Part shown: piece by piece, positions 1 through 33,116 of the stretch
Layout of the letters: every line of letters starts with the position of its first letter
Numbering within the stretch: the stretch's first letter is position 1
Assembly: GCA_947467625.1 (NCBI GenBank)
Contig: CANIJN010000031.1
Span: 1 to 33,116 of the forward strand
Source: Opitutia bacterium
Lineage (GTDB): Bacteria; Verrucomicrobiota; Verrucomicrobiia; Opitutales; Opitutaceae
DNA length: 33,116 nucleotides
Direction of reading: 5' to 3'
Program-made: the position numbers and the translations under genes
The notes under the pieces: model-generated
What the model was told of the DNA's origin: nothing
Databases searched by the model: none
The model's input: only the letters and a program-made list of their open reading frames with translations

Positions 1-1334
1 CGGAAGTAGAAACTATTGCGGAGCCCGAGGCCCGTGACGCAGTTTTTACCATAGAACGCGGGAAGCGTGACGTGCTCGCCGAACGTGAGCTCGGGTAGCA
101 TAATCGGCGCGTAGACGTTGTTCGGCCAGTCGAAGATGCCGGGGCAATGAGGGAAGGTGAGCGAGTCACTCGTAAGCGTCTTGCCGGAGCTGATGAGCGG
201 CACTTGGAGGTGCAGACCCGTGTCGGCGTCACGGTAGAGGAAGAGGCCCTGCTCTTTGCGGTTCGACTTGTCGAAGATGACGAAGCGGCCCGACGTGCGC
301 GGCGGTTCTACCTTTGGATTACCGGGCGGGATCGACACGGTTTTGGCGAGGCGCGACCATTGGCACAGGTAACGCGCGGCGTCGAAGTTGGCCATGCGCG
401 TCGTATGATGCGAGTAGGCGGTGCGTTCTTCGTCGCGGAGATCGAGGAAGCCGTGCTCTTGGTCGAGGTAGGTCTCGTAAAAGAACATGAACAATCGACG
501 AAGGATGTCGTAGTATTTGACCTTCTGGTCGTCAGCGATCCAGCCATCGCGCAGGCCCTGCAGAATCAGACTGATGCAGTGCATCTGGCCGTAAGCACCC
601 GCGGCGCGACCGAAGGCCCAACCGAGTCCGTCCGAGCGGACGAGATCGGGCATCATCTTGATGTATTTTTCCCCGTAGGTGCGCAGGGTCGGCAGCTTGC
701 GATCACGCACGCCGCTGTTGGCGTGGAGTTGCAGCGCCGAGCGGACGAACACGAAACTCATTACACCGTAAAGATTGTAATTGCCGCCAAACCCCTCGGT
801 GGCGTCATCAAAGAAACCGGCTGAGCTGGTCTGGTTGATGCGCTCGCACATGCGCTCGATCAGCCGTGAGGTCTCGTCTTTTTTCGAGAGGCCAAAGCTG
901 AAACGGGCGACGGCTTTGGCGATATTGAACGCCTGCCAGTGGTTGTCGTAGTCGCTGCGATGCAGGAGAGACTTGTCGATCCGCTGCTGAGTTTCCTCGA
1001 CGAGGCGTTCCCACACGGGATTGCGGTCCTTAGACGGACCGAAGCAAAGGAGTCCCAGCGCGGCGTAGGCGAGACCGTTTTCGGCCGGGGGCTCCGTGAA
1101 CATTTGCGCGGTAATGCAGCGCGCCGCGAGATCGATGAGATCGTGGTTGTGGAGTGTGGACTCGCCGGTCGCGCGATAATATTCGCCGAGGGCGTAGGCG
1201 ACGTGGCCGGGTTCGTCGGGGCGAGGGAGCTCGCCGGGAGCGGGCAGAATAGTGCCGTCAGGTTGGATGGAGTCGATGTTGTGGCTCAACATCGAACGGG
1301 CCATGTCGAGACATTGCTCGGAGAAACTATGCAT
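1..1334 (-). CDS. Partial protein of unknown function, probably all-helical (DUF2264-like guess); 3' end outside the window
   Basis: The minus strand is open from an ATG at 1334 to the window edge, giving 444 complete codons without a stop. An in-frame TAA (1346-1344) lies just upstream, so the start cannot lie much further out. The protein begins MHSFSEQCLDMARSMLS and shows no signal peptide. The first 290 or so residues look helical with repeated Trp, Tyr and Gly patches (for example DNHWQAFNIAKA and GGNYNLYGVMSFVF, then GWAFGRAAGAYGQMH), as in alpha/alpha-toroid proteins. The last 100 visible residues look beta-rich. The spacing of the aromatic and GR motifs reminds me of DUF2264, but I do not recognise the family with confidence. 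It starts 91 bp downstream of rho on the same strand, across a hairpin, so it may be separately transcribed or readthrough-dependent. No Shine-Dalgarno sequence precedes the ATG. Function is unknown. Confidence 0.75.
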   Translation of the reverse strand, partial: MHSFSEQCLDMARSMLSHNIDSIQPDGTILPAPGELPRPDEPGHVAYALGEYYRATGESTLHNHDLIDLAARCITAQMFTEPPAENGLAYAALGLLCFGPSKDRNPVWERLVEETQQRIDKSLLHRSDYDNHWQAFNIAKAVARFSFGLSKKDETSRLIERMCERINQTSSAGFFDDATEGFGGNYNLYGVMSFVFVRSALQLHANSGVRDRKLPTLRTYGEKYIKMMPDLVRSDGLGWAFGRAAGAYGQMHCISLILQGLRDGWIADDQKVKYYDILRRLFMFFYETYLDQEHGFLDLRDEERTAYSHHTTRMANFDAARYLCQWSRLAKTVSIPPGNPKVEPPRTSGRFVIFDKSNRKEQGLFLYRDADTGLHLQVPLISSGKTLTSDSLTFPHCPGIFDWPNNVYAPIMLPELTFGEHVTLPAFYGKNCVTGLGLRNSFYF

Positions 1335-1380
1335 GCGGTGGATTTACGAAGGGACGAGGACGGCGGGCGTGAAGGTCGAG

Positions 1381-1409
1381 CTTGCCCGGTTAAGGAACCC
1401 GGCGGCAAG
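1381..1409 (-). terminator. Stem-loop downstream of rho, possible terminator
   Basis: CTTGCC at 1381-1386 pairs with GGCAAG at 1404-1409, and GGTT at 1388-1391 can pair with AACC at 1396-1399 inside it. It lies 16 bp after the rho stop codon. No run of U follows on the minus strand, so an intrinsic terminator is not certain. Confidence 0.3.
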
Positions 1410-1425
1410 AGCGAATTTAGGGGGA

Positions 1426-2694
1426 TTAGCGGGTCAGGAGTTTGAGGAACTCGGCGTTGGTCTTCGTTTTGGAGAGACGCGCGATCATCGTGTCGGTTGC
1501 TTCCTCGATTTTTTGCTGCACGAGCGCGCGGCGGAAAAAGTGGATGCTTTCGAGGGATTTTGCGTCGATGAGCAATTCCTCTTTGCGCGTGCCGCTCGAG
1601 GCGACGTTCATGGCGGGCCAGAGCCGCATTTCGGCGCACTTGCGGTCGAGGACGAGCTCCATATTGCCGGTGCCCTTGAATTCTTGAAAAATCACGTCGT
1701 CCATGCGGCTGCCGGTTTCAACGAGCACCGAGGCGATGATGGTGAGCGAGCCGGCCTCCTCGGTCTTGCGGGCGGTGGCGAAGAGCTGACGGGGTTTTTC
1801 CAAGGCGCGGACGTCGAGGCCGCCAGTGCCGGTGCGGCCGGAGTTGCGCGCGGTATTGTGCGCGCGGGACAACCGGGTGATCGAATCGACAAACAGAACG
1901 ACGTCGCGACCGACTTCGACGAGCCGTTTCGCACGCTCGATGCACAGGTCGGCGATGCGGATATGATTCTCGACCTCCTCATCGTTGGATGAGGCCCAGA
2001 TTTCTGCGGCGGTGACGCTGCGGCGGAAGTCGGTGACCTCTTCGGGGCGTTCGTCCACGAGGAGAATCATGACGTGACACTCGGGATTGTTTTGGAGAAC
2101 ACCGAGGGCCATGTCGCGGAGCAACGTGGTCTTGCCGGTGCGCGGTGGCGCGACGACGAGGCCGCGGGTGCCTTTGCCGATGGGGCAAAAGAGGTCCACG
2201 GCGCGGGTCGTGAGGCGACCATCCTTCAACTCCATTTTGAGAAATTGGTTGGGCGAGACCGTGGTCAACGCGGTGTATTCCCAGCGCTGGCGACGATCTT
2301 CGAGCGGAACACCGTCCACGGTTTCAATGAAACGCATCTTCGGGTTGAGAAAGCGTCCGTCGGCTGGGAAGGCGGTGCCTCCGATCATGGAGCCGGTGCG
2401 CAGCTTGAAGCGACGGATGAGTTCTTTGGGAACAAACGTATCGGTCGGCCGGCGCTTGCCGCCGCGGGACAGATCGAGGAGTTGGCCGTTGCCGCCCCGC
2501 AGGAGGTCGATGTCGAGCACGCCTTCGACTTGGATCGTGTGTTCGACCGGCGCAGGCGCGGGGGCAGGCGCAGGCGAGGGGGCTGCAGACGGAGCTGCGG
2601 TGCCGGTTTCGGCGGCAAGGGGAGCCAGACTCGTTGCGACGGGCGCAGCGACGGCGGAGGTGTCCGCGAGAGCGGGCAGGGTTTTCTTTTCCAT
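1426..2694 (-). CDS. rho: Transcription termination factor Rho
   Basis: Rho is a hexameric RNA-dependent ATPase/translocase that ends transcription of untranslated RNA. The start chosen is the ATG at 2694 (MEKKTLPALAD); an in-frame TTG at 2715 would add only seven residues. The protein is 422 aa. Residues 11-50 are an Ala/Pro-rich, probably disordered arm (a PAPAPAPAP run) in place of the N-terminal helical Rho_N domain. Residues 54-125 match the cold-shock-like RNA-binding domain (FVPKELIRRFKLRTGS). Walker A is APPRTGKTT at 182-190 and Walker B is LLVDERPEE at 211-219. DSITRLSRAHN is at 270-280, the Q/R-loop region at 281-300, and ETGSRMDDVIFQEFKGTGNM at 326-345. The identity is certain. Two oddities are visible: the usual G-F/Y-G-F RNP motif reads GGNGQLLD, and the P-loop has RTGK instead of KAGK. 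The gene is divergent from acs. Confidence 0.97.
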   Translation of the reverse strand: MEKKTLPALADTSAVAAPVATSLAPLAAETGTAAPSAAPSPAPAPAPAPVEHTIQVEGVLDIDLLRGGNGQLLDLSRGGKRRPTDTFVPKELIRRFKLRTGSMIGGTAFPADGRFLNPKMRFIETVDGVPLEDRRQRWEYTALTTVSPNQFLKMELKDGRLTTRAVDLFCPIGKGTRGLVVAPPRTGKTTLLRDMALGVLQNNPECHVMILLVDERPEEVTDFRRSVTAAEIWASSNDEEVENHIRIADLCIERAKRLVEVGRDVVLFVDSITRLSRAHNTARNSGRTGTGGLDVRALEKPRQLFATARKTEEAGSLTIIASVLVETGSRMDDVIFQEFKGTGNMELVLDRKCAEMRLWPAMNVASSGTRKEELLIDAKSLESIHFFRRALVQQKIEEATDTMIARLSKTKTNAEFLKLLTR

Positions 2695-2724
2695 ACGAAT
2701 AATGAAGACAGGCAACTCCCGCGC

Positions 2725-2753
2725 TTGACGCTTGAAACTCGCAGCGGGATAAG
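2725..2753 (+). promoter_or_regulatory. Sigma70-like promoter of acs
   Basis: TTGACG (-35, five of six consensus bases) at 2725-2730 and GATAAG (-10, four of six) at 2748-2753 are separated by exactly 17 bp. They lie about 40 bp upstream of the acs GTG, so transcription would begin near 2760. No experimental support is available. Confidence 0.5.
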
Positions 2754-2756
2754 AGC

Positions 2757-2769
2757 CGCGAATTTCGCG
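2757..2769. promoter_or_regulatory. Palindrome at the predicted acs transcription start
   Basis: CGCGAA-T-TTCGCG is a perfect 6+1+6 inverted repeat that begins four bases after the -10 box and spans the expected start site. It is placed where a repressor or a start-site regulator could act. It may also form a small hairpin at the 5' end of the mRNA. The role is inferred from position only. Confidence 0.35.
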
Positions 2770-2794
2770 TTCCTAACCCTAAATCCGACACACC

Positions 2795-4753
2795 GTGCCA
2801 GACCAGACGATTACCTCAGTTTCCCGGGAACACCGGTTATTCAGGCCTTCGGCCGAGTTCAAAGCCCAAGCTAACCTTGGGAGTGAAGCCGCCTACAAAA
2901 GGCTCTATGATGAATCTGTCAATAGCCCAGAAAAGTTCTGGGGGCGACAGGCCAAAGAGCAACTTGTCTGGCGAAAACCCTTCAAAAAGGTCCTCGATTG
3001 GAAGCCGCCCCACGCGAAGTGGTTTGTCGGCGGTAAACTCAACGTGTCCGAAAATTGCATCGACCGTCACCTAGGCACCGCGCGGGAAAACAAGGCGGCG
3101 CTGATCTTCGAGGGCGAGCCGGGCGACGTCCGCACGATCACCTATAAGCAGCTTCACTTTCACGTCTGTCGTTTGGCGCACATCTTTGAAAATATGGGCG
3201 TCGGCGCCGGTGATCGAGTCGCGCTCTACCTGCCGATGATTCCGGAGGCGGTGATCGCCATGCTCGCCTGCGCGCGCGTCGGGGCGATTCATACCGTTAT
3301 TTTTGGCGGCTTCAGCGCCGAATCGATCAAGGATCGGATTAACGATTGTAAGGCCAAGCTCGTGATCACTGCCGATGGCGGCTTTCGCCGCGGCAAGGTC
3401 ATCGAGCTCAAGGCCAGCGTCGACAAGGCCCTCGACCACACGCCCACCGTCCAATCGGTCATCGTCGTTAAACGCTGCGGTAATCCCGTCACGATGAAAG
3501 AAGGCCGGGACGTGTGGTGGACCGAAGCTTGGGAAGGTGCGCCGAATACCCACAAAGCCAAAGCCTTCGATTCCGAGCATCCCCTCTTCATTCTCTACAC
3601 GTCGGGCTCCACCGGGAAACCCAAGGGCGTGTTGCACACGAGCGCGGGTTACCTGCTCGGAGCAAAACTTAGCTCGCACTATGTTTTCGATTTAAAGGAG
3701 ACCGACCGCTATTTCTGCTCGGCCGACATTGGTTGGATCACGGGCCACAGCTATGTCGTCTACGGCCTGCTTTCAAACGGCTCGACGGTCTTCATCTACG
3801 AAGGCGCACCCAACCAGCCGGAGCCTGACCGGTTCTGGCAGATGATTGATCGGCACGGTATCACCATTCTCTACACGGCGCCGACCGCCATCCGTGCGTT
3901 TATGCGCTGGGGGGACAACCATGTGCTCCGGCACCGCTTGGATTCGTTGCGCCTGCTCGGGTCGGTCGGCGAGCCTATTAACCCCGAAGCGTGGATGTGG
4001 TATCACACCATGATCGGTAAGAAACGTTGCCCGATTGTGGACACGTGGTGGCAGACTGAAACCGGCTCGATCATGATTGCGCCGCTGCCGGGTGTGACGC
4101 CGACGAAACCTGGCTCCGGCACGCGTCCGTTCTTCGGCGTCGTGGCCAAGGTCGTCGATGACAAGTGCAAGGAAGTTCCCCGGAACAGCGGCGGTAAACT
4201 CATCATCACCCAGCCATGGCCTTCGATGCTCCGCACTCTGTGGGGCGACGACGAGCGGTACCACAAAGCCTACTGGAGCGAATTTCCCGGTAAGACCGGA
4301 ATCTATTTCACAGGCGATGGTGCGCGGCAGGACAAGGACGGATATTTCTGGATCGTCGGCCGAATCGACGACGTCCTCAACGTCTCCGGCCATCGTCTGG
4401 GGACGGCCGAGGTGGAGAGCGCCCTCGTCTCGCATCCGGCCGTCGCCGAGGCTGCGGCCGTGGGCCGGCCGGATGAACTCAAGGGTCAGGCCCTCGTGGT
4501 CTTCGTGACCGTCAAGTCCGGGATCACTCCGAGTGAGGCGCTGAAGGAAGAACTTCGCAACCACGTGGGCAAGGAAATCGGATCGATCGCGAAACCCGAT
4601 GCCGTGCGCTTCGCGGCGAGCCTGCCGAAGACGCGCAGCGGAAAAATCATGCGGCGTATCCTGAAAGAAATTGCGAGTGGTCGCGAAGTGAAGGGGGACA
4701 CGACGACGTTAGAAGATTTCAGCGTCGTCGCCGCGCTGCAGTCGGAGGATTGA
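2795..4753 (+). CDS. acs: Acetyl-CoA synthetase, AMP-forming
   Basis: The enzyme activates acetate to acetyl-CoA through an acetyl-adenylate, with ATP going to AMP and PPi, in the cytoplasm. The reading starts at GTG 2795; no ATG is available near the N-terminus and the resulting 652 aa is exactly the length usual for bacterial Acs. The ATP/AMP signature [11 protein letters not shown] is at residues 268-278 and DTWWQTET at about 416-423. The hinge region [20 protein letters not shown] is near residue 506. The C-terminal [10 protein letters not shown] follows, with the catalytic, typically acetylation-controlled lysine at 617. The gene is divergent from rho and preceded by a sigma70-like promoter and a palindrome. 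No pat/cobB-type acetylation gene is in the window. No truncation or unusual composition is seen. A propionyl-CoA synthetase is a less likely alternative given length and motifs. Confidence 0.97.
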
Positions 4754-4886
4754 TGCGAGCGAGGGCGCTGAGTTGTTCTCGTGAGCTCGTCCGTTGAGAC
4801 GCGGGCGTGTCGTCACAGTCATCGTGTCGAACACTCATTTGGGAACGCCCGCGCTCGGCGTTGAGCACAGAAGCGTTCGGGTGGAT

Positions 4887-4915
4887 GGACCTGGCGGGGC
4901 GCCGCCGCCAGGTCC
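4887..4915. terminator. Perfect 11-bp hairpin between convergent acs and TonB receptor genes
   Basis: GGACCTGGCGG at 4887-4897 pairs perfectly with CCGCCAGGTCC at 4905-4915 around a 7-nt loop. It lies nine bases from the end of the minus-strand receptor gene and 134 bp after acs. Its position between converging genes suits a bidirectional terminator. Neither side carries a U-tract, so it may instead be a 3'-end stabiliser or Rho-assisted site. Confidence 0.5.
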
Positions 4916-4923
4916 TGTGGGGC

Positions 4924-7755
4924 TCACCACTCCATCGTGACGGTGGTGACGTATTGGCGGGGCTCGGTTTTGCGCGGCCACGTGTAGCTGTTGCCCTGGT
5001 CGGAGTTGAGGCCGAGGAGGTTGTTCACGTTGAGCTGGGCGGTGACGTTGTGGCCGGAGAGTTTTTTCCGGTAGCTGACGAAGGGGTTTACGAGGATGTA
5101 GCTGCTGGTTTTCGTCGCGGGGAGCACGACGACGCCACCGGACGAGCCGGCGGCGCGGGGGCGGCCCATGGCGTAGCGCGCGGAGGTGCCAACGGCGAAG
5201 CCCTTGAATTTCCCTTCGGTGAAGCTGTAGCGCGTGGTGATATTCGCGGTTTCGCGCCGGACGGCACGGACGGTGCCCTCGGTGTCGTCGAGGAGCTGCT
5301 GCGTAATGGCCGTGGCGTCTTCGGGGTCGAGTCCTTGGGCTTTGGCGGCGGCTTGCGCTGCGGCGAGGTAGGGGCGCACGAGCGGGAAGAAGCGGCCGAA
5401 CTGCACGCGGTTCATCGAGTAGGTGGTGCGCACGGTCCACTGGCGCGTGAGGTTGGTCTGCACTTCCACCTCCCAACCGGCGGTCTCTTGGTCGCGGTAG
5501 TCGCCCGTGCCGAGGAGGCGCTGGCCGACGGGGAGGAGGGCGTTGAGCTCAGTCTGGGCGCCGGCGCTGACGCCGAGGGCGTTGTTTTCCGAGATCGTCT
5601 TGAAGCGGGTAATGGTGGCGTTGATACGGTCGTTCAGGAAATTGAATCGCAGGCTGGATTCGTAGCCTTCGCCGGTGCGTGGGAGTCGGGGCCGACCGCC
5701 GAGTTCAAAGCTCACGCTGTCGGTGAAGAGGGATGACTCGAAATAGCCGCCGCCGAGGGAGAGCCATGGGAGGACGCGAACGACGCCGCCGTACGTTTGG
5801 TTGGTCGCGTAGGTGCGGTTGAAGGGCTCGACGGGCACGTTGTAGCCGGAGGCATCGAGCATCGGCTGGTTGTTAAGATCGACGAGCCGGGTTTCGCCGG
5901 TTGCAGGGAGCGTGATCGGCGCGCGGGCGCGGTTTTGGCGGAAATAGTCGCGGCTGATGCCGGCGCTGGTGTGGAGGCGGCCGGTGAAGAAGGAGCCTAG
6001 CGTGGTGAGGTTGCCCGAGCCGAGCGTCTGGTCGAAGCGTGTCTGGCCGTTGCCACTACGGTAAAAGGTGGTGACACCGGGCTCGACGCGAAGGCGGAGG
6101 GTGTCGTCGCCGTTGCCGTCGGCGAGGTAGTGGACGGGGTGGACGAGATTGTTGGCGTAGGTGGTGGCGGCGCCGGTGAGGCCGCGACGGGCGATTTCTT
6201 TTTGATCCATCGCGAACGCATAAGTATCCTGATAGTTTTGTTCGTGGCGATAGTTGGCACCGGCGACGGTGCGGAACGTGGATTGCCAAAAAGGAAGTGC
6301 CGTATCGTAGACGATTGAAGTGCGCCAGCCGGTGGACTTATTGCCGTCGGTGGTGAAGGTGGGTGCGTAGACGAGGAAGAGTTGTTCGAAGCGCGGATTA
6401 GGAATCGTGGCGTTGGGCGTGGTGGGATGGGGGAGCACACGGTTGACGTCGATGAAGACGGCGCGGGAATTCATGCCCAGGGCGCCGGAAGATGAGTACG
6501 TTTGGAGGCGTGTGGTGGCGTCGACCTGGCCGTTGTGCGCCACGAGCAGGCGCAGATGGTTGCCGAGTTGGTGCGAGAGCTCGATGTTGTAGGCGTGAAA
6601 ATCCGTGTCGTGGCGGTTGTCGGGCCCTCCCCAGTCCTCGCCATCCGGATACACACTGTAGGGGATCGTGGTGAGCGGGTAGCGGACGGGATTCTGGGGA
6701 TCGGTGCCCGTGGCGACGGTGGCGCCGGTGAGGATGGCGGAGTTGCGAAACGTGGTGGTGGCGGTCGACTGCATATCGTACAGCGTGCCGCCGATATCGA
6801 GGTAGACGTGGGCGTTGCCGGGGGCGGCGATGCGGCGCATGCCGATGCCGTTGATCTGCACGCCGGGGTTGAGCGGATCGGCATCGGCGGCGTTGGTGCC
6901 AGTGCCGCGTTGGTAGGCCTTGATCCCGTCGTTGAGGTGGAGAGTGCTCTGGTTGTTGCGCGTCTTGCCGCCCTCGTAGTTGACGTCGAGGCGAGTGCGG
7001 AGGTCTGTGAAAGGCTCCCAGCGCAACGCGCTGGCGTAACCGCGAAAATCGCGGGAGCCGCGTTGGCGGAACTGTTCGACCTCGGAGTTGAGGGCGTTGA
7101 AGCGCAGGCCGAGGCGGGGGAGCAGCGGCTGGTTTACGTCGACTGAGTAGCGCTGCGTACCGAAGGAATCCATCCGCACGGTGGCGCTGGCGCTGCGGCG
7201 GAACGTGGCGCGCTTGGTCGACACATTAATGATACCAGTGGGGTCGACGTCGCCGTAGGCGAGGCCGCCGGGGCCCCGGGAGAATTCGATGCGCTCGGTA
7301 TTGTAGGTGTCGGCCGGGAGGAACCACGGGAAGCCGTCGCGGAGCTGGCGGATCGACGGGATGCCGCGAAAACTGATCTGGTTGCCGGAGCGGGAGCCGA
7401 CGGGCGCGCCGACGGTGCCGGTGTCGTTGAAGATATTTTCCGCACCGGCTGCGAATTCGACGGCGCCGAAAAAATCGTTGAGGGCGAGATCGCTCAGGAG
7501 GTCGGCGGTGAAGACGGAGATCGAGTTGGGAAGGTTGGCGAGTTTCTCGTTGGTGCGCGTGCCGGCGAGCGCGGAGGAGGCGGCGTAGCCTTTGTCGTCA
7601 GCGGAGTTGACCTCGAACGGGGAGAGGATGACTGCCTCGTCTTTGCTTGCGGCGGTGGTAGCCGGAGACGGTGCGGTCTGGGCGGCAAGGGAGGTCGCGA
7701 CCACGAACGCGAGACGGAGAAGAGCAGCGCGATAGAGATGGGTAGACGGAGTCAT
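4924..7755 (-). CDS. TonB-dependent outer-membrane receptor (943 aa)
   Basis: This is an outer-membrane beta-barrel that imports a ligand with energy from TonB-ExbBD. The start is set at ATG 7755, which gives a proper signal peptide ([20 protein letters not shown], cleavage around A24-A25). The open frame runs on to 8661, but that part is antisense to the esterase gene and has no family character. Residues 42-65 carry the Opitutales-type motif ILSPFEVN...[12 protein letters not shown]. The plug domain covers roughly 70-190, with [20 protein letters not shown] at 155-174 followed by INVSTKR. The rest is barrel, with the typical C-terminal stretch LNVNNLLGL and a terminal aromatic residue (TMEW). 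Length is normal for the family. Substrate cannot be read from the sequence. The divergent esterase and haem protein suggest a small uptake/processing locus, possibly siderophore or aromatic/sugar ester related. Confidence 0.93.
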
Positions 7756-7935
7756 GGGGCAAGCAGGGTGGTGGTGAGGGGCGACGGACGGACGGCGCGC
7801 AGTAAGGCGGCCGTGCGGGCCAGCGGCAAGCTGTCTGGTTTGAGGAAATGGACGGTTTTTTTTCACTCGTGCTTCCGGCGAGGGCGGGCCATCTCCGGAG
7901 CGAGTCGCCATTTTTGTTTCAAAAAAGCCAACCCC
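7756..7935. promoter_or_regulatory. Divergent intergenic region between receptor and esterase genes
   Basis: These 180 bp separate the receptor (minus) from the esterase (plus) and must hold both promoters. I found no convincing -35/-10 pair. Visible elements are a run of eight T at 7856-7863 and a small hairpin TTTTTG-TTT-CAAAAA at 7911-7925, about ten bases before the esterase ATG. Confidence 0.4.
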
Positions 7936-8985
7936 ATGAAGTCCCCGTTCGATTGCGCCCTGCTGAGCCTGTTGTTCGCGTTGCCCTGCTTCGCGCAAAC
8001 GTCCACCGCGCCTGCGCCCGTGCCCGCTCCCAGTGCGGCGGCACCCGCGCGGGCGGCTCGGCCGGCGGTGAATCCGCAGATGGATGCGTTCTATAAACTC
8101 GGGCCGGATTCGCTGCCGATGGACGGGGTGCCGAAGGGGACGTTTTCCGCGGCCAAGGTCATTCCCTCGCAGGTGTTTCCGGGCACCCAACACACCTACT
8201 ATGTTTATGTACCCGCCCAATATAATCCGGCGCAGGCGGCGGCGGTGATGATTTTCAACGATGGGCAAGCGATGATGGCCGAGCCCGGCAGCGTGCAGGC
8301 GCAGCACGTCTTGGACAATCTGATCTATCGGCGGGAAATTCCGGTGATGCTCGGGGTATTCATCAATCCGGGACGACGGCCGGACCAACCTGAGCCCACC
8401 CCGCGGGATTGGGGCGATCGCACGACGAACCGCGGGGCAGAATACAATCCTCCCAACGACCACTATGCGCGAGTCATCGTGGAGGAGCTGATGCCGGCGG
8501 TGAAAAAAGAATTCAACGTGAGCGCCGATCCGGAGTTGCACGGCATTATGGGGGCGAGTTCGGGTGGCATTGCGGCGTTTAGCACGGCGTGGTTTCGTCC
8601 GAATGATTTCCGCAAGGTCATCACGTTCGTCGGGAGCTTCACCAACATCCGTGGCGGCCACGTTTTTCCTGAACTGGTGGCGGCGAGTGAGAAAAAACCG
8701 CTCCGGATTTTCCTGCAGGACGGGCGCAACGACAACCGCCGGCCCGGAAATTTAGAGAACGATTGGTTTTACCAAAACGTCCGCCTGATGCAGGCGCTCA
8801 CGGCGAAAGGCTACGAGGTGAATTACGCGTGGGGTATCGGCAATCACGGACAGAAACAAGGCGGCGCGATTTTCCCCGAGATGATGCGGTGGTTGTGGCG
8901 CGACCAGCCAGTGTCGACCGATCCGAACGACGCGATCGAGCGGGCTTTTCGTGGCCCGGTTGCTCCGGTCACGCAGGCTCCGTAG
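7936..8985 (+). CDS. Secreted esterase of the enterochelin-esterase/esterase D type (alpha/beta hydrolase)
   Basis: The start is ATG 7936, which gives a signal peptide [20 protein letters not shown] followed by a Pro/Ala-rich linker up to about residue 45. The mature domain matches the putative esterase family (PF00756, Fes/EsD-like). Features are [13 protein letters not shown], then IFNDGQAMM, then [13 protein letters not shown], and the nucleophile elbow GASSGG at 206-211 (Ser208 by the GxSxG rule). The likely catalytic Asp is in DGRNDNR (262-268) and the likely catalytic His304 is in GNHGQ. The protein is 349 aa, normal for the family. It would hydrolyse an ester bond in the periplasm or outside the cell: a ferric-siderophore, feruloyl or acetyl ester are all possible. 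It is divergent from a TonB receptor and 70 bp upstream of a haem-binding protein on the same strand. Confidence 0.88.
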
Positions 8986-9055
8986 GGGCTGGCTGCAATC
9001 CGTTCGGATGCGGTGCCCGGTCGCCGCCCCTGTTTTTACCCAGCGTATTTTTTCC

Positions 9056-11617
9056 ATGATGACTCTTCGTCCCTCACTTATCTTTCTGCTCGCGATCCCA
9101 CTTGGGCTGGGCGCTGGAGTCGTCAGCGCCGCGGCGCCGATCGAAAAGTCACCGATCGCGGTGAGCAACCCGCCGCCGGTGCAAGTGCTCGTACCGGGCT
9201 TCACAGTACGCGAATTGCCGCTGGTGTTGCGGAACCTGAACAACCTGGTCTACGCCCCGGATGGGCGGCTGTTTGCCCTCGGCTACGACGGCAATGTCTA
9301 CCAACTCAAGGACACCGATGGCGACGGACTGGAGGACGCCAGCACGCTTTTTTTCGACAATACCCGCGCCGTGATCCCGCCTAGCATTGGCATGGCCTGG
9401 GGCCCCGGCGGGCTTTACCTTGCGAGCCGTGGGCGCGTGATTCACCTCCGCGATAAAGGAGACGGCACGGCGGAAATGCAGACGGTCACGGGTGGGTGGC
9501 TACCGCCGACGGCAGCGGCCGGATCAAATCTCGACGCCATCGGTCTCGCGGTCGATCGCGAGGGCAACATCTATTTTGGAATCGGCGTCGATGCCTGGAA
9601 CGGCGCGTATCGCCTCAACAAGCAAACCGGCCGCTCTGACTACAACCAATTCAGTGAGCGCGGTACGATCATCAAACTCTCCCCGGACTGGAAGCGCCGT
9701 GATATCATCTCGACGGGGCTGCGCTTTCCGGTGTCGCTCGCGTTTAATGCCGCGGGCGATCTATTTTGCTCGGATCAGGAAGGCGCTACTTGGCTACCGA
9801 ATGGAAATCCTTTCGACGAACTGCTGCATATCGAGAAAGGGCGGCATTACGGATTTCCTCCGCGGCATCCCGTCCACCTTCCCGGTGTGATTGATGAGCC
9901 GAGTGTGTTCGACTATGGCCCGCAGCATCAGTCGACGTGCGGGGTTCATTTTAACGAACCTGTAGGGGGCGGTGAAAAGATCTTCGGTCCGGCGTGGTGG
10001 CGCGGGGATGTGTTGGTCGCCGGCGAATCCCGCGGAAAAATCTGGCGCACCAAACTCGTCAAGACCGCAGCCGGTTATGTGGCGAAGAACGACCTCATCG
10101 CCTGCCTGACGACGTTGACGATTGATGCCGTGCCGACGCCGCAAGGCGATCTGCTGGTGGCCTGCCATACCGGAGCGCCCGATTGGGGCACGGGTCCACA
10201 AGGGACGGGCAAGTTGTTCAAGCTGGCGTACACGGACAAAACCGCTCCCCAGCCGGTGCTTGCCTACGCGGTGAGTCCCACCGAGACGCGCCTGGTATTT
10301 GATCGCCCCGTGGATCCCGTTCGCTGGAAAAATCTGCTGCGCGAGAGTACGCTCACGCAAGGAACGCATGTCGCGGCGGGCGATCGTTTCGAATCGTTTG
10401 TGCCGGGTTATCAAGTGGTGAAGGATCAATCCAAAGTGAAACGCGCGGCACTCGCGGTCCTCTCGGCGGGCGTGGCGGCGGACCTGCGTTCGGTCGTGCT
10501 GCGCTCGGCTGCGCGCACGGCGGCGCTAAATTACGCGGTGAAACTGCCCGACGGGCTTACGGCGGAGCGGACCCGCGACGCCGCCCGCCACGAGTTGCCG
10601 CAACACGCCGCCATTGATGTGCTCACTGATCTCACCGGCGTGGAAGCCGAGTGGCGGGACGCGACGGGCCAAGTGGGTTGGTCCGGCTGGTTGCCTCATA
10701 TCGATTTGGCCGTGGCGCAGGCGCTCACGGCTCCGAGCGAAGAGCACACGCGGCTGTTTGCGCTGCTGAAGACGCCGGGTAGTCTGGTCCTCCGCACACA
10801 ATGGGATCTCCATCTCATGCTGCGCACGGCGATTCAGCCGGGAGCAAAGATCGATTTTGAGTATCCGGCCGAGACCGTGACCGTTGCGCTAAGACCCACC
10901 GGCGGTGCGCGGTTGGCGGTCAAGGCTCCGGCTGCGGCTCAAATCGAGCAACGCGCCGACGGTGAAGTGAGGATCACCACGACCTCGCGAGAAAACGCGT
11001 GGTGGCCCGTGGAGATTACGCTGGCCACCGGGGGCGGCGCTCCGTCGCTCGAGGCAGCGTGGCATTCCGCAGAAGATGCGCGTCCGCGCGCGCTGCCGCT
11101 GCGCCGCTTCCTGTTGCCGTTTGCGGTGCGTCACACCGGTGAGTCGGACGAGGCGGCGACGCGCACGATTCCAGAGATCGTCGGCGGCGACTGGCAACGC
11201 GGTCGCGACGTGTTTACTGGGCAACAGGCTGTGTGCTCGGCGTGCCATCAAGTCCGCGGTGAGGGCGGATTGATCGGCCCGGATTTATCAAATCTCGTCT
11301 ACCGGGACTACGGATCGGTGATGAAGGACATCGTCCAGCCGAGTGCCGCGATCAATCCTGACCGCATAGCTTACGTTGTGGCGCTGACGGATGGCTCGTC
11401 GGCGAATGGGATCGTGCTCGAGGATACGGCGCAAACGCTCGTGCTTGGGCAAGTCGCCGGCGTGAACCTGAGGATCCCCAAGGACAAGATTGCTGGAATG
11501 AAAGCGTCCGCGGTTTCGCTGATGCCCGAGGGGTTGTTGCAAGCACTCACTCCGAACCAGATCCGCGATCTCATGACCTTTCTCCTCACGGAACCCGCGA
11601 CGGTGAGGTCAAAATAG
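9056..11617 (+). CDS. PVC-type haem-binding protein: beta-propeller dehydrogenase-like domain plus cytochrome c
   Basis: The start is ATG 9056 (a second ATG follows at once), with signal peptide MMTLRPSLIFLLAIPLGLGAGVVSA; total length 853 aa. Residues about 40-430 resemble the sorbosone-dehydrogenase/PQQ-type beta-propeller seen in planctomycetes and verrucomicrobia (KDTDGDGLEDASTLFFD, then RGTIIKLSPDWKRR, then GLRFPVSLAFNAAGDLFCSD, then GRHYGFPPRHP). A long middle region is beta-rich. The C-terminal 140 residues are a single-haem cytochrome c with CSACH at 727-731 and the family's continuation IGPDLSNLVYRDYGSVMKDI, followed by QPSAAINPD; this is the TIGR02603-type haem domain. It probably oxidises a sugar or alcohol in the periplasm and passes electrons to the haem. 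The substrate is unknown. It follows the esterase by 70 bp and may be cotranscribed. Confidence 0.9.
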   Translation: MMTLRPSLIFLLAIPLGLGAGVVSAAAPIEKSPIAVSNPPPVQVLVPGFTVRELPLVLRNLNNLVYAPDGRLFALGYDGNVYQLKDTDGDGLEDASTLFFDNTRAVIPPSIGMAWGPGGLYLASRGRVIHLRDKGDGTAEMQTVTGGWLPPTAAAGSNLDAIGLAVDREGNIYFGIGVDAWNGAYRLNKQTGRSDYNQFSERGTIIKLSPDWKRRDIISTGLRFPVSLAFNAAGDLFCSDQEGATWLPNGNPFDELLHIEKGRHYGFPPRHPVHLPGVIDEPSVFDYGPQHQSTCGVHFNEPVGGGEKIFGPAWWRGDVLVAGESRGKIWRTKLVKTAAGYVAKNDLIACLTTLTIDAVPTPQGDLLVACHTGAPDWGTGPQGTGKLFKLAYTDKTAPQPVLAYAVSPTETRLVFDRPVDPVRWKNLLRESTLTQGTHVAAGDRFESFVPGYQVVKDQSKVKRAALAVLSAGVAADLRSVVLRSAARTAALNYAVKLPDGLTAERTRDAARHELPQHAAIDVLTDLTGVEAEWRDATGQVGWSGWLPHIDLAVAQALTAPSEEHTRLFALLKTPGSLVLRTQWDLHLMLRTAIQPGAKIDFEYPAETVTVALRPTGGARLAVKAPAAAQIEQRADGEVRITTTSRENAWWPVEITLATGGGAPSLEAAWHSAEDARPRALPLRRFLLPFAVRHTGESDEAATRTIPEIVGGDWQRGRDVFTGQQAVCSACHQVRGEGGLIGPDLSNLVYRDYGSVMKDIVQPSAAINPDRIAYVVALTDGSSANGIVLEDTAQTLVLGQVAGVNLRIPKDKIAGMKASAVSLMPEGLLQALTPNQIRDLMTFLLTEPATVRSK

Positions 11618-11980
11618 TGCCGACGATTGCCTTCGCGCGCGTGATCTCGCAGCGGACTGTCTCGGAGGCGGGGCAGGCTCTCGTCAATCTGCCGGGATCT
11701 GAATCTGTGGGAGAAATCTTCTGCGGTTTGGTCTGAACGAAGACCGGAGGTTTCCCGCAGATTCAGGACTCCGCAGATTTCGGATGTGAGCGAGTGCCGA
11801 GGAGCGGCACGGGTGTCGCGCTGATGGGCTGGTGGTCGGGTCGCTCGTGCAATTTACGTTCAAGGCGAGGTCCACCGGCTTGAAGGTAGCGTGCTTGCAG
11901 CTGATATCACCCCTGCCGCATCGCCCATAAGCAGGCTCCTGCAAAAACCTCTCGACCGATTATTGTGAACCCATCCCGCC
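11618..11980. other. Intergenic gap of 363 bp with short inverted repeats, no gene seen
   Basis: The gap lies between the haem protein (plus) and the DUF1080-like gene (minus), which converge on it. Open frames here are short and have no coding character. The only structure noted is the cluster of related inverted and direct repeats at 11701-11779. Confidence 0.6.
11701..11779. repeat. Cluster of related short inverted repeats around 'CCGCAGATT'
   Basis: GAATCTGTGGG at 11701-11711 pairs with CCCGCAGATTC at 11754-11764 (11 bp, one G-U). Inside lies GGTCT (11730-11734) / AGACC (11741-11745) with a 6-nt loop. CCGCAGATT occurs at 11755-11763 and again at 11771-11779, and a near-complement AAATCTTCTGCGG lies at 11714-11726. 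It sits between converging genes, so it may be a terminator or a degenerate REP-like element. Confidence 0.45.
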
Positions 11981-12607
11981 TTACTTTTTCTCGCCCTGTA
12001 TCTGGAGATTCCGAAATTTGCCGAGATCATCGAAGGAGCCGAGGCCGATCCAACCGTGGTTCAGCGTTTTGTTCTGCGCCGTGATGACCGGCTTTTCCAT
12101 GTCGTCGAAGAAGACGGTGATCATCCCCGTCGCGGTGTCATGGACGAGCTTGAGGCGGTGCCAACGGCCGGGCTGCCAAGGTGTGCCCTCAGTGCGGGTG
12201 GCTGTGATCGGCTTACGGTCAGCGTGGTCGACGAGGTGGAGGTGGTGGTGAACGCCGTCGGCTTTTTCACCCAGGTGGGCATAGTAGAATCGGGTGTCGT
12301 CTGAGCGTGCGAAGGCGAGGCACAAATCGTTATTGCCTGCATCGAATTTCGTGAGCTGACCCTCGACCGTAAGGGTGAACGATGTCCATTCCGTGGTCTT
12401 GAACCACGCGAGGTTGAAGGGACTGCGCACCTTCGGCTGATAGGTTTGCTGTCGTTTCAGAGTGAGTACGGACTGGCCGTCTTCTTTGCTCCAAGTCCAT
12501 GCGGCGGGATCGGCAAATGTCCAAGCGTCCGGCGTATCGAGGGGCCGTGCGGGTTCGGCGGCGAACAGAAGATGGGCGGAGAAAAAGAAGCAGAGCAGGG
12601 ATTTCAT
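11981..12607 (-). CDS. Secreted concanavalin-like (DUF1080/3-keto-disaccharide hydrolase-like) protein
   Basis: The start is ATG 12607, giving signal peptide MKSLLCFFFSAHLLFA before AEPARPLDTPDAWTF; 208 aa in total. The frame is open upstream to 13309, but that part is antisense to another gene and has no signal or domain character. The mature protein is a beta-sandwich. It contains WQPGRWHRLKLVHDTATGMI, then TVFFDDMEKPVITA and GWIGLGSFDDLGKFRNLQIQ, a pattern typical of DUF1080/LamG-like domains that bind or hydrolyse carbohydrate. A His-rich strand VHHHLHLVDH is notable. The protein is about the size of one such domain. Whether it is catalytic cannot be told. It lies 236 bp after the membrane protein gene on the same strand. 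Confidence 0.8.
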   Translation of the reverse strand: MKSLLCFFFSAHLLFAAEPARPLDTPDAWTFADPAAWTWSKEDGQSVLTLKRQQTYQPKVRSPFNLAWFKTTEWTSFTLTVEGQLTKFDAGNNDLCLAFARSDDTRFYYAHLGEKADGVHHHLHLVDHADRKPITATRTEGTPWQPGRWHRLKLVHDTATGMITVFFDDMEKPVITAQNKTLNHGWIGLGSFDDLGKFRNLQIQGEKK

Positions 12608-12843
12608 GAGAAGGCGGATAAGGCGGAAAGAGGGGAGTGACTCGCTCCGCGGGGGGCAACGGTCGTTTTTTGAGGTGGAGCGGAATTCGGTTTTCTGGGT
12701 GCCGCGCGCGAAGGGCGTATCAAAGCCCGGATGCGACGATCCGATCGGCATCGTGACAGTTTGCACGAGCCGACGGCGCGGAACTCGGCCGATCCATGGG
12801 GGCTCAGTTGAGATCAAGAAATCGCAACTGGCCAGGAGGGCGG

Positions 12844-13479
12844 TCAGCTCGAGCGGAGCCGGCGGACTGGGATGACGAGTTCGCGATGGTGAAAGAAGGC
12901 GAGAACGATGGGCGTGGCAGCGAGCACGGCACCGGCGATCGACGGCCACAGAAGTCGGTCGAGAAAAAATCCGAGCAGGGCGAGGGCGGGCGCGACCAAA
13001 ACGAAGAACAGCGAGAGGGCGCGCAGCTTGGCGGCAAGGAAGAAGCCGAGAAGCAGGGCCAGAATCGCCACGCTCGGCGGCACGAGCACGAGCAGTGTCC
13101 CGGCCACGAAGGGAATCGGGGCGACGCTCTTGCCGGGGTAGTGGAAAAAGAAGGCGATCATCATGACGCAAAGCGTGGCAAGCGTCAGCGGGACAACCGA
13201 CTCGGCCCAGGCGGCGTGCCTCGCGTAGAGCGGCGAAACGGCAGCGAGTTGGTCGATGGTCATCACGACCCCCGTGGCCCCGAGCAGTCCGCGGGCGAGG
13301 TCGATCCAATGCCCGGAGAAACGGAGCAACTGCTTGAGCATTACCCAGCGGCTGCCGTTGCGGCGCTCGATCTCGAGTTGGTGAAGATCGCGGTAGCTGT
13401 GCTTCCGGCTATAAAAAGCTGGCAGCGGCACGAGGAGTGCGAGCGCGGAGGCGACGAGAATCAACCCAGGGAGAGTCAT
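12844..13479 (-). CDS. Polytopic inner-membrane protein of unknown function (211 aa)
   Basis: The start is ATG 13479. Hydrophobic segments lie at about 3-22, 61-80, 95-113, 119-149 (long, perhaps two), 155-173 and 180-197, so six or seven membrane passes are likely. A charged loop SRKHSYRDLHQLEIERRNGSR (24-44) contains many basic residues. The C-terminus HHRELVIPVRRLRSS is basic and probably cytoplasmic. No known transporter or enzyme motif is visible and I do not recognise the family. Gaps of 411 bp upstream and 236 bp downstream make it an isolated gene. Its coding character rests on the regular hydrophobic pattern. Confidence 0.75.
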   Translation of the reverse strand: MTLPGLILVASALALLVPLPAFYSRKHSYRDLHQLEIERRNGSRWVMLKQLLRFSGHWIDLARGLLGATGVVMTIDQLAAVSPLYARHAAWAESVVPLTLATLCVMMIAFFFHYPGKSVAPIPFVAGTLLVLVPPSVAILALLLGFFLAAKLRALSLFFVLVAPALALLGFFLDRLLWPSIAGAVLAATPIVLAFFHHRELVIPVRRLRSS

Positions 13480-13890
13480 GGCGTACGGAGTGCGATTAGC
13501 GGGGTCATCGAATTGGTAGGCGTACGCTGAGTCGTCAACTCCCGCAGTGTTTTAACGAGAAATTCTCCGGGATCAAAAGAGGGAAGCTTTGCGGTAATTA
13601 GCCCGTTAACTAAGCGATGGCGAGAGAAACGACCACGATAACCAGCCACGAGCTACGGGCGGAGACCCTCGTGATGCGTTCCGTAAAAGTCCAGCAATCA
13701 ACGGACATTGGAGGGGGCAGTGGCGCCGGCGGGGGGATGGCCGAGTCCCGGCGGGTTGACCCCGACGATCTGGCTGTGGAGGGCGGCGACCTCGTGGGTG
13801 ATGCCGCTATCAATGGCGGCGAGGAGCGGGCAGAGGTAAATCGCGAAAGCGCGTAGGCGAGAGTGGAGGCCGAGACGACTCGGGCGAAAA
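13480..13890. other. Intergenic gap of 411 bp, no gene seen
   Basis: This gap separates the DUF1592-type gene from the membrane protein gene, both on the minus strand. Short frames of 67-79 codons overlap on both strands (about 13610-13856), but they are Ser/Pro/Gly-rich with no domain or signal, so I do not call them. A weak 5-bp stem (CCGAG/CTCGG around 13873-13887) directly follows the DUF1592 stop. The promoter of the membrane protein must lie here, but I cannot place it. Confidence 0.5.
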
Positions 13891-16419
13891 CTATTTTGAG
13901 CCGAAGGCGGGGCTGAGGACAATGTGCTCGATGAGATCGCGGAAGGCATAGTCGGTGGGCTTGGTCGCGGCGAGGATTGCGTCGATGGCGGGACGGTCGA
14001 GGGGTTCGATGCGGCGGCCGCAGGCATAGGTGAGGAGGCGCGTGGTGAGCATCCGGGCAAACTGGTCTTGGCGATCGACCAAAATGCGCTTGAGTCCGGC
14101 GACGTCGCTGAAGCGTTGGCCACCGGGAAGTTCACCGGATGGGTCGATGGGCGCGTTTTTTCCGTAGGTGGGGCGCCACGCGCCGATGGGATCGTAGTGT
14201 TCGAGGGCGAAGCCGAGCGGGTCGATCTTGCGGTGGCATTCGTAGCAGGAAGGGTTGTCGCGGTGCTTGGTCAGGATTTCGCGCATGGATCTGGCGCCGC
14301 GGATATCGGGGTCGATGGGTGGAACGTTGTCGGGGGGAGGCGCGGGCGGGGTGCCGAGAATGTTTTCGAGCAGCCAGACGCCGCGGGTGACCGGCGAAGT
14401 TTCGACGCCGTTGGCACTGACGGTGAGGACGCTGGCTTGACCGAGGAGGCCTCCGCGCTGTGTAGGGTCGACGGAGATACGGCGGAACTCGTGGCCGGTG
14501 GCGCCATCGACGGCGAGGGGGAAGCCGTAGAGACGGGCGAGGGGGCGGTTGACGAACGTGTAATCGGCGTCGAGGAAACGGACGATGCTGGCGTTGCGGT
14601 CGAGGAGGTCGCGGGTGAAGAGCTGCGTTTCCCGTTTCATCGCAGGTTGGAGATCCTGCGCGTAATAGCGGGCGAAGGTGCCGCGGTCGGGTGCCATATC
14701 GCCGAGCGTGCGGAGATTGAGCCAGCTATCGAGCAGGCCGTGGACAAAGGCGTCGGCGCGGGGACTGGCGAGGAGGCGGCGGGTCTGGGCGAGGAGTACG
14801 GGGGGTTGGATGAGTTCGCCGGACGAGGCAAGGCGGGTGAGTTCAGGGTCGGGCGTGGTGGACCAGAGAAAATACGCGAGGCGCGCGGCGAGGGCGTGGG
14901 AGTTGAGCGTGCGCGAGGAAAATGGCCCGGACACGGCAGGGCCCTCGGTGCCACCCTCGGTGAGGTAGAGGAAGGCGGGCGAGCAGAGGACGGTTTTGAG
15001 TCCGTCTTTGAGGGCCTCGAAATCGGTGTGGCCGGATTGCCGCCGACGGTCCACGACGGCCATGAGGCGGTCGATTTCTTCGGGGAGGACGGGGCGGCGG
15101 TAGGCGCGCGTGGCGAACGCGGTGAGGATTTCGCGCGTCCGGGCCGGAGCGAACGGCGTGTCGCCGAAAATAGCGCGCTGGCTGGCGGTGGGCCACAGGG
15201 GATTGAGCGGGCCGCGGATTTCCACTTCGTGAATGCGGATGTGCGGCGGGAATCCGTGGCGTTGGACGACGACCCGGGTTTCGACGATGCCGGTGGTGGC
15301 GCGCACCTCGACGGGGAAAGCAGAATTGTATTGGCGGAGGATGCGATTCCAAGCGGTGCGAATGCTGAGCGCGCCGTTGGGGAAGGTGAAACGCGGCGTA
15401 AAGCCGCGGTCGAGCCACACGCGAAAGGTATACCACTCGGCGACGTCGTCTTTGACGATCGTTTCACCCAACTGCGGTTCGATGGGCTGCGGTTGGTGGA
15501 GCGGACCGACCGTGGCTTGGCCGGCGACGATGCCGAGGCGGAACGGCATTTCCGGATCGGTGCCAAAAAGGCCGGCGTCGTAGGGATGGCGGCGGTTTTT
15601 GGCCTCGGCTTTCACGCGAATCTCGTAGGTACCGTCGGCGGGCACGCCTTGGGCGAAGGCGAGGAGCGGGCCGTAGGCTCCCTCGTGTTGCGTGGACTGC
15701 GCCGACTCGTAGAGGCACATGTAACGGAAATTTTGAACCCGACCGTGCGAGTAGCGGAGCTCGGGCTGTTGCTGGAAATTATCGGTGAAGCGCCAGGTGC
15801 GTTCGCGGGGCGGCTCCGGCGTGGACAACGCTTTCTCAACGATTTGATCGGCGGCGTCGACGTATTGAGCGAGGAGATACCCGGAGGTTTTCAGGGCGTC
15901 GCCGATGTTGTCCATGTGCTGGACCGACTGGTCGCGGGGAAACTTCGTGGTCGGGTCGAACATCGTCAGGTTGAGTGCGAAAAGATCGCCCACCGTATTA
16001 AGATATTCGCGACGGTTCAGGCGGCGGAGGACGGTCTGGCCGCCGGTGCTGGCGAGGCGGGTCTGGGCGTCGGCGGCGAGTTGGGTGAGGTGGGCGACGA
16101 CGGTGGCGACGTCAGCGGGAGCGGGGTGTCGCTTGGCATTCTCGGGCGGCATCTCACCGAGGTTGAGTTGATCAATGATGGCTTGGACCTCGATCAGCGT
16201 GTCGGCATTCGCGATGGGCAACGCGAGGTGGTCGAAGCGGCGCTCGCCTTTTTGTTTTTCGGGGCCGTGGCAATCGGCGCAATACGTGGTGAGGAAAGTG
16301 CGAATCGCGGGAGTGGCGGAGTCTTGGGCGACGAGCGTGAACGGGCAGGACGCGAGCGCGGAGCAGACAACGCCCGCGAACCAGCGGACGACGGTGGAAA
16401 GGCCGGCTGCACTGATCAT
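13891..16419 (-). CDS. Planctomycete-type cytochrome c protein with DUF1587/1595/1592/1588/1585 domains
   Basis: The start is ATG 16419 (MISAAGLSTVVRWFAGVVCS, a signal-like N-terminus); 842 aa. The PSD1-type haem motif CADCH is at 47-51 in YCADCHGPEKQKGERRFDHL. DUF1587 follows (VLRRLNRREYLNTVGDLFAL). The centre holds DUF1595 and DUF1592 (AYRRPVLPEEIDRLMAVVDR, then LLASPRADAFVHGLLDSWLN). DUF1588 carries a second CxxCH, CYECH at 725-729, followed by RKIDPLGFALEHYDPIGAWR. DUF1585 closes the protein (MTTRLLTYACGRRIEP to the end). The order and length are those of the full family, whose biochemical role is unknown; it is presumed a periplasmic c-type haem redox protein. The ATG lies one base after the stop of the DUF1552 gene, so the two are almost surely cotranslated. 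It is the last gene of the large locus. Confidence 0.93.
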   Translation of the reverse strand: MISAAGLSTVVRWFAGVVCSALASCPFTLVAQDSATPAIRTFLTTYCADCHGPEKQKGERRFDHLALPIANADTLIEVQAIIDQLNLGEMPPENAKRHPAPADVATVVAHLTQLAADAQTRLASTGGQTVLRRLNRREYLNTVGDLFALNLTMFDPTTKFPRDQSVQHMDNIGDALKTSGYLLAQYVDAADQIVEKALSTPEPPRERTWRFTDNFQQQPELRYSHGRVQNFRYMCLYESAQSTQHEGAYGPLLAFAQGVPADGTYEIRVKAEAKNRRHPYDAGLFGTDPEMPFRLGIVAGQATVGPLHQPQPIEPQLGETIVKDDVAEWYTFRVWLDRGFTPRFTFPNGALSIRTAWNRILRQYNSAFPVEVRATTGIVETRVVVQRHGFPPHIRIHEVEIRGPLNPLWPTASQRAIFGDTPFAPARTREILTAFATRAYRRPVLPEEIDRLMAVVDRRRQSGHTDFEALKDGLKTVLCSPAFLYLTEGGTEGPAVSGPFSSRTLNSHALAARLAYFLWSTTPDPELTRLASSGELIQPPVLLAQTRRLLASPRADAFVHGLLDSWLNLRTLGDMAPDRGTFARYYAQDLQPAMKRETQLFTRDLLDRNASIVRFLDADYTFVNRPLARLYGFPLAVDGATGHEFRRISVDPTQRGGLLGQASVLTVSANGVETSPVTRGVWLLENILGTPPAPPPDNVPPIDPDIRGARSMREILTKHRDNPSCYECHRKIDPLGFALEHYDPIGAWRPTYGKNAPIDPSGELPGGQRFSDVAGLKRILVDRQDQFARMLTTRLLTYACGRRIEPLDRPAIDAILAATKPTDYAFRDLIEHIVLSPAFGSK

Positions 16420-16420
16420 G

Positions 16421-17734
16421 TCAGGCGAGATCGAGGCCGCGGAGGGTGCCGGTGCTGAGTGCGAAGCGATTCGTCTCCACGCCGAAGCGTTGCAGCAACG
16501 TGAGGTAAAGATTTGCGAGCGGCACGCGACCGGCGCCACTGGCGGGGTAGGCGCGATGTTCGCCGTGTTTGAAGCCGCCGCCGGCGAGGATGATAGGAAG
16601 ATTCGAGTTAGTGTGGGCGTTGGCGTTGCCCATGCCGCTGCCGAACAGAACCATCGTGTGATCGAGGAGGTGGCCCTGGCCGTCTTCGAGGGATTTCAGT
16701 TTTGCGATGAAACGGGCGAATTGCTGCATCTGGTATTTCTCGAGCTGGAGGAGACCGTTGATGTTTTCTTGCACCTGACCGTGGTGGGAGAGCGCGTGAT
16801 AATCTTTGCGGAGACCGAGGGCGGAGGCGTCGAAGCCGCCGGCGATTTCGAGCGTGGCGATGCGGGTGGAATCCGTTTGGAGCGCGAGGGCGATGAGATC
16901 GTAGAGGACGGGGAGATCGGAGACGAAGCCGGTGTTCGCCGGCTCGGGCATGCCGGGTGCCGGTTTGGGGACATGGGCCCAGCGTTTGCTGAGCTCCATC
17001 TGACGTTCGACGTCGCGGACGGACGTGAAGTATTCGTCGAGTTTCTCGCGGTCGCGGGTGTCGAGTTGGCGGTTGAGGGATTTCGCGTCGCCGTGAATGG
17101 CGTCCAGGATGGAGCCTTGGAGGTGGAAACGGTCGGCGGAGCGGGCGAGGTCGTGAGCCCCCTCGCTGATGAAGAGTTTGCGGAAAAGTTCCTTGGGACC
17201 CGGGATGGGTGGTACGCGGGTGCCGCTGCGCGTCCAACACATCTGGCAACCGCCGTGGAGACCGTCCTCGGAGCCGATGGTCAGGGCGGAGAAACGCGTG
17301 GCCCCGCCGATGGTTTCGGCGGCGCGTTGATCGACGCTGATATTGCCCTCGGGCATCGATTTGGCGTCCATGCTACGTACGCCGCTGAGGTAGGAGTGAA
17401 TGGCGAAGTGTCCGCCCTTGAGACCGTGATCGAGTCCGGAGAAGAGCGAGAAATCGGGACGGTGGGCGGCGAGCGGTTGGAGGAGAGCAGGCAGCGCAAA
17501 ATCGCGGCCGGTGGCGGTGGGGAAAAATTCCGGTTGGTAGAAACCGAGCATGTTGCCGATGGCGACCAGGCGCTGCGGGCGGGTCGCGCCGATGGCGGTG
17601 CCCGCTTTGCTCGCGACTCCGAGACCAGCGCCGAGCACGCGGGACGAGAGCGATTCGAGCAGCGGGAGGGCGAGGGTGATGCCGGCGGCGCGGAGGAAGT
17701 AGCGGCGGTTCACACTCTGGGATGGCGTGGTCAT
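16421..17734 (-). CDS. DUF1552 protein, Tat-exported
   Basis: The start is ATG 17734; 437 aa. The N-terminus MTTPSQSVNRRYFLRAAG has the twin-arginine motif and a hydrophobic stretch, ITLALPLLESL, so export of a folded, perhaps cofactor-bearing protein is expected. The body matches DUF1552: ATRPQRLVAIGNMLGFYQPE, then FFPTATGRDFALPALLQPLA, then the FSLFSGLDHGLKGGHFAIHS region, and TMVLFGSGMGNANAHTNSNL near the C-terminus. The last two resemble the alkaline-phosphatase-superfamily-like fold of the related DUF1501 proteins. The family is nearly always next to DUF1592 cytochromes in planctomycetes and verrucomicrobia; its activity is unknown. The stop codon is one base from the next start. It follows the first sulfatase by 66 bp. 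Confidence 0.93.
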   Translation of the reverse strand: MTTPSQSVNRRYFLRAAGITLALPLLESLSSRVLGAGLGVASKAGTAIGATRPQRLVAIGNMLGFYQPEFFPTATGRDFALPALLQPLAAHRPDFSLFSGLDHGLKGGHFAIHSYLSGVRSMDAKSMPEGNISVDQRAAETIGGATRFSALTIGSEDGLHGGCQMCWTRSGTRVPPIPGPKELFRKLFISEGAHDLARSADRFHLQGSILDAIHGDAKSLNRQLDTRDREKLDEYFTSVRDVERQMELSKRWAHVPKPAPGMPEPANTGFVSDLPVLYDLIALALQTDSTRIATLEIAGGFDASALGLRKDYHALSHHGQVQENINGLLQLEKYQMQQFARFIAKLKSLEDGQGHLLDHTMVLFGSGMGNANAHTNSNLPIILAGGGFKHGEHRAYPASGAGRVPLANLYLTLLQRFGVETNRFALSTGTLRGLDLA

Positions 17735-17800
17735 TTTCGGAGGGCGTGACCGAGGGGAGGACGGAGCGGCTGGTTGCCGGCGGCAGGCGTGGATCGAAAA

Positions 17801-19330
17801 TCAGGGGAAGATCTTTTGCGCACCGGCGACGGCGGGGCGGACGGTGCCGTCGGCGGCGATGAGGGGCTGGGGATGGGTGACCCGGCCGAGGGGGCGGACG
17901 CCGGGGCCGATCCCATCGCGGCCGAGGTCGGCGTGCGAGGCGTCGGCAATGGCGGTGAGACGGGCGACGACGGTGGGGTTTTGTGCGGCGACGTTGGTGG
18001 CTTCGCCGATATCGTTCGCGAGGTGGTAGAGTTCGCCGGTCGCCCGGTGGAGTTTCCACGGACCGTGGCGCACCGCTTCGAGGAGCAGTCCACGGTGATA
18101 GAGAAACGTATCGCGCGGTGGCATGGCGGGGGCCCCGGTGAGCACCGAGAAAATATCCACGCCATCAATTTTTCGATTGGCCGCCAGCGGAGCGCGAGCG
18201 AGCGCGGCGAACGTCGGAAGCACGTCGATCATGGCGGTGATGGCATCGGTCGAGGAGCCGGCGGGAATCTTTCCGGGCCACCACGCGAGACCCGGGACGC
18301 GGATACCGCCCTCGAGCGTGGAGCCCTTGGCGCCGCGGAGAGGGAAATTGTTCGCGCCCTGGCCGACTGGGCCGCCGTTGTCGGAGAAGAAGAGAACGAG
18401 CGTGGTGCGATCGAGCTTCATCGCGCGGAGGGCGTCGAGGATCTGACCGACGCTCCAGTCCACCTCTTGCACCCAGTCCCCAAGGAGGCCGTTGGGTGAT
18501 TGGCCGCGGAAGTCTTCGGTGGGATAGCGTGGAAAGTGGACGGCATTGTGCGCGAGATAGACGAAGAACGGGCGGTCTTTCGCCTGGGCGTCGCGGATGA
18601 AGGTGATCGTTTTCTCTGTGTAACGGCGGACGAGTGGGACCTGGTCCTCGGCGCGGATCCGGCCGATCACGGTGTCGTTTTCGATCAAGGCGAGCGGGGG
18701 CTGGACGTTGCTGCGGATGCCGAGGCCATCGTCCTCGGTGGCGGGGGTTGTTTTCTTCTTCGGCGCGGGGTTCTTCGCGTTTGCAGCCTTCGTGGATTGG
18801 GCGGCGTTGGGCTGTTTACCGAAATCGTTTTTTGTCCCGTCGGCGGCGGGGCCCATATCGTTGGAGTAGGGTAGGCCGAAGTAGTAATCGAAGCCCTGGC
18901 GGCGAGGGAGGAACTCGGGTTGATCGCCGAGATGCCATTTGCCGATGGCGGCAGTTGCGTAACCGGAGGAACGGAGGACGTCCGCGATGGTGTGTTCGTC
19001 GGGGTGGAGGCCCACGGCGGCGTTGGGAAAAAGGACGTGAGGGATGGGGAGCGCGCGCTTCGGGTAGGAGCCGGTCATGAGCGCGGCGCGCGAAGGGGAG
19101 CAGACGGGCGCTGCATAGTGGCTGGTGAGCTTGCGACCCTCGGCGGCCATGCGGTCGAGGTGGGGCGTGCGGTTGTTGGAACCGAATGGGCCGATGTCAC
19201 GGTAGCCGAGATCGTCGATGTTGATCAGGACGAAATTGGGGCGCGGCGTATCGGCGGCAGATGCGGCAGCTCCAACGAACGGCAGGAAAACCGTGGCGAG
19301 CAGGACGAAGGCGAGAGGAGATTTTCTCAT
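17801..19330 (-). CDS. Secreted sulfatase, formylglycine type (sulfatase 1)
   Basis: The start is ATG 19330, giving signal peptide MRKSPLAFVLLATVFLPFVG with cleavage after ASAA; 509 aa. The open frame upstream to 19627 lacks coding character. The S1 sulfatase fold is clear. FVLINIDDLGYRDIGPFG carries metal ligands Asp39-Asp40. The maturation motif CSPSRAALMTGSYPKR has Cys77 as the residue converted to formylglycine. FFSDNGGPVGQGANNFPLRG and GSTLEGGIRVPGLAWWPGKI also match the family. A Lys/Ala/Pro-rich insert (roughly residues 175-205) is low-complexity. It should remove sulfate esters from a glycan in the periplasm. A formylglycine-generating enzyme is needed but is not in this window. It sits 196 bp after sulfatase 2, the widest gap between the two sulfatases and their neighbours. 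Confidence 0.93.
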   Translation of the reverse strand: MRKSPLAFVLLATVFLPFVGAAASAADTPRPNFVLINIDDLGYRDIGPFGSNNRTPHLDRMAAEGRKLTSHYAAPVCSPSRAALMTGSYPKRALPIPHVLFPNAAVGLHPDEHTIADVLRSSGYATAAIGKWHLGDQPEFLPRRQGFDYYFGLPYSNDMGPAADGTKNDFGKQPNAAQSTKAANAKNPAPKKKTTPATEDDGLGIRSNVQPPLALIENDTVIGRIRAEDQVPLVRRYTEKTITFIRDAQAKDRPFFVYLAHNAVHFPRYPTEDFRGQSPNGLLGDWVQEVDWSVGQILDALRAMKLDRTTLVLFFSDNGGPVGQGANNFPLRGAKGSTLEGGIRVPGLAWWPGKIPAGSSTDAITAMIDVLPTFAALARAPLAANRKIDGVDIFSVLTGAPAMPPRDTFLYHRGLLLEAVRHGPWKLHRATGELYHLANDIGEATNVAAQNPTVVARLTAIADASHADLGRDGIGPGVRPLGRVTHPQPLIAADGTVRPAVAGAQKIFP

Positions 19331-19526
19331 GGAGGGGAAATGAACGACAAGAGGGACGGAACGGCTAAACTGCGCTGATTTTTCGGAGGCGGTAAGCGGA
19401 GCGAGGGTGGGCGTGATTCGTCTAAGCGGCGAGGCGTGGGGAGCGGGAGCGGTGGCGCGTAAACGGTGGATTCTTGATGAGCGGAGATGGGCGACGATTA
19501 GCGGTTCACCGGCTGGAGAACGTGGG

Positions 19527-21014
19527 TCAGAGTTTCTTTTTCCCGTTTTTCCCGGCCTTACCAGCTTTCGTGCCGGTGGTATCGCGGTCGAGCAAATCGG
19601 GAAGTGGGAGGTAGTCGAAATCGACAATCATTTTCTCCGCGAGGGCGGTGCGGAGTTCGAGCTCGATCGCGTGCACGGCGGTTTGGCCGCTGAGATTGTT
19701 GAGTTCGGAGGGATCGGCAGCGAGGTCGTAGAGTTCGTAGACAGGTCGCGGGGTGGTGAAGTAGGTGGTGCGGAGGCCGGCGGCGAGTTTACCCTGCTCG
19801 TTGGCGGCGGTCATCTGCGTCCAACCGGCGCCGCCCGCGGAGTCGACGGGTGAGTAGGGCACCCACGGCGTGCAGTTGTAGATGAATTTGTAGCGGTCGC
19901 TCCGGGCGCTGCGCGAAAAATCATTCGCGGAGCTGCGCATCTGGAGCGTGACGGGCGCGGTGCCGTGTGGTCCGCGCTCGACGAAGATGTATTTGCGCGG
20001 GGAGTACGATGAATCGCCGCGCAACAGCGCGGCGAAACTCCGGCCGCTCATCTTCGGTCCGGGCGCGAGGCCGGCGGCGGCAAGGATGGTCGGCGCGATG
20101 TCCTCGCCGCTCAGGAGTGTGTGCGAATCGCCGCCGGATTTCACGATGCCGGGCCAGCGGATAACGAGCGGGACATTGGAGCCGGGATCGTAGAGGGAGC
20201 CTTTGCCGTGGGGGAGCGCGGCGCCGTTATCGCCGGCGAAGATGACGAGCGTGTTGGCCGCGAAGCCTCGCTCGGCAAGCAGATCGAGGACGGCCTTCAT
20301 GCTGCGATCGACACGGTTTACCTCGCCGCAGTAGTCGGCGAGCTGCGCGCGCATCCCGGGCAGATCCGGCCAGTGCGCGGGGAGTTTGAGCTTCGTGGGA
20401 TCGGGACGGTCCTCGGCGGAGGGAGTCCACGCGTGGTGGGGATCGCTGAAATTCAGCCAGAGGCAGAAAGGTTTATCGGCGGGTTTTTGCCCGAGGAACT
20501 CGCGCATCTGTTCGATAGCAGCGGCGTCGGAACCGGTGCGCAAATAATCGACGCGTTGTTCAAACGTTCTCAGGCCGTGCTCGGTGAGGAGGCGGGCGGT
20601 GGTCTGGCCGTTGGCGGGGTTCGAGCCGTCGAGGTGATAGGATCGGCCGCACACGCCGGTGAAATAACCCGCCTGCGCGCGGAGGATTTCGGGAAACGTG
20701 ATTTCGTCGCTGGGGAGAGGCGAGGAGAAGCGAGTCATGCGCGCGGCGACGGCGGAGCGGCCTGTGAGGTAACCGGCGCGGGAGGGCACGCACTGGGGTG
20801 CGACCGTAAACAGGCGGTGGAACTTCATGCCCTCGGCGGCCAGTTTATCGAGGGTGGGCGTGCGGACGTTGGGGTCGCCGTAGCAGCTCAGGAATGGGTA
20901 GCTATGGTCGTCGGAGAGGACGAAGAGGATATTGGGCTTCGCAGGCGTGGCCGCGCTGAGGAGGCCAGCGGTGAACGTGAGAACCAGGGCAAGGATGGGG
21001 ACGTGGAGGATCAT
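19527..21014 (-). CDS. Secreted sulfatase, formylglycine type (sulfatase 2)
   Basis: The start is ATG 21014 (MILHVPILALVLTFTAGLLS, cleavage near AATPA); 495 aa. An in-frame start at 21062 would put a Pro-rich segment before the signal and is rejected. NILFVLSDDHSYPFLSCYGD has metal ligands Asp35-Asp36. CVPSRAGYLTGR has Cys75 as the formylglycine site. NFSDPHHAWTP, then LVIFAGDNGAALPHGKGSLY and SNVPLVIRWPGIVKSGG are further family motifs. This is the heparan-sulfate-sulfamidase-like subgroup in appearance, and differs from sulfatase 1 in nearly all loops, so the two likely act on different sulfate positions. The C-terminus is a basic tail (GKAGKNGKKKL). It lies 94 bp after the FAD oxidoreductase. 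Confidence 0.93.
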   Translation of the reverse strand: MILHVPILALVLTFTAGLLSAATPAKPNILFVLSDDHSYPFLSCYGDPNVRTPTLDKLAAEGMKFHRLFTVAPQCVPSRAGYLTGRSAVAARMTRFSSPLPSDEITFPEILRAQAGYFTGVCGRSYHLDGSNPANGQTTARLLTEHGLRTFEQRVDYLRTGSDAAAIEQMREFLGQKPADKPFCLWLNFSDPHHAWTPSAEDRPDPTKLKLPAHWPDLPGMRAQLADYCGEVNRVDRSMKAVLDLLAERGFAANTLVIFAGDNGAALPHGKGSLYDPGSNVPLVIRWPGIVKSGGDSHTLLSGEDIAPTILAAAGLAPGPKMSGRSFAALLRGDSSYSPRKYIFVERGPHGTAPVTLQMRSSANDFSRSARSDRYKFIYNCTPWVPYSPVDSAGGAGWTQMTAANEQGKLAAGLRTTYFTTPRPVYELYDLAADPSELNNLSGQTAVHAIELELRTALAEKMIVDFDYLPLPDLLDRDTTGTKAGKAGKNGKKKL

Positions 21015-21108
21015 GGCGCGGGGAGGTGGGGGAATTGATGGCCCCGAAGGCTCTCGGCGCAAACCCTCTCTAAGATTACGGATGCCCTCCGAGTGGTCTC
21101 CACCCGCC

Positions 21109-23388
21109 TCAGTAGGCAGAGAGGCGGAAGAGTGCGGCGGGGGCGCCGCTGGCGGGTCGGGTAAGCTGGACGGTGAGGCGACGCGTGCGTATGGGCGCGG
21201 CGAGCGTGAACGCGGCTTGGCTGAGGTGTTGGTCGCGGATCTCGCTGACCACGCGGCCGGTGTCGTCGAGGACGCGGAGCGCGGGGACGCAAAAGGGCGC
21301 GACAGTTTCTGGGTTCAACATCAGCACGGTTTCGAGCGGGTGGTCAAAGTCGGCGTCGAAGTCGAATTCGAGTCGCGAAATCTCGACCGGCTCGGGCCAC
21401 TCGAGCGTGAGCGTGGGCGTGGCGTCGCTGAGGGCGGCGAGCCAGACGTTAGGCTGGTTGGTAGGGCGGCTGAAACCGTTGCGGAGGTTCTCTGGAGGGA
21501 AGAGCGCGATCGGAGGCTCGACGCGGAGCGCGAAGTTTTTGCCGCCGGGGCGACGCTGAGGTATCCAGAATTCAAAGCTCTCGATACCGGTGCCGGGCGG
21601 TGGCTCTTGGCGCGGGGACTTGGCGACGGCGCGATTGAACTTTTGGGTGACAGCGAGCACGCCGGTGAGGCGTTGGTCGCTGAGATGCGCGGTGAGCGCG
21701 GGGTTGGCGGCGAGGCAGACGAAGGCGTAGCGCGGGGCGTCGATGGTAGCGGGGAATTTCAAGGTGACGGCCTGCGCCGGACCGGCGGCGAGTAGGACTT
21801 GGAGCGTGGCGAGGGTGACGTCGGGCGTGTGGTTATTGAGTTTTGAACTCACGCGGAGTTCGGCGACGAGTTCGGTGGCGGTCGCGACGTCGAGGGTAAA
21901 CGTGACGGCGGGCATCGGGCCGGGTGCAACGGGGAGGAGCATGGCCCAGGCGTCGGTGAGCGGGAGGCGGTCGAGACCGGCGGGGAGTTCGCGCAGCTGA
22001 TACGTGGACGACGCGGTGAGTGTGGCGTGCGAGACGAGGTCGGCGGTGTCGTGGAGCGGGACGCCGGGAATAAACTGGCCGGCGCGGATGAGGCGGCGTT
22101 GCAGTTCGGCCATGAGCGGGGGTGCGAGGAGGTCGCGCGGGGTGAGTTTGTCGCGCAAGCATAGGGCAGCGGCGAGACCGACGGCTTGGCCGCTGTGGGC
22201 GCAAGTGGCCATGACGCGGGTGGAGCCGAAGGCGATGTGCGTCGCGCTGGTGATGCGGCCGGCGAGGAAGAGGTTGGTAAGGTTGCGCGAGTAGAGGCTG
22301 CGGTAGGGAATCGGAAAAACGCCCTTGGCGTGCCATTGCTGACAGCCGGGTTTCGGACTGTAGACGCCCGCGGGGGGATGAAGATCGATGGACCAGCCGC
22401 CGAACGATACGGCGTCGGGTTGCGGGCGTTGCTCGATGAGGTCGCGCTGGGAAACCATGAAATCTCCCTCGAAGCGGCGGCTCTCGCGTTTGCCGGGGAT
22501 GGTGCCGACCCATTCGAGGGTGAGGTTGGCGGCTTCGGGAAATTTGCCGGAGTTCTTGATGTAGTGCCACACGCCGTACGCGACTTTCCAGAGTTCCCAC
22601 TTGATTTCCTCGGTGTCGTGCACGGTGTCGCGGAGACCGCCGTATTCGATCCACCAGAGGCGGCAGCCGAACTCGGCGGCGTTGAAATCGCGGAAGCGCG
22701 GGACCGACGTGATGTCGTGGAGCGCGTAACTCGGCGGCGTGAATTTCACCGGGCGGCCCGTGTCTTTTGAATAGAAATAAATCGAGTGACCGAGCAGTTC
22801 GGAGTTGGCGACGGCGGGCGCGAAGGCCTCGTCGAACTCGGCGGCGGCCTCGGCGCCGATCCGGAACGCGGCCCCGGCGAGGAAGCCGACGATTCCGTCG
22901 CCAGAGGCGTCGACGAAGAGCGGCGCGGCGAGTGCGTAGGCGGTGGAGTTCTGGGAATTGAAGGCGCGGACGGCGCGGATGGTGTCGGGGCCGGATTTTT
23001 CGAGATCGTGGACGGCGGTGTTGAGGAGGAGCGTGAGGGTTTTCTCGGCGATGGTTTTTTCGAGGAGAATGGTGTCCCAGATGAGCGGGTTGCCCTCGGG
23101 GTTGCGGTATTGGTTTTCGAGGAGGAACTCGTCGATGACGCCGCCCTCGCGAGCCCAGCGGTTGTTGTTACCGAGATGAGAAGTGGCGCCGAGGACCCAG
23201 AGGCGAACCTCGCTGGAGGCGTTGCCGCCGAGGACGGGACGGTCCTGCACGAGAATGACCTTGAGGCCGGCGCGAGCGGCGGTGATAGCGCAGCACGTGC
23301 CGGCGAGACCGCCGCCGACGACGACGAGATCGGCGGTGAGATGCTTTTGGGTGAGCGCGCGGGAGTCGACAGGAGGGTGGAGGAGCAT
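21109..23388 (-). CDS. FAD-dependent oxidoreductase with C-terminal beta-sandwich region
   Basis: The start is ATG 23388; 759 aa, no signal peptide. The Rossmann motif is ADLVVVGGGLAGTCCAITAA, with GGGLAG at 25-30. GGNASSEVRLWVLGA and LFVDASGDGIVGFLAGA are hallmarks of the FAD_oxidored family (PF12831). Around residues 360-420 come FPIPYRSLYSRNLTNLFLAG and the ARITSATHIAFGSTRVMATC-like stretch (RITSATHIAFGSTRVMATCA), which close the flavin site. From about residue 480 the sequence changes to beta-rich segments. These include one that looks like a discoidin/F5-8 type sandwich (TLTLEWPEPVEISRLEFDFD). Members are often labelled 'xanthan lyase' in databases without evidence. I infer oxidation of a sugar or sugar acid in the cytoplasm after import. 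It lies 57 bp after the MFS gene. Confidence 0.9.
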   Translation of the reverse strand: MLLHPPVDSRALTQKHLTADLVVVGGGLAGTCCAITAARAGLKVILVQDRPVLGGNASSEVRLWVLGATSHLGNNNRWAREGGVIDEFLLENQYRNPEGNPLIWDTILLEKTIAEKTLTLLLNTAVHDLEKSGPDTIRAVRAFNSQNSTAYALAAPLFVDASGDGIVGFLAGAAFRIGAEAAAEFDEAFAPAVANSELLGHSIYFYSKDTGRPVKFTPPSYALHDITSVPRFRDFNAAEFGCRLWWIEYGGLRDTVHDTEEIKWELWKVAYGVWHYIKNSGKFPEAANLTLEWVGTIPGKRESRRFEGDFMVSQRDLIEQRPQPDAVSFGGWSIDLHPPAGVYSPKPGCQQWHAKGVFPIPYRSLYSRNLTNLFLAGRITSATHIAFGSTRVMATCAHSGQAVGLAAALCLRDKLTPRDLLAPPLMAELQRRLIRAGQFIPGVPLHDTADLVSHATLTASSTYQLRELPAGLDRLPLTDAWAMLLPVAPGPMPAVTFTLDVATATELVAELRVSSKLNNHTPDVTLATLQVLLAAGPAQAVTLKFPATIDAPRYAFVCLAANPALTAHLSDQRLTGVLAVTQKFNRAVAKSPRQEPPPGTGIESFEFWIPQRRPGGKNFALRVEPPIALFPPENLRNGFSRPTNQPNVWLAALSDATPTLTLEWPEPVEISRLEFDFDADFDHPLETVLMLNPETVAPFCVPALRVLDDTGRVVSEIRDQHLSQAAFTLAAPIRTRRLTVQLTRPASGAPAALFRLSAY

Positions 23389-23445
23389 CGGAGGAAGGAA
23401 AGGCGGCAGACGGAGAGAAAGAGAGAAGGAGAGAAGGAGGGCCGC

Positions 23446-24747
23446 CTAGATCGCTTTTGCGCGCGGGCGGAGTTGCCACGCGAGACACCACGCGAGCGGA
23501 TGCAGGAGGAGCATGAAGCCGAAGGCGGGATCGTAGGAGGTGTTGGTCACGAGGGAGCCGACGGCTTTGTTCATCATGAGGCCGCCGAGAGAGCTGCCGG
23601 CGGCGATGACGCCGAACGCAAACGCGAGCGAGCCGCGGGGAACGAGATCGACGACGAGGGCGCTGAGGTTGATGAGCCACGCGAGATGCGCGAGCACGGC
23701 GACCATACCGAAAGCGAGGACGAGCCACAAGGCGTCGACGTGCGGGATCGCGGCGCCGAGCGGGACGAGAGCGGCGCAGCCGAGCATGATCCACAGGCGG
23801 CTGCGGACCGGGGTGGTGCCGCGCGCGATGAGCAGGCCGGAGAGCCAGCCGCCGGCGAGGACGCCGACATCGGCGGCGAGGTAAACGACCCACGTGACGC
23901 TGAGGGATTTCTGGTCGAGACCGCGCGCGTCATAGAGATATTTGGCGAACCAGAACTGGAAAAAATACCAGACGGGGTCGGTCAACATGCGGGCGAAGAT
24001 GAGGAGCACGACCTCGCGGCGGAGGAGGACTTGATGCCACTTACCCCAGTTGGCAGCCGGGGCGGGGATTGCGGCCGAGGGCGTGGTAGCGGCTGCTTCG
24101 GCGGCCTGACCGGATTCGATCACGGTGCGTTCCTCGGCGGAGAGGCGGGGGTGTTCGCTCGGGCGGCGATAAAGCCAGAGCCAAGGGATCAGCCAGAGGA
24201 GGCCGGCCGAGCCGGTGACGATGAAGGCGGCTTGCCAACTGTGCCACGAGGCGAGGCCGACGATGAGGATGGGCGCGAGGGTCGCACCGACCGTGGCACC
24301 GAGCGTGTAGACGCCGATGGCGAGGCCGCGTTCGCGGGCGGGGAACCATTCGGAGACGGCTTTGGGTGCGGCGGTCCAGTTGCCCGCTTCGCCGAGACCG
24401 AGGAAAAACCGACACGCGGCGAGGGAACCGAACGAGCGCGCGAAGCCCGTAAGAATGTTGGCGAGGGACCACCAGCCGACGAAGAGGGCGAGACCGAAGC
24501 GGACGCCGAAGCGATCCACGATTTTCCCGGAGAGGATCAGGGCGAAGGTGTAGGCGATCAGAAACCAGTTGAGGACGGAGGCGTAGTCCTCGTTGGAGAG
24601 CGCGAGGTCCTTTTGGATGGTCGGCGCGAGGATCGAGAGCGCCTGACGGTCGACGTAGTTGAGGACCGAGGCGCAGAAGATCAGCGAGACGATCCACCAG
24701 CGGAGATACGGGATGCGAGGCATGAAAGCTGAGGTTGGAAGAGACAT
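23446..24747 (-). CDS. MFS transporter, ACS family (hexuronate transporter ExuT-like)
   Basis: The start is ATG 24747 (a second in-frame ATG at 24723 is possible); 433 aa with twelve predicted membrane helices. The first helix ends with the family motif LNYVDRQALSILAP. LSGKIVDRFGVRFG is the MFS loop 2-3 signature, and RFFLGLGEAGNWTAAPKAVS is typical of anion:cation symporters that carry glucuronate, galacturonate or other sugar acids. A cytoplasmic loop of about 50 residues between helices 6 and 7 is Ala/Pro-rich. It would bring the depolymerised sugar acid into the cytoplasm with protons. It is placed between the large secreted protein and the FAD oxidoreductase in one strand run. Confidence 0.92.
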   Translation of the reverse strand: MSLPTSAFMPRIPYLRWWIVSLIFCASVLNYVDRQALSILAPTIQKDLALSNEDYASVLNWFLIAYTFALILSGKIVDRFGVRFGLALFVGWWSLANILTGFARSFGSLAACRFFLGLGEAGNWTAAPKAVSEWFPARERGLAIGVYTLGATVGATLAPILIVGLASWHSWQAAFIVTGSAGLLWLIPWLWLYRRPSEHPRLSAEERTVIESGQAAEAAATTPSAAIPAPAANWGKWHQVLLRREVVLLIFARMLTDPVWYFFQFWFAKYLYDARGLDQKSLSVTWVVYLAADVGVLAGGWLSGLLIARGTTPVRSRLWIMLGCAALVPLGAAIPHVDALWLVLAFGMVAVLAHLAWLINLSALVVDLVPRGSLAFAFGVIAAGSSLGGLMMNKAVGSLVTNTSYDPAFGFMLLLHPLAWCLAWQLRPRAKAI

Positions 24748-24875
24748 GAAACGAGGGGGCTATCGACGATCATCACCGGGGGCGTTGGTCAGAACAACCT
24801 CAGTTGGGGTGCAGTCGTTCACTCGTGTTGTCCCCCGATGGACGCTGCGCGGTGAACGAGCACGGTTTCGGCGAT

Positions 24876-27728
24876 TCATTTCGCGGGGGGGAATCCTGTG
24901 CGGAGGTCGGGCAGCGGGCGCTCAGTGACGGCGCCAGCGAGGTCTTCGACGAGGAGACGGGCTTTGAGCGGCGCGGCTGAGTCAGAGAATGGGACGCTGA
25001 ATTCGTAAGGATAACGGGTGTCGACGATCTCGGCTTCGGGCGCGTCGCCGAGGCGGTAGCGGAGCGTGGCTTTGCGGACCTGTTTCTCGGTGCGGTCGGT
25101 GTAGATGAATGCATCGGTGCGCGCGCCGAAGCGGAGGATGATCCCGGTGACGGTGCCGGCGGCATCGGTGTCGGGCTGGCGGAAATAATCGGGGGCGTTG
25201 CCGGCGGTGCGGCCGGCGACCGTGGTCGTGGCGGGGAGCACGGGCAGGGCGACGAGGTTTTTTAAGCCGTGGATTTTTATCGATAGGAGACTACCGGCGG
25301 GAATGCGCACGCGGAGCTGGCCGTCGCGGAGTTCGCCGGATTCGCTTGGGCCGTCGGGGCGCTGGAACGTCAGCGGGTAAACGTGGCCGGCGTCGAGGCG
25401 GAGCACATCGGCGTCGAGCGTGAGATCAGCGGTGATTTCTGCGGGGCGGGTGTTGCTCAAGATCAGGTAGGTGGCATCGGAGGCGGCGCCAAAGACGTGG
25501 TTGAGCGCGACCGCGGAGGAGCGCAGGGCGCGGCGGGGGAGCCAAAGGCGCACACCGGTGTCGCCGAAGACTGCGCCGGCGCGGTGTCCGTAAACCTTGC
25601 TGGTGAGGAACGCGTAGCCGGGCGCGTAGGCCGAGGGAAAATTCACGCGTCCCCGAGACTTGGCGAAAGCTTCGCTGACGAGGAAATCCTGCAACATCGC
25701 GATGTGAGGCCAGACGTGGTTGTAGAAAATGGCGTTGTATTTGACGTCGTAAAACGAGTGCAAGGGATAGTCGGGTTGCTGGTAGACGGTCGTATCGAGC
25801 GAGGTGAAATAGTAGCCGGGGAAATTGGCGTAGCGGCCGATCACGGCGTTGTAGGCGGCCTCGGCGAGCAACGGGTCCCCGGCGAGTTGGGAGAGGCGGA
25901 GGAGCCATGGCGCGTGATGGGCGAGCATGACGGGACCCCAGCGGTAGGTGCTCGGCTGCTCAGGGAGCGTGCCGACGAGCGAGGTGCGCCACGCATCGAC
26001 GCGTTGCTCGGGGATCGCGGTGGACGTGTCGTAAGGTTTGAAGCCGTCTTCCTTCCCGTGGCGGCGGCCGGGGAAGACGCCGGGGACGCGTCCGCCGGGG
26101 TTGGTGGTGATGAGCGTGGCCGGGGCCATCGGGTTGGAGCGTTGCCAGAGGAGGAGCTGGCGGGCGGCGGTGAGCGCGGCATCGAGGTAGCGCTGCTCGC
26201 CGGTTGCCTCGAAAAGTTCGGTGAGATCGTAGAACGGCGGGGTGAAGTCGGTAGCGAATCGGGCGCCGCGCACCCCGGGGTTGGTGAGAAAGTCGGTCGG
26301 ATAGTTTTTGACGGTGTCTGCGATGAGTCGGTCGGCGCCGGCTTGGGACGCGCGTAGATCAGCGGGGTCGCGGCTCAGGCGATAGCGGGCGAGGTGATCC
26401 GGCCAGGAGGCGCCGCCGGTTTCGGTATCGAGGTTGAGTTTGCGGGGCTGGCCGAAGAGTCGCGCGAGCTCGCGGGCGTAGACGGAGTCGCGGCCGCCGG
26501 TGAGTTCGTGGAGGGTGGCGAGTTCGCCGAGCTCGACGGCGGGACCGCGGAGGAAATGCGACGGGTTCTGAAACGTTATCGTCTCGTCGTCGGCATATAG
26601 GTATTTTTCGCGCGAGAGCAGATACTCGAGCATGGGCAGGCCGCGGCGGCGGTAGAGCTCGGGAGCGCCGGTCGTGAGTGCGACGCTGAGGACGTGGGAG
26701 GCGGCCACGTTTTTCACGGCGCTCGGCACGTCGAAGCGGTAATCGGAGCCCTTCAACTCGGCGACCCAACCGCTGTAGACGTCGTCCGTCGCATAGTCGA
26801 CGATGCGCTCGAAGGTATCGTTGAGGGAGCACGTGGCGTTTTGCCGTTCGTTGCGGTAGCCGGCGACAGCGCGGTAGAAATGGTTGAGCCCTGCATACCA
26901 GTCGCCCGGCTGAAGTAGGTAGCGCACGGTGAACGTGCGCGTGTCGCCGACGGCGAGTTTCGATTCGGCGCCGCCGAGGAGGGGCGCGAACACGACCGGG
27001 CGCGCCTGCCCGGTGGGATCGCGCAGGCCGAGGCCGAAGCGGGAATTGGCGAAGGTGGCGAAGCGGTAGGGAATCTCGGCGACGTCGGGCGCCAGGCCCT
27101 CGGTGGCGTTGGCGGCGTGCGTAAACACGGCCGCGGTGGGGGCGAAATTTTCCGGCGTGAGCACGGCGGCGATGGGGAAACGTTTCCACGACCAGACGAG
27201 CGGCTGGTAGAGGAAATCGAGCGACGCGGGCGGGCGCGCGGCGAGCCCGGTGAAGCCGACGGAGAACCAACCAGCCTGCCCGGCGGTGAGCCGCCACGCG
27301 AAGGCAGGGGGGGCCGTGCCCTCGTCGAGCCGGACGGAGAGCGTCACGCGGCCTGCGGACGCGGCAGGGAACTCCAGTTCGACGGCGCGGGCGCCGGCGG
27401 GCGCGGCGCTGGTGGCACGCAGCGAGGCGGGTGCGCCGACGGTCCAAAAATCGCCGACGGCGGATTTGGCGCCGGCGGCTTTCCAGCCGACCACGCGCGT
27501 GCCGGCTTCCGAGCCGACATCGGTGTAGCCCGGATCGGTGGCGGTGAACAGGAGCGTGAGCTCGGGGCGGATTTCGCGGGCGAGACCGGGAGCGTCGAGG
27601 CGCGTGACGACGATGGCTGCAGGCGCCACCTCAATGCGGTAGAGTTGATTTTGGAGGGCGACGGGCTGGGCAAGCGTCGTGGTGGCAAGCGAGAGACCGA
27701 GAATGAGAGCGGTGCGGGTGATGCGCAT
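24876..27728 (-). CDS. Large secreted protein of unknown family, probable alpha/alpha-toroid carbohydrate-active enzyme
   Basis: The start is ATG 27728, giving signal peptide MRITRTALILGLSLATTTLA before QPVALQN; 950 aa. The frame is open upstream to 27863 but that segment is intergenic and overlaps a terminator. Residues 21-290 are beta-rich. Residues about 300-690 have the periodic helices and aromatic patches of alpha/alpha-toroid glycosidases and lyases: NDTFERIVDYATDDVYSGWV, then TPPFYDLTELFEATGEQRYL, then RWGPVMLAHHAPWLLRLSQL. FPGYYFTSLDTTVYQQPDYP is at 636-655 and NAIFYNHVWPHIAMLQDFLV at 665-684. His604-605, Tyr639-640, Tyr669, His671 and His675 are candidate active-site residues. The rest is beta-rich to the end. 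I cannot assign a known polysaccharide lyase or glycoside hydrolase family. Context (receptor, sulfatases, uronate-type transporter) suggests it cleaves the sulfated glycan. Confidence 0.85.
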   Translation of the reverse strand: MRITRTALILGLSLATTTLAQPVALQNQLYRIEVAPAAIVVTRLDAPGLAREIRPELTLLFTATDPGYTDVGSEAGTRVVGWKAAGAKSAVGDFWTVGAPASLRATSAAPAGARAVELEFPAASAGRVTLSVRLDEGTAPPAFAWRLTAGQAGWFSVGFTGLAARPPASLDFLYQPLVWSWKRFPIAAVLTPENFAPTAAVFTHAANATEGLAPDVAEIPYRFATFANSRFGLGLRDPTGQARPVVFAPLLGGAESKLAVGDTRTFTVRYLLQPGDWYAGLNHFYRAVAGYRNERQNATCSLNDTFERIVDYATDDVYSGWVAELKGSDYRFDVPSAVKNVAASHVLSVALTTGAPELYRRRGLPMLEYLLSREKYLYADDETITFQNPSHFLRGPAVELGELATLHELTGGRDSVYARELARLFGQPRKLNLDTETGGASWPDHLARYRLSRDPADLRASQAGADRLIADTVKNYPTDFLTNPGVRGARFATDFTPPFYDLTELFEATGEQRYLDAALTAARQLLLWQRSNPMAPATLITTNPGGRVPGVFPGRRHGKEDGFKPYDTSTAIPEQRVDAWRTSLVGTLPEQPSTYRWGPVMLAHHAPWLLRLSQLAGDPLLAEAAYNAVIGRYANFPGYYFTSLDTTVYQQPDYPLHSFYDVKYNAIFYNHVWPHIAMLQDFLVSEAFAKSRGRVNFPSAYAPGYAFLTSKVYGHRAGAVFGDTGVRLWLPRRALRSSAVALNHVFGAASDATYLILSNTRPAEITADLTLDADVLRLDAGHVYPLTFQRPDGPSESGELRDGQLRVRIPAGSLLSIKIHGLKNLVALPVLPATTTVAGRTAGNAPDYFRQPDTDAAGTVTGIILRFGARTDAFIYTDRTEKQVRKATLRYRLGDAPEAEIVDTRYPYEFSVPFSDSAAPLKARLLVEDLAGAVTERPLPDLRTGFPPAK

Positions 27729-27797
27729 GTGAGACCGAGCGGCGGGTGAAATTTGGGACTTGGAGTGAAAATGGAAGTGGACGCCGTTGAAAACGGA

Positions 27798-27825
27798 AAG
27801 GCCCTGCGGGGTTTCGCAGGGCCTT
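27798..27825 (-). terminator. Strong intrinsic terminator after the second TonB receptor gene
   Basis: AAGGCCCTGCG (27798-27808) pairs perfectly with CGCAGGGCCTT (27815-27825) with a 6-nt loop. Read on the minus strand, the stem is followed by TCCGTTTTC, a moderately U-rich tract. It lies 62 bp after the receptor stop and 70 bp before the start of the next gene on the same strand, so it should attenuate transcription into the rest of the locus. Confidence 0.75.
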
Positions 27826-27887
27826 GGAATCAAGGTCGATCCGGCGCTACCGACCGGGTGCAACGGTGGCCGCGATGATCAAGGTGT

Positions 27888-30800
27888 TTAGAACTCGAAC
27901 GTGTTGGTCAGCCTGAAGGTCAGGCCATTTTGCACTTGTCGGGCCACGACGACGAGATCGTCGTCGATCGCGACGGGAATTTCCTTGGTGTCGTTCAGGA
28001 GATTGTAGACGTTCAATTGAACTTTCCACCGAAGCTTGTCCCTTAAGATTTTGCGCGAGTAGTTCACGAAGGCATCCGTGGTGAGATCCGTCGGTCCGTA
28101 GATGGGGCGTTTAATGTCCTGAACGGTTATGCCAAACTCATTGATTTTTGAATGATATCCCACGGCTGCCTTGTCCTGCCAGCGGACCGCGCCGCCGACC
28201 GACCAGCCTTTTAAGCGCCCTTCGGTGAAGCGGTAGCTGTTTACGAGGTTGAAGCGCCATTTGCGGATTTCAGGCAGAATGGATCCCTCCTTACTTTGCT
28301 GGGTGCGAATCACCAGAACCGCACCGGTGTCCACCGATTGGTTGATAGTTTGTCCGGTGGGCCGAGCGATGAGGTTGCCCATCGCGCGCCACTGGGGTTC
28401 GCGGATCGCGAGGTAGTCGGAATACTGTTTGAGCACGTTGGTCTTGATGGATTCCTGAGACGAGGCGTTGAACGTGATCGACCAGCGGCTCGTCGGGTTA
28501 TAGGTCCCCTCGATTTCGTAGCCTTTGGAGAAGAAATCCGACGTGCCGGTTACGTTGGGATTGCCCGCGTCGGACACGCTGCTGGTGGTGTCGAGGTTGG
28601 GTTCGATCGGATTCCAGAACGCCTGGCGCATGCCGAGCGGCGGCAGGGTGTAGAGCTTGCGCCAGTTTTCGTTGGCCTCGCCTGGACCGGTAAAGATCGA
28701 GCGCACGTTGTTGTAGAACAGGCGCTCAAAGTTCGGAATCTGTGCCGCGCCGAGCGAACCATCAGATTGGTTTTTGGATTTCGTTTCATATTTGTTGACG
28801 CGCACGAGGAGTTTTCCCGCGAACAGTTCGAAGGCGAAGCCCAGTTCCTTGGTTTGGCCGCGGGGGTTTTCGATTGGGCGATTCAAGACGTCGACCCGGC
28901 CGGCAAGCGGCTGAAAGTTTTCGGAGATGCCGTAGTGAAGGCTGACGCCCACGCCCAATTTTTCCTGCCAGCGGCGTGGAAGATGGCCGACGGCACCCCA
29001 GGAAAAGGCGTTGCCAGAGACTTGGTCGTTGGGAGTGCTGGGAAGGCGCAGGCCGTCCAGAATGACGATGTCGTCGGGCGTCCGCGGCGGCTGGTTGTTG
29101 AACCATTTTTTGCTCTTGTCGCTGCGCCAACCTGCGGTGAGGACGAGATTCTTGTTGAGCAGATAGCTCTGGCTGACGAAGGCCAAAGAATCGACCGAGT
29201 CCTTGTTCAAATTTGCGCCGGCAATCGGATTGTCGATTACAGAGATGGTGCGGTTCTGCCACGCGCCCAATTCGCCGGGTAGATTGGGAGTCGCGGAGCG
29301 ATTCCACATGACCGCGGGAAAACTGGTCAGCTTGGCCGTGTTCGCTGGGACGGCGACGCTGCTGGCATTGGGGCCGTTGATGGCCCCGAGATAGCGGATG
29401 CCGATTATGCTGCGATCGAACGAAGTGGCGGGGAAACTGGCTGTGGGGCTGGTATTGAAGTCGATAATGGCCTTGTTGTCCAAGCCGATGGCATCGCCGT
29501 ATAGCGTGTTGGCGCGGCGGATTACCGCCTGCTGATTGCTCAGCATACTGGTAAACACGTGTCGGCCCAGCCAGCCGAGCGACTTCGATTCACGTTCTAA
29601 ATCCAGATCGTAGAATCCCGTGACCCGCCACGATGAGCGCTCTGTTCGGGTTTCTCCGAGGGCGGAGCGGTAGTTGATGAAAACGCGGCCGGCGTTCGGA
29701 TTCGGTACCAGGTCGTTCACCTTGGTCAACGGATTGTAGATCGTATAGGGCAAGAAACCACTGGTATCTACCTGCAGGTTATTTTGAGCCTGTTCGGTCG
29801 AACCGGATTTGTCGTGTTGCTTGTCGTAGGCAAACTCGAGGCCGGCTCGTTTGTTCAGAAAGCTCTGTTCAAGGGCCAAATTCACGGCGTCAAAATTCTT
29901 GTATTGGCGATTAAGTGATCCGGTGAGCGCGTGGTTCCGGTAATCGAAGATCCACCGCTCTGCATCGGACAGCACTGCGCCACGATGGAAAGCAGACGAG
30001 TTGACTTCGTTGTCGCGCGTAACCCAGGTGGTCTGGCTGACGGTCGTGGCCGATTGCGGGCTGCGCACGTCCAGTGAATAGCCTAGGAGCGGCGTCGCGT
30101 CATTGGGGCCGTTGATCACCCAAATAGGTGCGCGGTTGGCGTCGCGGCTTCCGAACCTGACTCCTGGGTTGAGACCGGGCGCCTGGATGGGTTTTCCAGC
30201 CGCGACCCAGCCTGCAACGTTGGACCGGGGCGCCATGGACGATGGATTGCTCGAACGGCGGGAACCGGCCTCGGCATTGGCGCGAAACACGGTGTTCGCA
30301 AACGGTTTCACGACCACGTTACCGTAGATGCGCTGCTCCGTCTTGAAGGGTTCCTCCTGCATGAACTCGTCGTCCTTTTTGAGGCCGATGATTCTGAAAG
30401 CCACTTTGGCGGGCAGCAGGACGCGGTTAAAGTCGACCACCTCACGGTGGGAGCCGAAACTACCTACAGTGAAGTCAACCGAGCTAGCGTCTTTGAACGT
30501 CGCAGGCTTCAGCGAGGCGTCCATAATACCTCCCGGACTGCCGAGACCAAAGAGCATACCGTTCGGCCCGCGGCTCACCGTGACACGATCCGTATTGTAG
30601 CTTTCAAAATCTATATCGCTCAGGAAATATCCGCGAGTGAGGTCCGCGCTGGAGAGGCCGCGAACGCGAACAGTTGGCGACGCGTTGCGCCGGACGCCGT
30701 CGTCGTTGGTGCCGCCGTTGTTGCCGGAAAAATTGCCGTCATTGCCGGCGACTTCGGTATTGGTCGTGTAGAGCAGAAGCCGGGTCGCATCGGTTGAGCC

Positions 30801-31094
30801 CGTGTCCTTCAGGAACTGCTCGGTCACGACTTGGATGGCGCCTGACAAGTCTTTGAGGGACGTTTTCAAGCGGGAGCCAGCGAGGGTGCTGGAAGCGCGA
30901 TAGCCTTTCTCTTCCTCGGCACTGATTATGAACGGGGAAAGCGAGATTGTCTCCTCGGGTGGTAGTGGGTCGAGTGGTTGGGCGCGGTTCGCCGTCGCTT
31001 GTGCGCACAGGGTAAGAGCGGTATGAAGCGCGCATAGCAGAACGAGTCCCGCGGAGAGCGCGGGAACGCGTGGGGCGGTTTTAGAGGTGTTCAT
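27888..31094 (-). CDS. TonB-dependent outer-membrane receptor (1068 aa), first gene of the large locus
   Basis: The start is ATG 31094; 1068 aa. The signal segment is APRVPALSAGLVLLCALHTA with cleavage near LCAQA. Residues 49-75 show the order-typical ISLSPFIISAEEEKGYRASS then TLAGSRLK. The plug follows (LSGAIQVVTEQFLKDTGSTD, then SPTVRVRGLSSADLTRGYFL, then RGPNGMLFGLGSPGGIMDAS at 175-194). The barrel occupies the remainder and ends in the C-terminal strand FRLTNTFEF with terminal Phe. It differs from the first receptor in nearly all loop regions, so a different ligand is likely. In this order there is usually no SusD partner, and none is seen here. Position at the head of sulfatase and transporter genes suggests import of sulfated oligosaccharides. 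A terminator follows and a LacI regulator is divergent. Confidence 0.93.
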   Translation of the reverse strand: MNTSKTAPRVPALSAGLVLLCALHTALTLCAQATANRAQPLDPLPPEETISLSPFIISAEEEKGYRASSTLAGSRLKTSLKDLSGAIQVVTEQFLKDTGSTDATRLLLYTTNTEVAGNDGNFSGNNGGTNDDGVRRNASPTVRVRGLSSADLTRGYFLSDIDFESYNTDRVTVSRGPNGMLFGLGSPGGIMDASLKPATFKDASSVDFTVGSFGSHREVVDFNRVLLPAKVAFRIIGLKKDDEFMQEEPFKTEQRIYGNVVVKPFANTVFRANAEAGSRRSSNPSSMAPRSNVAGWVAAGKPIQAPGLNPGVRFGSRDANRAPIWVINGPNDATPLLGYSLDVRSPQSATTVSQTTWVTRDNEVNSSAFHRGAVLSDAERWIFDYRNHALTGSLNRQYKNFDAVNLALEQSFLNKRAGLEFAYDKQHDKSGSTEQAQNNLQVDTSGFLPYTIYNPLTKVNDLVPNPNAGRVFINYRSALGETRTERSSWRVTGFYDLDLERESKSLGWLGRHVFTSMLSNQQAVIRRANTLYGDAIGLDNKAIIDFNTSPTASFPATSFDRSIIGIRYLGAINGPNASSVAVPANTAKLTSFPAVMWNRSATPNLPGELGAWQNRTISVIDNPIAGANLNKDSVDSLAFVSQSYLLNKNLVLTAGWRSDKSKKWFNNQPPRTPDDIVILDGLRLPSTPNDQVSGNAFSWGAVGHLPRRWQEKLGVGVSLHYGISENFQPLAGRVDVLNRPIENPRGQTKELGFAFELFAGKLLVRVNKYETKSKNQSDGSLGAAQIPNFERLFYNNVRSIFTGPGEANENWRKLYTLPPLGMRQAFWNPIEPNLDTTSSVSDAGNPNVTGTSDFFSKGYEIEGTYNPTSRWSITFNASSQESIKTNVLKQYSDYLAIREPQWRAMGNLIARPTGQTINQSVDTGAVLVIRTQQSKEGSILPEIRKWRFNLVNSYRFTEGRLKGWSVGGAVRWQDKAAVGYHSKINEFGITVQDIKRPIYGPTDLTTDAFVNYSRKILRDKLRWKVQLNVYNLLNDTKEIPVAIDDDLVVVARQVQNGLTFRLTNTFEF

Positions 31095-31281
31095 AAGGTC
31101 GGTGGTTTAAGTTGGGGCTGAAGCAAAGTAATTGGTGGTATTGATGCTGGGGATGGCGGGGAAAACGGGGGGAGACGCACAACGGAAGTCCGCGGGCCCG
31201 CACGTAGGAAAACAGAAGCTTTGAACGAAGCGCGTTTCTCGTTTGCCTGACAATCCTCTCCTCAGTAACACCGTTTACTAA
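31095..31281. promoter_or_regulatory. Divergent control region between receptor and LacI-family gene
   Basis: These 187 bp must contain promoters for both directions. An imperfect 12-bp palindrome GAAGCGCGTTTC (31227-31238, ten of twelve positions symmetric, GC at the centre) is a candidate operator for the LacI protein. A repeat pair AACGA (31224-31228) / TCGTT (31239-31243) lies around it. I found no convincing -35/-10 pair in either direction. Confidence 0.35.
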
Positions 31282-32325
31282 ATGGCGGTAAAAAACTCGG
31301 ACGCCCACGTCACAACGACTCAAATCGCGACCAAAGCGGGCGTCTCGCGCACGACCGTTTCGTTTGCTTTGCGCAATCATCCGAAGATTCCAGCGGCGAC
31401 GGCCGAGCGGGTGCGGGCGGTGGCGGACGAACTAGGCTACCGGCCTAATCCGCGCGTGGCCGCGATCATGGCGCACATCCGCCGGTCGCGCGCGGTACCC
31501 GCCGGTGAACGCCTGGCTTTTGTGTGGGTGCACACGCCGCGCACGGAGTCGGCGAAGGATCTGTTTCTCCAACGCGTTTTTCTCGGTGCCAAGGCGCGGG
31601 CCGAGGCGTTGGGCTATGGGTTGGAGCAATTCTGGACGGCGGAGCGTGGCCTGACCGAACGGCGTTTGTCGCACGTGATGAAGTCGCGGGGGATTGTCGG
31701 CCTCCTGCTTTCTCCAGTGATGCACGGGACGGATGTGACGCTCGATCTGGAGTGGTCGTCGTTTGCACCCGCAGTGATTGGCAGCACACAGTGGTATCCT
31801 GAACTCCACCACGCGGGGCACCATCACTACCTTGCGATGCGCATGGCGCTCGAGAAGCTCGCCGCCGCGGGTTACCGCCGACCGATGGCCATCATTGAGG
31901 CCGGGGTCAACGAGCGGGCCCGCCGGGCGTGGGAGGCGGCGTTTGCGGTGTTTCACCCGAGTCGCGCAGCGGCAGCAGAGTTGTTGTGGATTGGGCTGCC
32001 GAAGGATCGTCGTGCCGTCGCGCGACGGATCAAGGAGAGCCAGCCCGATGCGGTCGTCGTCAGCGACCACGGGATGATCGAACAGTTTCGTGGAATGAAC
32101 ATTGGTCAGTCTGCGAAACTGCCGATCTTCAATTTGCACTGGCTGCCGACTGCACCGGAGATTGGCGGAATCGATCAATCCTACGACATGGTGGCGGCGA
32201 ACGCGGTCGACCTCGTCGTGAGCCAGCTCAACGGCAATGAGACCGGCGTGCCGCCCTGGCCGCGCATGCTGCTGTTTCCCGGACGGTGGGTGGAGCCGGC
32301 GGTGGCGAGCGTGCGCTCGCGCTAG
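31282..32325 (+). CDS. LacI-family transcriptional regulator
   Basis: The start is ATG 31282; 347 aa. The N-terminal helix-turn-helix is VTTTQIATKAGVSRTTVSFA (10-29), followed by LRNHPKIPAATAERVRAVAD and the hinge-helix region ELGYRPNPRVAAIMAHIRRS. The LacI/GalR DNA-binding domain with the recognition helix SRTTVSFAL is unmistakable. Residues from about 70 on form the periplasmic-binding-protein-like effector domain. It includes YRRPMAIIEAGVNERARRAW and then PDAVVVSDHG (family consensus 'daifa.nD'). It is divergent from the receptor gene and presumably represses the large locus until a breakdown product binds. It may also control itself through the shared region. Length is normal. Confidence 0.93.
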   Translation: MAVKNSDAHVTTTQIATKAGVSRTTVSFALRNHPKIPAATAERVRAVADELGYRPNPRVAAIMAHIRRSRAVPAGERLAFVWVHTPRTESAKDLFLQRVFLGAKARAEALGYGLEQFWTAERGLTERRLSHVMKSRGIVGLLLSPVMHGTDVTLDLEWSSFAPAVIGSTQWYPELHHAGHHHYLAMRMALEKLAAAGYRRPMAIIEAGVNERARRAWEAAFAVFHPSRAAAAELLWIGLPKDRRAVARRIKESQPDAVVVSDHGMIEQFRGMNIGQSAKLPIFNLHWLPTAPEIGGIDQSYDMVAANAVDLVVSQLNGNETGVPPWPRMLLFPGRWVEPAVASVRSR

Positions 32326-32585
32326 CCCTGCGCCAGCGCCGCGGCTCGTGAAATCGGACGACGGCCCCCCTGCGATCTACGGCATGCGCCACGCGATCGC
32401 CGCCGTGCTCGGGCAAATCTGCTGCCTCCGTATTCACGTCATCACGGAGACGTTTCAATTCTGAATGCACCGTGGGTTCACCGTGCGCGTCCACCGAGGG
32501 GATAGCAAACGTCGAACCAGTCCGGAGAGTTTCCTTGTCAGCAGAATCTCGAGTTTCACAGAATCTAATAAGTCGCCCGTACCCC
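32326..32585. other. Intergenic gap of 260 bp, little seen
   Basis: The gap separates the LacI gene from the final cytochrome gene. CAGAATCT occurs twice 17 bases apart at about 32540-32565, close to the next start, and could be part of a control site. No gene or terminator is evident. Confidence 0.4.
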
Positions 32586-33107
32586 ATGAAACCCAAGCCC
32601 CCCACCAGGCAGCCACGCGCTGCATTGTTCGCATTGGCGTTGCTAGGTGCGACGCTCGCCCCGGCGCAGCCGAATCGCGTCACGCCGCCGAAACCCAAGC
32701 CCGCGTTGCCGGGAAGCGGAGACGTGCCGCAGGGTGTGACGCTCCCCACCCTCGATGAGGTCAAGGCGGCCGGTGCGCTACGGTCGCGGTTTTCGCATCA
32801 CGCGGTCGCGTCCGCCGGCAGCGAAACCTCGCAGCCCCAGCTCGCGGTGTTCCGCCGGGAGATTGAGCCCATTTTGCGGGAGACCTGTTTCAAGTGTCAC
32901 GGAGCGGAGAAGCAAAAAGCTAATTTCCGGGTCGATACCCTGAATCCCGATCTGCTCCGCGGTCCGGATGTCAGTTGGTGGCTGGAGGTGTCGGGTGTGC
33001 AGGTCGATTTTGAACGTGCCACGTTGACCGGGGGCGAGCGTCTCGCGTCCGGCGGTGGGGCCGCCGTCGGGGGTAAACGTGCTCACTCCGCCCCAGCCGT
33101 GGCCTGA
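32586..33107 (+). CDS. Planctomycete-type cytochrome c protein, N-terminal part only; family match breaks near 32991
   Basis: The start is ATG 32586 (MKPKPPTRQPRAALFALALL, a signal peptide ending near APAQP). A Pro-rich linker follows, then the PSD1-type haem motif CFKCH at 101-105 in ETCFKCHGAEKQKANFRVDT. LNPDLLRGPDVSWWLEV at 119-135 is as expected for a DUF1592/PSD family member, which should continue into a 'GEMPP' motif and several hundred residues more. Instead the frame reads SGVQVDFERATLTGGERLAS and stops at 33107 after 173 aa. Either the gene is interrupted, or the window end joins unrelated sequence. The signal and haem part are secure; the C-terminal 38 residues are doubtful. Confidence 0.65.
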   Translation: MKPKPPTRQPRAALFALALLGATLAPAQPNRVTPPKPKPALPGSGDVPQGVTLPTLDEVKAAGALRSRFSHHAVASAGSETSQPQLAVFRREIEPILRETCFKCHGAEKQKANFRVDTLNPDLLRGPDVSWWLEVSGVQVDFERATLTGGERLASGGGAAVGGKRAHSAPAVA

Positions 33108-33116
33108 CCGCGCCCA
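32991..33116 (-). other. Possible coding tail of an unrelated protein on the opposite strand at the window end
   Basis: Read on the minus strand from the window edge, one frame stays open and gives GHGWGGVSTFTPDGGPTAGR, then ETLAPGQRGTFKIDLHTRH, which looks more like natural protein than the plus-strand frame over the same bases. No start or stop falls in the segment. I do not recognise the family. The boundary at about 32991 coincides with the loss of family match on the plus strand. Confidence 0.3.

Follow-up and report, generated by a model that had tools for sequence, protein, structure and literature searches.

Many of the known ways to cut acidic glycans rely on toroid enzymes. New families still emerge from loci like the one described here. 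Among the described systems, PL8, PL33, PL40 and heparinase II/III lyases combine a toroid with a beta domain. In the accessible text on PL33, the toroid comes first and the beta domain second (PMC11848413), and the accessible account of PL40 gives an N-terminal toroid with a C-terminal beta-sheet domain (PMC12915356). The PL27 L-rhamnose-alpha-1,4-D-glucuronate lyase BACCELL_00875 (5no8/5nok) is described, in the accessible text of PMC8377490, with an N-terminal sandwich and then an (alpha/alpha)6 barrel. The protein studied here, TOR, likewise joins a toroid to beta domains. Its large beta-sandwich is predicted to precede the toroid, which reverses the order of PL33 and PL40, argues against PL40 membership and is the order common to PL27. 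TOR differs from PL27 in about 250 extra C-terminal residues folded into beta domains and in lacking sequence similarity detectable with HMMER profiles.

The window, i.e. the whole stretch of 33,116 nucleotides analysed here, encodes TOR in a frame of 950 codons plus stop with an ATG start (Table 1). A TTG upstream of this ATG would lengthen the frame to 27863. TOR is more than a chance open reading frame because homologues of similar or greater length exist in other contigs, labelled Bacteroidota/Bacteroidales and Verrucomicrobia, with 32-46% identity to TOR across eight homologous loci. A signal-peptide-like stretch, MRITRTALILGLSLATTTLAQ, directly follows the ATG, and from this start, judged by eye, the protein is probably secreted. 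The preliminary description of a 950-residue protein with a signal peptide thus holds for the reading frame, and its N-terminus looks as described. Within the window's phylum, 20 of 387 genomes carry family members, as do 4 of 395 genomes in a Bacteroidota sample. Cultured carriers include Niabella drilacis and Niastella yeongjuensis. The TOR family is real, diverse and present in two phyla. A plasmid collection contained no TOR match. Word searches of the literature, by which an unnamed family is hard to find, returned no paper recognised as treating the family or its FAD partner.

Table 1. Features of the TOR locus (positions in the window)
Feature	Position	Strand	Basis or remark
Sulfatase B, motif CSPSRAALMTG	17801..19627	-	true start probably later ATG (MRKSPL...)
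Sulfatase A, motif CVPSRAGYLTG	19527..21062	-	true start probably ATG at 21014
FAD-dependent oxidoreductase, PF12831, 759 aa; recurrent TOR partner	21109..23388	-	no signal peptide by eye
MFS importer	23446..24747	-	best solved match D-galactonate transporter 6e9n
TOR, 950-residue probably secreted toroid protein, unnamed family	24876..27728	-	ORF, family searches, relatives, AlphaFold2 model
TOR C-terminal beta domain, residues 846-940	24909..25193	-	DSSP of model
TOR beta domain following toroid, residues 697-820	25269..25640	-	DSSP of model
TOR (alpha/alpha)6 toroid region, residues 290-700	25629..26861	-	twelve helices in whole model
TOR H671, first turn of inner helix 12	25716..25718	-	model and alignment
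TOR R632 to Y639, loop preceding inner helix 12	25812..25835	-	39-row alignment
TOR W580 to E590, loop preceding inner helix 10	25959..25991	-	39-row alignment
TOR N-terminal beta-sandwich, residues 23-275	26904..27662	-	DSSP of model
TOR signal-peptide-like N-terminus, about residues 1-20	27669..27728	-	sequence by eye; helix 2-15, low pLDDT in model
TonB-dependent receptor, upstream of TOR	27888..31094	-	
LacI-family regulator, divergent	31282..32325	+	

The AlphaFold2 model of TOR (mean pLDDT 87.7, pTM 0.90) places an N-terminal beta-sandwich ahead of an (alpha/alpha)6 toroid and two C-terminal beta domains, in agreement with the beta-rich flanks and helical centre read earlier from the sequence. 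The twelve-helix toroid was recovered in a separate toroid-only AlphaFold2 model, and the fold searches also match the toroid architecture first proposed. Conservation was counted in a 39-row alignment of TOR relatives that leaves out L030 (a near-copy of L010), L037 (the same gene as L041:3765), matches L027-L029 and L033-L035, which are short or very weak, and some further gene copies. Arg632 and His671 are kept in all 39 relatives, Trp580 in 38, and Glu590 and Tyr639 in 37 each, the latter two missing jointly from the same two proteins. D681, ten residues down the inner helix, is also invariant (39/39), and Arg373 is present in most family members. At the barrel end presumed to hold the active site, Glu590 is the sole near-invariant carboxylate of the loops, as judged from the 39 relatives and the model. 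A single Cys occurs among the 950 residues of TOR, and none is found at toroid positions conserved in at least 32 of the 39 relatives. According to the helix map, R632, H671, W580, E590 and Y639 would cluster at one barrel end. The Tyr and His clusters singled out in the preliminary description were H604-H605, Y639-Y640 and Y669-N-H-V-W-P-H675. Y639 and H671 retain their candidate status, being conserved and mapped to one barrel face, whereas H604 and H605 are not conserved.

Single domains crowded the match list of the whole-model fold search, which was therefore repeated with the toroid by itself. The sandwich aligns with galactose-mutarotase-type and GH38/GH129-type beta domains. Among the matches listed, the BACCELL_00875 lyase of PL27 (5no8) had the top VIA Z over sandwich plus toroid (Z 15.0, rmsd 8.0, 444 aligned) and scored Z 16.4 against the toroid alone (rmsd 4.0, 290 aligned). 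Foldseek ranked the whole model differently, with a GH15 glucodextranase on top (E 4.8e-7) and 5no8 (E 4.6e-5) placed below GH15, GH36 and GH94 chains. None of PL12, PL15, PL17, PL21, PL33, PL35, PL39 or GH105 was recognised among the fold matches listed, which excludes nothing. The highest toroid-only matches, among those listed, were cellobiose 2-epimerases and related AGE-fold sugar 2-epimerases (Z 17.6, rmsd 4.3, 306 aligned). These matches, and the absence of Y639 and E590 from 2 of 39 members, could suggest that TOR alters sugars without cutting chains, in the manner of an epimerase or isomerase, or that it is a non-catalytic glycan binder. We consider this very unlikely. The matched epimerases are chains of about 400 residues without the extra domains of TOR, which is multi-domain and has a signal-peptide-like start; in Z they exceed GH76 and PL27 by about 1, and 37 of 39 members retain both E590 and Y639. 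Epimerases, GH76, PL27 and GH88 score within 2 Z units of one another on the toroid, and the predicted fold therefore does not decide the catalytic chemistry of TOR.

Sequence searches set TOR apart from named families. TOR has no Pfam or NCBIfam match at E up to 10, and phmmer against the PDB gave nothing at E below 0.1. The 12 PDB matches at E 0.17-0.8 (all carboxysome-shell or microcompartment chains, one of them a capsid fusion, covering residues 50-174) were dismissed as chance. Neither phmmer nor the family profiles found a whole-length sequence relative in the PDB. Thirty family members had no NCBIfam match at E up to 0.01 and matched eight Pfam families weakly and in scattered fashion, GH127 being the commonest. 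Judged from the Pfam, NCBIfam and PDB searches, TOR probably represents a family that is new but of a known kind. Pfam models are lacking for several recent CAZy families, and TOR might already belong to a CAZy family, or to an unclassified CAZy group, that is covered by neither Pfam nor NCBIfam and that specialists know by a different name; such membership would overlap with both enzyme readings discussed below. The missing NCBIfam matches, the weak and scattered Pfam matches and the lack of a whole-length PDB relative make it an unlikely explanation.

The earlier view that TOR could not be placed in a known lyase or hydrolase family is accurate for Pfam and NCBIfam but too strict at the profile level, where the six-hairpin families GH76, GH88 and GH127 are reached. 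Profiles A1 and A2 gave 17 and 41 PDB matches, respectively, at E up to 10 (HMMER). The A2 matches at E 6e-7 to 3e-6 include 4mu9 (a putative glycosyl hydrolase) as well as GH76 and six-hairpin chains. Matches to GH76, GH88/YteR and GH127 chains fall in the central hairpins and none in the conserved loops. The (alpha/alpha)6 barrel and this weak, repeatable similarity in the central hairpins make TOR a remote relative of the six-hairpin enzymes, from which it differs by its sandwich-first order, its conserved loops, where no similarity was found, and its single Cys. Membership in individual families was rejected. For GH127, PF07944 gives TOR no match at E up to 10; with the limit at E 0.1 it weakly picks up 9 of the 30 members, the strongest at E 7.3e-5, and three members score 16.8, 12.2 and 16.2 bits versus a curated cut-off of 24.9; hhalign of the TOR profile with a GH127-like neighbour gave a probability of 91.8 over 89 columns. 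GH127 enzymes use a catalytic cysteine in a zinc site, which TOR, lacking a conserved toroid Cys, does not share. For GH88/GH105, PF07470 does not match TOR and matches one of 30 members (E 0.0072), and hhalign with one GH88 neighbour gave a probability of 0.1. For GH76, PF03663 behaves similarly (no match to TOR; one of 30 members at E 0.0017). Lyase_8 domains of PL8 are absent from TOR and none is listed for the 30 members, and hhalign of the toroid profile with one sequence each gave probabilities of 0.2 for PL8 and 0.7 for heparinase II/III. The PL27 structures 5no8/5nok are absent from the A1 and A2 PDB matches at E up to 10, within the sensitivity of a HMMER profile search, and the model reproduces the PL27 arrangement of an N-terminal beta-sandwich followed by an (alpha/alpha)6 barrel.

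TOR could be a glycoside hydrolase of a new six-hairpin family, acting on a neutral or sulfated glycan containing galactose, fucose or rhamnose, in which case E590 would act as acid alongside an unrecognised base. The hairpin profile matches and the GH127-like signals would fit, as would the Foldseek list headed by GH15 with GH94 chains next. Both GH15 and GH94 carry a sandwich ahead of the toroid. D681 and E590 could in principle form a glycosidase pair. D681 lies well down the helix, however, which leaves a single near-invariant carboxylate in the presumed active-site loops; the similarity spans structural hairpins rather than conserved loops, and the single Cys does not suit the zinc-cysteine mechanism of GH127. 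We regard a glycoside hydrolase as possible but doubtful. A lyase would fit better than a classical glycosidase because a single near-invariant carboxylate is accompanied by conserved His, Tyr and Arg residues. In the toroid lyase PL40, the available text reports a His base and a Tyr acid (PMC12915356).

We tentatively favor, at slightly below even probability, an extracytoplasmic glycan-cleaving enzyme of an undescribed sandwich-plus-toroid family, most likely a beta-eliminating His/Tyr lyase, whose products are desulfated, imported and oxidised. The lyase would act at the mouth of the (alpha/alpha)6 barrel, where a uronic-acid-containing chain may meet His671 as base and Tyr639 as acid. Arg632, along with Arg373 in most members, might hold a carboxylate or sulfate, Trp580 could stack on a sugar, and Glu590 may orient or tune Tyr639. 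The neighbouring sulfatases would desulfate the released acidic sugar, the D-galactonate-type MFS importer would carry it in, and the partner FAD enzyme would oxidise it inside the cell. The fold speaks for the lyase in that the PL27 enzyme leads the VIA matches over sandwich plus toroid, and the genomic context supports it through the importer, which is closest to a sugar-acid transporter. Against the lyase, the sulfatase matches do not indicate a uronate polymer.

The window does have TOR at the heart of a sulfatase locus, as first described. Across the family, sulfatases occur near TOR at only 5 of the 29 places examined (window included), and a close FAD-dependent oxidoreductase at 13. Close denotes E below 1e-190, a cut-off set after a gap in the scores was seen; one score comparison of FAD partners covers two candidates per genome, among the matches listed. 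Neighbour counts come from tblastn, which contributed the L006 FAD gene and the L003 sulfatase, and the 29 places exclude the short stretches L013, L015, L023, L025, L027-L029, L032 and L035 as well as some extra copies. GH29, GH97, GH106 and GH43 genes near TOR (at 4, 3, 2 and 1 of 29 places, respectively) would favor a glycoside hydrolase. Arylsulfatase A is the best solved match of one sulfatase and S1_8A that of the other (sulfatase A), with GlcNAc-6-sulfatase, mucin, carrageenan (in both lists) and other sulfatases lower. S1_8A is, in the accessible part of the source, the name of a galactose-2-sulfate sulfatase (PMC12549532), which also agrees with a glycoside hydrolase. The uronic-acid substrate proposed in the preliminary description is not borne out by these matches. 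Sulfatases were discarded as a key to the substrate, being near TOR at few places and having mixed best matches, and no substrate was assigned. Chemistry involving 3-keto-sugars was likewise set aside, with the PF06439-like stretch at 11984-12700 below the curated cut-off and outside the TOR gene run.

TOR might found a new polysaccharide lyase family, sandwich-first with a His671/Tyr639/Glu590/Arg632 site, and form a two-compartment catabolic module with the FAD oxidoreductase and a sugar-acid or sodium/solute importer. The toroid would free a sugar outside and the flavoenzyme would oxidise it inside by an undescribed route, with the flavoenzyme-importer unit re-used alongside other extracytoplasmic glycan enzymes, for example GH36 or GH31 proteins, in TOR-less genomes. 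This extended scheme is rather unlikely to hold in full. TOR and the FAD enzyme may open an undescribed route for complex-sugar use, and the repeatedly linked, uncharacterised flavoenzyme could reveal which sugar TOR releases. With a family conserved in two phyla, a confidently predicted structure and five candidate residues that are near-invariant, TOR is a compact testable case. If confirmed, it would extend glycan catabolism by an enzyme family and possibly by an oxidative branch, in bacteria with sulfatase-rich loci for which the substrate is often unknown.

PL8/GH88 genes occur at 1 of the 29 places, and most places carry no recognised uronate enzyme. Two separate observations point toward uronate, namely the similarity of the importer to a D-galactonate transporter and the cluster of the TOR relative in Chitinophaga barathri, which contains PL8, GH88 and heparinase II/III genes.

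The 950-residue protein, here called TOR, is a member of the toroid superfamily, yet fold and profile results together place it in no family tested. The full-length AF2 model (30-row alignment) reached a mean pLDDT of 87.7 and a pTM of 0.90, and a separate toroid-only model (39 rows) reached 83.8 and 0.86. The model runs from a sandwich (residues 23-275) through an (alpha/alpha)6 toroid of twelve helices (302 to 690) to beta domains at 697-820 and 846-940. With VIA-align, the toroid matched AGE epimerases (Z 17.6, rmsd 4.3, 306 aligned), GH76 (Z 16.4, rmsd 4.2, 289 aligned), the PL27 lyase BACCELL_00875 (5no8; Z 16.4, rmsd 4.0, 290 aligned) and GH88 (Z 15.9, rmsd 3.9, 275 aligned). These scores fall within 2 Z and the fold thus does not choose the chemistry. 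For sandwich plus toroid, 5no8 had the top Z among the matches listed (Z 15.0, rmsd 8.0, 444 aligned), and PMC8377490 gives this enzyme the same domain order as TOR. Foldseek with the whole model placed a GH15 glucodextranase top among the matches listed (E 4.8e-7), and GH36 and GH94 chains ahead of 5no8 (E 4.6e-5), all with low TM-scores. Sequence profiles of the family touch the six-hairpin superfamily in the central hairpins only, and 5no8 was absent from the profile matches at E up to 10. TOR itself had no match in Pfam or NCBIfam and none convincing among PDB sequences. The fold and enzyme kind are already known, and the family is without a name in the libraries searched. Those libraries covered Pfam, NCBIfam and PDB sequences, and there is a small but appreciable chance that CAZy already lists the family under a different name. 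Word searches of open-licence PubMed Central retrieved no description of TOR or its FAD partner that we recognised.

In such barrels, the active-site face is usually formed by the N-terminal ends of the inner helices. Long loops precede helices 344-353, 400-409, 442-452, 499-509, 605-616 and 669-690 of the AF2 model and short loops precede most other toroid helices, hence these six were taken as the inner helices. The presumed face carries R632 and H671 (both 39/39 in the 39-row alignment), W580 (38/39), E590 and Y639 (37/39 each) and Y330 (36/39). R373 is kept in 34/39 rows, with Gln instead in one distant five-member group. D681 is also kept in 39/39, and its modelled position ten residues further along the last inner helix (~15 Angstrom, a geometric estimate from helix position) makes it probably structural. 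One near-invariant carboxylate at the face together with His, Tyr and Arg favours a lyase over a glycosidase, which is a serious rival. PL40 is reported to be a toroid lyase with a His base and a Tyr acid (PMC12915356). E590 and Y639 are missing in the same two proteins, sister rows in the tree (L032 and L036), which suggests that the pair acts together; the joint loss may be a single evolutionary event. In these paralogues, Y639 is replaced by Asp and E590 by Phe or Pro, with R632 and H671 retained, and from sequence they are possibly pseudo-enzymes or of altered activity.

TOR is a single minus-strand ORF of 950 codons with a signal-peptide-like N-terminus, and the sole gene of its run expected to cleave a glycan chain. 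On the same strand, an MFS importer, a FAD-dependent oxidoreductase (PF12831; the FAD partner) and two sulfatases lie 3' of TOR; a TonB-dependent receptor and a divergent LacI regulator lie 5'. Intergenic spacing is 128 bases between importer and TOR, 57 between oxidoreductase and importer, and 46 between sulfatase A and oxidoreductase. The early starts with which the two sulfatase ORFs are drawn account for an overlap of 101 bases between them. The truncated ORF at the window edge matched no Pfam family (E up to 0.01) and nothing meaningful in the PDB.

Coordinates of features in the window and in other loci (L numbers)
Feature	Location	Positions	Remark
TOR	window	24876-27728	minus strand
MFS importer	window	23446-24747	minus strand
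FAD partner	window	21109-23388	minus strand
Sulfatase A	window	19527-21062	minus strand
Sulfatase B	window	17801-19627	minus strand
Weak PF06439 (3-keto-disaccharide hydrolase) match	window	11984-12700	under its curated cut-off
Putative esterase	window	7738-8985	outside TOR run
Truncated ORF, window edge	window	3-1334	444 codons; outside TOR run
TOR-GDSL open frame	L006	9998-14629
TOR-GDSL open frame	L008	9920-13426
~800-residue protein	L005	7520-9913
~800-residue protein	L006
~800-residue protein	L008	7519-9900
~800-residue protein	L002		fragment
Gln373 TOR	L041	3765-6440
Gln373 TOR	L068	9884-12424
Gln373 TOR	L073	6290-8926
Gln373 TOR	L074	8199-10718
Gln373 TOR	L075	8412-11072

Gene neighbourhoods were compared at 29 separate places carrying TOR (the window, L001-L008 with L007 joined to L070/L071, L038-L053, L068/L069, L072/L073, L074 and L075). 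Flanks were unequal, and gene absence means little in the short stretches L002 (13.1 kb), L003 (5.8 kb total) and L004 (8.1 kb total). A full-length FAD partner of 52-92% identity occurs at 13/29 places (12 plus the window), a count omitting a weaker PF12831 relative at L044. Sodium/solute symporters occur at 10 places, MFS relatives at one plus the window, and sulfatase A- or B-like genes at five (the window, L003, L004, L038 and L045). Glycan-enzyme genes comprise GH29 (4), GH97 (3), GH106 (2), PL8 with GH88 (1) and GH43 (1). In the window's tree group, six of nine rows have the FAD gene, the remaining three being L002-L004 on contigs of ~13 kb or less. In the Bacteroidota loci L005, L006 and L008, a gene for an ~800-residue protein precedes TOR; its L005 copy has no Pfam family, and it is possibly another unfamiliar glycan protein.

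Among 387 genomes of the window's phylum, the close FAD subfamily (E < 1e-190, a cut-off picked after scores were seen) occurs in 21, TOR in 20 and both in 9, against 1.1 expected (hypergeometric P 7e-8; the sample includes the window's own genome and the tests ignore deeper kinship). Counted by genus, sets of 15 and 16 in a total of 197 overlap in 7 (P 2.5e-5). Twelve of the 21 FAD genomes are without TOR, and both genes share a contig in only 4/9 shared genomes (G000, G160, G189 and G134), some contigs of the remainder being short. Genome G118 carries its FAD gene on a contig of 54 kb with no TOR nearby, and its TORs on the contigs covered (L044, L048) lack a close FAD gene. Six TOR-bearing genomes of the Niabella phylum, chosen for TOR, contain seven close FAD genes, each no more than 7 kb from a TOR. 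Mapped onto the tree with L006 unlabelled, 'FAD neighbour' status required 5 changes against a shuffled mean of 9.7, with 2/500 shuffles equally low.

The close PF12831 subfamily (window and L113-L132; ~50% identity or more) often adjoins an importer and varied glycan enzymes. Of 13 stretches with the FAD gene from the 12 TOR-less genomes, 9 have a recognised importer resembling those near TOR, either next to that gene or close by. These stretches also encode GH36 proteins (L123, with a homologue in L126) and, in L128, a GH31 protein. F5/8-domain proteins and relatives are found in L118, L119, L121 and L129, one with a cellulase N-terminal domain match slightly under cut-off. Given such varied enzymes, the FAD-importer pair looks like a reusable module shared by several extracytoplasmic enzymes, TOR among them. 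The FAD protein has no signal peptide as judged by eye, and so probably acts on imported product. Its solved-structure matches span the FAD motif only (residues 13-58).

Substrate clues around TOR conflict. A sugar acid is hinted at by the importer, which among solved structures best matches the D-galactonate transporter 6e9n (E 5e-38). A Chitinophaga barathri cluster with two TORs contains PL8, GH88 and heparinase II/III genes, which act on uronate-containing polymers or products thereof. Positions ~337-440 kb of the C. barathri contig (L068-L071) hold five TOR-family genes in ~100 kb, three clustered, and also two close FAD genes, SusC/SusD genes and a gene for a PhyH-type dioxygenase. Four of the nine places in the window's tree group have a GH29 fucosidase, and at several TOR is next to or fused with a GDSL-type esterase domain. 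One open frame runs from TOR into such a domain at L006 and L008, and this predicted read-through hints at an acylated substrate. The chain nearest to sulfatase A is 9bb9, named S1_8A. PMC12549532 gives this name to a galactose-2-sulfate sulfatase involved in using lambda-carrageenan; to judge by the name, 9bb9 probably originates from that study. A guess that would suit most clues is a fucose-bearing, acetylated or sulfated acidic polysaccharide.

A genome-contig scan gave eight TOR relatives with contig labels of Bacteroidota and Verrucomicrobia. Relatives occur in 20/387 genomes of the window's phylum (E up to 0.001, the window's own included) and 4/395 of the Niabella drilacis phylum (E up to 1e-10, N. 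drilacis included). The window's own genome, probably verrucomicrobial to judge by its gene content, has a second copy (35% identity) on a different contig. This copy lies beside a gene for a GH106 rhamnosidase, a LacI gene and DUF1552/DUF1592-type genes resembling the window's. In the 39-member tree, the window's TOR falls inside a supported nine-row group mixing Bacteroidota and Verrucomicrobia rows, which makes movement of the family between phyla probable. Members of the distant Gln373 group (branch length 3.0) are accompanied by a close FAD gene, either on the TOR stretch itself or on the one adjoining it.
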